From Saccharopolyspora endophytica (lineage in GTDB: Bacteria; Actinomycetota; Actinomycetes; Mycobacteriales; Pseudonocardiaceae): DNA of 64,000 nt. Shown here piece after piece: positions 1-64,000 of this stretch; the first letter of the stretch is position 1, and the number at the start of each line of letters is the position of its first letter. Location of the stretch: assembly GCF_018070075.1 (NCBI RefSeq), contig NZ_JAGPXE010000001.1:372001-436000 (forward strand). Direction: 5' to 3'. The notes beneath the pieces were generated by a model. The model had not been told where the DNA came from. It did not search any database and saw nothing but the letters and a program-made list of their open reading frames with translations. Position numbers and translations under genes: made by a program.

Positions 1-456
1 CTCAACCACGCGCTGGAGGGATTGCCGGAGGAGCGCGTCCGGTATCACGTGTGCTTCGGCAGCTGGCACGGTCCGCACGCGTTCGACCCACCGCTGCGCG
101 ACGTCATCGACCTGATCCTCCAGGTCAACGCGGGTGCTTACGCGATGGAGCAGGCCAACCCGCGGCACGAGCACGAGTGGCGGGTGTGGGAGGACGTGAA
201 GCTGCCGGACGGCAAGAAGCTCATCCCGGGCGTGGTCACGCACCACACCAACGTCGTCGAGCACCCGGAGCTGGTGGCGCAGCGGCTGATCCGTCTCGCG
301 GGTGTCGTCGGGCGGGACAACGTCCTCGCCGGAACGGACTGCGGTTTCGCGCAGGGCGCCTTCGTGAAGCGGGTCCACGAGGAGATCCAGTGGGCGAAGC
401 TCTCGGCCCTGGCGGAGGGCGCGCGACTGGCCTCGCAGCACCTCTGGAGTCGGTAA
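1..456 (+). CDS. Cobalamin-independent methionine synthase-like protein, C-terminal part
   Basis: The frame is open from the first base of the window, so the 5' end lies outside. The visible 151 residues resemble the C-terminal half of the MetE / epoxyalkane-CoM-transferase-type TIM barrel family. A GTDCGF motif close to the end carries a Cys that usually helps bind the catalytic zinc in this family, and HVCFGSWHG earlier gives a His-Cys pair of the same kind. Such proteins move a methyl or alkyl group onto a thiol. A second, different member of the superfamily lies at 4761-5894. The substrate cannot be told from this fragment. The stop codon is followed after 40 bp by the next gene on the same strand. 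Confidence 0.75.
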   Translation, partial: LNHALEGLPEERVRYHVCFGSWHGPHAFDPPLRDVIDLILQVNAGAYAMEQANPRHEHEWRVWEDVKLPDGKKLIPGVVTHHTNVVEHPELVAQRLIRLAGVVGRDNVLAGTDCGFAQGAFVKRVHEEIQWAKLSALAEGARLASQHLWSR

Positions 457-495
457 ATGTCCCTGCGCTGCTTGGTTTTTCGGTAGGATGACCGG

Positions 496-1194
496 ATGGG
501 AGACGCTGCTCGTCCGGTGCGCGACGTTGACGGTCTGCTGCGGATGCTCGACGAGATCTTCCCGGCGCTGGAACCGTTCTGGGACCGCTTCTACGAGGAT
601 CGCGACCGAGACGTCCCGTTCTTCGCCGCCAAACCGGATGAAAGCCTCGTGTCCTACGTGGACGGAGGGGTGCTGAAGCCGGGCCGCGCGTTGGACCTGG
701 GGTGCGGTCCCGGCCGCAACGCCGCGCACCTGGCCGCCTCCGGGTTCGACGTCGACGCGGTGGACCTGTCCGCCGCCGCGATCGCGTGGGCCCGGGAGCG
801 GGCCCCGGAGGTCCGCTTCCACCGGGGCGACGCCTTCACCGCGGACCTCACGGGCCCCTACGACCTCATCTACGACTCGGGCTGCTTCCACCACCTGCCG
901 CCGCACCGGCGGATCAGCTACCTCGATCTGCTCGACCGGCTCCTCGCCCCCGGCGGGCACCTGGCGATCAGCTGCTTCGTCGCCGGAGCCGACAACTCCG
1001 GGACCGAACTGCCCGACCTGGAGCTCTACCGCCAGGGCGTCCTGGGAGGTGGACTCGCCTACACCCCCGACGAGCTGCGGGACGTCTTCGCCGATCTCAC
1101 CCCCGTGGAGGTCCGGCGGATGCGCTCCCAGCCACCGGAGTCGCCGGTCTTCGGCGCGGACTTCCTCCAGGTCGGGCTCTTCCGGCGCCGATGA
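496..1194 (+). CDS. Class I SAM-dependent methyltransferase
   Basis: The 232-residue protein has a Rossmann-type methyltransferase core. Motif I is ALDLGCGPGRNAAHLAASGF (about residues 69-88), followed by the acidic motif DVDAVDLS and the post-motif GDAFT; IYDSGCFHHLPP marks the motif IV region. It probably transfers a methyl group from SAM to a small molecule (methyltransferase types 11/25). I chose the ATG at 496, which gives the family's usual short N-terminal helix before motif I; no strong Shine-Dalgarno sequence decides it. The gene sits 40 bp after the MetE-like gene and may be co-transcribed with it. The substrate is unknown. Confidence 0.8.
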   Translation: MGDAARPVRDVDGLLRMLDEIFPALEPFWDRFYEDRDRDVPFFAAKPDESLVSYVDGGVLKPGRALDLGCGPGRNAAHLAASGFDVDAVDLSAAAIAWARERAPEVRFHRGDAFTADLTGPYDLIYDSGCFHHLPPHRRISYLDLLDRLLAPGGHLAISCFVAGADNSGTELPDLELYRQGVLGGGLAYTPDELRDVFADLTPVEVRRMRSQPPESPVFGADFLQVGLFRRR

Positions 1195-1246
1195 GTTCTG
1201 GGGTGCCGCCGAGTCGACACTCGAAGGATTTTCAAGGAGGACGACG

Positions 1247-2389
1247 GTGGGATTCGATCAGGCCAGGCTGGCGCGGATGCGCGAGGTCATGGACGGCTAC
1301 GTCGCCGACGGCACGCTCCCCGGCGCGGTGACCGCGGTCAGCCGCGGCGGTGAAACGCACATCGCCGCGTACGGGAACCTGTCCATCGGCGGTGAGCCCG
1401 TGCGGCGCGACACGATCTTCCGCATCGCCTCGATGACCAAGCCCATCACCGCCGCGGCCGTGATGAGCCTGGTGGAGGAGTGCGTGCTGCGGCTCGACGA
1501 CCCGGTCGACGACCTGCTGCCCGAACTCGCCGACCGGCGCGTGCTGACCAGCCCGGACGTTCCGCTGACGGACACCGTCCCCGCAGCCCGGTCGATCACC
1601 GCGCGAGACCTGCTGACCTTCACCTTCGGGCTCGGCGCCGTGCCCGGTGACGTGCCGATCGCGAAGGCGATGCACGAAGCGGGCCTGTCACCGTCCCCGG
1701 TCGACCCCGGAGTGACCCCTGACGAGTGGATGCGGCGGCTCGGCGAGCTCCCGCTGGCGTACCAGCCCGGTGACCAGTGGCTCTACCACACCGGATCGGA
1801 CGTGCTCGGCGTGCTGATCGCCCGCGCGACCGGCCGGGAGCTCGCGGACGTGCTGCGCGAGCGGATCTTCGAACCGCTCGGGATGCGCGACACCGGCTTC
1901 CGCACCTCGGCCGAGTCCCGCGTTCCCACCGTCTACATGCCCGACGACGGCGTGCTCGTCCCGTTCCCCGCACCCGCTTCCGAGGAGCCCGCTTTCGGCT
2001 CGGGAGCGGGAGGGCTGCTGTCCACGGCGGACGATTTCCTCGCGTTCTACCGGATGCTGCTCAACGGCGGGAAGCACGAGGGGACCCGCATGCTGTCCCG
2101 CGCGTCGGTCGAGCTGCTCACCACGGACCGGCTCGTCGCGTCGCAGAAACCCGACCCCGCAGCCACTCTGCCCGGCAACGTCGGCTGGGCGTTCGGGCAG
2201 AGCGTGGTGACCCGGCGGGTCGGCCTGGCGGGGGTCGGCCAGTTCGGCTGGAGCGGCGGCTTCGGCACCACCGCTTTCGCCGAACCGGCCGAGGACCTGA
2301 TCGCCATCCTGCTCACGCAGCGCGCGCTGACCGGCGGCGCCCCGCACTTCCAGGACTTCGAGACCACCACCTACCAGGCCCTCGCCTGA
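1247..2389 (+). CDS. Beta-lactamase-family serine hydrolase (class C / esterase EstB type)
   Basis: The protein has 380 residues and the serine hydrolase / penicillin-binding-protein fold. The nucleophile motif S-M-T-K is at residues 62-65 (IASMTKPIT), the Tyr motif is YHT in WLYHTGSDVLG, and the third box is WSGGFGTTAF, the form typical of esterase-like members rather than KTG. The open frame extends further upstream into the previous gene, but the GTG at 1247 has a strong AAGGAGG at about 1234-1240 and gives the expected N-terminus. No signal peptide is visible, so the protein is probably cytoplasmic and acts on an ester or amide. True beta-lactamase activity is unlikely given the missing KTG. 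Confidence 0.85.
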   Translation: MGFDQARLARMREVMDGYVADGTLPGAVTAVSRGGETHIAAYGNLSIGGEPVRRDTIFRIASMTKPITAAAVMSLVEECVLRLDDPVDDLLPELADRRVLTSPDVPLTDTVPAARSITARDLLTFTFGLGAVPGDVPIAKAMHEAGLSPSPVDPGVTPDEWMRRLGELPLAYQPGDQWLYHTGSDVLGVLIARATGRELADVLRERIFEPLGMRDTGFRTSAESRVPTVYMPDDGVLVPFPAPASEEPAFGSGAGGLLSTADDFLAFYRMLLNGGKHEGTRMLSRASVELLTTDRLVASQKPDPAATLPGNVGWAFGQSVVTRRVGLAGVGQFGWSGGFGTTAFAEPAEDLIAILLTQRALTGGAPHFQDFETTTYQALA

Positions 2390-2396
2390 GCGGAGG

Positions 2397-2939
2397 TCAG
2401 GAGCAGATCGAGGGGATCGCCCGGCCCAGCCCCGCCTGGTGCAGGGCGGTGAGGTCGTGCGCGGTGCGGACGTAGGCGCTGAGCAGCCTGCCGTCGCAGG
2501 ACGGGCCGTCGCGCAGCTCGTCGGTGTCGCGGAGCTGCAGCAGGATCGCCTCCCCCAGTCGGTCCAGCTCGGGGCGGATCTCGCCGAGATCGGGCCGCTC
2601 GGTGGGCTGCTCGTCGGGATGGGCGCTCCAGCGCGCGTGCAGCCCCCGCTGCACGAGCTTGCTGGCCTCGATCTGATCGCGGAATATCCGCTTGGCCTCC
2701 TCGGCGTCGAGCCCCAGCTCGGCCGCCCGCACGGCGACACCGTCGAGCACCTGCTGCTCGCGCTCGGGGTCCTCGATCGGCGAATCCGTTCCCCACTTGG
2801 CCGCCGCGACCTGGTCGGACAGCGTCACGCGCTCAGCGGCCGAACCCACCAGCGGCTCCAGCGCTCCTTCCGCGCTCGCCGGAGCCCCCAACCCCAGAAC
2901 GGCGATGACAACAGCACTTCCGACGATCAGCGAACGCAT
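2397..2939 (-). CDS. Secreted chorismate mutase (AroQ gamma type)
   Basis: The 180-residue product begins with a classic signal peptide: MRSL, a hydrophobic stretch and an APASAEG cleavage region. The mature part is all-helical and fits secreted AroQ-gamma mutases such as Mycobacterium tuberculosis Rv1885c. Supporting features are a helix with VAAAKWGTDSPIEDPEREQQVL, the downstream DQIEASKLVQRGLHARW stretch and a Cys pair (SCDGRL and SICS) that could form a disulfide. It would convert chorismate to prephenate outside the membrane. The ATG at 2939 is preceded by GGGAGG. The gene converges on the serine hydrolase with 7 bp between the stops. The biological role of exported mutases is not settled. 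Confidence 0.85.
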   Translation of the reverse strand: MRSLIVGSAVVIAVLGLGAPASAEGALEPLVGSAAERVTLSDQVAAAKWGTDSPIEDPEREQQVLDGVAVRAAELGLDAEEAKRIFRDQIEASKLVQRGLHARWSAHPDEQPTERPDLGEIRPELDRLGEAILLQLRDTDELRDGPSCDGRLLSAYVRTAHDLTALHQAGLGRAIPSICS

Positions 2940-3110
2940 CGCAGAACCTCCCCAGAAGATCGGTTTCCCTCCACTCATACACCCGGCTCACGGTGCGGGG
3001 TAACGGATTTCCGCTGAATTCGTGATCCGATCCGCGTGGAAAACTTTCGGGAATTCGCCGCCGCGCCGGTGTGCCGGGCGACGCGCGGGAATCCGGTTAG
3101 GGTGGGTGTG

Positions 3111-3683
3111 GTGGATTTCAGCTCCGAGTTGTTCCGTGTCATCGCGGGGTGGGGTGTGGCTTCTCCGGCCTGGGTGCAGGCCGTCGCGGTGGTGCTGACC
3201 GATGCCCTCCTGCTCGCGTTCATCCCCCTCGCCGTGTTCGTGTGGTGGAGAGTCGACCGGCGGGTTCGAGCCATGCTGGCGATCCTGCTCTCCGGCGGGT
3301 CCGCGTGGGTGCTCAACGGCCTGGTCAAGGAGATCATCGAGCAGCCGAGGCCGTGCTTCACGATGCCCATCCCCACGGTCGAGCACTGCAGCGAGGTCGG
3401 GGTCTTCTCGCTGCCCAGCGGGCACTCGGCCACGGCGGCCGCGTTCGCGGTGACCACGGCCGTGCTGTGGCGGCGCGCCGCAGCGGTGGTCGCGGTCGCG
3501 GCGCTGCTGGAGGCGTTCCTGCGGGTCTACATCGGCGTGCACTACCCGCACGACGTGGTCCTCGGCCTGCTGTTCGGAACGCTCATCGGCACGATCGCCG
3601 CGGTGGCGGGCAAGCCCGGCGACAGGCGGCCTCCCGCGGCCCCCGCCGACACCGCCGCGGCCACCACGTCGGCGGCGTCCTGA
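3111..3683 (+). CDS. PAP2-family phosphatase, integral membrane
   Basis: The roughly 190-residue membrane protein has all three PAP2 signatures: KEIIEQPRP (K-x6-RP), SLPSGHSA (P-S-G-H) and RVYIGVHYPHDV (R-x5-H-x3-D). It has about five hydrophobic segments and an Ala/Pro-rich C-terminal tail. Relatives remove phosphate from phosphatidic acid or undecaprenyl pyrophosphate at the outer membrane face. Several GTG codons compete as start (3102, 3108, 3111). I prefer 3111, behind AGGGTGGG at 3099-3106; a start at 3036 would add an uncharged leader without membrane character. The gene is convergent with the YigZ-like gene, with a 1-bp gap. Confidence 0.85.
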   Translation: MDFSSELFRVIAGWGVASPAWVQAVAVVLTDALLLAFIPLAVFVWWRVDRRVRAMLAILLSGGSAWVLNGLVKEIIEQPRPCFTMPIPTVEHCSEVGVFSLPSGHSATAAAFAVTTAVLWRRAAAVVAVAALLEAFLRVYIGVHYPHDVVLGLLFGTLIGTIAAVAGKPGDRRPPAAPADTAAATTSAAS

Positions 3684-3684
3684 T

Positions 3685-4299
3685 CTACATCTCGGCGTGG
3701 ACGAGCGGGCCTTCGGCGGCCTGAGCGGCTCCGCCGGTGCTCTCGGCCAGCCACGCGTGGAACCCGTCGACGTCCTCCACGGGCACGTGGACGTGGAAGC
3801 GGACCGCGGCGTCGTAGGAGGTGTCGGCGACCTGGTAGCCGGCCGACCGCAGATCGTTGTCGAGCCTGCCCGCCAGCACGTAGTCGGCCTCCACCAGCAG
3901 CACCCGCACCGGTCGCCGCTGCAGGGTTCCGACGTGCTCCAGCGCCGCCGACACCGCGCCCCCGTAGGCGCGGACCAGGCCGCCCGCGCCCAGCAGCACC
4001 CCGCCGAAGTAGCGGGTCACCACGGCCACGGTGTTGGTGATCTCGTTGCGGCGCAGCACTTCCAGCATCGGCACCCCGGCCGTGCCCGCGGGTTCGCCGT
4101 CATCGCTGGACTTCTGGATCTCGCCGGAGTCGCCGAGCACGAACGCCGAGCAGTGGTGGCGGGCGTCGTGGTGCGTCTTGCGCTGGAGCTGGATGAACTC
4201 CCGCGCCTCGGACTCCTCGGTCACCCGCGCCAGCGAGCAGATGAACCGGGACCTGCGCACCTCGATCTCGTGCTCGCCCGACCGCTTGATCGTCCGCAT
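3685..4299 (-). CDS. YigZ/IMPACT family protein (UPF0029)
   Basis: The protein has about 204 residues and the conserved N-terminal IMPACT domain. HHCSAFVLGDSGEIQKSSDD and GEPAGTAGVPML are hallmark strings of the YigZ family, followed by VVTRYFGGVLLGAGGLVRAY. The C-terminal quarter is the DUF1949-like domain. Eukaryotic IMPACT binds GCN1; the bacterial function is not established, although the fold suggests nucleic acid or nucleotide binding. An ATG also exists at 4317, but the ATG at 4299 has a well-placed GGGAGG and is preferred. Confidence 0.85.
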   Translation of the reverse strand: MRTIKRSGEHEIEVRRSRFICSLARVTEESEAREFIQLQRKTHHDARHHCSAFVLGDSGEIQKSSDDGEPAGTAGVPMLEVLRRNEITNTVAVVTRYFGGVLLGAGGLVRAYGGAVSAALEHVGTLQRRPVRVLLVEADYVLAGRLDNDLRSAGYQVADTSYDAAVRFHVHVPVEDVDGFHAWLAESTGGAAQAAEGPLVHAEM

Positions 4300-4415
4300 C
4301 AACCCTCCCCCGGCCATCCTCCCACCTGGGGGTTCAACGATCGGCGTGTGGGGATTTTCATGGAAGGGACGGGCGATTTCCGCCTTGTCGGTGCCGCCCC
4401 GTACCGTCCACCCTC

Positions 4416-4616
4416 ATGGAGCAATCATCGAGCCCGTTTGAACCAGGCGTGCGGGTGCGTGCCACGTTCGGCCGGTTCCGTGATCAGGAGGGCACGGTGG
4501 TGGAGACCGCCACGGGTCTCCCGCAGGTTTTCGAAGGCCCTGTCCTCTGGGTCAGATTCGACGGCGCCGAAGAACCGGGCCTCGTGGCAGGCCGCTTCCT
4601 CGAAGAAGCGGCCTGA
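4416..4616 (+). CDS. Small hypothetical protein with KOW/SH3-like fold character
   Basis: This is a 66-residue protein with the pattern FEPGVRVRATFGRFRDQEGTVV, followed by LWVRFDGAEEPGLVAGRFL. The pattern resembles the beta-rich KOW/SH3 modules that begin with a charged strand, a G-x-V turn and a V-R-F strand. I do not recognise a named family. It stands alone between two minus-strand genes, and its stop codon lies inside a hairpin that probably ends its transcript. Codon use is normal for the genome, which supports expression. Confidence 0.5.
   Translation: MEQSSSPFEPGVRVRATFGRFRDQEGTVVETATGLPQVFEGPVLWVRFDGAEEPGLVAGRFLEEAA
4588..4615. terminator. Hairpin terminator overlapping the stop codon of the small gene
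   Basis: Perfect 11-bp arms at 4588-4598 and 4605-4615 are separated by a 6-nt loop. The right arm contains part of the TGA stop. There is no T-tract, as is usual for actinomycete terminators. Confidence 0.5.
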
Positions 4617-4760
4617 GATTCGCCTGACGGTGCTCGCCGTGCGTGGCGGTGCCGGTAGCAGAACCTGAGCGGCTCCATGGACTGCGGGTGCCGTCGCCCA
4701 TGCACGTCCGATGCACGACGCGACGGCCGTCCTCGCCACGAAGCCGCTCAGAACCTGCGA

Positions 4761-5894
4761 TCAGCCCCAGACCTCCTGGGCCGTTTCCACGACCAGGCGG
4801 AGCTTGGCGACCTCTTCCTCGTAGGTCAGGGCGTTGCCGTCCTTGGTCGAGGCGAATCCGCACTGCGGTGACAAGCACAGCTGGTCGAGGTCGACGTACT
4901 TGGCGGCCTCGTCGATGCGCCGCTTGAGGTCGTCCTTGGACTCCAGCTCGCCGCGCTTGGTCGTCACCAGGCCCAGCACCACGTGCTTGCCCTTGGGGAC
5001 GTACCGCAGCGGGGCGAAGGTGCCCGAGCGCTCGTCGTCGAACTCCATGAAGAAGCCGTCGACCTCCAGCCGGCCGAACAGCGCCTCGGCGACGAAGTCG
5101 TAGCCGCCCTCGGCGACCCACGACGACCGGAAGTTGCCCCGGCACATGTGGGTGGTCACCGTCAGCGTGTCCGGACGGCCGCGCAGCGACTCGTTGATCA
5201 GCTCGATGTCCTTGACGTGCGCGTTCTCGCCGTCCTCGCCCCGGGCGTTGAGCATCTCGCGCTGCTTCGGGTCGTTGAGGTAGGCCAGGCTGGTGTCGTC
5301 GAGCTGGAGGTAGTGGCAGCCCAGGTCGGCCAGCGCGCGCACCTCCGCCCGGTAGGCGGCGGCCAGGTCGGCGCGGAACTCGGCCATGTCCGGGTAGACG
5401 CTGGAGTCGACGGCCGCGGGGCCGCCCCGGTAGGTGAGCATGCCCGGCGACGGGATGGTCAGCTTCGGCGTGTTCCTGGTGGTCTTGGAGGCGAGGAACG
5501 TGAAGGCGTCGGCGAAGATCGTGCCCGAGAGCTTGATCTTGTCGGTGACCTTCAGGTCGGGGGTGATGAACTCGATGTCACCCTGGGCGTTGTGGAACTG
5601 GACCTTGAGGCTGTTGTCGTCGACGCGCTCGACGCCGTCCAGCTGGTACAGGAAGTCCATGTGCCATGAGCTGCGGCGGAACTCGCCGTCGGTGGCGCTC
5701 TGCAGGCCGATGTCCTCCTGCATCGTGACGACCTGGGTGATCGCCTCGTCCTCGATCCCGCGCAGCTCGGCGTCGTCGATTCGGCCGGCCGCGTGCGAGT
5801 CTCGGGCTTCCAGCAGGCGCTCGGGGCGGAGGAGGCTGCCGACGTGGTCGGCCCGGAACGGTGGTGCTACACGTGGGCTCATGGCAGGCAACAT
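4761..5894 (-). CDS. MetE-like cobalamin-independent methyltransferase (YxjG/YxjH type)
   Basis: The 377-residue protein begins PPFRADHVGSLLRPERLLEA, the standard opening of the short, single-barrel MetE relatives. It continues with TDGEFRRSSWHMDF, TIPSPGMLTYRGG, LQLDDTSLAYL, THMCRGN and LCLSPQCGFAS. The His, Cys and final Cys of these motifs would hold the zinc that activates a thiol. Family members include probable methionine synthases that lack the N-terminal barrel, so a role in methionine or S-methyl metabolism is likely but not proven. Starts at 5894 and 5882 are both ATG and neither has a strong ribosome site. Confidence 0.85.
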   Translation of the reverse strand: MLPAMSPRVAPPFRADHVGSLLRPERLLEARDSHAAGRIDDAELRGIEDEAITQVVTMQEDIGLQSATDGEFRRSSWHMDFLYQLDGVERVDDNSLKVQFHNAQGDIEFITPDLKVTDKIKLSGTIFADAFTFLASKTTRNTPKLTIPSPGMLTYRGGPAAVDSSVYPDMAEFRADLAAAYRAEVRALADLGCHYLQLDDTSLAYLNDPKQREMLNARGEDGENAHVKDIELINESLRGRPDTLTVTTHMCRGNFRSSWVAEGGYDFVAEALFGRLEVDGFFMEFDDERSGTFAPLRYVPKGKHVVLGLVTTKRGELESKDDLKRRIDEAAKYVDLDQLCLSPQCGFASTKDGNALTYEEEVAKLRLVVETAQEVWG

Positions 5895-6051
5895 AGTTCT
5901 CGGGTACCCCGGTGCCTAGGCGAGTTTTCATTTTCCGAAAACCTGTCCCGATCGGGCGCGGCATGGTCGTTCACGGCGTGTGACCAAGGACAATTCGGTA
6001 CATACGGTCGAGTGGATAAAATTGTCGGGGCAGCTACGTCGGGGATGACGG

Positions 6052-7212
6052 ATGGAGACGATGCGAGTTCTCGTGATCGGAGCCGGAGTCGGGGGACTCG
6101 CAATCGCCAACGGATTGCTCGGCAAAGGCCATGACGTGCAAGTTTACGAGCACCACGACGCCTTGAGGACGTCCGGCGCGGGCATCACGGTGTGGAGCAA
6201 CGGCACCGCGGCGCTGCGCGAGCTGGGGGTGGACATCACCGACCGCGGGCATCAGCTCGACAGCCTCCGGTCACTCACCGAATCCGGACGATTGCTCTGG
6301 GAAGCCGACCTGGACGAGGTCACCGAGCGGCTCGGGTCGCCGACCGTGCAGATCCCGCGCCGCGAGCTGATCGCGGAGATGGCCGCCGCGCTGCCCCCGG
6401 GTGCGCTGCAGTTCGGCCGGCGCTGCGTCTCGGTCAGCGAGCACCCCGATCACGTGCGGGTCGAGTTCGCCGACGGTTCCAGCGCGGTCGGGGACGTGCT
6501 CATCGGCGCCGACGGGCAGCGCTCGGTGGTGCGCCAGCAGGTCCTCGGCGGTGATCCCGCCAAGCCCACCGGCTGGGCCAGCTGGCAGGGGCTGACCCGC
6601 AGCGACCTGCCGGTCGCCACGGGCAGGCAGACGCTCAACATCGCCGGGCGCAACGCGCACTGCGGGCTCATCCCCACCGGCGACGGGCTGCTGCACTGGT
6701 GGTTCGACATGCCGTGGAAGGAGGGAGACCGGGTCCACACGGTCGCCGAGCTGCGCGAGACGTTCCGCGGCTGGCCGGGGCCGGTCGAGGCGCTGCTGGC
6801 CTCCGTCACCGACGACGACCTGGGCTTCTTCCCGCACATCCGGCACAAGGTCCCGCACATCTGGGGCGGGCCGCGCAGCACCCTGCTCGGTGACGCCGTG
6901 CACGCGATGCCGCCCGCGGTCGCCCAGGCGGCCAACCAGACGCTCGAAGACGCCTGGCTGCTCACCCAGTACATGGCCGACGCCGAGGGCTCCCCGGCCG
7001 AGCGGCTGCGCGCCTACGAGTTCGAGCGCCGCCCGCGGGTCCTCAAGGTCTCCCGCACGGCGGCGCTGACCTCGGCGCAGCGGCGGACCCCGATCCAGCG
7101 CATCGCCCGCTTCCCGGGCTGGCTGGCCACCCACAGCCAGGTCGTCTCGCTGCGCTCCGGCAGCAACGTCCTGCGCTCCCTGTCCCCGAAGCCCCGCCTC
7201 CGCGTCGCCTGA
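6052..7212 (+). CDS. FAD-dependent aromatic-type monooxygenase
   Basis: The 386-residue flavoprotein has the three expected nucleotide signatures: GxGxxG in VIGAGVGGLAIANGL near the start, the DG motif in LIGADGQRSVVR, and the GD motif in LLGDAVHAMPPAVAQAANQ. The size and motifs place it among single-component class A monooxygenases (salicylate hydroxylase / TetX-like), which hydroxylate aromatic or polyketide substrates using NAD(P)H. The 157 bp upstream are AT-richer than the surroundings and likely hold the promoter. GGGGA lies 8 bp before the ATG at 6052; ATG 6061 is the alternative. There is no obvious partner gene, so the substrate is unknown. Confidence 0.85.
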   Translation: METMRVLVIGAGVGGLAIANGLLGKGHDVQVYEHHDALRTSGAGITVWSNGTAALRELGVDITDRGHQLDSLRSLTESGRLLWEADLDEVTERLGSPTVQIPRRELIAEMAAALPPGALQFGRRCVSVSEHPDHVRVEFADGSSAVGDVLIGADGQRSVVRQQVLGGDPAKPTGWASWQGLTRSDLPVATGRQTLNIAGRNAHCGLIPTGDGLLHWWFDMPWKEGDRVHTVAELRETFRGWPGPVEALLASVTDDDLGFFPHIRHKVPHIWGGPRSTLLGDAVHAMPPAVAQAANQTLEDAWLLTQYMADAEGSPAERLRAYEFERRPRVLKVSRTAALTSAQRRTPIQRIARFPGWLATHSQVVSLRSGSNVLRSLSPKPRLRVA

Positions 7213-7224
7213 CCGCGAAGACGA

Positions 7225-7259
7225 AAGACCCCCGACCACCAGTGGCGGTCGGGGGTCTT
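7225..7259. terminator. Bidirectional hairpin terminator
   Basis: Perfect 13-bp arms at 7225-7237 and 7247-7259 with a 9-nt loop lie between the convergent monooxygenase and aldo/keto reductase genes. Confidence 0.8.
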
Positions 7260-7277
7260 CTCAGCGAGGGCGAGGGC

Positions 7278-8102
7278 TCACATCTCGTCCGGGTCGGGGC
7301 CGACGCGGACGCCGGTCTCCAGGGCGGTGATGGCCTTGACGTCGTCCTGGGCGAGCTCGAAGTCGAAGACCTCGATGTTCTCCTTGATGCGCGACGGCGT
7401 GACCGACTTCGGGATGGTCACGTTGCCCAGCTCGATGTGCCAGCGCAGCACGATCTGAGCCGGGGTCTTGCCGTACTTCTCCGCCAGGTTGGCGACCGTG
7501 GCGCTGTCCAGCAGGCCGTTGTTGCGGCCCAGCGGGCTCCACGCCTCGGTGGCGATGCCGTGCTCGGCGTGGAAGGCGCGCAGCTCGGCCTGCGGCAGGT
7601 TCGGGTGCAGCTCGATCTGGTTGAGCGCGGGCACGATGCTGGTCTCGTCGAAGAGGCGCTGCAGGTGCGGGATCTGGAAGTTCGACACGCCGATGGCCTT
7701 GGCGCGGCCGCTGTTGTAGATCTTCTCGAACGCCTTCCAGGTGTCGACGTAGGCGTCCTGGCTCGGAACCGGCCAGTGGATCAGGTAGAGGTCCACGTAG
7801 TCGAGGCCCAAGCGGGACAGGCTGTCGTCGAAGGCCTTGAGCGTGCTGTCGTAGCCCTGGTCGTCGTTCCACAGCTTGGTGGTGACGAAGAGGTCCTCAC
7901 GCTTGACGCCCGAGTCGGCGATGGCCTTGCCCACGCCTTCCTCGTTGCCGTACACCTTCGCGGTGTCGATGCTGCGGTACCCGGCGTCGATCGCTGCGCG
8001 GACCGGGGCGATGACCTCGTCGGCCGGAACCAGGAAGACGCCGTAACCCAGCTGAGGCATGGAAGCACCGGTGTTCAGCGTGACGTTCGGAACCTGAGTC
8101 AT
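7278..8102 (-). CDS. Aldo/keto reductase (AKR5 / 2,5-diketo-gluconate reductase-like)
   Basis: The 274-residue barrel protein carries the AKR signatures. GYRSIDTAKVYGNEEGVG supplies the catalytic Asp and Tyr, VTTKLWND the Lys and LYLIHWPVP the His; IGVSNFQIPHL and IPKSVTPSRIKENIEVFDF form the NADPH site. It should reduce aldehydes or ketones with NADPH in the cytoplasm. The natural substrate in actinomycetes is usually unknown. The gene converges on the monooxygenase across a shared terminator, so the two are not one operon. Confidence 0.9.
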   Translation of the reverse strand: MTQVPNVTLNTGASMPQLGYGVFLVPADEVIAPVRAAIDAGYRSIDTAKVYGNEEGVGKAIADSGVKREDLFVTTKLWNDDQGYDSTLKAFDDSLSRLGLDYVDLYLIHWPVPSQDAYVDTWKAFEKIYNSGRAKAIGVSNFQIPHLQRLFDETSIVPALNQIELHPNLPQAELRAFHAEHGIATEAWSPLGRNNGLLDSATVANLAEKYGKTPAQIVLRWHIELGNVTIPKSVTPSRIKENIEVFDFELAQDDVKAITALETGVRVGPDPDEM

Positions 8103-8140
8103 GTGCGTGTTTCCTCCACCGAATTCGGGATTGGTCTGGC

Positions 8141-8181
8141 CAAGGGGCCCCGGTCGTCTGGAACCGATTCAGGGCCCCTTG
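8141..8181. terminator. Hairpin terminator after the MFS gene
   Basis: Perfect 10-bp arms at 8141-8150 and 8172-8181 lie just downstream of the minus-strand MFS stop codon. Confidence 0.65.
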
Positions 8182-8218
8182 CATTCCAGAGCACTCCTGT
8201 GAGCTGAGCAACCGCAGA

Positions 8219-9427
8219 TCAGGCGGTGAGCTCGGATTCGGTCGCGGGCGATGCCTGGTGCGAGGCCACGACGCCGCCCCGCTTCGGGCGGCTGTCCAGC
8301 CGGCCCGACAGGACCGCGAAGCCCAGTCCGACCAGCGCCAGCAGCGCGCCGATCCAGCTCGGCGAGATCAGCCCGAACCCGGCGGCGATCACCACGCCGC
8401 CCAGGTAGGCGCCCAGCGAGTTGGCGATGTTGAAGGTGGACTGGATGCTCGCCGAACCCAGCGCCGGGGCTTCCTTGGCCTCGTCGAGGATGCGGGCCTG
8501 GATGCTCGGGATCGCGGTGAACCCGGTCGCGCCGATCAGGAAGACCATGATCGGAGCCATGATCGGGTTCTGCGCGGTCAGCGCGAACACCACCAGCGAC
8601 ACCGCCAGCGCGGAGATGCCCGCGCACAGCGTCTTCAGCGGCGAGCGGTCGGCGAGCCGTCCGCCCACCGCGGTGCCGACGGTCATGCCGACGCCGAACA
8701 CGGCCAGCAGCGGGGTGACGGCGGTGGCGCTGAAGCCGCTGACGTCGGTGAGCACCGGCTTGATGTAGCTGTAGAACGAGAAGATCGCGGCGAAGCCGAA
8801 CACGACGACGGCGAACGCGAGCCACACCTGCGGGCGGCGGAAGGCCCGCAGCTCACCGCGCAGGCTGACCTCGGTGGGCTTGGGCTGCTTGGGCACCAGC
8901 ACCGCCACGGCGGCCAGCGCGATCACGCCGATCACGGCGACCAGGCCGAACGCCCAGCGCCACCCGAGGGCGTGCCCGAGCAGGGTGCCGATCGGCACGC
9001 CGACGATGTTGGCGACGGTGAGGCCGATGAACATCATCGAGATCGCTTGCCCGCGCCGGTCGGCGGCGACCAGACCGGCGGCCACGACCGCGCCGATGCC
9101 GAAGAACGCGCCGTGAGGCAGGCCGGAGATGAACCGGGCGACCAGCAGCGTCTCGTGGTTCATCGCGAACGCGGAGAACAGGTTTCCGGCCGTGAACAGC
9201 ACCAGCATGTTCAGCAGCATCGTCTTGCGGCGGGAGCGCAGGCCGAGCATGGTGAGCGCGGGCGCGCCGATGACGACGCCGAGTGCGTACAGCGAGATGT
9301 AACCGCCGGCGTCGGGGATCGACACCTGCAGGTCGGTGGCCACTTCAGGCAGCAGCCCCATCATCACGAACTCGGTCGTTCCGATCCCGAATGCGGCGAT
9401 GGCCAGGGCCAACAGGGCAATGGGCAA
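8219..9427 (-). CDS. MFS exporter, DHA1 (AraJ/CmlR-like) family
   Basis: The 402-residue protein has twelve predicted membrane segments. The N-terminal stretch IALLALAIAAFGIGTTEFVMMGLLPEVA is split by a typical DHA1 TTEF motif. GLRSRRKTMLL corresponds to the cytoplasmic loop 2-3 motif, and the loop around GGRLADRSPLKT is its counterpart in the second half. The FVMMGLLPEVATDLQVSIPDAG region is characteristic of AraJ/YdhP/CmlR-like exporters of sugars or drugs. No neighbouring regulator or biosynthetic gene indicates a substrate. Confidence 0.85.
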   Translation of the reverse strand: MPIALLALAIAAFGIGTTEFVMMGLLPEVATDLQVSIPDAGGYISLYALGVVIGAPALTMLGLRSRRKTMLLNMLVLFTAGNLFSAFAMNHETLLVARFISGLPHGAFFGIGAVVAAGLVAADRRGQAISMMFIGLTVANIVGVPIGTLLGHALGWRWAFGLVAVIGVIALAAVAVLVPKQPKPTEVSLRGELRAFRRPQVWLAFAVVVFGFAAIFSFYSYIKPVLTDVSGFSATAVTPLLAVFGVGMTVGTAVGGRLADRSPLKTLCAGISALAVSLVVFALTAQNPIMAPIMVFLIGATGFTAIPSIQARILDEAKEAPALGSASIQSTFNIANSLGAYLGGVVIAAGFGLISPSWIGALLALVGLGFAVLSGRLDSRPKRGGVVASHQASPATESELTA

Positions 9428-9626
9428 GGAAGTCCCCCGTGTGGTGAAGAAGGTGGTGGTCTGTTCCGCGCGCTGCGCTGCACGGCGTTGTCAGGCGGTC
9501 ATCGCCTTGGTGGGTGCGCGTCGGCGGAAACGATTCAGTCCTGCGCCGACGATGGCGCTCCGCACACGTTCAACAGTACGCAGGCCTGCGCTCTTCCTCG
9601 TCCGACTATGAACCGCGCCACGGAGG

Positions 9627-11339
9627 TCATCGCCCGTTCGGACCAGGATCGCGGCGCAGGGACACGTGCGCCTCGGCCGCCAGGCGATCGGCCATGTGCG
9701 GGTAGTGCAGCTCGAAGGCCGGGCGGATCGACCGGATGCGCGGCAGCGCGGTGAAGTTGTGCCGGGGCGGCGGGCACGACGTAGCCCACTCCAGGGAGTT
9801 GCCGTGGCCCCACGGGTCGTCCACGTCGACCGGCGTGCCGAAGCGGTAGCTGGTGAGCACGTTGTAGAGGAACGGCAGCATCGAGGCGCCGAGGACGAAC
9901 GCGCCGATGGTCGAGACGGTGTTCAGAGCCGTGAAACCGTCGGTGACCAGGTAGTCGGCGTAGCGGCGCGGCATGCCCTCGTCGCCGAGCCAGTGCTGCA
10001 CCAGGAACGTCAGGTGGAACCCCACGAACGTCAGCCAGAAGTGCAGCTTGCCCAGCCGGTCGTCGAGCATCCGGCCGGTCATCTTCGGGAACCAGTAGTA
10101 GACGCCGGCGAACACCGCGAACACGATCGTGCCGAACAGCACGTAGTGGAAGTGCGCCACGACGAAGTAGGTGTCGGTGATGTGGAAGTCCAGCGGCGGT
10201 GAGGCCAGCAGGACCCCGGTCAGGCCGCCGAGCAGGAACGTCACCAGGAACCCGACCGAGAACAGCATCGGGGACTCGAACGTCACCTGCCCGCGCCACA
10301 TCGTCCCGATCCAGTTGAAGAACTTGATGCCCGTCGGCACCGCGATCAGGAACGTCGCGAACGAGAAGAACGGCAGCAGCACGGCCCCGGTGGCGAACAT
10401 GTGGTGCGCCCACACGACCGCGGACAGTCCCATGATCACCATGGTGGCCAGCACCAGCCCGGTGTAGCCGAACAGCGGTTTCCGGCTGAACACGGGCAGG
10501 ATCTCGGTGACGATCCCGAAGAACGGCAGCGCCACGATGTAGACCTCGGGATGCCCGAAGAACCAGAAGAGGTGCTGGTAGAGGATCGCTCCGCCGTGGG
10601 CCGGGTCGAAGACGTGCCCGCCGAGGTGGCGGTCCACCAGCAGCCCGAACAACGCGGCCGTCAGGATCGGGAACGCCATGAGCACCAGGATGCTGGTGGC
10701 CAGGATGTTCCAGGTGAAGATCGGCATCCGCCACATCGTCATCCCCGGGCAGCGCAGGCACACCACCGTCGTGATCATGTTGACCGCGCCCAGGATCGTG
10801 CCCAGACCGCTGACGATCAGCCCGGCCGCCCACAGGTCACCGCCGGGGCCGACGGAGAACTCGCTGCGCGACAGCGGTGCGTAGGCCGTCCAGCCGAAGT
10901 CGGCCGCGCCACCGGGCATCAGCAGGCCGCTGATCACGATCAGCCCGCCGAACAGGAACAGCCAGTAGGAGAAGGCGTTCAGCCGCGGGAACGCCACGTC
11001 CGGCGCGCCGATCTGCAGCGGGAGGATCACGTTGGCGAAGCCGAACACGATCGGTGTGGCGAACAGCAGCAGCATGATCGTGCCGTGCATGGTGAACAGC
11101 TGGTTGTACTGCTCCTGGGACAGGAACTGCAGGCCGGGGACGGCCAGTTCGCCGCGGATCAGCAGCGCCATCGCGCCGCCGGTGATGAAGAAGGCGAACG
11201 AGGTGATCAGGTACAGGATCCCGATGTCCTTGGGGTCGGTGGTCCGCAGCCAGGGCACCAACCGCGCGCCCTTGCGCGGGCGCCTGCCGACCGCGGTCCG
11301 GGTGGGCACCGCCGTCGGTTGGATCTGCGTGGTGGCCAT
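9627..11339 (-). CDS. ctaD: Cytochrome c oxidase subunit I (aa3 type)
   Basis: The 570-residue, twelve-helix haem-copper oxidase subunit has the haem a and a3/CuB ligands in place. [12 protein letters not shown] gives the low-spin haem His, [10 protein letters not shown] the CuB His cross-linked to Tyr, WAHHMFATG the His pair, and [11 protein letters not shown] the remaining haem ligands. It would form the catalytic core of the terminal oxidase in the membrane. The gene stands alone rather than with ctaC/ctaE/qcr, as is usual for the single ctaD of actinomycetes. No duplicate is visible in the window. Confidence 0.95.
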
Positions 11340-11494
11340 GCCAACCTCCGGCCTTCGCGGGAGCGACCTCTCTCGACCGATGCTCCGCTCTTACCCGCGA
11401 GTCCGCTCTCGCAATCTTCCTCCCGCGCACGGCGCCGGGCGTTGATCACGGGTCGGTGGAACCGCGGCTCCGCGATCCGGAGTTCGCCGGTGGG

Positions 11495-12064
11495 TCAGAT
11501 CGCTGCGATGGCCCCGTGCGCCATGTGGCGGAGGAGGCGCGCCATCGCCGAGGTGTCCAGGTGCGCGCTGAACGGCGTCGAGTTGATCAGGCCGAACACC
11601 GCGTGCGCCGCCGCGCGGGCGCGGGGCCGGTCCAGCTCCGGGCGGGCGTCGCGCAGCACCGAGACCCACACTTCGACGTAGAGCCGCTGGGATTCCCGGA
11701 CCCGGCGGTGGTCGCGGTCGGAGAGGGAGTCCAGGTCGCGCATGTGCACCGTGATCAGCGCCGGGTTGTGCAGCGCGAACTCCACGTGCCAGCGCACCAG
11801 GCGGTCCAGGGCGTCCTGCGAGCCGGAGGCGGCGTCGACCCGTTGCTTGCCGCCGAGCAGCAGCCGGTCGCTGATGCCGGTCAGCAGCTCCGCCAGCATC
11901 GCGTCCTTGCTGCGGAAGTGCCGGTACAGCGCGGGTCCGGAGATGCCCACGGCGGCTCCGATGTCGTCGATGCCGACGCCGTGGAAGCCGGCGCGCGCGA
12001 ACTTCTCCGCCGCCGCGGTCAGGATCTGCTCGCGCCGGGTCGGTTTCGCCGCATCGGTCGACAT
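11495..12064 (-). CDS. TetR-family regulator of the acyl-CoA carboxylase operon
   Basis: The protein has about 189 residues. An N-terminal TetR helix-turn-helix (REQILTAAAEKFARAGFHGV to GPALYRHFRSKDAMLAELL) is followed by a helical ligand domain. It is divergent from the carboxylase genes, with a 51-bp double palindrome between them (12084-12134), so it very likely represses both its own gene and the operon. By analogy with regulators of such clusters, the ligand may be an acyl-CoA. The ATG at 12064 is chosen over the TTG at 12073, although neither has a strong ribosome site. Confidence 0.85.
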   Translation of the reverse strand: MSTDAAKPTRREQILTAAAEKFARAGFHGVGIDDIGAAVGISGPALYRHFRSKDAMLAELLTGISDRLLLGGKQRVDAASGSQDALDRLVRWHVEFALHNPALITVHMRDLDSLSDRDHRRVRESQRLYVEVWVSVLRDARPELDRPRARAAAHAVFGLINSTPFSAHLDTSAMARLLRHMAHGAIAAI

Positions 12065-12083
12065 GCTGCTCAATACTAGACGA

Positions 12084-12134
12084 CTCGGTTAGCCGTCGTT
12101 AACATGGAGCGGTAGTTAACGATGACTAACCGAG
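12084..12134. promoter_or_regulatory. Palindromic TetR operator between the regulator and carboxylase genes
   Basis: Two 20-bp arms (12084-12103 and 12115-12134) are inverted repeats with 18 of 20 matches. Each arm also has GTTA...TAAC ends, so two dimer sites are likely. The operator covers the upstream regions of both divergent genes; the carboxylase ATG follows at 12155. Confidence 0.7.
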
Positions 12135-12154
12135 CCAAGCGGAAGGTGTGCCCC

Positions 12155-13768
12155 ATGGATGCGCCCGCTCTGCGCACGTCGGTGGACCCGGACTCGCCGG
12201 AGTTCGCGCGCAACGCCGAGCAGCACGCCAAGCTCGTCGACGACCTCAACGCGCAGCTGGACCGAGCCCGTCTGGGCGGGCCGGAGAAGGCGCGCATCAG
12301 GCACGTCGAGCGCGGCAAGCTGCTGCCCCGGGACCGCGTGGACGCGCTGCTCGACCGCGGTTCGCCGTTCCTGGAGCTCTCGCCGATGGCCGCCCACGGC
12401 CTCTACGAGGACGAGGCTCCGTCGGCGGGGATCATCACCGGGGTCGGCCGGGTGTCCGGTCGCGAGTGCGTGGTGGTGGCCAACGACGCGACGGTCAAGG
12501 GCGGCACCTACTACCCGGTGACGGTCAAGAAGCACCTGCGCGCGCAGGAAGTCGCGCTGCACAACAACCTGCCCTGCCTGTACCTGGTCGACTCTGGCGG
12601 CGCGTTCCTGCCCAGGCAGGACGACGTGTTCCCCGATCGCGAGCACTTCGGCCGGATCTTCTACAACCAGGCCACGATGTCCGCGCGCGGCATCCCGCAG
12701 ATCGCCGCCGTCCTCGGCTCCTGCACGGCGGGCGGCGCCTACGTGCCCGCGATGAGCGACGAGGCCGTGATCGTCCGCGAGCAGGGCACGATCTTCCTCG
12801 GCGGTCCGCCGCTGGTGAAGGCCGCGACCGGGGCCGAGGTGACCGCCGAGGAGCTGGGCGGCGGGGAGCTGCACTCGCGCACCTCGGGCGTCACCGACCA
12901 CCTCGCCGCGGACGACGCCGACGCGCTGCGCATCGTCCGCACCATCGTGAGCACGCTCGGTCCGCGCGAGCCGCGCCCGTGGGAGGTCGCGCCGAGCGAG
13001 GAGCCCGCGGTGGATCCCGACGAGCTCTACGGCGCGGTGCCCACCGACTCCCGCACCCCCTACGACGTGCGCGAAGTGATCGCGCGGATCGTCGACGGCA
13101 GCCGCTTCGCCGAGTTCAAGCACGACTACGGCCAGACCCTGGTGACCGGGTTCGCCCGCATCCACGGTCAGCCGGTCGGCATCATCGCCAACAACGGGAT
13201 CCTGTTCAGCGAGTCCGCCCAGAAGGGCGCGCACTTCATCGAGCTGTGCGACAAGCGCTCGATCCCGCTGGTGTTCCTGCAGAACATCTCCGGGTTCATG
13301 GTCGGCAAGGAGTACGAGGCCGGGGGCATCGCCAAGCACGGCGCGAAGATGGTCACCGCCGTCGCCTGCGCTCGGGTCCCGAAGTTCACCGTGGTCATCG
13401 GCGGCTCGTTCGGCGCCGGCAACTACTCGATGTGCGGCCGGGCGTACTCGCCGCGCTTCATGTGGATGTGGCCCAACGCCCGGATCTCGGTGATGGGCGG
13501 TGAGCAGGCCGCATCGGTGCTGGCCACCGTCCGGCGCGACCAGCTCGACGCGCGCGGCGAGCAGTGGCCGGCCGAGGACGAGGAAGCGTTCAAGCAGCCG
13601 ATCCGCGACCAGTACGAGCACCAGGGCCACCCCTACTACGCGACAGCCCGGCTCTGGGACGACGGCGTGATCGACCCGAAGCAGACCCGGGACGTGCTGG
13701 GCCTGGCCATCTCCGCGGCGGGCAACGCGCCGTTGGAACCGATCTCCTACGGCGTTTTCCGGATGTGA
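12155..13768 (+). CDS. Acyl-CoA carboxylase, carboxyltransferase (beta) subunit
   Basis: The 537-residue carboxyltransferase has two crotonase-like halves. The first includes [20 protein letters not shown] and [16 protein letters not shown]; the second includes [35 protein letters not shown] and [16 protein letters not shown]. The [16 protein letters not shown] string is typical of methylcrotonoyl-CoA or related branched-chain carboxylases (mycobacterial AccD1-like). It transfers carboxyl from biotin to an acyl-CoA. I use the ATG at 12155 behind GGAAGG; the in-frame ATG at 12122 lies inside the operator. It is followed 3 bp later by the biotin-carrying subunit. Confidence 0.9.
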
Positions 13769-13771
13769 GGG

Positions 13772-15787
13772 ATGAGCATGTACGACACCGTGCTGGTCGC
13801 CAACCGCGGGGAGATCGCGGTTCGGGTCGTCCGCACCCTGCGTGAACTGGGCATCCGCTCGGTCGCGGTGTTCAGCGACGCCGACCGCGATGCCCGCCAC
13901 GTGGCCGAAGCCGACACGTCGGTCCACATCGGACCCGCACTGGCGACCGAGAGCTACCTCAACGGCAAGCGGATCCTCGACGCGGCCCGGGAAACCGGCG
14001 CGCAGGCGATCCACCCCGGCTACGGGTTCCTGGCCGAGAACGGCGACTTCGCGCGCGCCTGCGAGCAGGCCGGCGTGGTGTTCATCGGCCCGCCCGCGAG
14101 CGCGATCGAGTCGATGGGCGACAAGATCCGCGCCAAGCAGACCGTCTCGGCAGCGGGTGTTCCGGTGGTGCCGGGTCGCAGCGACGCCGGCATGACCGAC
14201 GCGGACCTGCACCGGGCCGCGCTCGACGTCGGGTTCCCGGTGCTGCTCAAGCCCTCGGCGGGCGGCGGCGGCAAGGGGATGCGGCTGGTGCACGCCGAAG
14301 CCGAGCTGGACGACCAGATCGCCTCCGCGCGCCGCGAGGCGGGTTCGTCCTTCGGCGACGACACCCTGTTCGTCGAGCGGTTCGTCTCGCGCCCCCGGCA
14401 CATCGAGGTCCAGGTCCTCGCCGACTCGCACGGCAACGTCGTGCACCTCGGCGAACGGGAGTGCAGCCTGCAGCGGCGGCACCAGAAGATCATCGAAGAG
14501 GCGCCGTCGCCCCTGCTCGACGCCCAGACGCGCGCCCGGATCGGGGCCTCGGCCGCCGACGCCGCGCGCGCGGTCGGCTACACCGGCGCCGGCACGGTGG
14601 AGTTCATCGTCTCCGCCGACCGGCCGGACGAGTTCTTCTTCATGGAGATGAACACCCGCCTGCAGGTCGAGCACCCGGTGACCGAGCTGGTCACGGCGGT
14701 GCGCGGCGAGCGCGGCGTGGACCTCGTCGAGCAGCAGGTCCGGGTCGCCTCGGGCCAGCCGCTGACCTGGGCTCAGCAGGACCTGACGCTCGACGGTCAC
14801 GCCGTCGAGGCCCGCGTCTACGCCGAGGACCCGGCCCGCAACTTCCTGCCCACCGGCGGTGAGCTCCTCGCCGTCCACGAACCCACCGGCCCGGGAATCC
14901 GCGTCGACTCCGGAATCCGGCCCGGCGGCAGCGTCGGCTCCGACTACGACCCGATGCTGGCCAAGGTCATCGCCTGGGCTCCCGACCGGGCCGACGCCCT
15001 GCGCCGCCTCGACAAGGCCCTCGTCGACACCACGATCCTCGGCCTGAACAGCAACATCGCCTTCCTGCGCGCCTTGCTGCAGCACACCGACGTCCTCGCC
15101 GGGAACCTCGACACGGGCCTGGTCGAACGCGACCTGGAGTCGCTGACCGAGAGCGAGGTGCCCGAGCACGCCTACGTCGCGGCAGCGCTGGAACGCCTCA
15201 TCGCCGCCCAGCCGAGCAGCGGATCCGATCCCTGGGAAGCGCCCCGCGGCTGGCGCCTCGGCCGCCCGGCGTGGAGCACCTGGCGCTTCACCGGCGATCT
15301 CAAGGTCCACCTCCGGGGCACCCCGGAGCGCGCGGAGGTCGCGGTCGAGAGCGAGGCCACGACGGCGTCGACGGAAGCCTCCGGGCACCTCCGGGGCGAC
15401 ACCCTCACCGTCACCTACCGGGGGCGGACCCGCCGGTACCGGTGCGCGCACGTCGACGGCACCACCTGGCTGGCCGCGGACGGTCGCACCTGGGCGCTCA
15501 CCGAGCACCGGTTGCTGGCCGAACGCGGCGACGCCGCCGGCCGCTCCGACGGGGTCGTGACCGCCCCGATGCCGGGAACGGTGCTGGTCACCGACGTCAC
15601 CCAGGGTCAGCAGGTGCGCAGCGGACAACGGCTGTTCGTCGTCGAGGCGATGAAGATGGAGCACACCGTCACCGCCCCGATCGACGGAACGGTCACCGAA
15701 GTTCACGCGAGGAAGGGGCAGTCGGTCGGGCTCGATCAGCCGCTGGCCGTTCTCACCGCCGAAGGGGAGGGAAGACGCGATGGTTGA
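13772..15787 (+). CDS. Acyl-CoA carboxylase, biotin carboxylase plus BCCP (alpha) subunit
   Basis: The 671-residue fusion starts with a biotin carboxylase domain ([34 protein letters not shown] for ATP binding, and [14 protein letters not shown]). It ends with a biotinyl domain whose acceptor Lys lies in [14 protein letters not shown], about 45 residues before the C-terminus. It uses ATP and bicarbonate to carboxylate biotin, which the neighbouring beta subunit then uses. Start and stop are tightly packed with the flanking genes: a 3-bp gap before and an 8-bp overlap after, consistent with translational coupling. Order and sequence match the accD1-accA1-fadE19 type cluster. Confidence 0.92.
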
Positions 15788-16937
15788 CCACCGGCTCAGC
15801 GAGGAGCACGAAGCGCTGCGCGAGAGCGTCCAGGAGTTCTCGCGCAAGGAAGTAGCCCCGGTCATCGCCGACTACTACGAGCGGGAGGAGTTCGCCTACC
15901 CGCTGGTGCGCAAGATGGGCGAGATGGGCCTGTTCGGCCTGCCGGTCCCGGAGGAGCACGGCGGCATGGGCGGCGACTACTTCGCGCTGTGCCTGGCGCT
16001 GGAGGAGCTCGGGCGCATCGACCAGTCGGTGGCCATCACCCTCGAAGCCGGGGTGTCGCTGGGCATCATGCCGCTCCTGCGCTTCGGCACCGACGAGCAG
16101 AAGCGCACCTGGCTGCCGAAGCTGGCCCGGGGCGAGGTGCTGGGGGCGTTCGGCCTCACCGAGCCCGACGGCGGCTCCGACGCGGGCGCCACCCGCACGA
16201 CGGCGGTGCTCGACGGCGACGAGTGGGTGATCAACGGTTCGAAGGCGTTCATCACCAACTCCGGGACCGACATGACCGGGTTCGTCACGGTCACCGCGGT
16301 CACCGGCGAGCGCCCGGACGGCCGCAAGGAGATCTCGACGATCCTGGTGCCCTCCGGCACGCCGGGCTTCACGGTCGCCAAGAAGTACTCGAAGGTCGGC
16401 TGGAACGCCTCCGACACCCACGCCCTGTCCTTCGACGACTGCCGGGTCCCGGCGGCCAACCTCGTCGGCGAGCGCGGCCGGGGCTACGCCCAGTTCCTGG
16501 CCACGCTCACCGAGGGCCGGGTGGCGATCGCCGCGCTCGGCGTCGGCACGGCCCAGGGCTGCGTCGACGAGTGCCTGCGCTACCTGGGAGAACGCGAGGC
16601 GTTCGGGCACAAGATCGGCGAGTACCAGGCGATGCAGTTCAAGGTCGCCCAGATGGAGCTGCGGGCCCACACGGCCCGGCTGGCCTACTACGACGCGGCC
16701 TCGCGGATGCTGCGCGGCGAGCCGTACAAGAAGGAGGCCGCGATCGCCAAGCTGGCCTCGTCGAACGCGGCGATGGACAACGCCCGCGACGCCACGCAGA
16801 TCTTCGGCGGCTACGGCTTCATGAACGAGACACCAGTGGGTCGCTTCTACCGCGACTCCAAGATCCTGGAGATCGGTGAGGGCACCAGCGAGGTGCAGCT
16901 CATGCTCATCGCCAGGGAGCTCGGCCTACCGGCCTGA
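15780..16937 (+). CDS. Acyl-CoA dehydrogenase (short/branched-chain, FadE19-like)
   Basis: The 385-residue flavoenzyme has both family signatures: [20 protein letters not shown] (FAD/substrate) and [21 protein letters not shown] catalytic Glu is expected in [12 protein letters not shown], the position used by medium- and short-chain enzymes. It would introduce the 2,3 double bond into an acyl-CoA such as isovaleryl- or methylbutyryl-CoA, feeding the carboxylase encoded just upstream. Its start lies within the end of the alpha-subunit gene. A strong hairpin follows the stop codon, so the three genes form one transcription unit controlled by the TetR protein. Confidence 0.92.
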
Positions 16938-16947
16938 GCACAAGCGA

Positions 16948-16988
16948 GAGGTCGTGGTCGCGAGCGGGGGGCTCGCGGCCACGACCTC
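16948..16988. terminator. Hairpin terminator after the acyl-CoA operon
   Basis: 18-bp arms at 16948-16965 and 16971-16988 have one G-T mismatch and a 5-G loop, followed by CTTCTTCG. It also ends transcription of the minus-strand gene on the other side. Confidence 0.85.
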
Positions 16989-17001
16989 TTCTTCGTCCGT
17001 C

Positions 17002-17463
17002 TCACATGGGTCGATAGCGGTCGACCGGGACGGTCATCTCCTCGGTCTGCTCGACGTCGGGGATTCCGCCGGCGAGTCGTGCTTGCATCGGGTCGGGGGT
17101 GTTGTCGGGGTGGGGGCCGTCCTGGCCGGGCCACGCGGGTGCCTGAGCCGTCGGCTGCTGCTGCGCCTGCGGCTGGGCCGCGTGCTCCGCTTCGGCGATC
17201 TCGAGGTGCTGCATCACCCAGTCCCGCGCGAGCGAGGCCGGGGATGTTCCCTGCTTGAAGGCGAGCTCGCGGAGACGCTCGTTGGCCAGCAGCGGCAGCC
17301 GCAGCTGGTACACCTGAGCGGCACCGAAGCGACGCCCTGATCCGGTGGTTTCGGGGCTTTCCTCCGGGTCAAGCGCAGCCAGGTACGACTCGAATTCGGG
17401 GTCCGGTTCGGCTTCTTCGGCGGGCTTGCGCTGCCGATTCGCCTTCGTTCGTCCTAGAGCCAC
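17002..17463 (-). CDS. Putative ribbon-helix-helix DNA-binding protein
   Basis: The 153-residue protein has a basic start (ALGRTKANRQRK), an acidic linker and a central motif VYQLRLPLLANERLRELAFK followed by GTSPASLARDWVMQHL. That fits a CopG/Arc-type ribbon-helix-helix: a strand ending in R-L-P and two helices. The C-terminal third is Gln/Pro/Ala-rich and probably disordered. It is likely a DNA-binding protein, possibly autoregulatory; it resembles plasmid partition or antitoxin proteins, but no partner toxin is visible. The open frame continues far upstream, but codon quality breaks at the GTG at 17463, which I take as the start. Confidence 0.55.
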   Translation of the reverse strand: MALGRTKANRQRKPAEEAEPDPEFESYLAALDPEESPETTGSGRRFGAAQVYQLRLPLLANERLRELAFKQGTSPASLARDWVMQHLEIAEAEHAAQPQAQQQPTAQAPAWPGQDGPHPDNTPDPMQARLAGGIPDVEQTEEMTVPVDRYRPM

Positions 17464-17991
17464 GCGGACACGATAACGGTTGTATTGCGGCCTGCCTATC
17501 GTGGCGACCTTGGAGTTCGGCTCGCGGTTCTGGGCGCGGGACCGCCACCAGCGAGTGTTCCGATCGGGTGAGATGTGGCGAAAACCCGCTCTGACGTGGA
17601 AGGCCCCCGCGCCAGGGGGAGGAGCACGGGGGCCGGAGGGGATCTCCACAGGTGCTGACCGGGGGTGTGTCAGCGCCGCCGATTGTGGCACGCGCCTCCC
17701 TCTTGCGGGGAGCGTTGCGGCCACGATTCGTGCATCCGGCACCGTCCGCCTGCCCCGGTCGGCGGTCTCGCTCGCCCGCTGCGGACCGTGAGATCGCGAT
17801 GATCCGGAATGCGAGCGGCGTCCGGTTCGTTGTCCGGGGTGGACGCACGGTGTGACGCAGGCAATATCCGAAGTGGATCGACCCACGCACGCGATTACTC
17901 TCAGTTGACGGCGAATCACTCTCTGGGGGGCTGCGGCTGTTGACAACCTGTGGATAACCTGCGGCCGGAACCCGAGGGCCTGGGAGGCGTC
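17464..17991. other. Intergenic region without a convincing gene
   Basis: It lies between two divergent small genes. It contains one perfect 8-bp hairpin (17602-17609 with 17627-17634) and, near its right end, a TGTGGATAA at 17949 that matches the DnaA-box consensus once. Open frames here lack ribosome sites and normal codon use. Confidence 0.5.
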
Positions 17992-18231
17992 ATGTACGGG
18001 TCGCTGGACGTACGAAAGTTCTTGTGGCAGCAGGAAGACGGGCAGTCGCGGCAGCAGTCCGCGGTGCCCGGGCAGCGCGTCGGCGAGCCCTCGCGCATCT
18101 CGGAGGAGCAAGTGCACCGAGCCAGAATCGCGGTCGCTCGCAGCGCCGAGAGCGCGGAGGACTGCCGCCTGCTGCTGGACATGCTGGGCCTGGTCCCGGA
18201 TGAGGACGGGCAGCCACCCGTGGCGCGCTGA
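17992..18231 (+). CDS. Small conserved-looking hypothetical protein
   Basis: The 79-residue protein begins MYGSLDVRKFLWQQEDGQ, followed by an Arg/Gln-rich linker and a helical C-terminal half (SEEQVHRARIAVARSAESAE, then DCRLLLDMLGLVPDE). GGAGG lies 4 bp before the ATG, and codon use is that of the genome. It has no membrane segment and no recognised motif; the C-terminal helix pair could be a protein-interaction module. A GTG start 42 bp upstream is possible but has no ribosome site. Confidence 0.5.
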   Translation: MYGSLDVRKFLWQQEDGQSRQQSAVPGQRVGEPSRISEEQVHRARIAVARSAESAEDCRLLLDMLGLVPDEDGQPPVAR

Positions 18232-18462
18232 CCTGGAACGCGTCGTGGGCTGGACCGCGTGCCGGTCTGCGCTGAGGCGCGTTGAGCTCGCTGCCGAACT
18301 CACCGTCGGCAGGTGTTCTTCGAACGTGTGACAACCAGGTGTTCCGCTGGGCGAAAGGTGCGCATCCGGGGTAACGTCCGGTGGCATATTTGATCAACCG
18401 TTCGGGCGTGGTGTCGCCCGCATGGGCGGTCAGGCATGGCCACCGGGGGTCGGAGTCGATCA

Positions 18463-19053
18463 ATGGCACAGCAGCACCGGGCGCAGCTCACTCGTCACTC
18501 GATCATGGTCGCCGCGGCGGAGGAGATCGACGAGGTCGGTTATGAGGCCGCCAAGCTCAGCGCGATCCTGCGCCGCTGTGGAACCACCAAGGGTGCGTTC
18601 TACTTCCACTTCAGCGGCAAGCGGGAGGTGGCTCACGCGCTCGTCGAGCGCTACCGCGAGCACCTCGCCGAGCTGAGCAGCCGTTGGTACGAGCGCGGGC
18701 AGGACCCGCTGGCGACGATGGTCGGCCTCACCTGCGACACGGCTCGCCGTCTGGAGGAGGACGTGCTGCTGCGCGCGGGCCTGTCCTTGGCCTGCGGCCA
18801 CGTCGGCACGGACACGGACGGCTGGGAGTTCCTGTTCGATGACCTGATCCGTCGCGCGGCCGACCGCGGACTGCTGCGCCCGGGCGTGGACCCGGCCGCG
18901 ACGGCCCGCCTCTGCTACGCGGTGGTCGTCGGCACGAACCTGCTCGTGGCGGGCGACCCGAGGCGCCTCGCGGCCCGCTTGGAGGAGTCGTGGCGCGTCC
19001 TGCTCCCGGGCCTGGCGGTCGACGGCTCCCGGGTGGCCGCAGCGGTCGGATGA
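18463..19053 (+). CDS. TetR-family regulator of the gamma-butyrolactone-receptor type
   Basis: The 196-residue protein has an N-terminal half (RAQLTRHSIMVAAAEEIDEV then GTTKGAFYFHFSGKREVAHAL) with the sequence pattern of ArpA/ScbR-like receptors rather than general TetR proteins. The TKGAFYFHF recognition helix and the Cys in LRRCGTTKG are typical of that group. Family members bind butyrolactone signals and control antibiotic or morphological genes. No butyrolactone synthase or biosynthetic cluster is in view, so it may be an orphan. The ATG at 18463 has GGAG 7 bp upstream. The gene ends about 310 bp before the tRNA cluster. Confidence 0.8.
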   Translation: MAQQHRAQLTRHSIMVAAAEEIDEVGYEAAKLSAILRRCGTTKGAFYFHFSGKREVAHALVERYREHLAELSSRWYERGQDPLATMVGLTCDTARRLEEDVLLRAGLSLACGHVGTDTDGWEFLFDDLIRRAADRGLLRPGVDPAATARLCYAVVVGTNLLVAGDPRRLAARLEESWRVLLPGLAVDGSRVAAAVG

Positions 19054-19365
19054 TCATGAGTCGTGGATCACAAAACTCCACCTCGACCCGATTTGGCCGT
19101 TTCCAAGTCCGCCGAGGCCCCTCGGTCGCCTCGGCGAGGCGCGCAGGGGGCTGCTCCCGATGGTGGCGATTGGGCAGGTCAAGGGACTAGTATCGGCCTC
19201 GGGCGCGGAGCGCTGGGGCGGTCCGTGACGGTGCCGCGCGGCTAAAGGGACCCCCGGTTTGGGCGGCCGGAAGCGTGTGTCGTAAGCTTTCATCACTGCC
19301 AACGGGGCGCCCCGAAAGGGAAAGCCGGTTGGAGGCGAAGGCCGGACCGGTTTCGGATCGGTCAA
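19054..19365. other. Upstream region of the tRNA cluster
   Basis: This 312-bp stretch has no gene. It should hold the promoter for the three tRNAs; AT-richer stretches occur near 19180-19195 and 19280-19292, but I cannot assign -35 and -10 boxes firmly. Confidence 0.4.
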
Positions 19366-19438
19366 GCCCCCATCGTCTAGCGGCCTAGGACGCCGCCCTT
19401 TCAAGGCGGTAGCGCGGGTTCGAATCCCGTTGGGGGTA
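19366..19438 (+). tRNA. tRNA-Glu (anticodon UUC)
   Basis: The sequence folds as a 73-nt cloverleaf. The 7-bp acceptor stem pairs 19366-19372 with 19431-19437 (one G-T). The anticodon loop reads CTTTCAA with TTC as anticodon, and the T loop GGTTCGAATCC is standard. CCA is not encoded. Confidence 0.95.
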
Positions 19439-19461
19439 CGAACAACTGAAGATTGAAGCAT

Positions 19462-19535
19462 GGCCCAGTGGCGCAGTTGGTTAGCGCGCCGCCCTGTCAC
19501 GGCGGAGGTCGCGGGTTCGAGTCCCGTCTGGGTCG
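19462..19535 (+). tRNA. tRNA-Asp (anticodon GUC)
   Basis: A 74-nt cloverleaf with acceptor arms GGCCCAG and CTGGGTC, anticodon GTC and T loop GGTTCGAGTCC. A CCA follows in the genome (19536-19538). Confidence 0.95.
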
Positions 19536-19567
19536 CCAAGGCGAACGGCAGCACGCCGGACGCTATC

Positions 19568-19641
19568 GGCCAGGTAGCTCAGTTGGTACGAGCGTCCGCC
19601 TGAAAAGCGGAAGGTCGGCGGTTCGACCCCGCCCCTGGCCA
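19568..19641 (+). tRNA. tRNA-Phe (anticodon GAA), integration target
   Basis: A 74-nt cloverleaf with acceptor arms GGCCAGG (19568) and CCTGGCC, and anticodon GAA inside CTGAAAA. Its 3' half, from the anticodon loop onward, is the 48-bp core repeated at 40638 and 45512. The gene stays functional because each incoming element supplies an identical 3' half. Confidence 0.95.
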
Positions 19642-19647
19642 CCGCTC
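19600..19647 (+). other. attL core of element 1 (in tRNA-Phe)
   Basis: The 48 bp are identical to 40638-40685 and 45512-45559. They begin in the anticodon loop and run 6 bp past the tRNA. Identity ends abruptly on both sides (C versus A before, T versus A after). Confidence 0.9.
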
Positions 19648-19659
19648 TTACCTGCGAAG

Positions 19660-19686
19660 AAGCCCCTCCGGATCCCGGAGGGGCTT
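19660..19686 (+). terminator. Rho-independent terminator after tRNA-Phe, inside element 1
   Basis: 12-bp arms at 19660-19671 and 19675-19686 overlap a run of six Ts (19685-19690). Similar terminators follow the cores at 40638 and 45512, so each element brings its own copy. Confidence 0.9.
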
Positions 19687-19693
19687 TTTTGGG

Positions 19694-19710
19694 TCTCAGT
19701 TTGGGTCTCA
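19694..19710. promoter_or_regulatory. Paired TCTCA arm-type repeats, left end of element 1
   Basis: TCTCA occurs at 19694-19698 and 19706-19710, 12 bp apart and 47 bp from the core. The left end of element 2 has the same pair at the same distance, so these are probably integrase or excisionase arm sites. Confidence 0.6.
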
Positions 19711-19768
19711 GTGGATGACGTGAGCATCTGTTGTTGGGCATGTCATGACCAACAACGTCCAGACACAT

Positions 19769-22537
19769 CTACCCTGCGTCTCCTAGGGTGGCCAGGAGCG
19801 TTTTGGTGTGTGTCCTTAGCGGGTGGTCGAGGCCATACGCGGTTTCGACGATGGCGAGTGCACGTTCCAAGCGGTCGCGTGCGGTCGTGAGCTCGCCGAG
19901 CTGTTGGTGGGCGAGGCCGAGGTTGATCAGAGTGTTGGCGATGTCGGGGTGGTCGGGGCCGTAGGCCTGCTTTTGGATGGTGAGTGCGCGTTGCTGTAGC
20001 TGGAGCGCGGTGGTCAGCTCGCCAAGCTGTTGGTGGACGATGCCGAGGTTGATCAGAGTGTTGGCGATGTCGGGGTGGTCGGGGCCGTAGGCCTGCTTTT
20101 GGATGGTGAGTGCGCGTTGCTGTAGCTGGAGCGCGGTGGTCAGCTCGCCAAGCTCTCGATGGACGGTGCCGAGATTGCTCAGGATGGCGCCGGCCTCGGG
20201 GTGGTCGGGGCCGTAGGCCTGCTCTTTGATGGTGAGTGCGCGTTGCTGTAGCTCTAGTGCGGTCCCGAGCTCGCCAAGCTGTTGCCGGACCGTGCCGAGG
20301 TTGTCCAGGGTGGTGGCGACCTGGGGGTGGTCGGGGCCGTAGATCTGCTCTTTGATGGTGAGTGCGCGTTGCTGTAGCTCGAGTGCGGTAGTCAGGTCGC
20401 CAAGCTGTTGGTGGACGAGGCCGAGATTGGTCAGGGTGGTGGCGACCTGGGGGTGGTCGGGGCCGTAGGCCTGCTCTTTGATGGTGAGTGCGCGTTGCTG
20501 TAGCTCGAGTGCGGTAGTCAGGTCGCCAAGCTGTTGGTGGACGAGGCCGAGGTTGCTCAGGGTGCTGGCGATGCCGGGATGGTCGGGGCCGTAGGCCTGT
20601 TCTTCGATGGTGAGTGCGCGTTCGTAGAGGTCACGTGCAGTAACGGTGTCGCCGAGTAGTTGGTGGACGGTGCCGAGGTTGCTCAGGGTGCTGGCGATGT
20701 TGGGGTGGTCGGGGCCGTAGGCCTGTTCTTCGATGGTGAGTGCGCGTTGCTGTAGCTGGAGCGCGGTCCTGAGCTCGCCAAGCTCCCGGTGGACGGTGCC
20801 GAGGTTGCTCAGGGTGCTGGCGATGTCGGGATGGGTAGGGCCGTAGATCCGCTCTTCGATGGTGAGAGCGCGTTCGTAGAAGTCACGTGCAGGTGTTAGC
20901 TCCGCTCGGGTAAGGCTGTACCCGCCTAGCCAGAAAAGAAGTTTGAAAACGCTTCGAGTATCGGCTGCGTGTTCTGCCGCAATGCGAGCATGAGCGGCCA
21001 ACCGTGCTGCTCGTGGCCAAGAAATGGGTTGCTCAAGGTCTTCCGGGAGGAGTGAAATGATCTTGTCCGCTATGAAGTTGGCCCATACATGTTGCTCGTC
21101 TGCTACTAGGTGGTGGCGTGTGACGGCTTGGACGAGGCGGTGGATGTAAAGACCTTCGGATTCGCCGTCGGTTTTCGTGGCGAGGTGAGTCTTGGTGAGA
21201 GCGCCGACTGTTTCGGCGATTCCAGTCGGGGTTGAGCTTGCTTGGGCGAGTTGTTTTGGAAGTTTGTCTACTTGATTCAGTAGTTCGTATACAGGAATAT
21301 CATCCGGGGCGAGGAAAGCACAGATCCGCAGGAGGTCCAGCGCCGCCTGGTTGTTGCGTTTCAGGTCGTCGAAGTGGAGTAGCCAGGTCGTCGCCACGCT
21401 CGCCGGGTATTCGCTGGTGGGGAGCCCGCGGGTGAGTAGCTTGGCGGCTTCCTGGCGATCTTGTACGAGTTTTAGGTAGGTATTGATCGACATGCTGTGG
21501 ATGTCGATATACGCGGCCGCTTGCGCAAGGGCGAGCGGCAGGTATCCCAGTTCCGCGACCAGCTGTGCTGTGGCTTCGGGCTCGTGTTTGCCGGTGCGTT
21601 CACGCATGAACTCGATGGCTTCTTCACGCTTGAACACTTCGAGTTCGAGCGGCTTGGCGAGGCCGGTCCAGCCGCGCTCTCGGCTCGTCACAAGCACGTG
21701 GCCACCACCACTACTGGGGAGGCAGGTGCGGAGGAAGTCCGGGTCGGTTGCGTTGTCGAACACCAACAGCCAACCATTGTTCTGATTGAGGGCGGTCATG
21801 ACCGAAGACACTGTCTCCCTCTGATCTTGCTCGGTAGGCAATCCCAGCTTGGGGGCAAGCGCGGCAAGATCTTCTAGGAGCGTGATCTGGTTTTCTGCGC
21901 GGATCCACCAGGCGATGCGGTAGGTCTCGTCGGTGAGTCGTTCATGGGCGTAGTGCAGAGCCAAAGTGGACTTGCCGATACCGCCTAGTCCTCGTAGAGC
22001 CACGACGGCCACGGGTCCCTTGCCCAGGAGGGCTGAGATGTCATCCAGCTGCTGACCTCGGCCGGTGAAGGTGGCGTTTCGTGGGGGGAGGTTGCTAATC
22101 GGCCTGTTAGTCTGAGCGTGGGCGGTTGGCTTCCGTTCGGTATCGGCCGCGGTACTGAAGTTTATTGTCTCGACAGTGCCAATAAAGGTGCTTGAAGGGG
22201 CTGTGACGACGGTCCCTGAGTTGCCACCAGCGACGACGGTTGAATCGGTAACATCTTTGGTTTGGAAATCTGGCGCCGCCGTTTTTCCAGCGTCCTGCTT
22301 TGAACCAAGTTTGCGTCTAACGAGCGCGAACGCTACGAGAAGAACGACTAGCCCAACCACCGTCGGCCACATGATGTATGGGTTATGCGCCCAAGGCCAG
22401 GCCTTTTCGTCAGAAAGCAAACCGGTTGAGATGTTGGTTGCGAGGCCTAGCGCGGCGAGCCCCACTACGTCCATGGCGATGAGCGTGTCTAACGCCTTTT
22501 GAGAACCGCTTCTCCTGCCGCTCTTGCTGCCAGCCAT
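19769..22537 (-). CDS. Membrane-anchored NB-ARC ATPase with TPR repeats (NLR-like)
   Basis: The 922-residue protein starts with two hydrophobic segments (about residues 15-37 and 53-73), followed by a Ser/Thr-rich linker. The NB-ARC STAND ATPase domain has P-loop GLGGIGKST at 183-191, a Walker B-like WLLVFDN at 256-262, LVTSRERGW, and the GLPL-like GYLPLALAQAAAYI. The C-terminal third is eight 42-residue kinesin-light-chain TPR repeats plus a degenerate ninth; each reads ERALTI.EQ.YGPDHP..A.TL.NLG.VH..LG. STAND proteins oligomerise after sensing a ligand. Here the TPRs would sense and the N-terminus sits in or at the membrane. No enzymatic effector domain is visible. It is the cargo gene nearest attL, and its base composition is less GC-rich than the core. 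Phage defence is an inference. Confidence 0.82.
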   Translation of the reverse strand: MAGSKSGRRSGSQKALDTLIAMDVVGLAALGLATNISTGLLSDEKAWPWAHNPYIMWPTVVGLVVLLVAFALVRRKLGSKQDAGKTAAPDFQTKDVTDSTVVAGGNSGTVVTAPSSTFIGTVETINFSTAADTERKPTAHAQTNRPISNLPPRNATFTGRGQQLDDISALLGKGPVAVVALRGLGGIGKSTLALHYAHERLTDETYRIAWWIRAENQITLLEDLAALAPKLGLPTEQDQRETVSSVMTALNQNNGWLLVFDNATDPDFLRTCLPSSGGGHVLVTSRERGWTGLAKPLELEVFKREEAIEFMRERTGKHEPEATAQLVAELGYLPLALAQAAAYIDIHSMSINTYLKLVQDRQEAAKLLTRGLPTSEYPASVATTWLLHFDDLKRNNQAALDLLRICAFLAPDDIPVYELLNQVDKLPKQLAQASSTPTGIAETVGALTKTHLATKTDGESEGLYIHRLVQAVTRHHLVADEQHVWANFIADKIISLLPEDLEQPISWPRAARLAAHARIAAEHAADTRSVFKLLFWLGGYSLTRAELTPARDFYERALTIEERIYGPTHPDIASTLSNLGTVHRELGELRTALQLQQRALTIEEQAYGPDHPNIASTLSNLGTVHQLLGDTVTARDLYERALTIEEQAYGPDHPGIASTLSNLGLVHQQLGDLTTALELQQRALTIKEQAYGPDHPQVATTLTNLGLVHQQLGDLTTALELQQRALTIKEQIYGPDHPQVATTLDNLGTVRQQLGELGTALELQQRALTIKEQAYGPDHPEAGAILSNLGTVHRELGELTTALQLQQRALTIQKQAYGPDHPDIANTLINLGIVHQQLGELTTALQLQQRALTIQKQAYGPDHPDIANTLINLGLAHQQLGELTTARDRLERALAIVETAYGLDHPLRTHTKTLLATLGDAG
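19905..20920 (-). repeat. Eight tandem 126-bp TPR-coding units
   Basis: The units encode the 42-residue TPRs of the NB-ARC protein. Some neighbours are almost identical at DNA level, especially the two units near 19920-20160, which points to recent expansion or homogenisation. Confidence 0.85.
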
Positions 22538-22646
22538 GAGGCTTGATCATGCCAGCATCCGTTAGCGAGTTGGTCCGGGTCTACGTTTTGGCTACTTACA
22601 GACGAGGGGAGGCTGCTACGAAAATAGCGGCCTCCCCCAGGATCTG

Positions 22647-23960
22647 TCAGTTGGTCCCCCAGAAATAGCTGTTGAGGCGGTCGGCGACGTCTCGTCTGAG
22701 GGTGTCGGTGACGTGCATGTAGCGCTGCTTCATAGAGATGGTTGACCAGCCCATGAGGTCCATGACGGTTCGGTCTGGGACACCGAGGATGAGTAGGACT
22801 GTGGCGGCGGTGTGGCGGGCGTCGTGCAGGCGCGCCTCGCGGACGCCGGCCTCGGTGAGTACGGCTTTCCACTCGTCGAGGTCGCGGCGTGGGTCGAGGG
22901 GTTTGCCGTTGGGCTGGGTGAACATCCACCCTCCTTCTTCCCACTCGTTGGCAGCTCGTTCCCGCTCCGCGGCCTGGACCTTCCGGTGGCGAGTGATCAG
23001 CTCCAGGAGTTCGTTCGGAACGGGGATGGTGCGGCGGCCGGCGCGCGATTTGACGTCGACCTCGACCAGTCCGCCGTTCCTACGCTGCGGGCACCACCTG
23101 GCGTGGTCGGTGCAGTCCGGCGGGCAAGGTGGAGGACAAGCACGGGTGTGGCGTTTGCAGCCGTCTGGGCAGGGCTTGGTCTTGTGGTATTTGGCCCCGC
23201 AGGCGTGGGGGTCCTTGCATCCGTGCTGCCAGGTCTGACGCTGGAGTGCCTTGCGAATCCGGATCATGCCGCGGCGTTCGTCGAAGTTCTGCCACTTCAG
23301 CGCGAGCGATTCGCCTTGCCTGGTACCGAGGGCCAGGGCGATGACGAACCGGACTCCGTTGCGGCGTTCGAGGCAGACCTTGAGGATTCGCTGCACGTCC
23401 TCGGCGTCGAGCGGTTCGATCTCCTCTTCCTCCAGGCGGGGCGCTTTGGCGATCTCCAAGGGATTCCTGTTGATGTAGCCCCGCTTGTACGCCTCACCGA
23501 AGGCGGTCCGTGCGGTGCGGTGCACCTGGTGCGCGGTGCCGGGCTTGAGGCCGGAGTCGAGCATTCGGCGGTAGAGCTTTTCGAAGAGCTCCGGGTGCTT
23601 CTCGATGTGGTCCAGCCGGTGGGCTCCCAACCCGGGGATCAGGTGTTTGTACACAGCCGTCTGGTAGCCGCGCATCGTCTTGTACCTGGTCGTGAGCGGC
23701 GCGATGTCCTCCACCCAGTGAGTGAGCCACCGCTCGACCTTCCAACTACGGCCCTTCTTGCGCACCTTCCCGGAAGATCGCTCGGACTCCAGTTTGCTGA
23801 CCGCAGCGGCAACCTCGTCCCGGTTCTTCCGCTTGATGTGCCGACGATCCGGCTTCCCGTCGTCTCCGACACCCATCGTCACGCGGCCGTGCCAGAGGCC
23901 GTCGTTGCCGAAGTAGATCGACGAGCGTCCGTTGGCGGCCCTTGTGCGCTTCTCTTCCAC
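22647..23960 (-). CDS. int: Tyrosine recombinase integrase of element 1
   Basis: The 437-residue integrase has an AP2-like N-terminal arm-binding region (SSIYFGNDGLWHGRV, HIKRKNRDEV), a SAM-like core-binding domain (about 70-170) and a catalytic domain. Catalytic residues are R214 (GTRQGE), H379 and R382 (HDARHTAA), and nucleophile Y414 (KQRYMHV). Between the first Arg and the central strand lies a Cys/His-rich insertion (about 246-291) with at least eight Cys, probably zinc-binding. It catalyses recombination at the tRNA-Phe site. The excisionase gene lies 11 bp upstream on the same strand. Element 2 carries a truncated relative. Confidence 0.93.
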   Translation of the reverse strand: MEEKRTRAANGRSSIYFGNDGLWHGRVTMGVGDDGKPDRRHIKRKNRDEVAAAVSKLESERSSGKVRKKGRSWKVERWLTHWVEDIAPLTTRYKTMRGYQTAVYKHLIPGLGAHRLDHIEKHPELFEKLYRRMLDSGLKPGTAHQVHRTARTAFGEAYKRGYINRNPLEIAKAPRLEEEEIEPLDAEDVQRILKVCLERRNGVRFVIALALGTRQGESLALKWQNFDERRGMIRIRKALQRQTWQHGCKDPHACGAKYHKTKPCPDGCKRHTRACPPPCPPDCTDHARWCPQRRNGGLVEVDVKSRAGRRTIPVPNELLELITRHRKVQAAERERAANEWEEGGWMFTQPNGKPLDPRRDLDEWKAVLTEAGVREARLHDARHTAATVLLILGVPDRTVMDLMGWSTISMKQRYMHVTDTLRRDVADRLNSYFWGTN

Positions 23961-23971
23961 CTTGGCCCCCT

Positions 23972-24265
23972 TCAGGCGTTCCGCTGGCTGATGAGTCGGT
24001 TGGCGTAGTCCTCGATCGCGGCCTTAGGCACGCGGCGGAGTCGGCCGATCTGGACGGATTCGAGTTCGCCGGCCTTGACCAGTGCGTAGGTCTTGGTCCG
24101 GCCGATGCCGAGCTGTTCGGCTGCTTCCTCGACGGTCAGCAGCACTCGGTCGGGCATCTTGCGGGCGGGTGGCGCCGGGGCGGCCGGTTCGGGGATCTCC
24201 TGTTCGGCGAGCATTGCCGCGAGTGAGGCGAGGGTGGCGGCGAGCTGTGCGGTGTTCGCTGTCAT
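23972..24265 (-). CDS. xis: Excisionase / MerR-like helix-turn-helix protein
   Basis: The 97-residue protein has a C-terminal HTH_17 / excisionase domain: VLLTVEEAAEQLGIGRTKTY, then LVKAGELESVQIGRLRRVP. This winged helix bends DNA at attachment sites. The N-terminal 35 residues are Ala/Pro-rich. The ATG at 24265 has AGGGGGA upstream and overlaps the stop of the preceding ATPase gene by 4 bp (ATGA). Position between replication genes and integrase is typical for Xis in these elements. Confidence 0.88.
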   Translation of the reverse strand: MTANTAQLAATLASLAAMLAEQEIPEPAAPAPPARKMPDRVLLTVEEAAEQLGIGRTKTYALVKAGELESVQIGRLRRVPKAAIEDYANRLISQRNA

Positions 24266-25557
24266 GCGATCCCCCTGGTGTTGATGGTGCGCGGGGTAGC
24301 CGTCCCAGCCGTCCCATCCGTCCCGATGCAGGTCAGGCTGGGACGGCTTGGGTTGCTGGGACGGCTTGTGCCGTCCCAACCGATTGGGCCGGTGATCTGG
24401 GTGGGACGGCTTGAGCCGTCCCAGTCGGTGTTGCCGTCCCGCGCTGACCTGGGCTGGGACGCTTGGGACGGCTGGGACGCCTCCTCCGCAGAGGCCTCCG
24501 GCGGGCAGTACCGAGCCCAGGCGTCGGCGAAGTCGGCGCGGCGGTAGCCCTTGACTTGGGAGCCGTCGGGGAACCGGACGTTCGCTGACCTGATCTCGAA
24601 CTCGGCGAGCAGCTTGGATAGCTTCGCCGGGCTCAACCCGCCAGGTCCGTAGTCGCGCCACGGTGCTTCGAGGTCGGAGTTGAGCTGCCGGAGCAGATCA
24701 GCAGTGGAGATGACCTGTGTGTCGTTGAACGCCGTGCGGCAGTCGATCAGCAGTCGAGTCCGGATGGTGCCCTGGTCGTTGTCGGTCGCCTCGGCCAGGA
24801 GGTCAACCGCGGCTTGGCGTGCGCGGTCTGGCCAGCTGCCGCCGGCGTGGTCTGCCACTGCGATCAGTGGTTCCCAGGTGTCGGCTGCTCGGTCTTCCAG
24901 CGGCATTTCCGGTTCGGCGCGTTCGAGGATGTTGAGGTCGCTTCGAAGCCAGGCGGTCATCTGGTCGCCCAGGTGCGTCAGGGCCGGGCGGTCGCGGCGG
25001 TGGCGGTAGGGCGAGACCGACTCGCCCGGAGCACGTCGCCGCATCCGGATGACCACGGCGCGGTCCTCGATGGTGTCGGGCATGGCTCCGATGCCGGCCA
25101 ACGCGGCCATCGCGAACGTGGGGATCGACTCGACCTTGCGTGTGTTGGCGTCGAACCGGATTGCCGGTCGGTTGCGCTGGTGGCCAGCGTTGAGCAGGCC
25201 GCGCAGGTCCTCGTTGCTCGCGGCCTCGGCGCCGAAAATCGTGTCGGCTTCGTCAACGAGCATCGTGGGCGGGTCGTCGGTGATGGAGCGGTAGATCGCT
25301 GAGGGCGAGGCGTTGACGGTGATCAACGGCTCGTAGCAGACCGCCTCGACCACATCGAGCAGTCGCGATTTCCCGCAGCGCTTCTCCGGTGCGCGGATGA
25401 CCAGGCGCGGGGCGTGAGCCCATGCCGGCTGGGCGTGGGTCGCGGCGATCCACAGCACGACGGCGTCCACGGCCTGCGGGCTGGGCAGGATGACGTAGCG
25501 GGTCAGCGCGGTGTGCAGCTGGTCCAGCAGCCCGGCCCCGTGGGGTTGAGTCGTCAT
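24262..25557 (-). CDS. DUF3631 ATPase, replication protein
   Basis: The 431-residue protein has a P-loop-like APEKRCGKSRLLDVVEAV, a Walker B-like TMLVDEADTIFG and a sensor region PTFAMAALAGIGAMPDTIEDRAVVIRMRRR. DUF3631 proteins in AICEs and actinophages accompany a prim-pol and probably act as the helicase or loader. The ATG at 25557 has a perfect AAGGAGGT. The last 80 codons are low-complexity (Trp/Asp/Gly/Ser/Arg/Pro) because the DNA there is a cluster of GGGACGG heptamers. It overlaps the excisionase gene by 4 bp. Confidence 0.82.
   Translation of the reverse strand: MTTQPHGAGLLDQLHTALTRYVILPSPQAVDAVVLWIAATHAQPAWAHAPRLVIRAPEKRCGKSRLLDVVEAVCYEPLITVNASPSAIYRSITDDPPTMLVDEADTIFGAEAASNEDLRGLLNAGHQRNRPAIRFDANTRKVESIPTFAMAALAGIGAMPDTIEDRAVVIRMRRRAPGESVSPYRHRRDRPALTHLGDQMTAWLRSDLNILERAEPEMPLEDRAADTWEPLIAVADHAGGSWPDRARQAAVDLLAEATDNDQGTIRTRLLIDCRTAFNDTQVISTADLLRQLNSDLEAPWRDYGPGGLSPAKLSKLLAEFEIRSANVRFPDGSQVKGYRRADFADAWARYCPPEASAEEASQPSQASQPRSARDGNTDWDGSSRPTQITGPIGWDGTSRPSNPSRPSLTCIGTDGTAGTATPRTINTRGIA
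24300..24480. repeat. Iteron-like GGGACGG/CCGTCCC cluster, candidate replication origin
   Basis: I count ten exact heptamers (five in each orientation) and two near copies in 181 bp. Several form short inverted pairs separated by 6 nt (24358-24377, 24403-24422). They lie in the 3' end of the replication ATPase gene. An origin is inferred from position and repetition. Confidence 0.5.
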
Positions 25558-25583
25558 TGAGCTACCTCCTTCCGAGCTCGTGG

Positions 25584-26591
25584 TCATGCGATGCGGTTTC
25601 CGAGGCCGTGCAGGGATTCCGGGCCGTCGTGGGTTCCGCGCTCCCAACCGCGGATTGCGTTGCGGCGGGCGGCGGCGGGTTCGAGCGGCTTGCCGGTGCG
25701 CTCTCGTCGGCGGAGCGCGGCGGCGGTCAGGGCGTCGATCGCCTCGGTCGCGGTCCACGGGGCGGTGTCGTGGGTGGCGAGGTTTGCCAGGCGGCGAGCG
25801 GCCGCGTAGACCAGGCGCCAACGCTCTCCGGGCTCGGTTTCGACCTTGGTCAGCTGGCCTGTCCAAACCCGCTGCCAGTAGCCCGGAGCGTGATCGCCCG
25901 CCCGCGCCGCCCCGAGGTTGGGAGCTGCCGGTGCCGGTGTCGCCGGAGGCATGACCCGGGGTCGCATCCAGGCGGGCAGCTCGGCGATCTCAGCGGTCGC
26001 TGAGATCCGCGTGTAGACGCCCGCAACGTCCTCCGGTGGTGTTGCGATGCTGGTTCCGGGAGCGACGACGTAGCCGCCCTGGGCGCGGACGTCGATCTGA
26101 TGCCCCACACGTCCTGTCGCATCGCTTGGCGCCTCCAGCCCGCTCGGGGCGCGGAAGTACAGATGCCGGCCGCCGCTCGGTGTGGCGACGGTGAGAGTGG
26201 TTGGCCAGGACGCGCTGGCGGCGATGGTCAGGGCGTCGAGGGCTTCCAACCCGTCGCCGACCGGGCTGGGCACGTCGTGCGCGGCGGGGGCCGGTGCCTT
26301 GGGCTTGCGGTCGAGGTCGAGCACGACCAGGCCGGACGGTCCGGTCGCGATCCCGACGCCGGCACGAGGCGTGCGGGTCCACCACTGCCGGATCAGCTCC
26401 TGATCGGTGGTGGCGGCGAGCAGGCCGTGGCAGGGCTGCTCGGCTGTCAGGCACGGGCACGCGGTCGGTGCGGTGTGGCCGGCCTTGCAGTGCGGGCAGT
26501 TGGCGAACGGGCGCTTGCTGCCGGGCCGGAGCGGGAAGACGTGCATGTCCTGGGCGGCGAGCCAGCTGGCGATGTCGAGGTGAGTGCTCAT
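25584..26591 (-). CDS. Bifunctional primase-polymerase (prim-pol)
   Basis: The 335-residue protein starts with the prim-pol domain. MHVFPLRPGSKRPFANCPHC is the typical opening, WTRTPRAGVGIATGPSGLVVLDLD supplies metal-binding acidic residues, and TPSGGRHLYFRAPSG with IDVRAQGGYVVAPGT completes the domain. A Cys-rich patch (CPHCKAG, CPCLTAEQPC) may bind zinc. The C-terminal region is helical. It would prime and extend element DNA. The gene ends where a start of the DUF3631 gene overlaps, so the two are coupled. The ATG at 26591 is preferred over the one at 26609. Confidence 0.9.
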   Translation of the reverse strand: MSTHLDIASWLAAQDMHVFPLRPGSKRPFANCPHCKAGHTAPTACPCLTAEQPCHGLLAATTDQELIRQWWTRTPRAGVGIATGPSGLVVLDLDRKPKAPAPAAHDVPSPVGDGLEALDALTIAASASWPTTLTVATPSGGRHLYFRAPSGLEAPSDATGRVGHQIDVRAQGGYVVAPGTSIATPPEDVAGVYTRISATAEIAELPAWMRPRVMPPATPAPAAPNLGAARAGDHAPGYWQRVWTGQLTKVETEPGERWRLVYAAARRLANLATHDTAPWTATEAIDALTAAALRRRERTGKPLEPAAARRNAIRGWERGTHDGPESLHGLGNRIA

Positions 26592-26618
26592 GCGGGATGG
26601 GCCTTCCAAGTAGGACGG

Positions 26619-26873
26619 TCAGTCGCGGTGGTGGGCGCGGTGGACGCGGCGAGCGGCGTTGATGGCTCGACGGCCAGGGCGCAGGCGAAGGCCGGTGCCG
26701 CCGCAGCGCCGGCAGAGGCGGATCGCGCGGCCGAACGGGGAGCGGAGCTTTCCGCCACCTCGGCAGCTGCGGCAGGCCTTGAACGGCCAGAACCAGCACG
26801 TCGCGCCGTAACCGAACGTGACCAAGAGGAGTGCGAGGAACAGGAGGGTGCTAGCGGGGTCAGTGGGGGTCAC
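26619..26873 (-). CDS. Small membrane protein with zinc-ribbon motif
   Basis: The 84-residue protein has one N-terminal transmembrane segment (STLLFLALLLVTFGYGATCW) followed by a basic cytoplasmic domain with two C-x2-C knuckles (CRSCRGGG and CRRCGGTG). The tail is Arg/His-rich. Similar small proteins lie between the transfer and replication genes of many actinomycete elements; their function is not known. It lies 27 bp upstream of the prim-pol gene. Confidence 0.65.
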   Translation of the reverse strand: MTPTDPASTLLFLALLLVTFGYGATCWFWPFKACRSCRGGGKLRSPFGRAIRLCRRCGGTGLRLRPGRRAINAARRVHRAHHRD

Positions 26874-27014
26874 AGGTGGCCTCCAGGGCGGTTTTTGGGC
26901 GCACTGGCCCGCAGCGCGCTAGGAGCTAGAGCGCTGGTCAGTGGGAATGAAGGTCGTTAGCGGGGCCGCTAGGTCTAGCGGGCTGGTCGGCTAGACCTAG
27001 CGGCGTTGCTGGGC

Positions 27015-29210
27015 TTAGCCAGCACCCCGCCCGTGGTCACGCTGCGTGTGGGTTTCGGCGACGTCGGCGCGGTGGAAGCCGCGTCGGTTGCGGCCGGTGC
27101 CGTGCTCGTCGGTGCCCCAGATCTGGCGGTTGGCGCGCACGCCGTGGCGCTTGAGCGCGGCGGTGAGCTCGTCGGCCTCCCACTCGCCGTAGACCTCCGG
27201 GCGTAGCTCGGCGAGGCGGGCAACCGCGGTTTCGTTCCACACCTTCGCCTCGGCCTCGGAGAACACCGCGAGGATGTCTTCGAGCAACGTGTCCTTCTTG
27301 GACGCCGACTCGTCGACGTCCGGGGCCTCGCCGATGGCGTGGCCGGTCAAGGTGCCAGCCTGCTCGCGCAGCGTGCGGGCGTAGGTAGCGACCTTTTCCG
27401 AGGCCGGGCCGTCCAGACCTGCGACGGTGCGGACGATTTGGGCGTCGGAGCCTTCGCCGACCAGGTAGCCGATGCCCTTGTCAGCCCACGCGAATGTCGT
27501 GGCCCGCACGCCCTGCTTGTACTTGGAGGTGCCCAGGACCATGTCGTTTTCGGTCTGGCCCTGCACCTTCAGGCAGAACCGGGTCGACACGTTCGCCGAG
27601 ATGCCCGTGGGCAGGCTCTTCGCGTCGGGGCGCTGGGTGGCCAGCATGATGATGATCCCGAGCGCGGGTCCTCGTTTGACCAGGTCGGTGCAGATGGCTT
27701 CGAATTCCTCGCCGTAGTCGGGGTGCTCGAACCACACCTGGCACTCATCCACCCCGATGACGATCGGGTGCAGACCGAGCGACTTCTTGCCCGCCAGTTC
27801 GGGGGTGACCTTGTTCTCCGGCGCCAGGCCCTGCTTGGCCAGGTCCCGGATCAGCTTCGCCCTGCGGCGGAGCTCGTCGCGGAGTTTCCGCAGGTCACCA
27901 ATAGCCTTCTCGATCTCCTCGTCGTCGTCTCCGACGCCGTGGGCGTGGGTGACCTTTTCCAGGGGGTCGAGGTCGCCGGTGCCCTTGAGGTCGTAGGTGT
28001 GCAGCTCGGCGCGGGGGTCGAGTGCGGCGATGAGCAGGAGCTCGCGGAGGGCGAAGGTCTTGCCCATGCGCGGGATCGCCCCGATCGCCACGCTGGTGAA
28101 CATCAGCCGGAGGTCAACCCAGCGGCCGCGCTGGTCGGTGCCGAAGGGCTGGGGTTGGAAGAGGTCGACCTTGACGCCCTTGCGCAGTGCCCAGGCGGGT
28201 TGCTTGGCCTTGCGCATGTCCTGATCCCCCACCCACAGGATCAGCCGGGCCGCGTGCTCACTGTTGTCGGCCTCGGGCCACACGCAGCCGAGCGGCCGGC
28301 GGAGACCGGAGGCGAGCTTTTCGCGGCGGTCCATGATGTCGCCCGGCGTCACCCCGTGCGGCAGGTCGATGTCGGCCCGCCACCCCTTGCCATCGCGGGA
28401 GATCGGCTTGGGGAACCCGATCCCCTCGCCGCCCTTGCCCATTGCCTGGTTGATCCCGGAAATGCCGAGTGCGGACAGGGCGATTTCGACGGCGTTGCTG
28501 GTCAGCTTCGGCACCTTCGTCGCCTCCACCGCCCTGCTGGCGATGGGCTGATCCGCCGGAGCACCCAACCAACCCACAGCACCCACGGCGCCGGCCACGA
28601 TCGCGTACTGGACCAGCTCCGGCAGCAGCTCGCGGCCGAGGAAGAACGCCGCCAGGGCGGCCACGCCCATGCCCACGGTCGTGTAAACCCGACCTCGCAC
28701 GCGGCTATCACGCTGACCAGAGAGCCGCAGGTACTCGGCGGCATCAGCACGGTCAGCGGCAGCGTGCCGAACCGGCCGGCCTTCAGCGTCGGTCACCCAC
28801 CGCAGGAAACCGCGGAGCAGCCGCAGGGTCCCTTGCGGAACGCGGATGAGGATGCGGGCGATGTAGACCGGGCACCGCACCGCGTGGAAGGCCAGGGTGT
28901 GGCCGGCGTAGCCGACCGCCCACTTCGCAGTCTCGCGGAACTCCTCGACGCTGCTCGCCCACTGGGGCAGAACGGGTTCGCGCTTCTCCCGGCGAACCAG
29001 ACTCGACCCATCCCCAGCGGGCTCGGTCCGATCGACCTGCGGGGCCTGGTCCTCCTCGACCAACTCGCCGTCGAAGACCTGCGGGTCTGCCTCGGCTTCG
29101 GCCTGCTCGTGGTTGAGGCGTTCGGAGGGGAAGCGCAGCACCCGCGCGGCCTGCTCCTCGGCCTGGTGCTCGTTGTCCTCGGGCTTGGGGGTGTTCGGCT
29201 GTTCGGTCAT
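27015..29210 (-). CDS. TraB-type FtsK/SpoIIIE DNA translocase
   Basis: The 731-residue protein has a charged N-terminal 80 residues, a membrane region with two segments (about 180-225; AALAAFFLGRELLPELVQYA, then IVAGAVGAVGWLGA) and an FtsK-like motor. Walker A is GAIPRMGKTFALRE and Walker B is IVIGVDECQVWF; IIIMLATQRPDAKSLP is conserved in the family. The C-terminal part looks like a winged-helix domain that could read element-specific repeats. Such proteins move double-stranded DNA between mycelia and are the only essential transfer factor. The ATG at 29210 has GGGAGG and overlaps the preceding gene by 4 bp. Confidence 0.92.
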   Translation of the reverse strand: MTEQPNTPKPEDNEHQAEEQAARVLRFPSERLNHEQAEAEADPQVFDGELVEEDQAPQVDRTEPAGDGSSLVRREKREPVLPQWASSVEEFRETAKWAVGYAGHTLAFHAVRCPVYIARILIRVPQGTLRLLRGFLRWVTDAEGRPVRHAAADRADAAEYLRLSGQRDSRVRGRVYTTVGMGVAALAAFFLGRELLPELVQYAIVAGAVGAVGWLGAPADQPIASRAVEATKVPKLTSNAVEIALSALGISGINQAMGKGGEGIGFPKPISRDGKGWRADIDLPHGVTPGDIMDRREKLASGLRRPLGCVWPEADNSEHAARLILWVGDQDMRKAKQPAWALRKGVKVDLFQPQPFGTDQRGRWVDLRLMFTSVAIGAIPRMGKTFALRELLLIAALDPRAELHTYDLKGTGDLDPLEKVTHAHGVGDDDEEIEKAIGDLRKLRDELRRRAKLIRDLAKQGLAPENKVTPELAGKKSLGLHPIVIGVDECQVWFEHPDYGEEFEAICTDLVKRGPALGIIIMLATQRPDAKSLPTGISANVSTRFCLKVQGQTENDMVLGTSKYKQGVRATTFAWADKGIGYLVGEGSDAQIVRTVAGLDGPASEKVATYARTLREQAGTLTGHAIGEAPDVDESASKKDTLLEDILAVFSEAEAKVWNETAVARLAELRPEVYGEWEADELTAALKRHGVRANRQIWGTDEHGTGRNRRGFHRADVAETHTQRDHGRGAG

Positions 29211-30058
29211 CGCTGCACCTCCCGGTGGGTGTCTTTGATCAGGTGGGCCAGGCCGGCGCCCATGCCGAGCACGGCGACGGGCAGGCAGGCCACGGCTGCG
29301 GTGATGAGCCAGGGCGCGGAGGTCATGCCGGCGGCCTTCATCAGGTGGAAAGCGATCTGCCCCAACGCCCCCAGCCCGAGCGAGCCGAGCGCGGAGTACT
29401 TCGCAAACCGCCGAGCACGAGCCGGGACCTGGCCGGACAGCCAGACCCGCAGGGCGTAGGCCGCGTAGGTCTCCACCCCGATCGGCAGCGTGATCGCGGT
29501 ATTGATCGCGAACCCATCGGCGATCCCCGGCAGCGGGTGCACGATCCCGAACCCGGTCAGCTGACCGAGTCCGACCCACCCAGACCAGATCGCCACGAAC
29601 GCCGGCAGCGCCAGCAGCATCACCGGCCACACCGCCACCGGCCTCGACGTGGACCCCTCGGCGGGTTTAGCCGGGTCCGCGCCCGTGGTGATCGGCTCAG
29701 ACTCCGCCTCACGCACCGGCTCCAACTCCTCGGCCGAGACCGTCTCGGACTCGCCGACCGGTTCCACGTGGGCAGTCTCGGACTCGGCCTCGGTGGTTTC
29801 GTCCTCGTGGGTCTCGGTGGGTTCGTCGGTGTCCGGAGTGGGTCCGGCGACGACGTGCAGACCCGCCGGGTTGGGAGCCTTGACCGGCTGCTCGTCTGCG
29901 AGGCGGTCCAGGATTTCCCGGGCCTTCGGTGCCCCGATCCGCAGCTCAGCCATCAACTGGTTCCGGCTCGGCATCCGCCCCATGTCCTCGGCCATCTGAC
30001 GCGCCTGCGGCAGCAGTTCGTCGATTGGCACGGGGTAGGCGCTCTTCGCGGTGGTCAT
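29207..30058 (-). CDS. DUF2637 / SpdB-like spread protein with N-terminal HTH
   Basis: The 283-residue protein opens with a helix-turn-helix-like region (MPSRNQLMAELRIGAPKAREI). A Glu/Thr-rich acidic linker and a DUF2637-type membrane domain follow, with about four segments. SpdB-like proteins help plasmid spread between mycelial compartments and interact with TraB. Both ends overlap neighbours by 4 bp (ATGA), so it is translationally coupled with TraB downstream and a small membrane protein upstream. Confidence 0.75.
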   Translation of the reverse strand: MTTAKSAYPVPIDELLPQARQMAEDMGRMPSRNQLMAELRIGAPKAREILDRLADEQPVKAPNPAGLHVVAGPTPDTDEPTETHEDETTEAESETAHVEPVGESETVSAEELEPVREAESEPITTGADPAKPAEGSTSRPVAVWPVMLLALPAFVAIWSGWVGLGQLTGFGIVHPLPGIADGFAINTAITLPIGVETYAAYALRVWLSGQVPARARRFAKYSALGSLGLGALGQIAFHLMKAAGMTSAPWLITAAVACLPVAVLGMGAGLAHLIKDTHREVQR

Positions 30059-30339
30059 CGGAACACCCCCACCGGAAGCCGCGGAGCAGGCACCCGAGCA
30101 CCCAGCCCGTCAACAACGGCCATGACCAGGCGTAGGGCCACGCCCAGGCCGACCAGCCCGACGCCGATAGTGCGGGCGATGCCGGAGGTCACTGCGAGTG
30201 CGAACAGGGCCACGACGGGCAGGACGGTCACGAGGGTGATCCGCAGCAGGCTAGCCACTGCCAGCAGTACCAGCGGCAGCACCACAACCACCACGAGTTC
30301 CAGAACCAGGCTCAACAGCCCGATAACCAGGGTTTTCAT
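30055..30339 (-). CDS. Small hydrophobic transfer-associated protein
   Basis: The 94-residue protein is almost entirely hydrophobic, with two to three segments (LLSLVLELVVVVVLPLVLLA, LVTVLPVVALFALA, GVGLVGLGVALRLV) and a short Pro-rich tail. It resembles Spd-type small membrane proteins by size and position rather than by sequence. The stop overlaps the DUF2637 start by 4 bp. It probably acts in the membrane with the transfer complex. Confidence 0.65.
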   Translation of the reverse strand: MKTLVIGLLSLVLELVVVVVLPLVLLAVASLLRITLVTVLPVVALFALAVTSGIARTIGVGLVGLGVALRLVMAVVDGLGARVPAPRLPVGVFR

Positions 30340-30460
30340 CGCACACCCCCACGGGGGCTGGTGGCGATCCGTAGCATCAGAGATCTCCTAACGGTTTCGT
30401 GATCGGTGGGAGACCCGGCCCAGCAGTTGGTTTGGCGACTGGCCTGCTGGGTCGGGGTCA

Positions 30461-31003
30461 TCAAAAAGGCCAGGTGGTCTCGCCGCCGTCGACGCGATCG
30501 GCGGCCCGAAACAGGGCCTCGGCCATCCAGGCGTCGTTGTTCTGATCGGCCCAGTAGGCCTCATCCCGCGCCGCATTCGGCCCGTACCGCTTGACGTACT
30601 CCCTGGCCTTCCGGTCGCAGCGCAGCTCGCGTTCCGCCCGCTCCGACGCGCACGCCTCGACCGCCGGTTCGTCGGCCGGTTCGGTGCGCTTGACCAGCAA
30701 GGGCTTGCCGGTGATCTGGGACCGCCACGGCCCCTTCTTGCCTTGAAGCCCTCGGCGTTCCATCTCCAGGTAGGCCGCCGTGGGGACCTCATCGACGTGC
30801 GGCGGGGGCGCGTCGATCTCGAAGCGGTACGCACCGCAGTCACAGGTCCACCGCACCGACACCTCGCTGACCTGCTCACCACTGCTCGGCTTGTGCTCCG
30901 GGCAGGTCAGCTCACGCCGCCGCCTGGCACCCCTCGATCCGTCCTCGGTCGAAAACCGCGGCGCCCGCCGCCCGGACAACAGCCAACTCATCAGCCCGTT
31001 CAC
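30461..31003 (-). CDS. Hypothetical element protein with possible zinc site
   Basis: The 180-residue protein has no known family that I recognise. The N-terminal half holds CPEH and CDCGAYRFEIDAPPPHVDEV, which could bind zinc. The C-terminal half is acidic and helical (ASERAERELRCDRKAREYVK; NDAWMAEALFRAADRVDGGE). Its start overlaps the stop of the upstream gene by 4 bp, placing it second in the long minus-strand operon. Soluble; function unknown. Confidence 0.65.
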   Translation of the reverse strand: MNGLMSWLLSGRRAPRFSTEDGSRGARRRRELTCPEHKPSSGEQVSEVSVRWTCDCGAYRFEIDAPPPHVDEVPTAAYLEMERRGLQGKKGPWRSQITGKPLLVKRTEPADEPAVEACASERAERELRCDRKAREYVKRYGPNAARDEAYWADQNNDAWMAEALFRAADRVDGGETTWPF

Positions 31004-31320
31004 GCCGCCTCCCCGGAGTCCGAACCCGCGTCCACCTCGGTCGTGATGAGCCGCAGCGTGGCGTTGGCCTCGCGGCGGTCGTAGCGCCGAAGCCGCGTGC
31101 GCTCCGCTGCGCCGAGCTCCGACCAGACGAAGGGCGCCACCGGCAGTTCGCCCAGTTCCTCGGCGATGACGTGCGACCAGTAGTCCTGCACCGCCTGCTG
31201 CTCGAACTCACTCAGTTCGACCTCGCAGTTGGCCAGCTCGGCGCCGAACGAGGCGTAGGCCTCGATGTCGTGCTGTTCGTCCAGGTCAGCGGCGAACGGG
31301 TCGTGGTTGTGAGAGTCCAT
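31000..31320 (-). CDS. Hypothetical acidic protein, first gene of the transfer/replication operon
   Basis: The 106-residue acidic protein begins MDSHNHDPFAADLDEQHDIE, with a mostly helical middle (EVELSEFEQQAVQDYWSHVI). The ATG at 31320 has GGAAGGAG upstream; a longer frame to 31398 would run into the operator. It is the first gene after the divergent promoter region with two matching palindromes, so it marks the start of the operon that runs to the integrase. Function unknown. Confidence 0.65.
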   Translation of the reverse strand: MDSHNHDPFAADLDEQHDIEAYASFGAELANCEVELSEFEQQAVQDYWSHVIAEELGELPVAPFVWSELGAAERTRLRRYDRREANATLRLITTEVDAGSDSGEAA

Positions 31321-31356
31321 CTCTCTGGCTCCTTCCTTGAGCAATGCGAGAACATT

Positions 31357-31374
31357 AGCGCAATTATTAGCGCT
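31357..31374. promoter_or_regulatory. Operator AGCGC-N8-GCGCT upstream of the minus-strand operon
   Basis: A 5-bp perfect palindrome with an 8-bp AT-rich spacer. The same spacing and arms occur at 31441-31458 on the other side of the divergent promoter region, which suggests two sites for the XRE protein encoded at 31486. Confidence 0.55.
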
Positions 31375-31440
31375 ACGGAAGCGACGGGAGGTGGCCACGG
31401 AAAACTCCGGCGTGGGATTTTTCGGGGAAGGTGGAATTTC

Positions 31441-31458
31441 AGCGCTAGGATTTGCGCT
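31441..31458. promoter_or_regulatory. Operator AGCGC-N8-GCGCT upstream of the XRE regulator gene
   Basis: The same architecture as the site at 31357, placed 28 bp before the GTG of the regulator, as expected for autoregulation. Confidence 0.55.
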
Positions 31459-31485
31459 GATAGGAGTGGGTCAACGGGAGGTGTC

Positions 31486-31815
31486 GTGGGCAAGGACTGG
31501 GACGCAGTAGCGACCGCAATCAACACCCGATTGGCGGAGCTCGACCTGACGCAGCGGGAGCTCTCCGAGCGGTCCGGGGTGAGCACCGCGACCCTGCGCC
31601 AGCTCCAGAACAACTACGAGCCACGCCGACGCAGCCCGCGCCTGCTCGCCGCCATCTCCGAGGCGCTCCGGTGGCCACCCGACCGCCTGGCCCAAGTCCT
31701 CGAAGGTGAGGCCCCGGAGGACGAGGGGGGCCTTCGGGCGGACGTCGTCCGACTCCGCCAGGAGGTGGCTGAGCTGCGGGAACGTCTCGTCGCGCTGGAG
31801 GAGAAGCAGGTCTGA
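31486..31815 (+). CDS. XRE-family regulator
   Basis: The 109-residue protein has an XRE helix-turn-helix (RLAELDLTQRELSERSGVST, ATLRQLQNNYEPRRRSPRLL) and a C-terminal coiled coil (ADVVRLRQEVAELRERLVAL) that would dimerise it. It is divergent from the transfer/replication operon, with two identical-looking operators between, so it probably controls transfer and its own expression as Kor-type repressors do. The GTG at 31486 follows a GGGAGG 4 bp upstream. Confidence 0.82.
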   Translation: MGKDWDAVATAINTRLAELDLTQRELSERSGVSTATLRQLQNNYEPRRRSPRLLAAISEALRWPPDRLAQVLEGEAPEDEGGLRADVVRLRQEVAELRERLVALEEKQV

Positions 31816-31821
31816 CATCGG

Positions 31822-32025
31822 TCAGCCGCCGATCGCCTGCAGGAAGGTCGCCAGGGCGTCGCCGGCGCCGGTGAACTTCGTCCACAAGTCGCCGATCACG
31901 TGAGCGGACTCGACCGGCTGCTTGATGATCATCGATCCAACCGCGAACAGGACCAGAAAACCGATCAGCTTCGGCATCACGCCGCCGCCGGCCTTCGGCA
32001 TCATCGGAAACGCGTTCTTCGCCAT
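31822..32025 (-). CDS. Small single-pass membrane protein
   Basis: The 67-residue protein is MAKNAFPMMPKAGGGVMPKL followed by a transmembrane segment (IGFLVLFAVGSMI) and a soluble tail. GAGGAGG precedes the ATG at 32025. It converges on the XRE gene with 6 bp between the stops. Small proteins of this kind occur in many AICEs near the transfer regulator. Function unknown. Confidence 0.6.
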   Translation of the reverse strand: MAKNAFPMMPKAGGGVMPKLIGFLVLFAVGSMIIKQPVESAHVIGDLWTKFTGAGDALATFLQAIGG

Positions 32026-32211
32026 AGTTGCCTCCTCGGTCATCCCCGCCGCCGACTTGGTGGTCGGGGTCTTTTCCGTCTCTGGCAACAAGTTCACCGC
32101 GAAACCGCAGACGTTCCCACGGGTCTTTCCGGGTCGCTTGCAGACGTCTTCGCAGCTCTATACCGTCTGCTCGACGTCCCGAAAGATCCTCAAAACGTCC
32201 CTGGGGGTGAG

Positions 32212-32952
32212 ATGGCGAACGAGCGTCTGCGTGCTGCGGTACGCGCGGCCGGCCTCACGATCTACGAGGTCGCCGCCAAGGTGCGAGTCGATGAGAAGAC
32301 CGCCGAACGCTGGATCACCATGGAGCGGAAGCCTCACCGGCAGACCCGGAGAAAGGTCGCTGAGCTGCTCGGTACGTCCGAGCTCCAGCTGTGGCCCTCT
32401 CTGGCGGAGGATCCGCACACCACCCCGAACCAGGGCGTCGAGCTGGTGCACCTCTACCCGTCTCGGTCGGCCGTGCCGTTCGAGCTGTGGAACGAACTGA
32501 TCCACGGCGTGAAGGAGCGCATGGAGGTGCTGGTCTTCTCCGGCCAGTTCCTCGTGGAGCAGCACAACATCCTGCCGGTGATCAGGCGGAAAGCCGAAGA
32601 GGGCACGGTCTTTCGCTTCGCAGTGGGGGACGAGACCTCACCCGCGGTCATCCAACGTGCTGTTGAGGAGGGCACGACCGGCGGTCTGGAAGGCCGGATC
32701 CAGATGATGCGGCGCTACCTGAGCAAGGTCGCCGAGCTGGACAACGTCGAGATCCGAACCCACGGGACGATCCTCTACAACTCGATCTACCGGTTCGACG
32801 ATCAGATGCTCGTCAACGGGCACGCCTTCGGCTCACTCGCCGGCGAGAACCCCGTGCTGCACCTGCGGGAGGTGGAAGACGGCCCGATGTGGGAGCACTA
32901 CCTGCGATCGTTCGAGCGCGTGTGGCAGGAAGCCACGCCGGAAACCGTTTGA
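32212..32952 (+). CDS. XRE/DUF5919 protein with phospholipase D-like C-terminus
   Basis: The 246-residue protein has an N-terminal helix-turn-helix (RLRAAVRAAGLTIYEVAAKV, DEKTAERWITMERKPHRQTR) and a C-terminal DUF5919 domain. MEVLVFSGQFLVEQHNILPV and NVEIRTHGTILYNSIYRFDD are the usual strings, and the fold is predicted to resemble phospholipase D, though no HKD motif is visible. The Nudix gene follows 11 bp later on the same strand. The pair recurs in actinomycete elements and may control transfer immunity or activation. The ATG at 32212 lies behind GGGGGTGAG. Confidence 0.78.
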   Translation: MANERLRAAVRAAGLTIYEVAAKVRVDEKTAERWITMERKPHRQTRRKVAELLGTSELQLWPSLAEDPHTTPNQGVELVHLYPSRSAVPFELWNELIHGVKERMEVLVFSGQFLVEQHNILPVIRRKAEEGTVFRFAVGDETSPAVIQRAVEEGTTGGLEGRIQMMRRYLSKVAELDNVEIRTHGTILYNSIYRFDDQMLVNGHAFGSLAGENPVLHLREVEDGPMWEHYLRSFERVWQEATPETV

Positions 32953-32963
32953 GGAGCGCAACT

Positions 32964-33440
32964 GTGGCTCGCGTGGACTACTTCAACGACCCGAACGCGC
33001 CGGCGGCCAACTCCGTCGTTCCTTCGGTGACCGCAGCCATCCGCAACGACGCCGGCGACATCCTGCTGATCCACAAGATTGACAACGACCTGTGGGCGCT
33101 GCCGGGTGGCGGCCACGACGCCGGCGAATCCCTCACCGACACCGTGGTTCGCGAGGTCAAGGAGGAGACTGGCCTGGATGTCGAGGTCGTGCGACTGGTC
33201 GGCACCTACACCAACCCCAACCACGTCATGGCCTACGACGATGGGGAAGTGCGGCAGCAGTTCTCGCTGTGCTTCGAGGCCAAGTGGGTCGGTGGCCGGC
33301 CGCGCGAAGACGGCAGCGAAACGAAGGAGGTCCGCTGGGTCGCCCCAACGGACCTCGATCGCCTGAACATCCACAGCTCGATGCGCCTGCGCATCGATCA
33401 CGCGCTGGACGAGACGCGCACGCAGCCCTACTTGGGCTGA
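32964..33440 (+). CDS. Nudix hydrolase, possible Pif-like immunity factor
   Basis: The 158-residue protein has a complete Nudix box: GGGHDAGESLTDTVVREVKE followed by ETGLDV (G-x5-E-x7-R-E-x2-E-E-x-G). GTG start with GAGGAG 7 bp upstream. Nudix enzymes hydrolyse nucleoside diphosphate derivatives. In pSAM2 the Nudix-containing Pif blocks redundant transfer between element-bearing cells, so an equivalent job here is plausible but unproven. Its 3' end overlaps the convergent HD-domain gene by 13 bp. Confidence 0.85.
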   Translation: MARVDYFNDPNAPAANSVVPSVTAAIRNDAGDILLIHKIDNDLWALPGGGHDAGESLTDTVVREVKEETGLDVEVVRLVGTYTNPNHVMAYDDGEVRQQFSLCFEAKWVGGRPREDGSETKEVRWVAPTDLDRLNIHSSMRLRIDHALDETRTQPYLG

Positions 33441-33976
33441 CCGGCGCGGCGCTGTTCGGTGCGCTGGACGGCTTCAGCCAGCACCGGACGCGCCTTGACC
33501 CACGTGCGGTGAACCGGGTCCTCGGGGGCGTAGCGGCTGAAGATCTCCTCGATCCGCTCGTCGTAGGTCAGGCGTTGTCCTGCCGGCCCCGTGGTGAGGT
33601 CGGCCGTGACCAGGGCATCCAGCAGGACGGAATCCTCGAACGGGAACTCGGCGAGCTCGTCGGACATGCCGCGTTCGGCCGCCTCGAACCGCGCCCCGGA
33701 GTGGTGCGCAACGAGGTTCACGATCACCTCGGGCCATCCCTGGTCCCGCAGGTAGCGGGCACCGTCGAGTGGGTGGAACTTGGTGTGGCCGATCTCGGGT
33801 GCGTATCCGATGTCGTGCAGCCAAGCCGCGGCGACCAAGGTGTCTCGGTCCTGCGGTGGCACGGCGTCGCTGAGCTCGGACGCTCGTGCAGCGACTGCCT
33901 GAACGTGCTTCCAACGGCGCCCCAGCGGGGCCACGAAGCGTTCGGCGGTCTCGGCGGCTTGCTGGACCAGCTCCAT
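33428..33976 (-). CDS. HD-domain phosphohydrolase
   Basis: The 182-residue protein has the HD metal-binding signature: KHVQAVAARA (first His), AAWLHDIGYAPEIGHTKFHP (HD pair) and VNLVAHHSGARF, with a late Asp in LLDALVTADLTTGP. HD proteins hydrolyse phosphate esters in nucleotides, often signalling nucleotides. It is transcribed towards the Nudix gene and overlaps it tail-to-tail, so the two may regulate each other by antisense transcription. Function in the element is unknown. Confidence 0.82.
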   Translation of the reverse strand: MELVQQAAETAERFVAPLGRRWKHVQAVAARASELSDAVPPQDRDTLVAAAWLHDIGYAPEIGHTKFHPLDGARYLRDQGWPEVIVNLVAHHSGARFEAAERGMSDELAEFPFEDSVLLDALVTADLTTGPAGQRLTYDERIEEIFSRYAPEDPVHRTWVKARPVLAEAVQRTEQRRAGQPK

Positions 33977-34205
33977 GTGCGCTCACGCTACCTTTCACGG
34001 TCTCAATCGGTCATCGGCGAGTTGGGTTGTGCATCGGAGCCCGGCGATTACGGAGCGCTGTGCCGGAATCTCGCGGATCTTTCGGGGAGGCCCGGCCTTG
34101 TCCTTGCCTCGCTGGTCAGTGGTGGTGTCGGCGATTTCATGGCGCGCTGAGAGCGCCGTACGCAGCTTGTTCACGCAGGTCTGGAGGGATGGGAGGGGTG
34201 TGGAA

Positions 34206-34248
34206 CACCGAGGGGCGCGGAGTTCGGGGCCATCCGCACCCCTCGGTG
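34206..34248 (-). terminator. Hairpin terminator after the small Zn-protein genes
   Basis: Perfect 10-bp arms at 34206-34215 and 34239-34248 lie directly after the stop codon at 34250 on the minus strand. The rest of 33977-34205 shows no gene. Confidence 0.6.
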
Positions 34249-34249
34249 G

Positions 34250-34444
34250 CTAGGGGATCTCGGATGCAAGGTGTTCGGCGATGCAGTTTCGGCAGGCTCG
34301 GGCGGAGTTTGGGTGGTTGCTCTCGCCGGCATTGAGGCCACAGAGGGTCAGGCCGTGGTCGTTCTGGCGGCGTTCGTGCACGACGCCGAGGTGATCGGTC
34401 CACACCTGCGCGTAGCGCTGCTCGGACTTCGTCGGGGCGCTCAT
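34250..34444 (-). CDS. Small zinc-finger-like protein (second of a pair)
   Basis: The 64-residue protein has a GLTLCGLN knuckle followed 17 residues later by ARACRNCIAEH, giving a C-x-n-C-x2-C-x3-H pattern that can bind zinc. It overlaps the similar upstream gene by 4 bp (ATGA). The two look like diverged duplicates (LCG.N...ACRNCIAEHL versus FCGQPVG...ACDDCVAVSL). Pairs of this kind are common near regulators in actinomycete elements. Function unknown. Confidence 0.6.
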   Translation of the reverse strand: MSAPTKSEQRYAQVWTDHLGVVHERRQNDHGLTLCGLNAGESNHPNSARACRNCIAEHLASEIP

Positions 34445-34671
34445 GCCTCGGCCTGCTTCCGGCACATGAGGTCGCAGGCGTGGATGCGGGCGTACTCGCG
34501 CAGGCTCACCGCGACGCAGTCGTCGCAGGCGTGGGTGGGTTGGGTGCCGTAGTTGCCGACGGGTTGGCCGCAGAAGGTGGTTCCGGTTCCGGCGTTGCGG
34601 ATGTGGACGCAGCCGTCAGGGCTGGTCCACAGGCCCGCGTCGAGCGGTGGCGTTGGTCGTGCCGCATCCAT
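34441..34671 (-). CDS. Small zinc-finger-like protein (first of a pair)
   Basis: The 76-residue protein has a WTSPDGCVHIRNAGTGTTFC segment and THACDDCVAVSLREYARIHA ending in CDLMC, again a C-x-n-C-x2-C zinc-type arrangement. Translationally coupled to the second Zn protein through ATGA. It lies downstream of the XRE-TPR gene, separated by a 13-bp perfect inverted repeat. Confidence 0.6.
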   Translation of the reverse strand: MDAARPTPPLDAGLWTSPDGCVHIRNAGTGTTFCGQPVGNYGTQPTHACDDCVAVSLREYARIHACDLMCRKQAEA

Positions 34672-34718
34672 GCACCCAACGCTGCCGAAGCAACACCGGA
34701 CGTGGTCGGAAATGCGGA

Positions 34719-34753
34719 GCTATGCGCATCAACGGTGGGCTGATGCGCATAGC
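34719..34753. repeat. 13-bp perfect inverted repeat between the XRE-TPR and Zn-protein genes
   Basis: Arms at 34719-34731 and 34741-34753 flank a 9-nt loop. It is AT-richer than typical terminators here, so it could be a transcription terminator for the XRE-TPR gene or an operator for the small Zn-protein genes. Confidence 0.55.
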
Positions 34754-34761
34754 CATGATGG

Positions 34762-35970
34762 TTAGCGGCTGGTCATGGTCCGGTAGGAGTCCTGGAGCTC
34801 GCCTGCGGTTGGGAGCTTTCCTGCGGTGACGTGGTTGACGACTTCGCGGACGCGCCACCAGTTGGACGGGGCAACCTGCCCGGACTCGATCGCGGTCTGG
34901 GCGGCGTCGGCGGCCTCGTCTAGGCGGCCGTTGCGGGCTGCGCACAGGGCGAGGTCGACGTGGGCGGTGGCGTAGCGGCGGGGCCAGGGCTGGAAGTCGT
35001 TGGTGGGGCGGAAGCGGTCGATGACCTGGCGGGCGTGCTGTTCGCCCTCGGGGTCGCCGAGCCAGGCCAGGGTGGTGGCGGTGTATGCCGCGGCTTTGCC
35101 GGGGTCGTAGCGGTAGTGATGTTCGGCCGGCACCGGCTTCGGCAAGTGCGCCGATAGCGAGTGCACGCGCTCAACGGTGCGGTAGGTGGCATCGGCTTTA
35201 CCGAGCCGCGCCCACGCCCGGCCTTCCTGCGCGGTCGCCTGGATCTCCGCCGAGCTCCCGGACGGGGCGATCGATTGGGCGTGCTGGGACAGCTCGGCGG
35301 CGCGTCGGTAGTCGCCGCCGGTCAGCGTGCGCCAGGCTTCGGTTTCGTAGCACCAGGCGCGGATCTCGTCCTGCTCGGCATGGGTGGCCAGGCCGGCTGC
35401 GGTGCGCAGCCGGGCGGTGGCCGGCGCGTGCTGGTTCAGGTCGATGTGCACGGTGGCGGCCAGCAGGGAGAACCAGCCGCCGAGCACCAGGAGGTGGCGG
35501 TGTGCGGCGAGGGTTTTGCGGGGTGCGTCGATGAGCTGGGAGATGTAGCCCAGGTGCTCCCGCAGCCGAGGCAGCAGATCGTGCGGACTGGACGCGGGGT
35601 AGGCCGTGGCCAGATCGTCGAAGGCCATTTCCAGCTGGGCCAGCGTCTCGGCGCTGATGTCGGAGGCCGCGACCCTACGGGCCAGCTCCATCGCATCAGT
35701 CTCATCACTCGGCTGCACCGCGCCGGCGGCCGGGATGCCCCTGGTCGCAGGTCGCGGGGGAGCGGCGGTGGCCCGAGCGCGGAGCTCGCCGCCGGCGCAC
35801 AGCAGCGCGTCTAAAGCGTCCACGGTCGCGGATTCGGGGCGTTGCCGGTCATTTTCGTACCGGGAGAGATTGCCCTGGTCGAGGTGCAGTTCCTGGGCAA
35901 GTTGGGCTTGAGACAGGCCGGCCGCACGACGATGCCGCCGCAAGGCCTGCCCGAAAGACTCCTCGGACAT
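34762..35970 (-). CDS. XRE regulator with TPR-like sensor domain
   Basis: The 402-residue protein has an N-terminal XRE domain (LRRHRRAAGLSQAQLAQELH then DQGNLSRYENDRQRPESATV). A long helical TPR-like domain with degenerate repeats follows, ending in a conserved VREVVNHVTAG. This layout resembles actinomycete Cro/C1 proteins with TPR sensors, which respond to peptides or cell state. It starts at an ATG 13 bp after a structured leader (35983-36046). The leader and its first four codons are duplicated at 38221-38304. It likely controls the surrounding element genes. Confidence 0.82.
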   Translation of the reverse strand: MSEESFGQALRRHRRAAGLSQAQLAQELHLDQGNLSRYENDRQRPESATVDALDALLCAGGELRARATAAPPRPATRGIPAAGAVQPSDETDAMELARRVAASDISAETLAQLEMAFDDLATAYPASSPHDLLPRLREHLGYISQLIDAPRKTLAAHRHLLVLGGWFSLLAATVHIDLNQHAPATARLRTAAGLATHAEQDEIRAWCYETEAWRTLTGGDYRRAAELSQHAQSIAPSGSSAEIQATAQEGRAWARLGKADATYRTVERVHSLSAHLPKPVPAEHHYRYDPGKAAAYTATTLAWLGDPEGEQHARQVIDRFRPTNDFQPWPRRYATAHVDLALCAARNGRLDEAADAAQTAIESGQVAPSNWWRVREVVNHVTAGKLPTAGELQDSYRTMTSR

Positions 35971-35982
35971 GGTCCTCTACCT

Positions 35983-36046
35983 TCCCGCCGGAAACCCCCA
36001 CCGGCGCCCCCAGAGCGTCCCCTGGGGGCTAGTACCTCCGGCGGGA
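35983..36046. promoter_or_regulatory. Structured leader, copy A, in a divergent promoter region
   Basis: The outer stem is 10 bp and perfect (35983-35992 with 36037-36046); the inner stem is 8 bp (36006-36013 with 36022-36029). On the minus strand it is the 5' leader of the XRE-TPR gene. A close copy is at 38243-38304. The remaining 36047-36245 has no gene. Confidence 0.6.
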
Positions 36047-36245
36047 GGCCAAGATCCAGCATGCCAGCCACAACACGGCTCAATCGAGTACAACGCCAAA
36101 CTGGCGATCATTCGAACTCTCGTTCTACGATGCTGTGCAAGTCGGGTCAGGGCGATGGGGAAGATCCCCTGACCCGATGCGGGCCGGTCGACCTGCACCC
36201 CAATTCGGCCGGCCCGCCCCACGGGCACACCAGAGCGGGCACCAC

Positions 36246-36554
36246 ATGGCAGACAAGGACGGGGACTGGCAGGGCACCCGGCGACGACCAGACACCCCAG
36301 TCCCTATCTGGATCAAGCTCGCGTACGTGCTGCCGCCCAGGGCACGTCCTCGCGGTCTCGACGGCGTACCGCTCCGAGTCCGCGCCGCCGGTATCGACAT
36401 CACCAAGACCATTCCCGGCGTCCTGCTGGCGTGGCACCAGACCATCACCGGTGACTGGTGGGCGCTCGCGACTTTCGAGCTCACAAACCGCTCGCAAAAG
36501 CCCGGCCTGGTGGTGACTCAGCTCGTACCGGCTGCCGCTGTGAGCCCGCGCTGA
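36246..36554 (+). CDS. Small conserved AICE protein with WWALATFEL motif
   Basis: The 102-residue protein has IKLAYVLPPRARPRGLDGVP in the middle and WHQTITGDWWALATFELTNR near the end. I do not recognise the family. A frameshifted remnant of a close homolog is fused to the truncated integrase in element 2 (42918-43074), which shows the gene belongs to the shared backbone rather than to cargo. It points away from the structured leader and has no strong ribosome site. Confidence 0.6.
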   Translation: MADKDGDWQGTRRRPDTPVPIWIKLAYVLPPRARPRGLDGVPLRVRAAGIDITKTIPGVLLAWHQTITGDWWALATFELTNRSQKPGLVVTQLVPAAAVSPR

Positions 36555-36632
36555 GAATCGGGCGAAATGCTCCCGAGGGTGTGGACGGGATCGGCAGCTG
36601 CTACCTGTCGATACCTACGGAACCGTTTCTTG

Positions 36633-38138
36633 CTAAGTGCGGCTCCACGAGTCGCGGACGTGCGCAAACACCCGTCGAAACTCGTCTTCGACCTCTACGG
36701 TGCGCAGCCAGAGGCTTACCAAGTGCTCTACGAGCACGTGTTCTTCGACGGCGAGGTGCCGAGCGGCGCGGGTGAACCAGAATTGGTGATGGGCGAACCG
36801 CACCTGGTCCAGTGCCAGGACGAGGTCGTCAACGTTGCGGGCCAGGAGGTCAGCCAATGCCTTGGGATCGGCGTGTACCTGCCGGAGCAGCTCCTCGTCG
36901 GGCACGTTGCCGGGAAGGAACTCCACCGGGAACCCGCGGTCCCCTTCGACATGTTCCCTCTGGTCGCCATCGAGGAGTACGCAGACCTGCAATGCTTGCG
37001 ACCGGCTTAGCACGCGGGCGCCGGCCAGCGCCTCGTCTCGCCCGCCGGCGTCGACAACGTCGACCTGCTCGGCCAACGTCCGGTCACACCGCACCAACGC
37101 TGCGGTGACTATTCGCCTAGCCAATTCGTCCTCGACGAATACGAGGCCACCGAGAGACGTACGGTGTCCCAGGGTCCGTAGCGCTGCCTCATTTGTCGCG
37201 GGTCGAATCATGCGGGCGCCGTCCGGTCCCGGCGTTAGCATGCGCAGCATCGACGCTGGCGTGCGGGCGATCATGGCTGTCGAGTGCGTAGCGATGATTG
37301 TCTGGATGTTGTGGGCCAATGTGGAGCGGGCTAGTTCGTCGAGTAGGGCGACGTGCCCAACTGGCGACAGGTGGGTCTCAGGCTCGTCTATGAAAATCGT
37401 GCTGCCAGGTCGGGCCGTGCGCACGACGTAGAGGAGGAAATGCACCCACAGTTCTCCACGGCTCATCCGCTCGGCGGGAACAGTTCGTCCGTCGACGATA
37501 CCCTCAGGGCGTGGCACGATAAGGTCCTTCTCGGCTTCGTAGCTGTACCAGCGGAGTTCGTCGTAGTGACGGCCGGTGATGTCGCGTAGTACGCGTAATT
37601 CCGCCGCGCTGTAAGGGAACGGACCCGCCGTGTGTTTCTCGGCCTCGTCGTCCCTCCCATGTTCGAACGCCCAATTGAGGTTGATGTCGAACGCTGTCAC
37701 AACGTCCACGTACTCCCCGTAGGGCGGTGGGTATTCGTGCGGCCATGAATAGCCGCTGAATTCCTTACCTATCGGCTGTTCTAGGTCAACTTCCCATGTC
37801 GTCGAAACACCGTCTGCGTAGTGACGCATGGTGTGCTTCCCACTCACCCCATTGCTGTTTTCGAGGTAGGTGAACGAGCCGTCGCCCTTCTTTCCCAGGC
37901 GGGTGTAAGGCTCCGTAGGCGGACCGCTCAAGCCCAGCTGCGGGCGGTCCGGGAGCGAAGTGACAAGCGTCCGCAGGAGATAGGTCTTTCCCGCGCCGTG
38001 ATTACCTGTGAGGACAGTGAATCGGCCCCAGTCCATCTCGTCCGGCGCGAATACGGGCGATGACGTGATCGAGACGCGCTCCAACCCGAGGGGGCCAGCC
38101 TCAGACAGCCTTCGCCAGATCTTCTCCCGAGCGTCCAC
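36633..38138 (-). CDS. OLD-like AAA ATPase with TOPRIM nuclease domain
   Basis: The 501-residue protein has an ABC-type ATPase head: Walker A GNHGAGKT at 45-52, the signature-like MSRGELWVHFLLY, Walker B STIFIDEPETHLSP and the H-loop IIATHST. A TOPRIM-type domain follows, with LVFVEDELARRIV (catalytic Glu), DVVDAGGRD and CVLLDGDQRE (acidic motif). This order is that of OLD-family nucleases. Single-gene (class 1) OLD proteins defend against phage; class 2 members need a UvrD-like GajB, which is not seen here. The gene sits between a backbone gene and a duplicated leader, so it looks inserted as cargo. Confidence 0.82.
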   Translation of the reverse strand: MDAREKIWRRLSEAGPLGLERVSITSSPVFAPDEMDWGRFTVLTGNHGAGKTYLLRTLVTSLPDRPQLGLSGPPTEPYTRLGKKGDGSFTYLENSNGVSGKHTMRHYADGVSTTWEVDLEQPIGKEFSGYSWPHEYPPPYGEYVDVVTAFDINLNWAFEHGRDDEAEKHTAGPFPYSAAELRVLRDITGRHYDELRWYSYEAEKDLIVPRPEGIVDGRTVPAERMSRGELWVHFLLYVVRTARPGSTIFIDEPETHLSPVGHVALLDELARSTLAHNIQTIIATHSTAMIARTPASMLRMLTPGPDGARMIRPATNEAALRTLGHRTSLGGLVFVEDELARRIVTAALVRCDRTLAEQVDVVDAGGRDEALAGARVLSRSQALQVCVLLDGDQREHVEGDRGFPVEFLPGNVPDEELLRQVHADPKALADLLARNVDDLVLALDQVRFAHHQFWFTRAARHLAVEEHVLVEHLVSLWLRTVEVEDEFRRVFAHVRDSWSRT

Positions 38139-38220
38139 GCGTCGCCCTCTTCTCGTCTAGTGCCGCTGCAAGGACTATTGCTTCTTACCAGTTGATCTAG
38201 TGGTGCACCCAGGGGCAACT

Positions 38221-38304
38221 CCTCGGACATGGATCTCTACCTTCCCGCCGGAAACCCCCACCGGGCCCCAGAGCGTCCCCTGGGGGCTAACACCTCCGGT
38301 GGGA
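38221..38304. repeat. Structured leader, copy B (partial duplicate of the XRE-TPR 5' region)
   Basis: It repeats the ATG, first codons and leader of the XRE-TPR gene: outer stem 38243-38252 with 38295-38304, one G-T on the plus strand. The open frame running from this ATG reads through to another sequence and is not a gene. It lies between the OLD-like gene and the small peptide genes. Confidence 0.65.
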
Positions 38305-38423
38305 CCCAGCACCGTCGATCGCGATCGAGTGCAACGGCGCACCGACTCGGACTACAGCATCTGTCCGCGTTCGCATTCCCGGAAGCTAGTCCGATCGTTC
38401 GTACCACTTCATACGAATGGGCG

Positions 38424-38467
38424 TACGGTAGCGAAATTACCGTAGACCTCAGCAGAATTACCGTAGG
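38424..38467. promoter_or_regulatory. TACGGTA/TACCGTA repeats upstream of the first small peptide
   Basis: A perfect inverted pair (38424-38430 and 38438-38444) is followed by a third copy at 38459-38465, 21 bp (two helical turns) from the second. This is likely a regulator binding region. The surrounding 38305-38555 otherwise holds no gene and is AT-richer than average. Confidence 0.45.
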
Positions 38468-38555
38468 CAAAACGTTTCCCTTGTTTCGCGAGGCGCGGCA
38501 GGCTCAAGCGCAGCACTGCAAGGCGGATATCGCAGAACAAAGCAGAAGGGAAATC

Positions 38556-38717
38556 ATGGCAATCCGAGACAAGTCACTGAGTGAGGTTCCGGTGCGCTAT
38601 CGTGGGCGACCCAGGGTGCATAAAGAACCGCCCGCGCTGTGGATGGCTTGGACGCTCCTCGTGGGCCTAGGGAGCGATGCGGTGCGATGGATTCTACCGG
38701 ATCAATTCCGTCCTTAG
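38556..38717 (+). CDS. Small peptide A of a paralogous pair
   Basis: The 53-residue peptide has a basic start and the C-terminal motif PPALWMAWTLLVGLGSDAVR followed by WILPDQFRP. AGAAGGG precedes the ATG at 38556. The middle of the motif is hydrophobic and amphipathic, so a membrane-active or membrane-bound peptide is possible. Peptide B at 38977 shares the motif, ribosome site spacing and part of the upstream DNA. I know no family for it. Confidence 0.6.
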   Translation: MAIRDKSLSEVPVRYRGRPRVHKEPPALWMAWTLLVGLGSDAVRWILPDQFRP

Positions 38718-38976
38718 CCCCTTCGCATCTGACCATCTGAACGATGGCTCTACCCAGGCTTGTTCTGATCCAAGCACCCGGCTACTCGTCCGATTCTACG
38801 CGAAGCGTTACTCCGAATGGGCTTACTACATCAAAAGTGTCGCATGCGATCGCAAGTTTGTAGTAGCGATCGCACTTTCCCCGTCGCCCAAAGCAAGCAA
38901 GCATTAATCACCGCCGTGTGACCACCGCCGAAACCGCGCCGCGCAGCGTGGAAAGAACGACAAAAGAAGGGATCTC

Positions 38977-39135
38977 ATGGGCAGCCGAAAAAGGAGAGGG
39001 AACACGATTCTGATGCGCAACCATCCGCGCCGCGTGAGCGAAGAGCGGCCCGCACTTTGGATGGCTTGGACACTCTTCGTAGGGGTAGTACGCGAAGCGG
39101 TACGGTGGATACTCCACGATCAATTCCGCTCCTAG
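38977..39135 (+). CDS. Small peptide B of a paralogous pair
   Basis: The 52-residue peptide has a different basic N-terminus but the same core: RPALWMAWTLFVGVVREAVR then WILHDQFRS. AAGAAGG lies just before the ATG at 38977, in a context nearly identical to that of peptide A. The 259 bp between the two are AT-rich and contain a diverged copy of the peptide A promoter region and two GCGATCGC palindromes. The pair arose by tandem duplication of promoter and gene. Function unknown. Confidence 0.6.
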   Translation: MGSRKRRGNTILMRNHPRRVSEERPALWMAWTLFVGVVREAVRWILHDQFRS

Positions 39136-39227
39136 TTCAAGGCGACTTGGTCGAACTGAGGACTGCCCTCAGTTCGGCCAGGTTGCGTTGCACCGGCACA
39201 CCGCTCCGTAGTTGGTGCCGACACTCT

Positions 39228-40415
39228 TTATTGAGATGACCAGTCTTGCGACATGCCGAACACAGCGTGCGCACTTTCATTTGATCTGGCGTGCAAGAGC
39301 ATGCCGCCGTTGGTGAGTCGTGTGACAGGGAACGGTAGATTTTCCGGGTCGATTGGGCGTCTTGCCCAGGGATTCAGCCAGAGCCGTGGGAGCTTACTGG
39401 CGGGCTCCCAAAGTTCGGAACCTCCTCCGATAAGAACCGCCGAGATACCAGATCCTTGCTCCGGATTTTTTCTCCAAACGCCGTTATGTGCACGGTCCCA
39501 CTTGGCTTGTTGGCCAACTGGACCATTCTCGATATAGCTGAGACGAAGTTCGCCAAACAAGGCATCCACAGCGTCGTCCTGGTGAAAATAAGGAGCCCAA
39601 GGAAGAAGTGCGATCATATACGGTTTATCGAGAACACCATATTTTGATCGTTTCTTCTTCAGCGTTCGAACAGCCGCCTCGCGATCTTTTACCATCCCGA
39701 CGGCCATCGGGTAGACTTCGAGGTGAATACCCTCTTCTGTGCGATTCTCGGGCGGGATCGGGTAAGCCGAAAATCGCAGTCGCCAATCCCTAACCGAGAT
39801 GACCGTTACGGGCGGCCATTCAATCGTATCTGCATCGTGCTCAACGGTGGTTGGGTCTAGCGACTCCAGCCAGTTTTTAAGGGGACTCGTTACCTCCGTG
39901 ATGCGAGGACGTTCTGTACCGAACACCTCGAACTCAAGTCCTACAAAAAAGTTCGGATTGCTCAGCTTGTTGACGGCATCGTATATCCAGCCCGCACGCT
40001 CGCTTTGGCTGCTGTCGACTATGTCTGAGAAAAATGTAGCAGCCTCAAGGTAAAATTCCAAATCGTCACGCGTTGCGAGGAAATCCGGATGATTTCCGGA
40101 GTCCGCCAGCTCGGGGTGTACCTCGATCTGGAACCCTAGGGCATCAAAGAGGGTATAGACGTACAATTCCCACCAAGCTGGAAAATGTTGTTCTCGGTTA
40201 TCGGATTTGAACCGGCTAGCCAAGTCGATTGCGTTATCCTCTGGGTATTCCAGAAACCACTGCTCCAGCAAATTTCGTAAACGTTCGAAATATGAATTTT
40301 TGGCGCGGTTGAGGAAAGAGTACGCGCCTTCTCCGTGCGCCTTGGGCGATAAATCTGTCCGCTCGAACTCGTCAAACAAGCTGGAGCGCGAAGCTTCATC
40401 TGAGATTTTAGTCAC
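39228..40415 (-). CDS. Unknown cargo protein, possible PD-(D/E)xK-like nuclease
   Basis: The roughly 395-residue protein has many Phe, Trp, Asn and Lys residues and less GC-rich codons than the host, which suggests recent transfer. Its N-terminal half has AWWELYVYTLFDALGFQIEV followed by HPDFLATRDDLEFYLEAATF. The P-D...E-A-A spacing resembles the core of restriction-endonuclease-like folds, although the usual Lys is replaced. The rest has no motif I recognise. The GTG at 40415 gives a reasonable N-terminus; the frame continues to 40532 without good codons. It is the last gene before the element's right end and could be a defence or modification factor; that is inference. Confidence 0.6.
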   Translation of the reverse strand: MTKISDEASRSSLFDEFERTDLSPKAHGEGAYSFLNRAKNSYFERLRNLLEQWFLEYPEDNAIDLASRFKSDNREQHFPAWWELYVYTLFDALGFQIEVHPELADSGNHPDFLATRDDLEFYLEAATFFSDIVDSSQSERAGWIYDAVNKLSNPNFFVGLEFEVFGTERPRITEVTSPLKNWLESLDPTTVEHDADTIEWPPVTVISVRDWRLRFSAYPIPPENRTEEGIHLEVYPMAVGMVKDREAAVRTLKKKRSKYGVLDKPYMIALLPWAPYFHQDDAVDALFGELRLSYIENGPVGQQAKWDRAHNGVWRKNPEQGSGISAVLIGGGSELWEPASKLPRLWLNPWARRPIDPENLPFPVTRLTNGGMLLHARSNESAHAVFGMSQDWSSQ

Positions 40416-40514
40416 ACCAAAGATGTTACAGATCGTTATCTCTCCAGCGCGCAACTCATGCCCGCGGCGCCTCGTGCAGGCACATGCTCGGGCCGCCAGC
40501 GTGGGCGCACCTGG

Positions 40515-40578
40515 TCTCAGTTTGGGTCTCATTCGAGGGCGTTCACGGAGGTTCGGAACGGGCTCGGCGCGTTCACGG
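40515..40578. promoter_or_regulatory. Arm-type repeats at the right end of element 1
   Basis: TCTCA pairs (40515-40519, 40527-40531) and GTTCACGG pairs (40541-40548, 40571-40578) precede the core by about 107 and 60 bp. Element 2 has the same set at 45394-45457 with identical internal spacing. Confidence 0.6.
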
Positions 40579-40637
40579 CGATCCTCTGACCTGCCGATTT
40601 TCCGTCCGTGGCCTCCGCTGAACCGGTGATCGTAGAA

Positions 40638-40685
40638 CTGAAAAGCGGAAGGTCGGCGGTTCGACCCCGCCCCTGGCCACCGCTC
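40638..40685 (+). other. Core att site joining the two elements
   Basis: Exact copy of the tRNA-Phe 3' half (48 bp). The 5' half of the tRNA is missing, so it is not a tRNA gene. It is attR of element 1 and attL of element 2. Confidence 0.9.
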
Positions 40686-40700
40686 ATAGCTGCGAGAACA

Positions 40701-40724
40701 GCCCCCGTCGATCTCGACGGGGGC
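40701..40724 (+). terminator. Rho-independent terminator after the middle core
   Basis: 11-bp arms at 40701-40711 and 40714-40724 with a T-rich tail, in the same position relative to the core as at 19660 and 45569. Confidence 0.8.
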
Positions 40725-40731
40725 TTCTTCG

Positions 40732-40748
40732 TCTCATTTTTCGTCTCA
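40732..40748. promoter_or_regulatory. Paired TCTCA arm-type repeats, left end of element 2
   Basis: TCTCA at 40732-40736 and 40744-40748, 12 bp apart, 47 bp from the core, exactly as in element 1. Confidence 0.6.
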
Positions 40749-40799
40749 GTTCCCACTCCCGGGCGTGGGCTTCGCAAAGCCTCCACCCGTGGGAGAAGT

Positions 40800-41879
40800 T
40801 CACAGATCGCCAGTGCGGGTATGCGTGAGGTCCACGTCCCTAAGGTCTGTGCCAACAAGCGTCGTGGCCCTCAAATCGGTGCCGCCGAGGTTGGCTCCAT
40901 CGAGAAGAGCACCGGAGAGGTCCATGCCGACGAAGCTGATGTTGGATAGGTCCGCGTCTTTGAGGACAGCGCCAGCGAGCTGTGCGCTGACGAAGTTGGC
41001 GCTAGCAAGATCAATGCCGACAGCGCTAATGCCAGTGAGGTTGGTCGCATTGATCTCCGTACGGGTTACGCTCGCGCCCGTCAAACGTGCGGATCGCAGA
41101 TTGGCGTTGATGAGGGAAGTGTCCGCGAGGTTCGCGTTGGTCAAGTCTGCTCCGGCGAGCGTTGCGCCGAGCAACTTGGCGCGACTCAGGTTGGCTCCGG
41201 TGAGATTCGCGCCGGTGAGGTCAATACCGCTCAAGTCCGCGCCAGAGAGGTCTACGCCGGCGAAGTCCATCTTCGCCAACCGTGCACCGGAAAGATTGAT
41301 GGGTTTGGCCTCTGCGCTGTGGCTTTGGCTTTTGATGATGTCTGCTGCGGTGTAGAGGTCGGCCGCCGCAGTGGTGTCTACTGGCGGCCACATCAGCAGG
41401 GCGTCTGTTAGCGGAGCAGGCGGATGTGTACGGACGAACGCGGCCAGTACGTCCATCGCAGCTGAGTGGTCCCGCGGCGAGTCGGATGCGATCCGGTTCA
41501 GCGCATAGGCACCCCCGATACGGACCTCGGGCTTTTCAGCGCCTAGTTGCTCGACCGCCTTGGTGAAGCGGTCGGTGATTTGTCCCTGCTCAGCTGTATT
41601 CGCCTGATCACGTGCGATCACGACGTTGACAGCCGTAAAGATCAACGCCGCCGCCGTTGCAACACCCGTTATGAAGGTGCCGATTTGCCCCCAGTCGACA
41701 CGCCTGGCGGTCCTTGGATCTGAGGGTTGCCCGTTGGGTGGCTCCCATGGTTCGTGGGTAGCGCTCCTAGGCTCCTGTACTCGAGTATCAAGAGTTCCGG
41801 GCGGTTTCAGTCCGATACGACCATGCCCGGCGATTTGGCGTCGGGTGTTGGGGGTGTGCCGCCGATCCATGGTGATCAT
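40800..41879 (-). CDS. Pentapeptide-repeat protein with a membrane segment
   Basis: The 359-residue protein has a polar N-terminus and one transmembrane segment (TFITGVATAAALIFTAVNVV). A helical region of about 110 residues follows, including VEQLGAEKPEVRIGGAYALN, typical of actinomycete membrane pentapeptide proteins. About 30 pentapeptide units (A-[DN]-L-x-x) then form a right-handed quadrilateral helix up to the C-terminus. Similar proteins are abundant in actinomycetes with unknown roles; soluble relatives mimic DNA and bind gyrase. It starts at the ATG at 41879 and lies downstream of the truncated integrase as cargo of element 2. Confidence 0.82.
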   Translation of the reverse strand: MITMDRRHTPNTRRQIAGHGRIGLKPPGTLDTRVQEPRSATHEPWEPPNGQPSDPRTARRVDWGQIGTFITGVATAAALIFTAVNVVIARDQANTAEQGQITDRFTKAVEQLGAEKPEVRIGGAYALNRIASDSPRDHSAAMDVLAAFVRTHPPAPLTDALLMWPPVDTTAAADLYTAADIIKSQSHSAEAKPINLSGARLAKMDFAGVDLSGADLSGIDLTGANLTGANLSRAKLLGATLAGADLTNANLADTSLINANLRSARLTGASVTRTEINATNLTGISAVGIDLASANFVSAQLAGAVLKDADLSNISFVGMDLSGALLDGANLGGTDLRATTLVGTDLRDVDLTHTRTGDL

Positions 41880-41988
41880 GATCCCAGCCTGGTTCCCCGT
41901 TAGAGGGATAAATGCCAGATCCAGTTGATCGGCTGAGGGCTGTGCACCGGGCGGGCGCCGCAACAGCAGCTGGCACCCGCCCGGTATC

Positions 41989-42924
41989 TCACCGCATTCC
42001 CCAGAAGTACGTGTTGAGGCGGTCCGCAACGTCCCGTCTGAGTGCGTCGGTGACGTGCATGTAGCGCTGCTTCATGGAGATCGTCGACCAGCCCATGAGG
42101 TCCATGACCGTTCGATCTGGCACTCCGAGGATGAGTAGAACTGTGGCTGCCGTGTGCCGGGCGTCGTGCAGCCGGGCCTCGCGGACATTGGCTTCAGCAA
42201 GTAGTGACTTCCACTCATCGAGGTCCTGGCGAGGATCCAGTGGTCGGCCGTTCGGTTGGGCGAACATCCAACCTTCCTCGCGCCATTCGTTGACTGCCTG
42301 CTCGCGTTCGGCGTTCTGAACATCCCGGTGCCGCAGGATGAGCTCGAAGAGCTCATCGGGAAGCGAGATCGTCCTCCGTCCGGCCTTCGACTTGACGTCG
42401 ACCTCGACCAAGCCTCCCCCTTTGCGCTGGGGGCACCAGCGGGCGTGATCGGTGCAATCCGTGGAACAGGGTGGTGGGCACGCGCGAGTGTGGCGCTTGC
42501 ACGCGGGCGGGCACGGCTTCGTCTTGTGGTACTTCTGCCCGCACTGGTGCGGGTCGTCGCACCCGTGCTGCCATGTCTGCCGTTGGAGAGCCCTCTTGAT
42601 CCGCAGGGTTTTCCGCCGCTCGTCGAGGCAGTCCCACTTCAGAGCAAGTGACTCGCCTTGCCGAGTGCCGAGGGCCAACGCGATGACGAAGCGGACGCCG
42701 TTTCGGCGGCCCAACGCGACCTTGAGGATCTGCTGAACCTCTTCGGCATCCAGTGGCTCGATCTCTTCCTCGTCGACACGAGGCGCTTTGGCGATCTCCA
42801 GGGGGTTACGCACGATATAGCCGCGCTTCATCGCCTCGCCGAAAGCCGTGCGGGCAGTCCGGTGCACCTGGTGCGCCGTACCAGGCTTCAACCCGGACTC
42901 CATCATCTTCAAGTACAACATCAC
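41989..42924 (-). pseudogene. 5'-truncated integrase of element 2
   Basis: It encodes about 305 residues homologous to the element 1 integrase from its residue 129 to the end. They include the Cys/His-rich insertion (QHGCDDPHQCGQKYHKTKPC...) and Arg, His-x-x-Arg and Tyr catalytic residues. The arm-binding and part of the core-binding domain are missing; homology stops at 42918, where the WWALATFEL remnant begins. Protein identity with element 1 is high. Without the N-terminal domains it is probably inactive. Confidence 0.88.
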
Positions 42925-43074
42925 TAAAACGTCCCCGGCGTCCTACTGGCCTGGCACCAAACCCTCACGGGTGACTGGTGGGCGCTCGCCACCTTCGAAC
43001 TCACCAACCGTTCGGGTAAGCCCGGCCTCGTGGTCACCCAGCTCGTGCCAGCCAACGCCATCAAACCGCGCTGA
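42918..43074 (+). pseudogene. Frameshifted 3' remnant of the WWALATFEL gene
   Basis: The sequence matches 36399-36554 of element 1 (DNA for GDWWALATFELTNRS, KPGLVVTQLVPA). It lacks the first half and one base (near 42934), which breaks the frame. It marks the right side of the deletion junction in element 2. Confidence 0.82.
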
Positions 43075-43161
43075 GGACCGGCCTCCAACTCGTGTCAGGT
43101 GTTGGCGTTTCGGTTGTGGATGTGCGCCGCGTCCACGGCGCCTGCGCGTAGTTGACAGGGT

Positions 43162-44709
43162 TCAGCGAGTCAGCGCGGTGTCGAGGAGCATGAGGGTGCG
43201 CGGTTGCTCGGCCGAATCCAACACCTGCCAGCGAGCCACTTCCCGACCGGACGTAACCCCGACACCACTGAACGCAAGTTGGTAACGCGGTAGTGGCGTC
43301 GAAGTCAATGTCTCGCGGTGGGCCCAGTTCCACCGCAACAAGGTCTGCTTGAGCGGCCCGGCACCACGGTAGCGTTCATCCAGCAGCGGCCGTGTCACGG
43401 CCGGGTGGGTGAGGTAGTCCACAATGGGGACCGGCGCGTGGAAAGCCAACGCACCTACTTCCCCAGGGCTGCCGACGGGCTGTCCGCCGGTGAGTCGTCC
43501 GAGATCCGCGGCGACGGCGGCGTACTGCGGGGTGCTGGCATAGTTTCCAGTCAGGTAGGCCATTGTCCAAGGGGCTGGCAACGACGCGACCAGCGATCCG
43601 GTAGCTAGCACGAGAGCGGCTACGAGTGTGGCGAGCCCGAGACGGTTCGAGCAGTACAGGCTGAGCGCCGTAGCCAGGACCGAGCAGGCCACCAATGGCG
43701 CGAAGTACCAAAATTGCGGGTAAGCCCCACCCAGCCACATCACCGCCCAATGCGCCCAACCCGCAATAAGCGCTGCCAACACAACGCGCGCATGACGGCC
43801 ACCCCGGGTCAGAGCCCACACGCCGCACGTCAAGCCCATCACAACCGGCAGCGCGGTCAAGAACGTCGCGACCGGCCACCGGGCGAAGTAGTACGAACCC
43901 ACTGACGTCGCCATTGTGAGCGACGCGCCGCTGCTGCTCTTGAGCCATGTCGTGTCCGGCACCGCGCCGCCGAGGGCGAACCACGACCACACGTGCCACG
44001 GCACGACCACCATGGAGCCAACGGCGGTCGCTGAAATTGATCGCCGCCACGGCAGCAAAGCGAAGATCAGCACGGCCGCTGGCACGATCAGGTCGAGTCG
44101 AGTCAGCAGCGCTACACCTGCGACCACTCCGGTGGCCGCGGCACGGTCGGCGGCCGCGTAGCGGGCGACACCGGTGAGCGTCGCGACCGCGAGGTAGGTC
44201 TCGAGACCCACGGTGGATGCCAACAGGGGTGAGCACGCCACCAAGGTCAACGCAAGGTACGACGCTGCCCAGTGAAGCCCGAGACAACGGCGTAGCCCTT
44301 CGGCCCACCGGCCGGTCACAGCGAGGGTCAGGGAGAGAACAATCCCGACGGCATACACCACGTGACCATTGGCGAGTAGGCTCCCTGCAGCCAGCAGCAA
44401 CATATTCAGGGCGGAGCTCTGCGTGTTTGCAGTAACCCCTGGCAATGCGCCCCATACGCCGTGCTCAGCGAGGTTCCGGGCATAAGTCAGCGTGATCATC
44501 GCATCGTCCGACATGGCTCGGTGCGTGACCAGGAACAGCGCCAGCCCGAGCACAGCGCCGTACATGGCGGAACCCCACCGGCTCATCCCAAGACGCCACC
44601 AGCGGGCCGAACTACCACCCTCTAGGACTGCGGGTGCTGGCAACTTGTCCAACAGTGTGCTCACCCAGCGAAGGATCCGCGTGAAGCGCTTTATAAAGCC
44701 GCAGGTCAC
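43162..44709 (-). CDS. Multi-pass membrane protein, GT-C glycosyltransferase-like
   Basis: The 515-residue protein has around ten membrane segments. After the first, the loop SDDAMITLTYARNLAEHGVW has the D-D/E and Y-A-R-N-L pattern of GT-C type lipid-linked sugar transferases, and a soluble C-terminal region follows the last segment. It would use a polyprenyl-phosphate sugar to modify an envelope glycan or protein. No partner enzymes are nearby. An in-frame ATG at 44586 could be the true start. It is cargo in element 2. Confidence 0.65.
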   Translation of the reverse strand: MTCGFIKRFTRILRWVSTLLDKLPAPAVLEGGSSARWWRLGMSRWGSAMYGAVLGLALFLVTHRAMSDDAMITLTYARNLAEHGVWGALPGVTANTQSSALNMLLLAAGSLLANGHVVYAVGIVLSLTLAVTGRWAEGLRRCLGLHWAASYLALTLVACSPLLASTVGLETYLAVATLTGVARYAAADRAAATGVVAGVALLTRLDLIVPAAVLIFALLPWRRSISATAVGSMVVVPWHVWSWFALGGAVPDTTWLKSSSGASLTMATSVGSYYFARWPVATFLTALPVVMGLTCGVWALTRGGRHARVVLAALIAGWAHWAVMWLGGAYPQFWYFAPLVACSVLATALSLYCSNRLGLATLVAALVLATGSLVASLPAPWTMAYLTGNYASTPQYAAVAADLGRLTGGQPVGSPGEVGALAFHAPVPIVDYLTHPAVTRPLLDERYRGAGPLKQTLLRWNWAHRETLTSTPLPRYQLAFSGVGVTSGREVARWQVLDSAEQPRTLMLLDTALTR

Positions 44710-44850
44710 TCGAAAGAGGGCATGTCAGGCAGATGGGGCAAATGCGACACCGACCACCGATGGCCGAGTCGGGCAGGCTGGAATGTCGGGGTGTGCGGTG
44801 GGGTGGGTGCGGCTGCTCGGTTTTGGTGATCGTTTGACGCGCGGACAGAT

Positions 44851-45303
44851 CTAGTAAAACCCTTTGTCGCGGAATTGGTCTCGCAGCTCCTTGACGACTT
44901 CCTGCCGCTGGGTGTCCTCGGGCCACGGGGCGAGCTTGTAGGTGCCCAGCACTCTTCGCACGGTGCTGACACCAGCACGACTTGTGCAACGCCCGCATAC
45001 CGAGGGAAAGACACGCTTGGGATTGGCCAACATGTCCAGCAGCTCAGCCGGGGTGAACGCCCACGCGTCGCGGCGATCATCGACTAAACGGCATGGGTCA
45101 TTCCGGTCGATGGGATCGAACTCCGCATGCAGCTTCACGGTCAGATTGCCCGGTTCAGCATGTTGCTGCAGCAGAAACCTGGGCGGGGTCGTGACCTGTC
45201 CACGCAATCCCATCTGCTGGAGCTGACGCTCCAGCAGGTCGCGAAAGTAGTTGATCTGCTGGTCGGATAACTCGCCGACCACATCCACGCTGATCCGAGT
45301 CAT
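44851..45303 (-). CDS. Hypothetical protein of element 2
   Basis: The 150-residue soluble protein has a beta-alpha start (TRISVDVVGELSDQQINYFR DLLERQL), a middle strand region and VFPSVCGRCTSRAGVSTVRR with a C-x2-C that may bind zinc. The C-terminus is charged. I do not recognise a family. It is the last gene before the arm repeats of the right end. Confidence 0.5.
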   Translation of the reverse strand: MTRISVDVVGELSDQQINYFRDLLERQLQQMGLRGQVTTPPRFLLQQHAEPGNLTVKLHAEFDPIDRNDPCRLVDDRRDAWAFTPAELLDMLANPKRVFPSVCGRCTSRAGVSTVRRVLGTYKLAPWPEDTQRQEVVKELRDQFRDKGFY

Positions 45304-45393
45304 GGCACGTAACCCTAGCCCGAATGGGTGAATGATCGGCAGTTCGCTCCCGTAGCCCCACGTTTACCGCGGTCGTCGATGCGCGGTCTGTGG

Positions 45394-45457
45394 TCTCAGT
45401 TCTGGTCTCATTCGTACGCGTTCACGGCAGTTCGAATGCGGCGCGGCGTGTTCACGG
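45394..45457. promoter_or_regulatory. Arm-type repeats at the right end of element 2
   Basis: TCTCA pairs (45394-45398, 45406-45410) and GTTCACGG pairs (45420-45427, 45450-45457) mirror those of element 1; the core starts 102 bp after the TCTCA pair. Confidence 0.6.
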
Positions 45458-45511
45458 CGATCCTCTGCCGAGTGTCGGTTCGTGATCTCCGCTGAACCGG
45501 TGATCGTAGAA

Positions 45512-45559
45512 CTGAAAAGCGGAAGGTCGGCGGTTCGACCCCGCCCCTGGCCACCGCTC
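45512..45559 (+). other. attR core at the chromosomal junction
   Basis: The third exact copy of the 48-bp tRNA-Phe 3' half. Beyond it the original chromosome resumes. Confidence 0.9.
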
Positions 45560-45568
45560 AGAGCTAGA

Positions 45569-45595
45569 AAGCCCCTCCCGGTCCGGGAGGGGCTT
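45569..45595 (+). terminator. Probable original terminator of tRNA-Phe
   Basis: 12-bp arms at 45569-45580 and 45584-45595 overlap six Ts (45594-45599). It lies beyond attR and so was presumably the tRNA-Phe terminator before the elements integrated. Confidence 0.88.
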
Positions 45596-46107
45596 TTTTC
45601 GTGAGGGGTCCTGATCGGTGTTTGCGCTGGTCAGGCCATCGAGTGTCACTTGACGCCCGGGATGTGGGGTCTAGGAACCACTGGGCGGTCATCCGTTCGG
45701 ATTCTTGCCCTGCGGTGGTCGGAGTACGACCGGCTCCTGGGACTCCCACTTCATGCGGAACGCGCGCTGTCGGCGCCATTCCCCCAGTGGTCGGAAGGTG
45801 CGGGCTCCACGCTCGGCGCTCGGCCCCCGGCACAGATCAGACCTGAGGAGCGTTTCGCGATCTGCTGATCGCTAGGTCTAGGGCGGCCTTGGTCGTCCAG
45901 GCCACTGCGCTTCTCAGGTCGATCCCCGGGCATTACCCCGGCCCATCACACGGTGCCGGAGTTGTGCGGGGCACGACAGGGCACAAAGTCCTCCTCTGCG
46001 CAATGGCGTCCGCCGTTCTCCCGCCGGCCCACGACGAAAGACCCTGGCGCGAGGCTTCTGGGCAGGAGCACGGTCGGTTGTGCTTCAGCAGGAGAGGGGG
46101 CGCACCC
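45596..46107. other. Intergenic region right of the elements
   Basis: I find no gene with a plausible ribosome site in these 512 bp. The 3' end contains AGGAGAGGGGG before the next gene's ATG. Confidence 0.5.
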
Positions 46108-46557
46108 ATGACGGAGGCGAGCGAGGTCCAGCGGCGCATGTTCGAGTGCGTGTTGCAACGCGACTTCGACGGGCTCAGAGAACTGTGCCACCAGGAATAC
46201 GAATACATCAGTCCCGACGGTGCACGGCATGCCGGCGCAGAAGCTGCCGTGGCTGTGGCCGACAAGTACACGACCGCCTTCTCCGACATGGTGTTCGAGG
46301 TGGTGGCGGAGTACACGTGCGGCGAATCCGCGTGCGTTCGGGTGTACGAGGTCAGCGGGGTCCATGAGAACGAGCTGGAAGGGATCGCGCCGACGTGGCG
46401 GGAAATCCACGTCCACCTGTGCAGCATCGTCGAGATCGAGGACGGCAAGATCCGCCGTGAGTACGACTTCTTCGACAACGCGAGCTTGCTGAGTCAGCTC
46501 GGAGTGGTGCCGACTCCCAGGTCTTCGGAGCAACGGGCCCAGTCCGCCTGGACGTGA
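46108..46557 (+). CDS. SnoaL-like protein (NTF2-fold)
   Basis: The 149-residue protein has the SnoaL / NTF2-like pattern: an N-terminal helix (VQRRMFECVLQRDFDGLREL), YEYISPDGARHAGAEAAVAV, and the final strands HVHLCSIVEIEDGKIRREYD, FFD. Members are polyketide cyclases, ketosteroid isomerases or small hydrolases. No polyketide genes are nearby, so the substrate is unknown. The ATG at 46108 has a strong AGGAGAGGGGG; the longer frame to 45889 lacks one. Confidence 0.8.
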   Translation: MTEASEVQRRMFECVLQRDFDGLRELCHQEYEYISPDGARHAGAEAAVAVADKYTTAFSDMVFEVVAEYTCGESACVRVYEVSGVHENELEGIAPTWREIHVHLCSIVEIEDGKIRREYDFFDNASLLSQLGVVPTPRSSEQRAQSAWT

Positions 46558-46715
46558 CGGCCGCCGACCGCACGCACCGGACGACCGCAGACCTTTCGTC
46601 TCAGACAGCTGGCACGTTGAGCGGATGCGTTCCAGCTGGTCGTTGGCGAGGTGGTAGGCGCGTTCCCATCGTTTCCAGGTGGGCTCGGTCTGCCACCAGG
46701 CGCGGAGTCGTTCAA

Positions 46716-46985
46716 TCAGCCTGTTTGCTCGCTCTCTGGCTCGTTGTGACTCGGCCGCCTGCGGGCCCCTGTCGTGACCACGAGGTATGCCAGGGCCGAC
46801 CAGATGAGTTGTGTTGCTGCGACTCCGGTGAAGAACACGACGGTTTCTTGCCAGGACAGCGGGTCGCTGATGTCGAAGAAGATGTGTCTTGCCGTGTGCC
46901 CGCCGAACATGAGCGCCATGAACCGGAGCCATCCGGCTCGCTCGTGCGTTTCGATCAGCAGGCAGGCGCGTAGCCGTTCACGCAT
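46716..46985 (-). CDS. Small membrane protein, unknown
   Basis: The 89-residue protein has two likely hydrophobic segments (AGWLRFMALMFGGHTARHIF and ETVVFFTGVAATQLIWSALA) and a polar tail. No family recognised. On the same strand just downstream (about 46570-46720) an open frame with normal codon use but no start (RLIERLRAWWQTEPTWKRWE) may be a coupled second gene or a remnant. Confidence 0.45.
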   Translation of the reverse strand: MRERLRACLLIETHERAGWLRFMALMFGGHTARHIFFDISDPLSWQETVVFFTGVAATQLIWSALAYLVVTTGARRRPSHNEPESEQTG

Positions 46986-47060
46986 GCCGATCACCCAGTG
47001 CGGCGCGTCGTTCTCGCCGCTGATCTACGAGTTCGACGCGTGATCGTCGGACGGCGTGAG

Positions 47061-47549
47061 TTACTTGCGGCGTCGGCCTGAGCTCGGAAGGCCTGCGGGG
47101 ATTGCGTGGACGCTGTTCGAGGACTGGACGGGCCGCGCCTTCGATCGGACTGCCGGCTCTTCCACGCGCTTGATCTCGACGACCATCCCCAAGGCGGGGT
47201 CTCCGACGTCGACTTGTCGTCCTGAACCTGGGCAGCTCTCCGAGGTGCCGGGCGCGTTGTGGGAGTACATCTGGCCGTCGCGGGCGCTGACCTTGATGTC
47301 TTGGGCGCAGTCCCGGCACCGGTGAGTGCGAAGCTCGTGGCCGGCCTGGTCGGTCTTCGTTCCGGAGTCGTTCGGCGGGTCGGGCTCAACCATCAGCGTG
47401 TTGGACGCGGGACAGGTCGTGCGCGTGCCCAACCGCGATCCGGCAGGCCGGTGGATCTTCATCCGGCCGGTTCGCAGATTGACAGCCGTGTTCTTCCCGC
47501 AGAGCTCGCACTCGTGCTCCACGGCCCAGGGGCTAAGACGTGAAACCAT
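47061..47549 (-). CDS. Protein with two related zinc-knuckle repeats
   Basis: The 162-residue protein has two copies of a unit: CELCGKNTAVNLRTGRMKIH..C near the start and CRDCAQDIKVSARDGQMYSH..C in the middle. Each contributes C-x2-C, a His and a late Cys, so each may bind one zinc. The units are similar enough to be an internal duplication. The C-terminus is basic. Comparable small proteins occur in actinomycetes with unknown roles. Confidence 0.6.
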   Translation of the reverse strand: MVSRLSPWAVEHECELCGKNTAVNLRTGRMKIHRPAGSRLGTRTTCPASNTLMVEPDPPNDSGTKTDQAGHELRTHRCRDCAQDIKVSARDGQMYSHNAPGTSESCPGSGRQVDVGDPALGMVVEIKRVEEPAVRSKARPVQSSNSVHAIPAGLPSSGRRRK

Positions 47550-47601
47550 GCCCCGATCTTCGGGCAGGGCACCGACAACCGTCCTTCTTGACGCGGGACG
47601 G

Positions 47602-48354
47602 TCACCGCTCTGTCGTGGTGTTGGTTTCGGTGAGGTGTTGGGCGAAGGTTTTGGGGCTTCGGGTGTGGTCGCCTTGGGGGAGGAGGGCGCCGGTGGCGAG
47701 TTGTTCGCCGAGGCGGCCGGGGATGGGGAGGGGGAGGACCGGGCGGTGTCGGCCGCGGGCGGTGAGGAGGCGTCGGGCCATGTCGGTCATCTGGAGTCGT
47801 TCGGGTCCGGCCAGGTCTGGGGCGTGGCCGGCCGGGGCCTGCGTCGCGTAGCGGGTCAGCGCTTCGGCGACCTCGTCGGCTGCGACGGGTTGCGAGAGCA
47901 TGCGGGGGATCACCGCGATCGGCGATTTCATCGCCAGCAGGGGTTCGGGGAATTCGAAGAACTGCGTGGCGCGCAGGATCGTCCACGGCACGTCCCCCGC
48001 CTCGACGAGTTCTTCCTGGACGCGCTTGCCGAAGTAGTAGCCGAGGTCGACCGCGTCGCAGCCGACGATCGACAACGTGACGAGGTGATCGACGTCGGCT
48101 TGCCGCGCCGCGCGCAGCAGGTTCGCCGTGGCGCGGGAGAAGAAGTCGATCGAGACCTTCTTCCTGGTGGTGACCACGTTGCTGACGTCGATCACCGCGC
48201 GGCAATCGCGCAGTGCTTCGAGCAGGCCTTCCCCGGTGATCAGGTTCGTCCCGCGCGAACGCGCGATGACGACCGGCTCGTGCCCGGCGGCGCGCACCTT
48301 CGCCACGACCTTGCTCCCCACCAGTCCGGTGCCCCCGGCGATCGCGATCTTCAC
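47602..48354 (-). CDS. NAD(P)-binding SDR-type protein (NmrA/YbjT-like)
   Basis: The 250-residue Rossmann protein starts VKIAIAGGTGLVGSKVVAKV (G-x-x-G-x-x-G), followed by ARSRGTNLITGEGLLEAL and AVIDVSNVV. No Tyr-x3-Lys of classical dehydrogenases is obvious, although GYYFGKRVQEELVEA may supply it. It resembles atypical SDRs such as YbjT/NmrA that act as redox sensors or epimerases. The GTG at 48354 has GGGAG upstream; the longer frame to 48468 is not supported. Confidence 0.8.
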   Translation of the reverse strand: MKIAIAGGTGLVGSKVVAKVRAAGHEPVVIARSRGTNLITGEGLLEALRDCRAVIDVSNVVTTRKKVSIDFFSRATANLLRAARQADVDHLVTLSIVGCDAVDLGYYFGKRVQEELVEAGDVPWTILRATQFFEFPEPLLAMKSPIAVIPRMLSQPVAADEVAEALTRYATQAPAGHAPDLAGPERLQMTDMARRLLTARGRHRPVLPLPIPGRLGEQLATGALLPQGDHTRSPKTFAQHLTETNTTTER

Positions 48355-48566
48355 AGCAGCTCCCGCTCGTGCTGGCCGGCATTGCCCGGCGTCGCGGTGA
48401 AGACGAGATAGCCCGGCCTCGGTGTGACGTGAAGTGAGCCACGTCGCGTCGGCGGCGCGCGCTGTCACGGATGCCGGCTCGGTCTCGTCGTAACCGCGAC
48501 CAGCATTTCGTCCGGCGCCTCGCGATTTGAGGTGGAGGGCGAGAGCATCGAGGACAGGAGAAGCTC

Positions 48567-49022
48567 GTGATCAGCTCAAGCGAAGCACTGCAGAGGAGAT
48601 CTCCGAAGGTCGTGATCGATCGTGCGTGCCTGGGGATTCTGACCTTCGCATCCGTGCTCCCCGGCGCGTGGGCGTACTTCGCGCCGAGGTTCTTCTACGA
48701 CGCGTTCCCCGGTCTAGGCCTGAGCTGGCTGCCGCAGTTGGGGCCGTACAACGAGCACTTCGTCAAGGACGTCGGCGCGATGTTCCTGGCGTTGGCGGTG
48801 CTCAGCGTGATCGCACTCCGGCACGCCGATGACGGGCGGTCGTCGCGGATGGCCGGTGCGGTGTGGCTGGTGTTCAACGTCCTGCACTTCGGCTACCACG
48901 TGACGATGCTGCACATGTACGAACCGCTGGACCAGGTCCTCAACGTGATCGTGCTCGGGGCCCTGATCGTCGTGTCGGTTCCCCTGGTGGTGCCACCACG
49001 ACGCGGAAGCTCGGGGAGCTGA
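48567..49022 (+). CDS. Small four-helix membrane protein
   Basis: The 151-residue protein has four hydrophobic segments (for example VIDRACLGILTFASVLPGAW and LDQVLNVIVLGALIVVSVPL). AWAYFAPRFFYDAFPGLGL between them recurs in actinomycete membrane proteins of unknown function. GTG start with AGGAGAAG upstream. It is divergent from the SDR gene and could share its promoter. Confidence 0.65.
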   Translation: MISSSEALQRRSPKVVIDRACLGILTFASVLPGAWAYFAPRFFYDAFPGLGLSWLPQLGPYNEHFVKDVGAMFLALAVLSVIALRHADDGRSSRMAGAVWLVFNVLHFGYHVTMLHMYEPLDQVLNVIVLGALIVVSVPLVVPPRRGSSGS

Positions 49023-49051
49023 CCGCGAATATCCACAGTGTACTGGAGTGA

Positions 49052-49081
49052 GGGGCGGGCCGAGATACCCTGGCCCGCCCC
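49052..49081. terminator. Bidirectional hairpin terminator
   Basis: Perfect 10-bp GC-rich arms at 49052-49061 and 49072-49081 lie between convergent genes. Confidence 0.75.
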
Positions 49082-49097
49082 GGTTCTCAGGTCAGCG

Positions 49098-49763
49098 TCA
49101 TGCGACGAAGGTGCGGACGTCCTGCGAAACGCCGTCGTCGGTGAGGAACCCGAGGTGCATGATGCACCCGGTCTGGGTGTTGCGCGCACCCGAGACGACC
49201 GTGCTGTCATCGGGGTCGATGGTCTCGTCGCAGGTCGACCACCACGTGCCGTAGTTGACCGCGCCCGGTGATTCGTCCCCGTCGTTGAGGGTGGTCAGGA
49301 ATTCCGACCCGGGCCGCATTTCCACGCAGGACGCGTCGAAGCAGGAGTTCGCCGACGTGGTGCCGTGGTTCGGGCCCGCCAGCGAGACCCAGTCGTCGAC
49401 CTTGTCGGCTCCGCCGACGAACTTGAGGTACCAGCGGCTGTTGAGCCCGCCCATCGAGTGCGTGACGATGTCGACCTCGGTCGCACCGGTCCGGGCGAGC
49501 ACGTCGTCGACGACGGCGGAGAGCTGGTCGGCGGTGGTCTTGTTGGACTGCGCGGTGTTGTAGTTCCAGGCGGTGAGCTCGCCATCGGTGTAGCCGTCGG
49601 CCTTGAAGTCGGCAACCAGCTCGTTCCAGTTGGAGGCGCTGCCGTTCCAACCGTGCACGAAGATCACCGGGTTGCGTTCGACTGCGGTTGCGGGGCCTGC
49701 GGTGAGGGGCAGAGCGGTTGCTGCCGCTAAGGCGGCGGTCACGAACAGACGGGTTCCACGCAT
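49098..49763 (-). CDS. Secreted lipase/esterase (Bacillus LipA-like)
   Basis: The 221-residue precursor has a signal peptide (MRGTRLFVTAALAAATALPL ... ATAVERNP). The alpha/beta-hydrolase domain follows: VIFVHGWNGSASNW (oxyanion hole), VDIVTHSMGGLNSRW (nucleophile Ser in T-H-S-M-G) and a late His in GCIMHLGFLTDD; a DSTV region precedes it. Small single-domain lipases of this family hydrolyse short to medium acyl esters outside the cell. Cys residues (SCFDASC, CDETID, GC) may form disulfides. The ATG at 49763 follows AAAGGGA. Confidence 0.87.
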   Translation of the reverse strand: MRGTRLFVTAALAAATALPLTAGPATAVERNPVIFVHGWNGSASNWNELVADFKADGYTDGELTAWNYNTAQSNKTTADQLSAVVDDVLARTGATEVDIVTHSMGGLNSRWYLKFVGGADKVDDWVSLAGPNHGTTSANSCFDASCVEMRPGSEFLTTLNDGDESPGAVNYGTWWSTCDETIDPDDSTVVSGARNTQTGCIMHLGFLTDDGVSQDVRTFVA

Positions 49764-50003
49764 GGGGTTCCCTTTCGCTTGGAGGCAACATCGCCGGGCG
49801 GATGTACCAACGGGTTGGCCCTCGCAGAGGTGCGCCTGCCCCGTTCTCATCACCCCGATGGCCGCTAACCGCGTTATAGGGCGTTTTCGGACGCGTGCGC
49901 GAAGAACCTGGTCGCGGAGGGTGGACGCCCGAAGCGGTGGACATCACTCCGGAAGGAGTGTGGGGCGCGCCGCTGCGCCCCCGACGTTCGCGGAGCAAAC
50001 GGA

Positions 50004-50031
50004 AATCCCCTCCCGATCTCGGGAGGGGATT
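50004..50031 (-). terminator. Hairpin terminator after the UvrA-like gene
   Basis: 13-bp arms at 50004-50016 and 50019-50031, downstream of the minus-strand stop at 50080. Confidence 0.7.
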
Positions 50032-50079
50032 CCTCGAAGCCCGCTGGTCCGCTTGGGGCGAAGGGTGTTTCGTCCGGGC

Positions 50080-52431
<2,352 letters not shown>

Positions 52432-52442
52432 CGCGGCTCCGT

Positions 52443-52853
<411 letters not shown>

Positions 52854-52863
52854 GGCAATCACG

Positions 52864-53349
<486 letters not shown>

Positions 53350-53360
53350 CCCGAAACGGA

Positions 53361-53948
53361 TCAGGGCTCGCGGCCGGTGAAGGCCAGCAGCTCCTCGAAC
53401 GGGCTCGCGTCCCCGGGCGCCGGCGTGGCCGCGGCGAACATCCCTTCGGCGCGCAGGTCGTCCTCGCTGCTCTGGGACTGGAACCGCATGACGGCGTCGA
53501 CGGCGGCGTCGTCCGGTGAGTACGGCAGCCCGGCGGTGCGGGCCAGGTCCCAGCCGTGGATCACGGCCTCCGACAGGCTGATGTTGGCGACGACCCAGCC
53601 CGGTGTCGGGCCGAACGCGAACTCGAGCTGCTGATCGAGAACGCCCGGCCCGCTGAAGGCGGCCACGTTGAACCGCGCCGCTTCGCCGAACGCCGCCGCG
53701 ACCTCGTCGGCGGGGAGCTGCGGGTCTTCGGCGGGCAGCTCGGAAGCCTGCCCGGCCGCGACCTGCCCGAAGTACCTCGCACCACCGACGAGATGGTTGC
53801 CGACCTGGCCGGCGGTCCACCCCTCGCACGGGCTCGGATCCCCGAACCGCTGCGGCGGCACCGCCCGCAGCACCGCCGAGGTGGCCTCGAAGGCTCGCTC
53901 CAACAACCCGACCAGCTCGGGGCCGGTCACCGGTTCCCGCTTCTGCAT
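53361..53948 (-). CDS. TIGR03086-family DinB-like protein
   Basis: The 195-residue protein has the mycothiol maleylpyruvate isomerase / DinB-like N-terminal domain: PSPCEGWTAGQVGNHLVGGA with the first His, and EAVIHGWDLARTAGLP with the second. TIGR03086 proteins are metal-binding and may be thiol-dependent transferases. It is the first gene of the four-gene operon with AraC, VOC and UvrA-like proteins. Given mycothiol-dependent relatives, a drug-inactivating transferase is possible. Confidence 0.82.
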   Translation of the reverse strand: MQKREPVTGPELVGLLERAFEATSAVLRAVPPQRFGDPSPCEGWTAGQVGNHLVGGARYFGQVAAGQASELPAEDPQLPADEVAAAFGEAARFNVAAFSGPGVLDQQLEFAFGPTPGWVVANISLSEAVIHGWDLARTAGLPYSPDDAAVDAVMRFQSQSSEDDLRAEGMFAAATPAPGDASPFEELLAFTGREP

Positions 53949-54291
53949 GCCCGCTCCTCGTCTCCCGCCGTCGCAGAGGTAGACCGGCGATCCCGCGGAA
54001 AGTCATCGCCGCCTTCTTGTCGGTGTCCGCCGGTAGTGTCCGGATCACCGAGGACGGGGAGGGATCGTGATGCCGGCGCTGCCGTCCGATGTGGTCGAGC
54101 CACCTTGGCCCTCCGGCGGCAGGGGTGGAACGCGATGCCGGGTGCGCTGAACAGGGCACGCGCGGTCTGGATGTAGCGACGCCCCCGCGCTCAACCGGCC
54201 TGGGGGTTACCGGGAGTGCGGGGGCGTCAAGGTCCACCCCTGGGGGTCAGGTGGACGGCGTCAATGCTACTGCGTGGTATCCGAGATGTCT
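53949..54291. other. Region with tandem terminators after yczE-like gene
   Basis: The region contains no gene. A perfect 11-bp stem (54178-54188 with 54218-54228) is followed by a 7-bp stem (54232-54238 with 54250-54256), downstream of the minus-strand YczE gene. The left part should carry the promoter of the TIGR03086 operon. Confidence 0.6.
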
Positions 54292-54939
54292 CTAGGGGCA
54301 GAGATCTTTTTTCACTCGCACGGCGGTGAACCGCAGGCAGGTTTGTGTGAGTGGCCCGATCGCCATCGCGTAGAGGACGGTCCCGAGCCCCGCGGTGCCG
54401 CCGAGCAGCCAACCCGCTGCGAGCACGCAGACCTCGATGGACGTCCGCACCAGACGCACCGACCAGCCCGTTCGCTCGTGCAGCCCGGTCATCAGGCCGT
54501 CCCGAGGGCCCGGTCCGAGGCGGGCGCCGACGTAGGTCGCTGTCGCCAGCGCGTTGAGCGAGACCCCGGCGATCAGCAGCGGGACCCGGATGCCCAGAGC
54601 CTCCACCGGGGGGAGCAGCGCGAGGGTGGCGTCCACCGCCACCCCGATCAGCAGCACGTTGCCGACCGTTCCCACGCCCGGCCGCTGCCGCAGCGGTAGC
54701 CAGGAGAGCAGGACCGCGACGCCCACCACCGCGTTCGCCATCCCGATGCTCACGCCCAGCCGCTCCGAGATCCCCTGGTCGAGCACGCTCCACGGCGACA
54801 GGCCGAGGTCGCTGCGCACCATCAGCGCCAGGCTCGCCCCGTAGAGCAGGAGACCGCTGATGAGCTGCGGGAACCGGGCGTGCGGGCGGAAGCGCATCGA
54901 CAGCGGCGAGAGGTCCACTGGAGCGGTGATCGAAGCCAT
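54292..54939 (-). CDS. YczE-family membrane protein
   Basis: The 215-residue protein has five to six membrane segments, with LISGLLLYGASLALMVRSDL and GLGPWSVLDQGI-like strings characteristic of YczE (DUF161). It is divergent from a MocR regulator, a pairing known in many bacteria (yczE-yczR), where the regulator senses an aminosulfonate or amino acid and controls this transporter-like protein. The substrate is not established. Confidence 0.85.
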   Translation of the reverse strand: MASITAPVDLSPLSMRFRPHARFPQLISGLLLYGASLALMVRSDLGLSPWSVLDQGISERLGVSIGMANAVVGVAVLLSWLPLRQRPGVGTVGNVLLIGVAVDATLALLPPVEALGIRVPLLIAGVSLNALATATYVGARLGPGPRDGLMTGLHERTGWSVRLVRTSIEVCVLAAGWLLGGTAGLGTVLYAMAIGPLTQTCLRFTAVRVKKDLCP

Positions 54940-55000
54940 GCGTCCTTCTTATCGGCCAATTGGACTTCATATCGATAGCCAATCGGGCTAGATTGGACCC
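54940..55000. promoter_or_regulatory. MocR operator region
   Basis: ATTGGAC occurs at 54959-54965 and 54992-54998 in direct orientation, 33 bp (about three turns) apart, with an inverted CCAAT between (54979-54983). MocR proteins usually bind such direct repeats. Confidence 0.55.
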
Positions 55001-56446
55001 ATGTTGCCGACACCGGGCGCCCACATCTACGGCCAGAAGCTCGTCGATCTCCTCGGGGCTTGGCACGGTGCGTCGCGGCCTTCCTCGCAGCTGCTCGCCG
55101 AGGGCGTTCGCCAGCTCGTGCTCGACGGACGGCTCCCGCCGGGGACCCGGCTGCCCGCCGAGCGGGAGCTCGCCGCCGCCCTCGACGTGAGCCGGACCCT
55201 GGTCGCGAGGGCCCTCGAGCGGTTGCGCGAGGACGACTTCGTGGCGAGTCGCCGAGGTGCCGGCTCGTGGGTGAAGCTGCCGGATTCGCGGCGGGGCAAC
55301 GAGATGCACGGCGGCTGGTTCCCGTCCAACGACCCGGGCGTGATCAACCTGGCCCAGGCGACCCCGGGAGCTCCGCTCGAGATGCGAGCAGCCGTGGAGC
55401 GCGCGCAGGTCCGCCTCGTCGAGCAGCTCGGCGACCACGGCTACCAGCCGCACGGGCTCCCCGCGCTGCGCACCCGCATCGCCGAGCGCTACACCGCGCG
55501 CGGTCTGCCGACCAACCCCGAGCAGATCCTGGTCACCAACGGTGCTCAGCACGCGTTCGCGCTGGTCCTGCGGACTTTGGTCGCTCCGGGCGAGCGGGTG
55601 CTCGTCGAGCACCCCACCTACCCCAACGCCGTCGAGGCCCTGCGCGGCCACGGGGTGACCCCGGTGGCCGTGCCGATGACCGACGACGGCTGGGACCTGG
55701 AGCTGCTCAACGCCACGCTCCGCCAGACCGCGCCTCGGCTCGCCTACCTGATCCCCGACTTCCACAACCCCACCGGCGTGCGGATGGATGCCGAGGGCCG
55801 GTCCCGGCTGGCGACGACCTTGGCGAGGACCTGCACGAACGCGGTCATCGACGAGACGCTGATCGACATCGACCTCACCGGGGAGGAACCCCCGCCGCCG
55901 ATGGCGAGCTTCACCGAGCGGGCCATCACCATCGGCTCGGCGGGCAAGTCGTTCTGGGGCGGCCTGCGGCTCGGCTGGATCCGGGCGAGCGAGGAGTTCG
56001 TGCAGCGGCTGGTGCTCGGGCGCGCGGCCGTCGATCTGGGCACGCCGGTGCTGGAGCAGCTGGTGCTCGCGGAACTGCTCGACGACGCCGAACCGGTTCT
56101 GGCCCGGCGGCGGGAGGAAACCCGGCAGCGGCTCGACGTGTTGGTCGCCGCGCTTCGGGAACACCTGCCGGAGTGGCGTTTCCGCCTGCCCGACGGCGGG
56201 CTGTCGCTCTGGTGCGACGTCGGCGAACCCATCTCCAGCAGGCTGGCGGTCGCGGCCGAGGCGCACGCGGTGCGGTTGGCGCCGGGCGCTCGCTTCTCGG
56301 TCAACGGATCGCTCGAGCGCTGGATCCGCATGCCCTACACGTTGCCGGGTGAACGGCTGGTCGAAGCCATCCAGCGACTCGCTGCGGCAGCGGGTTCGGT
56401 GCGGCCAGGACCAGCACCGAACCCGCTCACCGTTCCGATCGCCTGA
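55001..56446 (+). CDS. MocR-family regulator (GntR wHTH plus aminotransferase-like domain)
   Basis: The 481-residue fusion has an N-terminal GntR winged helix (RLPAERELAAALDVSRTLVA then RALERLRE) and a fold-type I aminotransferase domain. In the latter, TIGSAGKSFWGGLRLGWI supplies the PLP lysine, and IPDFHNPTGVRM and YQPHGLPALRTRIAERYTAR are typical. Such regulators bind PLP and sometimes an amino compound to switch DNA bending. It is divergent from the YczE gene and likely its activator. Confidence 0.92.
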   Translation: MLPTPGAHIYGQKLVDLLGAWHGASRPSSQLLAEGVRQLVLDGRLPPGTRLPAERELAAALDVSRTLVARALERLREDDFVASRRGAGSWVKLPDSRRGNEMHGGWFPSNDPGVINLAQATPGAPLEMRAAVERAQVRLVEQLGDHGYQPHGLPALRTRIAERYTARGLPTNPEQILVTNGAQHAFALVLRTLVAPGERVLVEHPTYPNAVEALRGHGVTPVAVPMTDDGWDLELLNATLRQTAPRLAYLIPDFHNPTGVRMDAEGRSRLATTLARTCTNAVIDETLIDIDLTGEEPPPPMASFTERAITIGSAGKSFWGGLRLGWIRASEEFVQRLVLGRAAVDLGTPVLEQLVLAELLDDAEPVLARRREETRQRLDVLVAALREHLPEWRFRLPDGGLSLWCDVGEPISSRLAVAAEAHAVRLAPGARFSVNGSLERWIRMPYTLPGERLVEAIQRLAAAAGSVRPGPAPNPLTVPIA

Positions 56447-56820
56447 AGCTGACACCCCTCGTAGAAAGCTTCAGGCCCGCGCCAGGTGGAATCCGTGCGG
56501 ATCCCGCACGGATTCCACCCAGGAGTAGTAGTCGGCCGCCCGTCGGCACGGCCCCTCGACGTGCCGACGGGCGGTTCGACCAGAGGGCGCCGCCCCGGTG
56601 CCGCAGGGGCAATCGCGGCACCGGGGCCAGGGCCCAGTCCTGTGCTTGGAGCAGGTCAGAGACGCTTAATCAGCGATGTTCTTGATCGACGCTGCCGGAC
56701 AGGCTGGTGGCGCCCCGGTCCGATCCGGTCGGGCGCAGGCGTCCGGATCGGAGTTCATCGGGTGGTGGTGACACCAGAATCACCGCAGAAGCGGTGATGC
56801 GCAGGCCGGAACGGCCGCGA
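56447..56820. repeat. Array of five perfect hairpins in a gene-free region
   Basis: The hairpins are 56485-56519 (16-bp arms, 3-nt loop), 56537-56573 (13-bp arms), 56592-56627 (13-bp arms), 56719-56752 (10-bp arms) and 56779-56798 (8-bp arms, 4-nt loop). The first could terminate the MocR gene. The others exceed what two convergent genes need, and their sequences are unrelated to each other. Confidence 0.6.
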
Positions 56821-57795
56821 TCAGTCAGGCGACGCCGTGGTTTCGGCCGATCGGGTGCTGACGTTCGGTCCGATGTCGCGCTGAGCCACCAGGATGGCAG
56901 CGGTGCCCGAGAGATCGGGTGCGGTGGGCAGGATGGCGTGCACTTGGCGCAGGCCACCGACACCACCGACGCTCGCCGCGGTCAGTGAGCTCGCGGGAGG
57001 CGAGCAGGGAGAGGGCACGGCAGGGCTCGGACCGCCCGACGGGTCGCCGTCCGGCGCTTCGTCCGCATCAGGTGCCCGGGGCCGTGCGTCATCGCGAGTG
57101 GTGCCCGTTCCCGACGCCTTCACCGATGTGCGAACCGTCGGCCCCGTGAAAACGGCGCTGGACGGTGCGTTCGACTGCTCGTCGGCGACGGCGTGGATGT
57201 TCTTGTGACGTGCGCTGTTGCCCTTGCCCAGCGAGTCGTGCTCGCCCTGGGAGGCGGAGTTCGCGTGGGCCGAGCTCCCGTGGGACGAGGAGTTGGTGTT
57301 CGCGGAGGTGTTCCCGTTCGACACCGCGTTCGCGTTGGCGTTCGCCGACGCGTTGCCGGTGTCGGGGGCCGCCGGAGCGGTGACAGCCGGTTCGGCGGGT
57401 GCGGCCTTATCCGGTTTCGCCGGTTCGACCTTCTCGGGCTTTTCCGCTTGAACCTTTTTCGGCGGGTCGGGCTTCTCGGTCTCGACCGCCTTCTGAGACC
57501 GGGTGCTCTTCTGCTGCGAGACCTTCTCGGCGGGCTTCGACGATTTTCCGGAGCCCGAGCCCTTGGCCTTTGATCCGGAAGGGTGATCACCGGAGTCGGG
57601 CTTGCTCGACGCCGATGCCGAAGCGGACTGCGATACGCCCGGTTTGTCGGCGTGCGCATTCTCGCCGGCCGAAGCCGCGGTCGCACCGCCGACCATCACT
57701 CCCAGGCACAAACCGCTGAAGAGCGAGGCCTTGACCAGGAACGCAGCGGTGCGCGAACGGGGACCGCGCACTGCGCGAATTCCCTTCACGGTCAC
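56821..57795 (-). CDS. Secreted low-complexity Ala/Ser/Lys/Pro-rich protein
   Basis: The 324-residue precursor begins with a basic region and hydrophobic stretch (FLVKASLFSGLCLGVMVGGA) ending in a signal-peptidase-type ATAASAGE. The mature chain is low-complexity: Lys/Pro/Glu-rich (KKVQAEKPEKVEPAKPDKAA), an Asn/Ala/Ser-rich stretch (ASANANANAVSNGNTSANTN) and a Pro/Ser-rich part with two Cys near the end. It looks like a cell-wall spanning or disordered extracellular protein. It is divergent from the protease operon, 254 bp apart, and may be its substrate or share its promoter region; that is inference. The start is one of several GTG codons (57789-57798). Confidence 0.65.
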   Translation of the reverse strand: MTVKGIRAVRGPRSRTAAFLVKASLFSGLCLGVMVGGATAASAGENAHADKPGVSQSASASASSKPDSGDHPSGSKAKGSGSGKSSKPAEKVSQQKSTRSQKAVETEKPDPPKKVQAEKPEKVEPAKPDKAAPAEPAVTAPAAPDTGNASANANANAVSNGNTSANTNSSSHGSSAHANSASQGEHDSLGKGNSARHKNIHAVADEQSNAPSSAVFTGPTVRTSVKASGTGTTRDDARPRAPDADEAPDGDPSGGPSPAVPSPCSPPASSLTAASVGGVGGLRQVHAILPTAPDLSGTAAILVAQRDIGPNVSTRSAETTASPD

Positions 57796-58048
57796 CACCG
57801 CCAATTCCGGTCGAGTCGCGCCACGTGGCGCGGTGGAGCAACGGTTGCGCCATGATCGGCGCCTCCGGCTGACATTCAACCACCCCAGGGGGCGATTTCG
57901 GACCACCTTGAGCGACGATCACGACAGTTGGGCCAGCATTCTCCATGCATTTGGAGGACTCCGGAAGGGGCCAAATGTTGTCGGAAGGGGTGATCCCCTT
58001 TCCCCGAAGGGGTCTCGTCCGCTGTGGACCTAGCCCGAAAGCGGCACA

Positions 58049-59215
58049 GTGTCCGCTGTGGATCAGGATCAGAATCAGGAACGGCTGGGTCTAGCCGAAC
58101 TCCATCGCATCTGGACGTCCTACGGGCACGAGATGCTGCTGCACGATCCCGGCGGCGATGGCGAATGCCTGGTCAGGCGCGGTGAATTGCTGGCCCCGGC
58201 GGACTCGCTGGACCCGGTGCTCGACCGGTACCGCAGGTGGATCGATCGGGTGCACCACGACGAAGACCTGCTGCTCGCCCGAATTCGGCTCCGCGATGCC
58301 GAACGCGACCACTGCGTCGACCTGGCCGGAGAGGGCGCGGGTGCGTCGGTGAACAACGTCCACGTCGGCAGTCCGGTCATGTTCGGAACGCCGGTGATGT
58401 TCGGAACCGGGGAGGAACCGGAATTCACTCATCCGGTCGCAGAGCCGCCTTCGACCGAATGGGATCCACCGGTGTTCGTCGGCGTGCTCGACACCGGTTG
58501 CGACCCGCACCCCTGGTTCACCGGCCGCCCCGGATTCGAAGCGGTTCCGGAGGAATTGGACTCCGATGACGATTCCGGGCAGGACCGGCAAGCCGGGCAC
58601 GGCACGTTCGTCAGCGGAGTCGTCCTGCAGCACGCCCCGGGCGCGGTCATCCGGCCCAAGCGCGTGCTGTCCTCGCTGGGATTCACCGACGACTACACCG
58701 TCGCCTCCGGACTGCGCACCCTGCGGCGTTCGGCCCAGCGCCGGGGCGAGCCGGTCGACGTGGTCGTGCTGACCTCCGGCTGCCACACCGCCGACGACCG
58801 CTGCCCGGAGGTCCTGGCCTCAGCGCTGCGCGCGATGGACCCGGCCGTCGTGGTGGCCGCGGCCGGCAACCACGGGCGGACCCGGCCCTTCTGGCCCGCC
58901 GCGATGCCCGAGGTGCTGGCGGTCGCCGCGACCGGGGCCGACGGCAAGATCGCCTCGTTCTCCAACACCGGCGACTGGGTCGACGCCGCGGCACCGGGCG
59001 TGGACGTGCGCAGCTGCTTCGTCCGGATGGCGCCGGGCGGCGCCCGCGACTTCGGCTACGCGCGCTGGAGCGGGACGTCCTTCGCCGCGCCCCGGGTCGC
59101 CGCCGTGATCGCCACCGCCCTGCAAGCGGACCGGGACCCCGCGCGGGCCCGCGAACTCGTCGAGCACTGCTACCCGTACGCCACCGCACTGCCCGAGCCC
59201 GTCGCGGCCGAGTGA
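58049..59215 (+). CDS. Subtilisin-like serine protease (S8), apparently cytosolic
   Basis: The 388-residue protein has a 140-residue N-terminal domain with no signal peptide and no transmembrane segment, followed by an S8 catalytic domain. The triad is intact: D148 in GVLDTGCDP, H184 in GHGTFVSG, S344 in SGTSFAAP, with the oxyanion Asn in AAAGNHGRT. The lack of a signal sequence suggests it acts in the cytoplasm, unusual for secreted-type subtilases. It leads an operon with an ECF sigma factor, a small protein and a CHAT protease, so it may be triggered by or act on those partners. GTG start; the ribosome site is weak. Confidence 0.9.
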   Translation: MSAVDQDQNQERLGLAELHRIWTSYGHEMLLHDPGGDGECLVRRGELLAPADSLDPVLDRYRRWIDRVHHDEDLLLARIRLRDAERDHCVDLAGEGAGASVNNVHVGSPVMFGTPVMFGTGEEPEFTHPVAEPPSTEWDPPVFVGVLDTGCDPHPWFTGRPGFEAVPEELDSDDDSGQDRQAGHGTFVSGVVLQHAPGAVIRPKRVLSSLGFTDDYTVASGLRTLRRSAQRRGEPVDVVVLTSGCHTADDRCPEVLASALRAMDPAVVVAAAGNHGRTRPFWPAAMPEVLAVAATGADGKIASFSNTGDWVDAAAPGVDVRSCFVRMAPGGARDFGYARWSGTSFAAPRVAAVIATALQADRDPARARELVEHCYPYATALPEPVAAE

Positions 59216-59338
59216 TCCGGTACCGCTTTTCTTGACCCGATCGTGGGGTATCCAGCGCCAACTGAATCTTTGAGCACCCCTTCGTCCTCTTACTCGGTGG
59301 GAAGGAAGAGAGATCACCGAGCTCCGGAGGTGCTGGTC

Positions 59339-59923
59339 GTGTACGAGGTCGGGGAAGCCGGTCCGGCTGCGGTGCTGCTGAATCGGGTGGCGTCCGGGGA
59401 CGAACAGGCGTGGCGGGAACTGGTGGATCTGTACACGCCGGTGATCTGGGGTGTCTCGCGGGCGTACGCCGGCAACACCGCGGACGCCGAGGACGTCTGC
59501 CAGGCGACCTGGTTGTCGTTGGCGGAGAACCTCGAACGGCTCCGCGAGCCCGACGCCCTGCCAGGCTGGCTGGTCACCACCGCCAGACGGGAGGCCATCC
59601 GGTTGCGCCGCGCGCGGTCGCGGGAAGCGCCCGTCGGCCTGGACACCGATCACCTGGGTGCGACCGAGCACTCCGAGGCCGCCGAGAAGCTGGCGCTGCG
59701 CGTGGTCTCCGGTACCCGGTTGGCGCAGGCGTTCGGCGCGTTGCCGCAGCGCTGCCAGCAGCTGCTGCGGGTCCTGGCCGTCGCGCCGGAGACGACCTAC
59801 GCGCAGGTCAGCGAGGCGTTGGGAATACCGAGAGGAACGATCGGCCCGAAGAAGAGCCGGTGCCTGGCCGAGCTGCGCAGGCGGCTGGTCAGCGCCGAGC
59901 TGCCCGAGGAGGTGGCGGGATGA
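59339..59923 (+). CDS. ECF-type sigma factor
   Basis: The 194-residue sigma factor has region 2 (WRELVDLYTPVIWGVSRAYA, AEDVCQATWLSLAENL) and region 4 (FGALPQRCQQLLRVLAVAPE, YAQVSEALGIPRGTIGPKKS). The GTG at 59339 follows GGAGG 8 bp upstream; the frame is open further up but lacks a ribosome site. Its stop overlaps the next gene's ATG (ATGA). No classical anti-sigma gene follows; the small beta-sandwich protein or the proteases may take that role. Confidence 0.88.
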   Translation: MYEVGEAGPAAVLLNRVASGDEQAWRELVDLYTPVIWGVSRAYAGNTADAEDVCQATWLSLAENLERLREPDALPGWLVTTARREAIRLRRARSREAPVGLDTDHLGATEHSEAAEKLALRVVSGTRLAQAFGALPQRCQQLLRVLAVAPETTYAQVSEALGIPRGTIGPKKSRCLAELRRRLVSAELPEEVAG

Positions 59924-60393
59924 AGCAGCGGATTCCGGCGGAGCTGCGCCGACTGCGCGAACTGTTCCAGGCCCAGGACCCGGTCCCGGACCGAGTGCTG
60001 GCCGGGTCGTACGCGGCGGTCGCGATGCGCGCGGCGCGCGGCGACCGCGGCGAGCTCAAGCTCGTCGGCGACTCCGCGGACGAACGCATCGGCGTGCGGG
60101 CCGGCGGCTCGCAGTCGCGCGTGCTGACCTTCGCGATGCCCGGCCGGGTGCTGGAGATGGACGTGGTGCCCACGGCGGCCGGCCTGGTCCGGGTGTCCGG
60201 GATGGTGCTCAACCGGTCCGGGCAGGCACCCCCGACCGGCGAGGTCGTGGTGCGGCACCCGTCCGGTGAGCGCAGCGGGGAGCTGGACCGGGACGGCGCG
60301 TTCCAGGTGGCCGACGTGCCGCGCGGCCCGGTGAGCGTGGTGTTCCGCCCCGAGCGGGCCGAGCCCGCCATCGCGGATTGGCTGGTCTGTTGA
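59920..60393 (+). CDS. Small protein with carboxypeptidase-regulatory-like beta-sandwich
   Basis: The 157-residue protein starts with an amphipathic helical region (IPAELRRLRELFQAQDPVPD) and ends with a beta-sandwich module (VRVSGMVLNRSGQAPPTGEV, GELDRDGAFQVADVPRGPVS), similar to carboxypeptidase-regulatory-like domains. Its start overlaps the sigma stop and its end overlaps the CHAT gene start, so the three are translationally coupled. It could be an adaptor or protease substrate holding the sigma factor; that is inference. Confidence 0.75.
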   Translation: MKQRIPAELRRLRELFQAQDPVPDRVLAGSYAAVAMRAARGDRGELKLVGDSADERIGVRAGGSQSRVLTFAMPGRVLEMDVVPTAAGLVRVSGMVLNRSGQAPPTGEVVVRHPSGERSGELDRDGAFQVADVPRGPVSVVFRPERAEPAIADWLVC

Positions 60394-63002
60394 GCGCGGC
60401 GACGGCGGTGGCACCGCCGAATGCGATCGAGGCCGCGCTGCGCTGGCGCGACGAGGCGACCGCGGCGCCGCAGGAGGCGTTGCGAGAGGCCGGACGGTTG
60501 CTGTCGGGTGCGGCTCCCGACGGTGAGCTGCGGGTGCTGGCCCGGCACATCGCCGCGCTGGCGGCGGTCGAGCTCGGCCGGGTCGACGAGGCCCGCAGGC
60601 ACGTGCGGCTCGGGCTGTCCACCGCGCAACGCGGTGGCTGGTCCAAGCGGGCCGCGCAGCTGCAGCTGACCCTGGCGTGGATCGAGCTGGAACGGGGCGC
60701 CACCGGTGCGAGCTGGGCGAACCTGGCCGCCGCCGAACCGCACCTGCCCGCCGAGGACCGGCCCAGGGCGACGTGCCTGCGCGGGTTGCTGCACTGCCAG
60801 CGCGGCCACCACCGGGACGCGAGGCTGCGCCTGACCAGCGCGTTGGTCCACCTCGACGGCGACAGGCGGTGGAAGGCCAACGCGCTGCTCGGTCGGGGCC
60901 TGGCCAACCTCTACACCAACAGGTTGGAGGAGGCCGAGCAGGACCTGGCCGACGCCGAGCGGATCTTCACCGCCGACGGTCGCGGTGCGCGCGCAGCCGG
61001 GTGCCGGCACAACCGGGGCTGCGTGGCGTTCCGGGCGGGTGATCTGCCCCGGGCGCTGCGGCTGTTCGAGCAGGCGGTGGCGGCCGGACTCGACGTCACC
61101 GCGAACCCGGAAGCGCTGGTGGACCGGGGTGAAGCGCTCGCCGCCGCGGGGCTGACCCAGCGCGCCCGCGCGGTGATGGAGCAGGCGTCGCAGCGCTTGG
61201 CCACCACCGGACGGCACGGACGTCTCGCCGAAACCCGGCTCGCGCTGGCCGAATGCGCGCTGCGCGATGGCGACCCGACCGCGGCGGCGGAGGCGGCGAG
61301 TGCGGCGAGGCGGTTGTTCCGCGGCCAGAAGCGGCCCGCGTGGGCGGCGCTGGCCTCCGCGATCGTGTGGCAGGCGAAGCTGCGATCCGGGCAGAGCACG
61401 CGGTACGCGCTGTCGGCGGCGCGGCGGGCGGCCAACGCGTGCGAGGACTTCGGGTGGCGCGCGACCGCCGCCGAGCTCCGGCTCACCGCCGGGCGCACCG
61501 CGCAGCTGGCGGGCCTGAACTCGGTGGCGCGCAAGCTGCTCGGGCGCTGCGCTGATCTGCGCGAGCTCGCGGTGCCGCCGCAGTTGCGAGCCCTGGGCTG
61601 GTTGGCCGAGGCGCTGCTCGCCGAGCAGGAGGGCAACACCGCCCGGCTGCTGCGGGCGTGCCGCGCCGGGCTCAAGGCCGTCGATGGCCAGGCCGTCGGC
61701 ATGGCCGCCTTCGAGATGCGGGTGCACGCGCTGGGGCTGGGCGACGAGCTCGGCGCTGTCGCGGTGCGCGCCGCGCTGCGCATCGGCGACCCGCAGCTGG
61801 TGCTGCGCTGGACCGAACGCTCCCGGGCCAGCGCGCTGCACCGCCGGGCGCTGCGACCACCATCGGATCCGCAGCTGAACGCGGCACTGGTCCGGCTGCG
61901 CGGCGCGGTGCTCGACGCGCAGCGCGCGGCGGACCCGAAGCGGGCCATGAACACCGTTGCCGAGCTGGAAGAACAGGTGCGGCACCAGGCGATGCTGGTG
62001 GAGGGCCGCACCGATCGGCTGCGGGCGCCGGCCGAGATCGGCGAGATCAGCGCCGAACTCGGCGACGCCGTCCTGCTGAGCCTGTTCTCCGAGAACGGCA
62101 AGCTCTTCGCGGTGTCCATCGTGGACGGTGAAGCCGCGCTGCACGTGCTCGGTCCGGAGGCCTCGGCGGAGAGCCAGGCCGTCCGGCTCCGCCATCTGCT
62201 CGCGCGGCAGGCGTGCGGCGTGGACTCCCGCGCGGCCCCGATGTTCGAGCACGGGGTCGAGCTGGCCGCGGCCGAACTCCAAGCGCAGCTGCTGGCACCC
62301 GTCCTCCCGGCCCTGAAGCGGGGACGCGAACTCGTCGTGGTGCCGACCGGTCGGTTGCACCTGCTGCCGTGGGGCGCGCTGCCCGCGTGCCGGGGCAACC
62401 CGGTCACGGTCAGCCCGTCGATCCGCTGCTGGCTGGGCGGTGCCGAGCGGGCGCGCGCGGCGAATCCGGCCGGCGGCAAGGCGTGGATCGCCGGGCCGCG
62501 CCTGGACCACGCCGAACGCGAGGTCCGCACGCTGCACCACCGCGGTGGCGGGCGGCTGCTCACCGGGTCGGGCGCGAGAACGGATCGGGTTCTGTCCGCG
62601 TTGGACGGAGCTCGTGTCGCCCACCTGGCCGCGCACGGCCACTTCCGCGACGACCAACCGCTGCTGTCCTGCCTGGACCTGGACGACGGCCCGCTCTACG
62701 CGCACGACCTCGACGGCCTCCGCCGCAGCCCCACCACGGTGGTGCTGTCGGCCTGCGACGTTGGGAAGTCCGCGATCAGCAGGGGCGATCAGCTCAGCGG
62801 GCTGACCGCGACCCTGCTGGACCGGGGCACGGCGACGGTGATCGCCAGCGTCGTCCCGGTCCCCGACGAGCGGACCGTGGAGGTGATGCTGACGCTCCAC
62901 GACGGGCTCGACGCAGACCTGCCACCTGCCGCTGCCCTGGCCGAAGCCCAAGCGCGGCACGGCGAAACGGGCTTCATCTGCATCGGGTACGGAGGTGGTT
63001 GA
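60378..63002 (+). CDS. TPR-CHAT protein (caspase-like cysteine protease)
   Basis: The 874-residue protein has a helical TPR-like region (about 20-560; e.g. LTLAWIELERGATGASWANL and ADAERIFTADGRGARAAGCR) and a C-terminal CHAT domain from about 600. The catalytic dyad is intact: H753 in HLAAHGHFRD and C793 in VVLSACDVG. CHAT proteases include separase-like and Csx29-type effectors that are switched on by partners. In this operon the sensor would be the TPR domain. The start is TTG at 60378 or TTG at 60390 (TTGA overlap with the previous stop). Known relatives are annotated next to sigma factors and S8 proteases in other actinomycetes as far as I recall, without an assigned function. Confidence 0.88.
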   Translation: MAGLLSAATAVAPPNAIEAALRWRDEATAAPQEALREAGRLLSGAAPDGELRVLARHIAALAAVELGRVDEARRHVRLGLSTAQRGGWSKRAAQLQLTLAWIELERGATGASWANLAAAEPHLPAEDRPRATCLRGLLHCQRGHHRDARLRLTSALVHLDGDRRWKANALLGRGLANLYTNRLEEAEQDLADAERIFTADGRGARAAGCRHNRGCVAFRAGDLPRALRLFEQAVAAGLDVTANPEALVDRGEALAAAGLTQRARAVMEQASQRLATTGRHGRLAETRLALAECALRDGDPTAAAEAASAARRLFRGQKRPAWAALASAIVWQAKLRSGQSTRYALSAARRAANACEDFGWRATAAELRLTAGRTAQLAGLNSVARKLLGRCADLRELAVPPQLRALGWLAEALLAEQEGNTARLLRACRAGLKAVDGQAVGMAAFEMRVHALGLGDELGAVAVRAALRIGDPQLVLRWTERSRASALHRRALRPPSDPQLNAALVRLRGAVLDAQRAADPKRAMNTVAELEEQVRHQAMLVEGRTDRLRAPAEIGEISAELGDAVLLSLFSENGKLFAVSIVDGEAALHVLGPEASAESQAVRLRHLLARQACGVDSRAAPMFEHGVELAAAELQAQLLAPVLPALKRGRELVVVPTGRLHLLPWGALPACRGNPVTVSPSIRCWLGGAERARAANPAGGKAWIAGPRLDHAEREVRTLHHRGGGRLLTGSGARTDRVLSALDGARVAHLAAHGHFRDDQPLLSCLDLDDGPLYAHDLDGLRRSPTTVVLSACDVGKSAISRGDQLSGLTATLLDRGTATVIASVVPVPDERTVEVMLTLHDGLDADLPPAAALAEAQARHGETGFICIGYGGG

Positions 63003-63103
63003 GGACCAGGAGCCGGCACCGCCGCGGGTTCTTCAGAGCTTCCGTGACCGACGGAGTCCACGGCGGTGCTGAGGCGCCGCGCGAAGGACTTCCCGAACAG
63101 CTC

Positions 63104-64000
63104 TCAGCGCAGCTTGTGCAGCCGGCGGATGCCTTCGTCGAGGACCTCGTCCTTCTTGCAGAACGCGAAGCGGACCAGGTGCTGGAAGTCGCCCGGGTTG
63201 TCGCAGAACACCTGCACCGGGATGGCGGCGACCCCGACGCGCTCGGGCAGCGAGTGGCAGAAGTCCGCGCCGTCGGTGAAGCCCAGCGGGCGCACGTCGG
63301 CGCAGATGAAGTAGGTGCCTTCGCTGTCGAGCACGTCGAACCCGGCCTCAGCGAGGCCGTCCGAGAGCCGGTCCCGCTTGCGCTGCAGGTCGGCTCGCAG
63401 CTGGTCCACCCAGGCCAGCTCGTGGCGCAGCGCGTGCGCGACGGCCGGCTGGAACGGCGCGCCGCCGACGAAGGTCATGAACTGCTTGGCGGCGCGCACG
63501 GCCGAGACCAGCTCGGACGGGCCGCAGACCCAGCCGATCTTCCAGCCGGTGGCGCTGAAGCTCTTGCCCACGCTGGAGATCGACACGGTCCGCTCGGCCA
63601 TGCCCGGCAAACCGGCCAGCGGGTGGTGCGCGCGCCCGTCGAACAGCAGGTGCTCGTAGACCTCGTCGGTGACCGCGACGACGTCGTTGTCCCGGCAGAC
63701 CTCGGCGATCGCGGCCAGCTCGTCATCGGTGAGCACGGTGCCGGTCGGGTTGTGCGGCGAGTTGAGGATCAGCGCCCGGGTCTGCGGGCCGACGACCGAC
63801 CGCAGCTGGTCGAGGTCGAGCTCGAAGCGGTGGTCGGGCCCCTGGCGCAGGCCGACGGTCTTGCGCACGCCACCGGCCATGGCCACCGCGACCGGGTAGG
63901 AGTCGTAGTACGGCTCGACGAGCACGACCTCGTCACCAGGCTCGACCAACGCCATCATCGTCGCGGTCAGCGCCTCGGTGGCGCCGACGGTGACCAGGAC
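63104..64000 (-). CDS. dapC: N-succinyldiaminopimelate-type aminotransferase, partial
   Basis: The frame runs to the window edge, so the N-terminal part is missing; 298 residues are visible. The PLP lysine is in SSVGKSFSATGWKIGW; INSPHNPTG-like ILNSPHNPTGTVL, VTDEVYEHLLF and VGGAPFQPAVAHAL match mycobacterial DapC closely. It would convert succinyl-amino-ketopimelate in lysine and cell wall biosynthesis. Related methionine or aromatic aminotransferases cannot be fully excluded. It is convergent with the CHAT gene, 101 bp apart. Confidence 0.85.
   Translation of the reverse strand, partial: VLVTVGATEALTATMMALVEPGDEVVLVEPYYDSYPVAVAMAGGVRKTVGLRQGPDHRFELDLDQLRSVVGPQTRALILNSPHNPTGTVLTDDELAAIAEVCRDNDVVAVTDEVYEHLLFDGRAHHPLAGLPGMAERTVSISSVGKSFSATGWKIGWVCGPSELVSAVRAAKQFMTFVGGAPFQPAVAHALRHELAWVDQLRADLQRKRDRLSDGLAEAGFDVLDSEGTYFICADVRPLGFTDGADFCHSLPERVGVAAIPVQVFCDNPGDFQHLVRFAFCKKDEVLDEGIRRLHKLR

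Follow-up and report, generated by a model that had tools for sequence, protein, structure and literature searches.

Computational analysis of a 64-kb Saccharopolyspora stretch, hereafter the window, shows that four genes encoding a cytosolic subtilase (S8), an ECF sigma factor, a small partner protein and a TPR-CHAT protease form a conserved module. Their association, a natural sigma-small protein fusion, a linker motif, a promoter motif and a putative regulon were all found computationally, and as a whole explanation we propose, at chances a little short of even, a soluble, CRISPR-independent sigma switch under the control of the TPR-CHAT protease. A sequence-only reading of the window had supposed this composition to be undescribed, a supposition overturned by the ECF54 section of a published review, which gives the same context: in Actinobacteria, an ECF sigma whose neighbours include 'carboxypeptidase', subtilase and CHAT genes (PMC8999054). 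The gene set is thus known in print, and the partner-cleavage switch is the reading proposed here.

All four genes, each on the + strand, were confirmed by a Pfam and NCBIfam scan of the window. The subtilase (58049..59215; PF00082 Peptidase_S8, 6e-24) is followed by the sigma gene (59330..59923; 197 aa from an inferred GTG start), the small-protein gene (59920..60393; 157 aa, with a CarboxypepD_reg match at 2.7e-4, under its cut-off) and the TPR-CHAT gene (60378..63002; 874 aa from TTG, Pfam CHAT 4.6e-34 plus TPRs), whose CHAT domain spans residues 631-859 (62268..62954). As read from the sequence, three of these same-strand genes are joined by start/stop overlaps, of 4 bp between sigma and small gene and 16 bp between small gene and CHAT, and identical overlaps occur in five Saccharopolyspora relatives (L031-L035). 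The subtilase ends 114 bp before the likely sigma start; since this gap contains a promoter-like motif, the subtilase is a neighbour outside the overlap chain. A sigma start at 59243 was replaced by 59330, the most likely start, on the basis of a codon-usage gene caller and because the conserved promoter-like motif occupies 59263-59290.

We followed the gene set in 67 family loci picked by CHAT homology and in 26 loci across the phylum seeded with the small protein, counting CHAT and subtilase as near when within four genes. Sigma and small gene are adjacent or fused, with CHAT near, in 56 of the 67 CHAT-seeded loci, and sigma-small pairs (adjacent or fused) recur in 22 of the 26 small-protein-seeded loci, with CHAT near in 17, bearing out over many genera the earlier idea of a conserved system. 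A subtilase is near in 43/67 and 17/26 loci respectively, and all four genes occur together, as in the window, in 37/67 and 16/26. Because the set is kept in so many loci, a chance neighbourhood is ruled out. At the level of whole genomes, this CHAT is found in 23 of the 24 in which the small protein matches strongly (E<=1e-20; the genome of the window is one of them), while a single strong small-protein match occurs among 260 genomes without CHAT at 1e-60 (Fisher 5e-24); seven of eight sampled genomes with no CHAT within four genes of the locus carry one elsewhere. On the - strand, a divergent, secreted low-complexity protein (56821..57789, start approximate) is a conserved neighbour whose membership of the system is unproven; translations read by eye place proteins with a signal-like N-terminus and C-terminal SPD/APD at the equivalent position in other loci. 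The suggestion that it may be a target finds no support: its position is conserved, but so are a MocR-like and an aminotransferase-like gene in the flanks, which occur together in 25 of the 67 loci.

The catalytic residues named from the sequence proved correct for both proteases: the subtilase triad D148 (58490-58492), H184 (58598-58600) and S344 (59078-59080) is kept in 43/43 aligned homologues, and CHAT H753 (62634-62636) and C793 (62754-62756) in 67/67. A profile of the CHAT domain finds solved Craspase TPR-CHAT/Csx29 chains, with matches between 8.5e-9 and 2e-5. Each of 21 Saccharopolyspora genomes holds one close CHAT copy (E<=1e-30), with a second, weaker match in two of them (G112 and G129; E<=1e-3), and the 23 records from a plasmid search with CHAT all fell short of 80 % coverage of the protein. 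PADLOC gave weak matches to BovA on CHAT (2e-4) and to IetS on the subtilase (about 2e-3), besides a generic subtilase model on the latter (6.6e-13). In separase, the residue that reads Arg at P1 is D2151, with K670 at the equivalent place in Craspase CHAT (PMC9729208); reading of the profile alignment to the solved chains places V834 of the window CHAT at this position, a non-acidic residue, so that Arg specificity gets no support from it. Conserved D830 (61/67) had been considered as a separase-type Arg reader and was dropped, as the published equivalence falls on V834.

The small protein comprises an N-terminal segment with a DPxP motif, a linker and a C-terminal beta-sandwich-like domain. 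PF13620 matches weakly in 19 of 34 members (E<=0.05), and against solved structures the profile gave no significant match (best E 0.5); we favour the view that the 'carboxypeptidase' of the ECF54 context is this small, non-enzymatic sigma partner. In seven of eight genomes of one genus, sigma and small protein are a single frame. Linker residue R60 (codon 60097..60099) is near-invariant, its position being basic in 96/96 homologues, with R in 95 and K in one. A 15-residue test of a tighter linker motif, devised after a looser one, was positive in 91/96 linkers versus 27.9 expected from shuffling; the looser test was weak (96/96 versus 65.6 expected). In all seven fusions the linker still reads T-R-S or T-R-N, despite a preceding segment that is shortened and different. 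Its conservation makes R60 a candidate cleavage site. R60 is also retained where the locus has no called subtilase and, a point against the proposed switch, in small proteins without a local CHAT; moreover, Craspases cut non-conserved sites (PMC11106740), so that the analogy by itself does not require conservation of the site. The distances from R60, which vary from 6-17 to F71 and from 22-66 to P23, had been taken to argue for a free linear motif; this was withdrawn because two of three beta-domain spacings vary as much (17-28 and 22-33). A mixed alignment of fusions, sigma factors and small proteins, in which the small proteins were misaligned, was left out of the results.

The sigma factor matches NCBIfam sigma70-ECF (4e-22, over cut-off) and Pfam Sigma70_r2 (6.5e-15), with Sigma70_r4 (1.2e-4) just under its cut-off. 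Its likely start is preceded, at 39 bp, by a predicted ECF-type promoter, TGAATCT-N16-CCTCT (59263..59290, + strand), which would belong to this sigma. Motifs of this class lie within 150 bp upstream of 31/101 sigma-family genes, the same upstream regions from which the motif was derived, versus 9/1220 other genes, and the reversed control gave 0 in both. Across the 21 genus genomes the pattern yields 94 sites and 0 in the control, with an own-operon site, assigned by position, in 18. On the regulon matrix the window promoter reaches 12.3 bits, far over the 99th percentile of other genes (-4.1); four other genes outscore it, most with a CGTC -10, and it reads TGAATC where most regulon sites read TGTATC. 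As TGTATCTG with a CGTC -10 also lies near other genes, there may be cross-talk with another ECF. The putative Saccharopolyspora regulon includes a secreted trypsin-like protease, a VanZ-like membrane protein and Uma2- and DUF559-type proteins. In 138 genomes from outside the genus and one sister genus, the strict pattern shows no enrichment (28 versus 24 control matches). A looser, family-level pattern was rejected as noisy, since it also hit genomes lacking a P0004 match, for example in genus g40.

Taken together, from these observations we infer binding, inhibition and cleavage, a direction of control and a role for the subtilase. The small protein would bind the ECF sigma and keep it in check, a contact suggested by gene adjacency and the natural fusion. 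Through its TPR part, the CHAT protein would receive an internal signal, and activated CHAT would cut the small-protein linker, probably after R60, parting the sigma-binding segment from the beta-sandwich. Released sigma would then transcribe its own operon and a small regulon in Saccharopolyspora, while the subtilase, a frequent accessory protease, would perhaps complete fragment degradation or reset the system. That CHAT probably cuts the small protein, freeing sigma, is argued from precedent: Csx30 inhibits CASP-sigma, and the TPR-CHAT protease Csx29 cuts Csx30 (PMC10028731). The proteolytic switch of the sequence-only reading survives where it sets sigma and a small partner beside TPR-CHAT, but not where CHAT acts on the subtilase; nothing was found in favour of such a cleavage, and no subtilase is called within four genes in 24/67 family loci.

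The subtilase, or another protease, might cut R60 in place of CHAT. Some subtilases favour a basic P1, and a subtilase is near in the 43 and 17 loci counted above; R60 persists, however, in loci without a called subtilase, and CHAT co-occurs with the small protein in 23/24 genomes (subtilase having been counted at loci only), and we consider this substitution scarcely probable. The small protein could also be an activator instead, a co-activator or stabiliser of sigma like the C-terminal extensions of other ECF groups, in which case a CHAT cut would turn sigma off. The single-frame fusions (7/8 genomes of one genus) speak for it, but the partner gene follows sigma directly and overlaps it by 4 bp, the typical arrangement of sigma/anti-sigma pairs. 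An ECF42 sigma reportedly needs its C-terminal extension for activity (PMC7730460), whereas both Craspase (PMC10028731) and CalpL/T/S cut inhibitors, and we see the activator role as unlikely.

The published ECF54 proposal dispenses with an anti-sigma altogether: the proteases would degrade sigma itself until a signal halts degradation. Although put forward for a group with matching context (PMC8999054), it seems to us improbable here, as the sole carboxypeptidase-type match is regulatory-like, non-catalytic and under cut-off, the protein bearing it pairs or fuses with sigma, and the conserved linker motif belongs to that same protein. An anti-phage defence or suicide system, with CHAT as executioner and sigma as reporter arm, would agree with the part played by TPR-CHAT proteins in CRISPR defence elsewhere (PMC10028731, PMC9729208) and with the Uma2 and DUF559 regulon families, which resemble restriction-type nucleases (Pfam, one representative each). 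The single close CHAT copy in 21/21 genus genomes is nevertheless unlike a mobile defence island, the MocR-like and aminotransferase-like flanks are both kept in 25/67 loci, the listed repeats of 56-64 kb, which cover 20 of the 25 direct-repeat families, include no CRISPR-like array, and the PADLOC matches are weak or generic. The defence or cell-death role first suggested for CHAT accordingly finds no positive support here, and we judge it very unlikely.

Under the preferred reading, release of sigma by CHAT cleavage of its partner, the ECF54 catalogue entry becomes a testable circuit, in which the partner is named, a residue is proposed for cleavage, and promoter and targets are specified. 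If true, TPR-CHAT sigma release would be an ordinary actinomycete signalling route and no CRISPR oddity, and one could test where the Craspase output arm came from. A bolder version, which we hold to be doubtful though worth stating, is that of a widespread, largely vertically inherited, CRISPR-free Craspase counterpart in Actinomycetota: a separase-like TPR-CHAT would sense an internal signal via its TPRs, cut a dedicated anti-sigma at one near-invariant Arg and free an autoregulated ECF sigma for an envelope/secretion regulon, and CRISPR systems would have recruited an existing CHAT-sigma switch.

Among known systems, CalpL/CalpT/CalpS likewise combines a cytosolic protease, a soluble anti-sigma and an ECF sigma, but its protease is a SAVED-Lon protein fed by cyclic tetra-adenylate, and the Pfam scan found neither a SAVED nor a Lon domain in the four window proteins. 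With Craspase/CASP (Csx29, Csx30, CASP-sigma), the window shares a TPR-CHAT protease with a His-Cys dyad, an ECF sigma and a putative sigma-binding protein; the sequence profile of the latter, compared with solved structures, gave the non-significant best PDB match noted above. Cas7-11 is larger than 800 aa, and apart from CHAT no called gene of the 64-kb window exceeds this size, so that a Cas7-11/gRAMP-sized gene is absent from it; the window system is, in further contrast to Craspase, kept as one close copy throughout the genus. Neighbourhoods of EACC2-caspase, ECF sigma and DUF1822 TPR proteins also join a caspase-fold protease to a TPR protein and an ECF sigma, but with other domains, and are assigned by their authors to apoptosis/immunity networks (PMC8195603). 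ECF54 is joined to the window by context: the window sigma has a sigma2 region over and a sigma4 region just under cut-off, and carboxypeptidase-type (weak PF13620), subtilase and CHAT neighbours are all present. The ECF54 account of PMC8999054, as far as that section goes, mentions no promoter, regulon, fusion or linker motif and reads the context as sigma degradation without an anti-sigma, whereas we read the small gene as encoding both the partner of sigma and the substrate of the protease.

The four genes identified by the sequence-only reading were all found in the window, on the forward strand: a subtilase (S8, 58049-59215), an ECF sigma factor (59330-59923, inferred start), a small protein (59920-60393) and a TPR-CHAT protease, P0004 (60378-63002). 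The catalytic residues it assigned were correct and are kept in every aligned homologue, and its overlaps hold for the sigma-small-CHAT chain; the subtilase lies outside this chain, ending 114 bp upstream of the likely sigma start. The genome falls near Saccharopolyspora, its named close relatives being S. aridisoli (96 %), S. dendranthemae (89 %), and S. ipomoeae, S. rhizosphaerae and S. flava (85 % each). On the reverse strand, 56821-57789 encodes a divergent secreted low-complexity protein; other loci have a protein in the same place with a signal-like start and SPD/APD at the C-terminus. Named from translations alone, integrase-, excisionase-, replication- and FtsK/TraB-like genes form a reverse-strand series (22647-31320) that resembles an integrative conjugative element of actinomycetes. 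Also on the reverse strand, 36633-44709 has lower G+C and, as read from translations, AAA/TOPRIM-like, second integrase-like and pentapeptide-repeat genes; it is perhaps recent foreign DNA, since the codon-usage gene caller largely missed its genes.

Relatives of P0004 occur in 106 of 150 family genomes and 35 of 46 genera. Neighbours were assigned with a purpose-made gene caller and iterated HMMs in 67 loci (60 fetched stretches, six from a close-relative search and the window), chosen to cover near and far matches with several per genus, and hence not independent samples. In line with the proposed system, sigma and small genes were adjacent or fused in 56 of the 67, with CHAT at most four genes away in 56/56. 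A subtilase lay within four genes in 43/67 and all four genes were together in 37/67; these counts are lower bounds, as two genes picked up by tblastn, one sigma (L084) and one subtilase (L065), were absent from the gene calls. The 11 loci missing the pair (L053, L065, L073, L074, L077, L078, L080, L082, L084, L086 and L095) carry CHATs with 30-39 % identity to P0004. Gene orders differ: some loci match the window, with the genes in sequence on a single strand; in others CHAT diverges from subtilase-sigma-small, or sigma-small-CHAT stands without a subtilase. Retention of the set despite rearrangement argues for functional linkage, while the joint presence of MocR-like and aminotransferase-like flank genes in 25/67 loci, window included, suggests that the window-type locus is inherited vertically. 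One record of the plasmid collection, L187 (NZ_LT559118.1), is an 11.85-Mb Nonomuraea sequence filed as a plasmid, at such size probably a chromosome.

We then took the small protein as seed, using a profile (A1) of 34 members that all came from CHAT-seeded loci, so that this seed is not wholly independent. Against 296 genomes of the phylum it matched 33 at 1e-3, 24 of these at 1e-20 or better, and a CHAT-domain profile (A4) matched 42 of the same genomes at 1e-20 and 36 at 1e-60 (best 12 and best 6 candidates per genome scored, respectively). A second set of 26 loci comprised 25 stretches with all 26 strong matches beyond the window's genome and one weaker match (L151); 22 of these loci had an adjacent sigma, 17 had CHAT nearby and 16 had all four genes. 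A genome with a strong small protein nearly always had CHAT as well (23 of 24), the exception being a draft (G420, contig 6.8 kb). Conversely, a strong small protein was found in 23/36 CHAT genomes versus 1/260 others (Fisher 5e-24, uncorrected for relatedness). Searching ten genomes further revealed CHAT in nine, including 7/8 whose small-protein locus has none within four genes. Strong CHATs lacking a strong small-protein match belong mainly to one family, f19, in which five genomes have no more than weak small-protein hits. Twelve f19 genomes of the phylum sample have strong CHATs (about 1e-84 to 1e-107) with a weak or absent small-protein match; such genomes may encode a diverged or different partner.

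In the small protein (~157 aa), an N-terminal segment with DPxP is joined by a variable linker to a C-terminal domain that bears a weak resemblance to CarboxypepD_reg (PF13620), matched at E<=0.05 in 19 of 34 members, with the window protein under the curated cut-off. This domain is regulatory-like, not catalytic, and we infer that the protein is the 'carboxypeptidase' of the ECF54 sigma-factor literature. In genus g27, a single open frame encodes both sigma and small protein in 7/8 genomes, and the eighth has two frames. The g27 genomes (G027, G065, G093, G114, G131, G147, G150, G151) each hold 10-16 matches to the fusion, and therefore many related ECF sigma paralogues, several paired with a small protein without a local CHAT.

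Among 96 homologues, which include many close relatives, 95 have R and one has K at residue 60, in the linker; the residue before it is V/T/A/L in 94 and the one after it S/G/A/T in 89. The pattern [VTALI][RK][SGAT] falls in the 15 residues ahead of the first strand in 91/96, against 27.9 expected by shuffling and 104/770 in other 15-mers of the same proteins, and T-R-S or T-R-N is retained in 7/7 fusions. We favour a candidate protease site; the motif may instead serve in binding or have a structural role, and the spacing of residues about R60 does not decide between these. The CHAT-domain profile itself matched PDB chain 8rot_B (2e-11) and Craspase TPR-CHAT/Csx29 chains (8.5e-9 to 2e-5), with a marginal match to separase (0.01); the CHAT of Craspase resembles separase (PMC9729208). 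Arginine specificity gained no support from the separase S1 residue, the aligned position being, as we read the alignment, V834, which is not acidic.

A dyad search of upstream regions yielded the motif TG[AT]ATC-N16..20-CTC[CT], present within 150 bp upstream of 31/101 sigma-family versus 9/1220 other genes (shuffling expects 0.0 and 1.2; reversed control 0), an enrichment that is descriptive, the motif having been derived from the very upstreams counted. It precedes 6/64 subtilase, 0/94 CHAT and 0/92 small genes; the window copy is TGAATCTTTGAGCACCCCTTCGTCCTCT (59263-59290). With a matrix from 63 non-self sites, 27/101 sigma upstreams exceed the 99th percentile of other genes, and four other genes score above the window's own promoter.

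A strict pattern, TGWATCTN{15,17}CCTCT, modelled on four sites from the window's genome, gave 94 matches in 21 genus genomes and none in the reversed control; outside the genus and sister genus g46 it was not enriched (28 matches versus 24 control, 138 genomes). Of the four founding sites, one belongs to the operon itself, two lie at a trypsin-like and a VanZ-like gene, and the last is near 49 kb on contig C4. We inspected 83 of the 94, the remaining 11 being placed by their coordinates at the sigma gene, ~1.1 kb upstream of CHAT; by position, 18/21 genomes have an own-operon site. Of 87 sites examined for downstream genes (the 83, three from the sister genus and one counted twice), 77 have a same-strand start codon within 400 bp and 10 have none. 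The families, named from one or two representatives each, are VanZ-like (15), a no-Pfam family (13), Uma2 (11), a second no-Pfam family (10), trypsin-like secreted protease (8), the sigma itself (7), DUF559-type (6), pyrimidine phosphorylase (3) and singletons (4). Because these putative regulon promoters resemble the sigma's own, we infer from sequence that this sigma would read them. In genus g40, where no P0004 relative was found, the loose pattern matched 7 times in G040 and 8 times in G074, possibly reflecting another sigma with a similar promoter.

The sequence-only reading knew of no described system of this composition; in fact, a review (PMC8999054) already gives the gene set as the neighbourhood of ECF54, together with a proposal of proteolysis. 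The literature searched, which did not extend to the original ECF54 papers, yielded no experimental study of this set, and those papers may hold part of the present findings. The present analysis itself supplies the reading of the small protein as sigma partner, together with the linker motif, the fusion, the promoter and the putative regulon. An ECF sigma whose soluble inhibitor is acted on by a cytosolic protease is described for two systems, Craspase and CalpL/T/S. These precedents and the Craspase-like parts list led us to propose that CHAT would cleave the small protein at R60, releasing the sigma, which would then autoregulate; the subtilase may complete fragment degradation or serve in reset. 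The secreted protease and VanZ-like membrane protein of the putative regulon hint at an activating signal related to the envelope or secretion. By parts list (TPR-CHAT, ECF sigma, sigma partner) Craspase is the nearest known system, but its RNA-guided sensor is absent from the present set.
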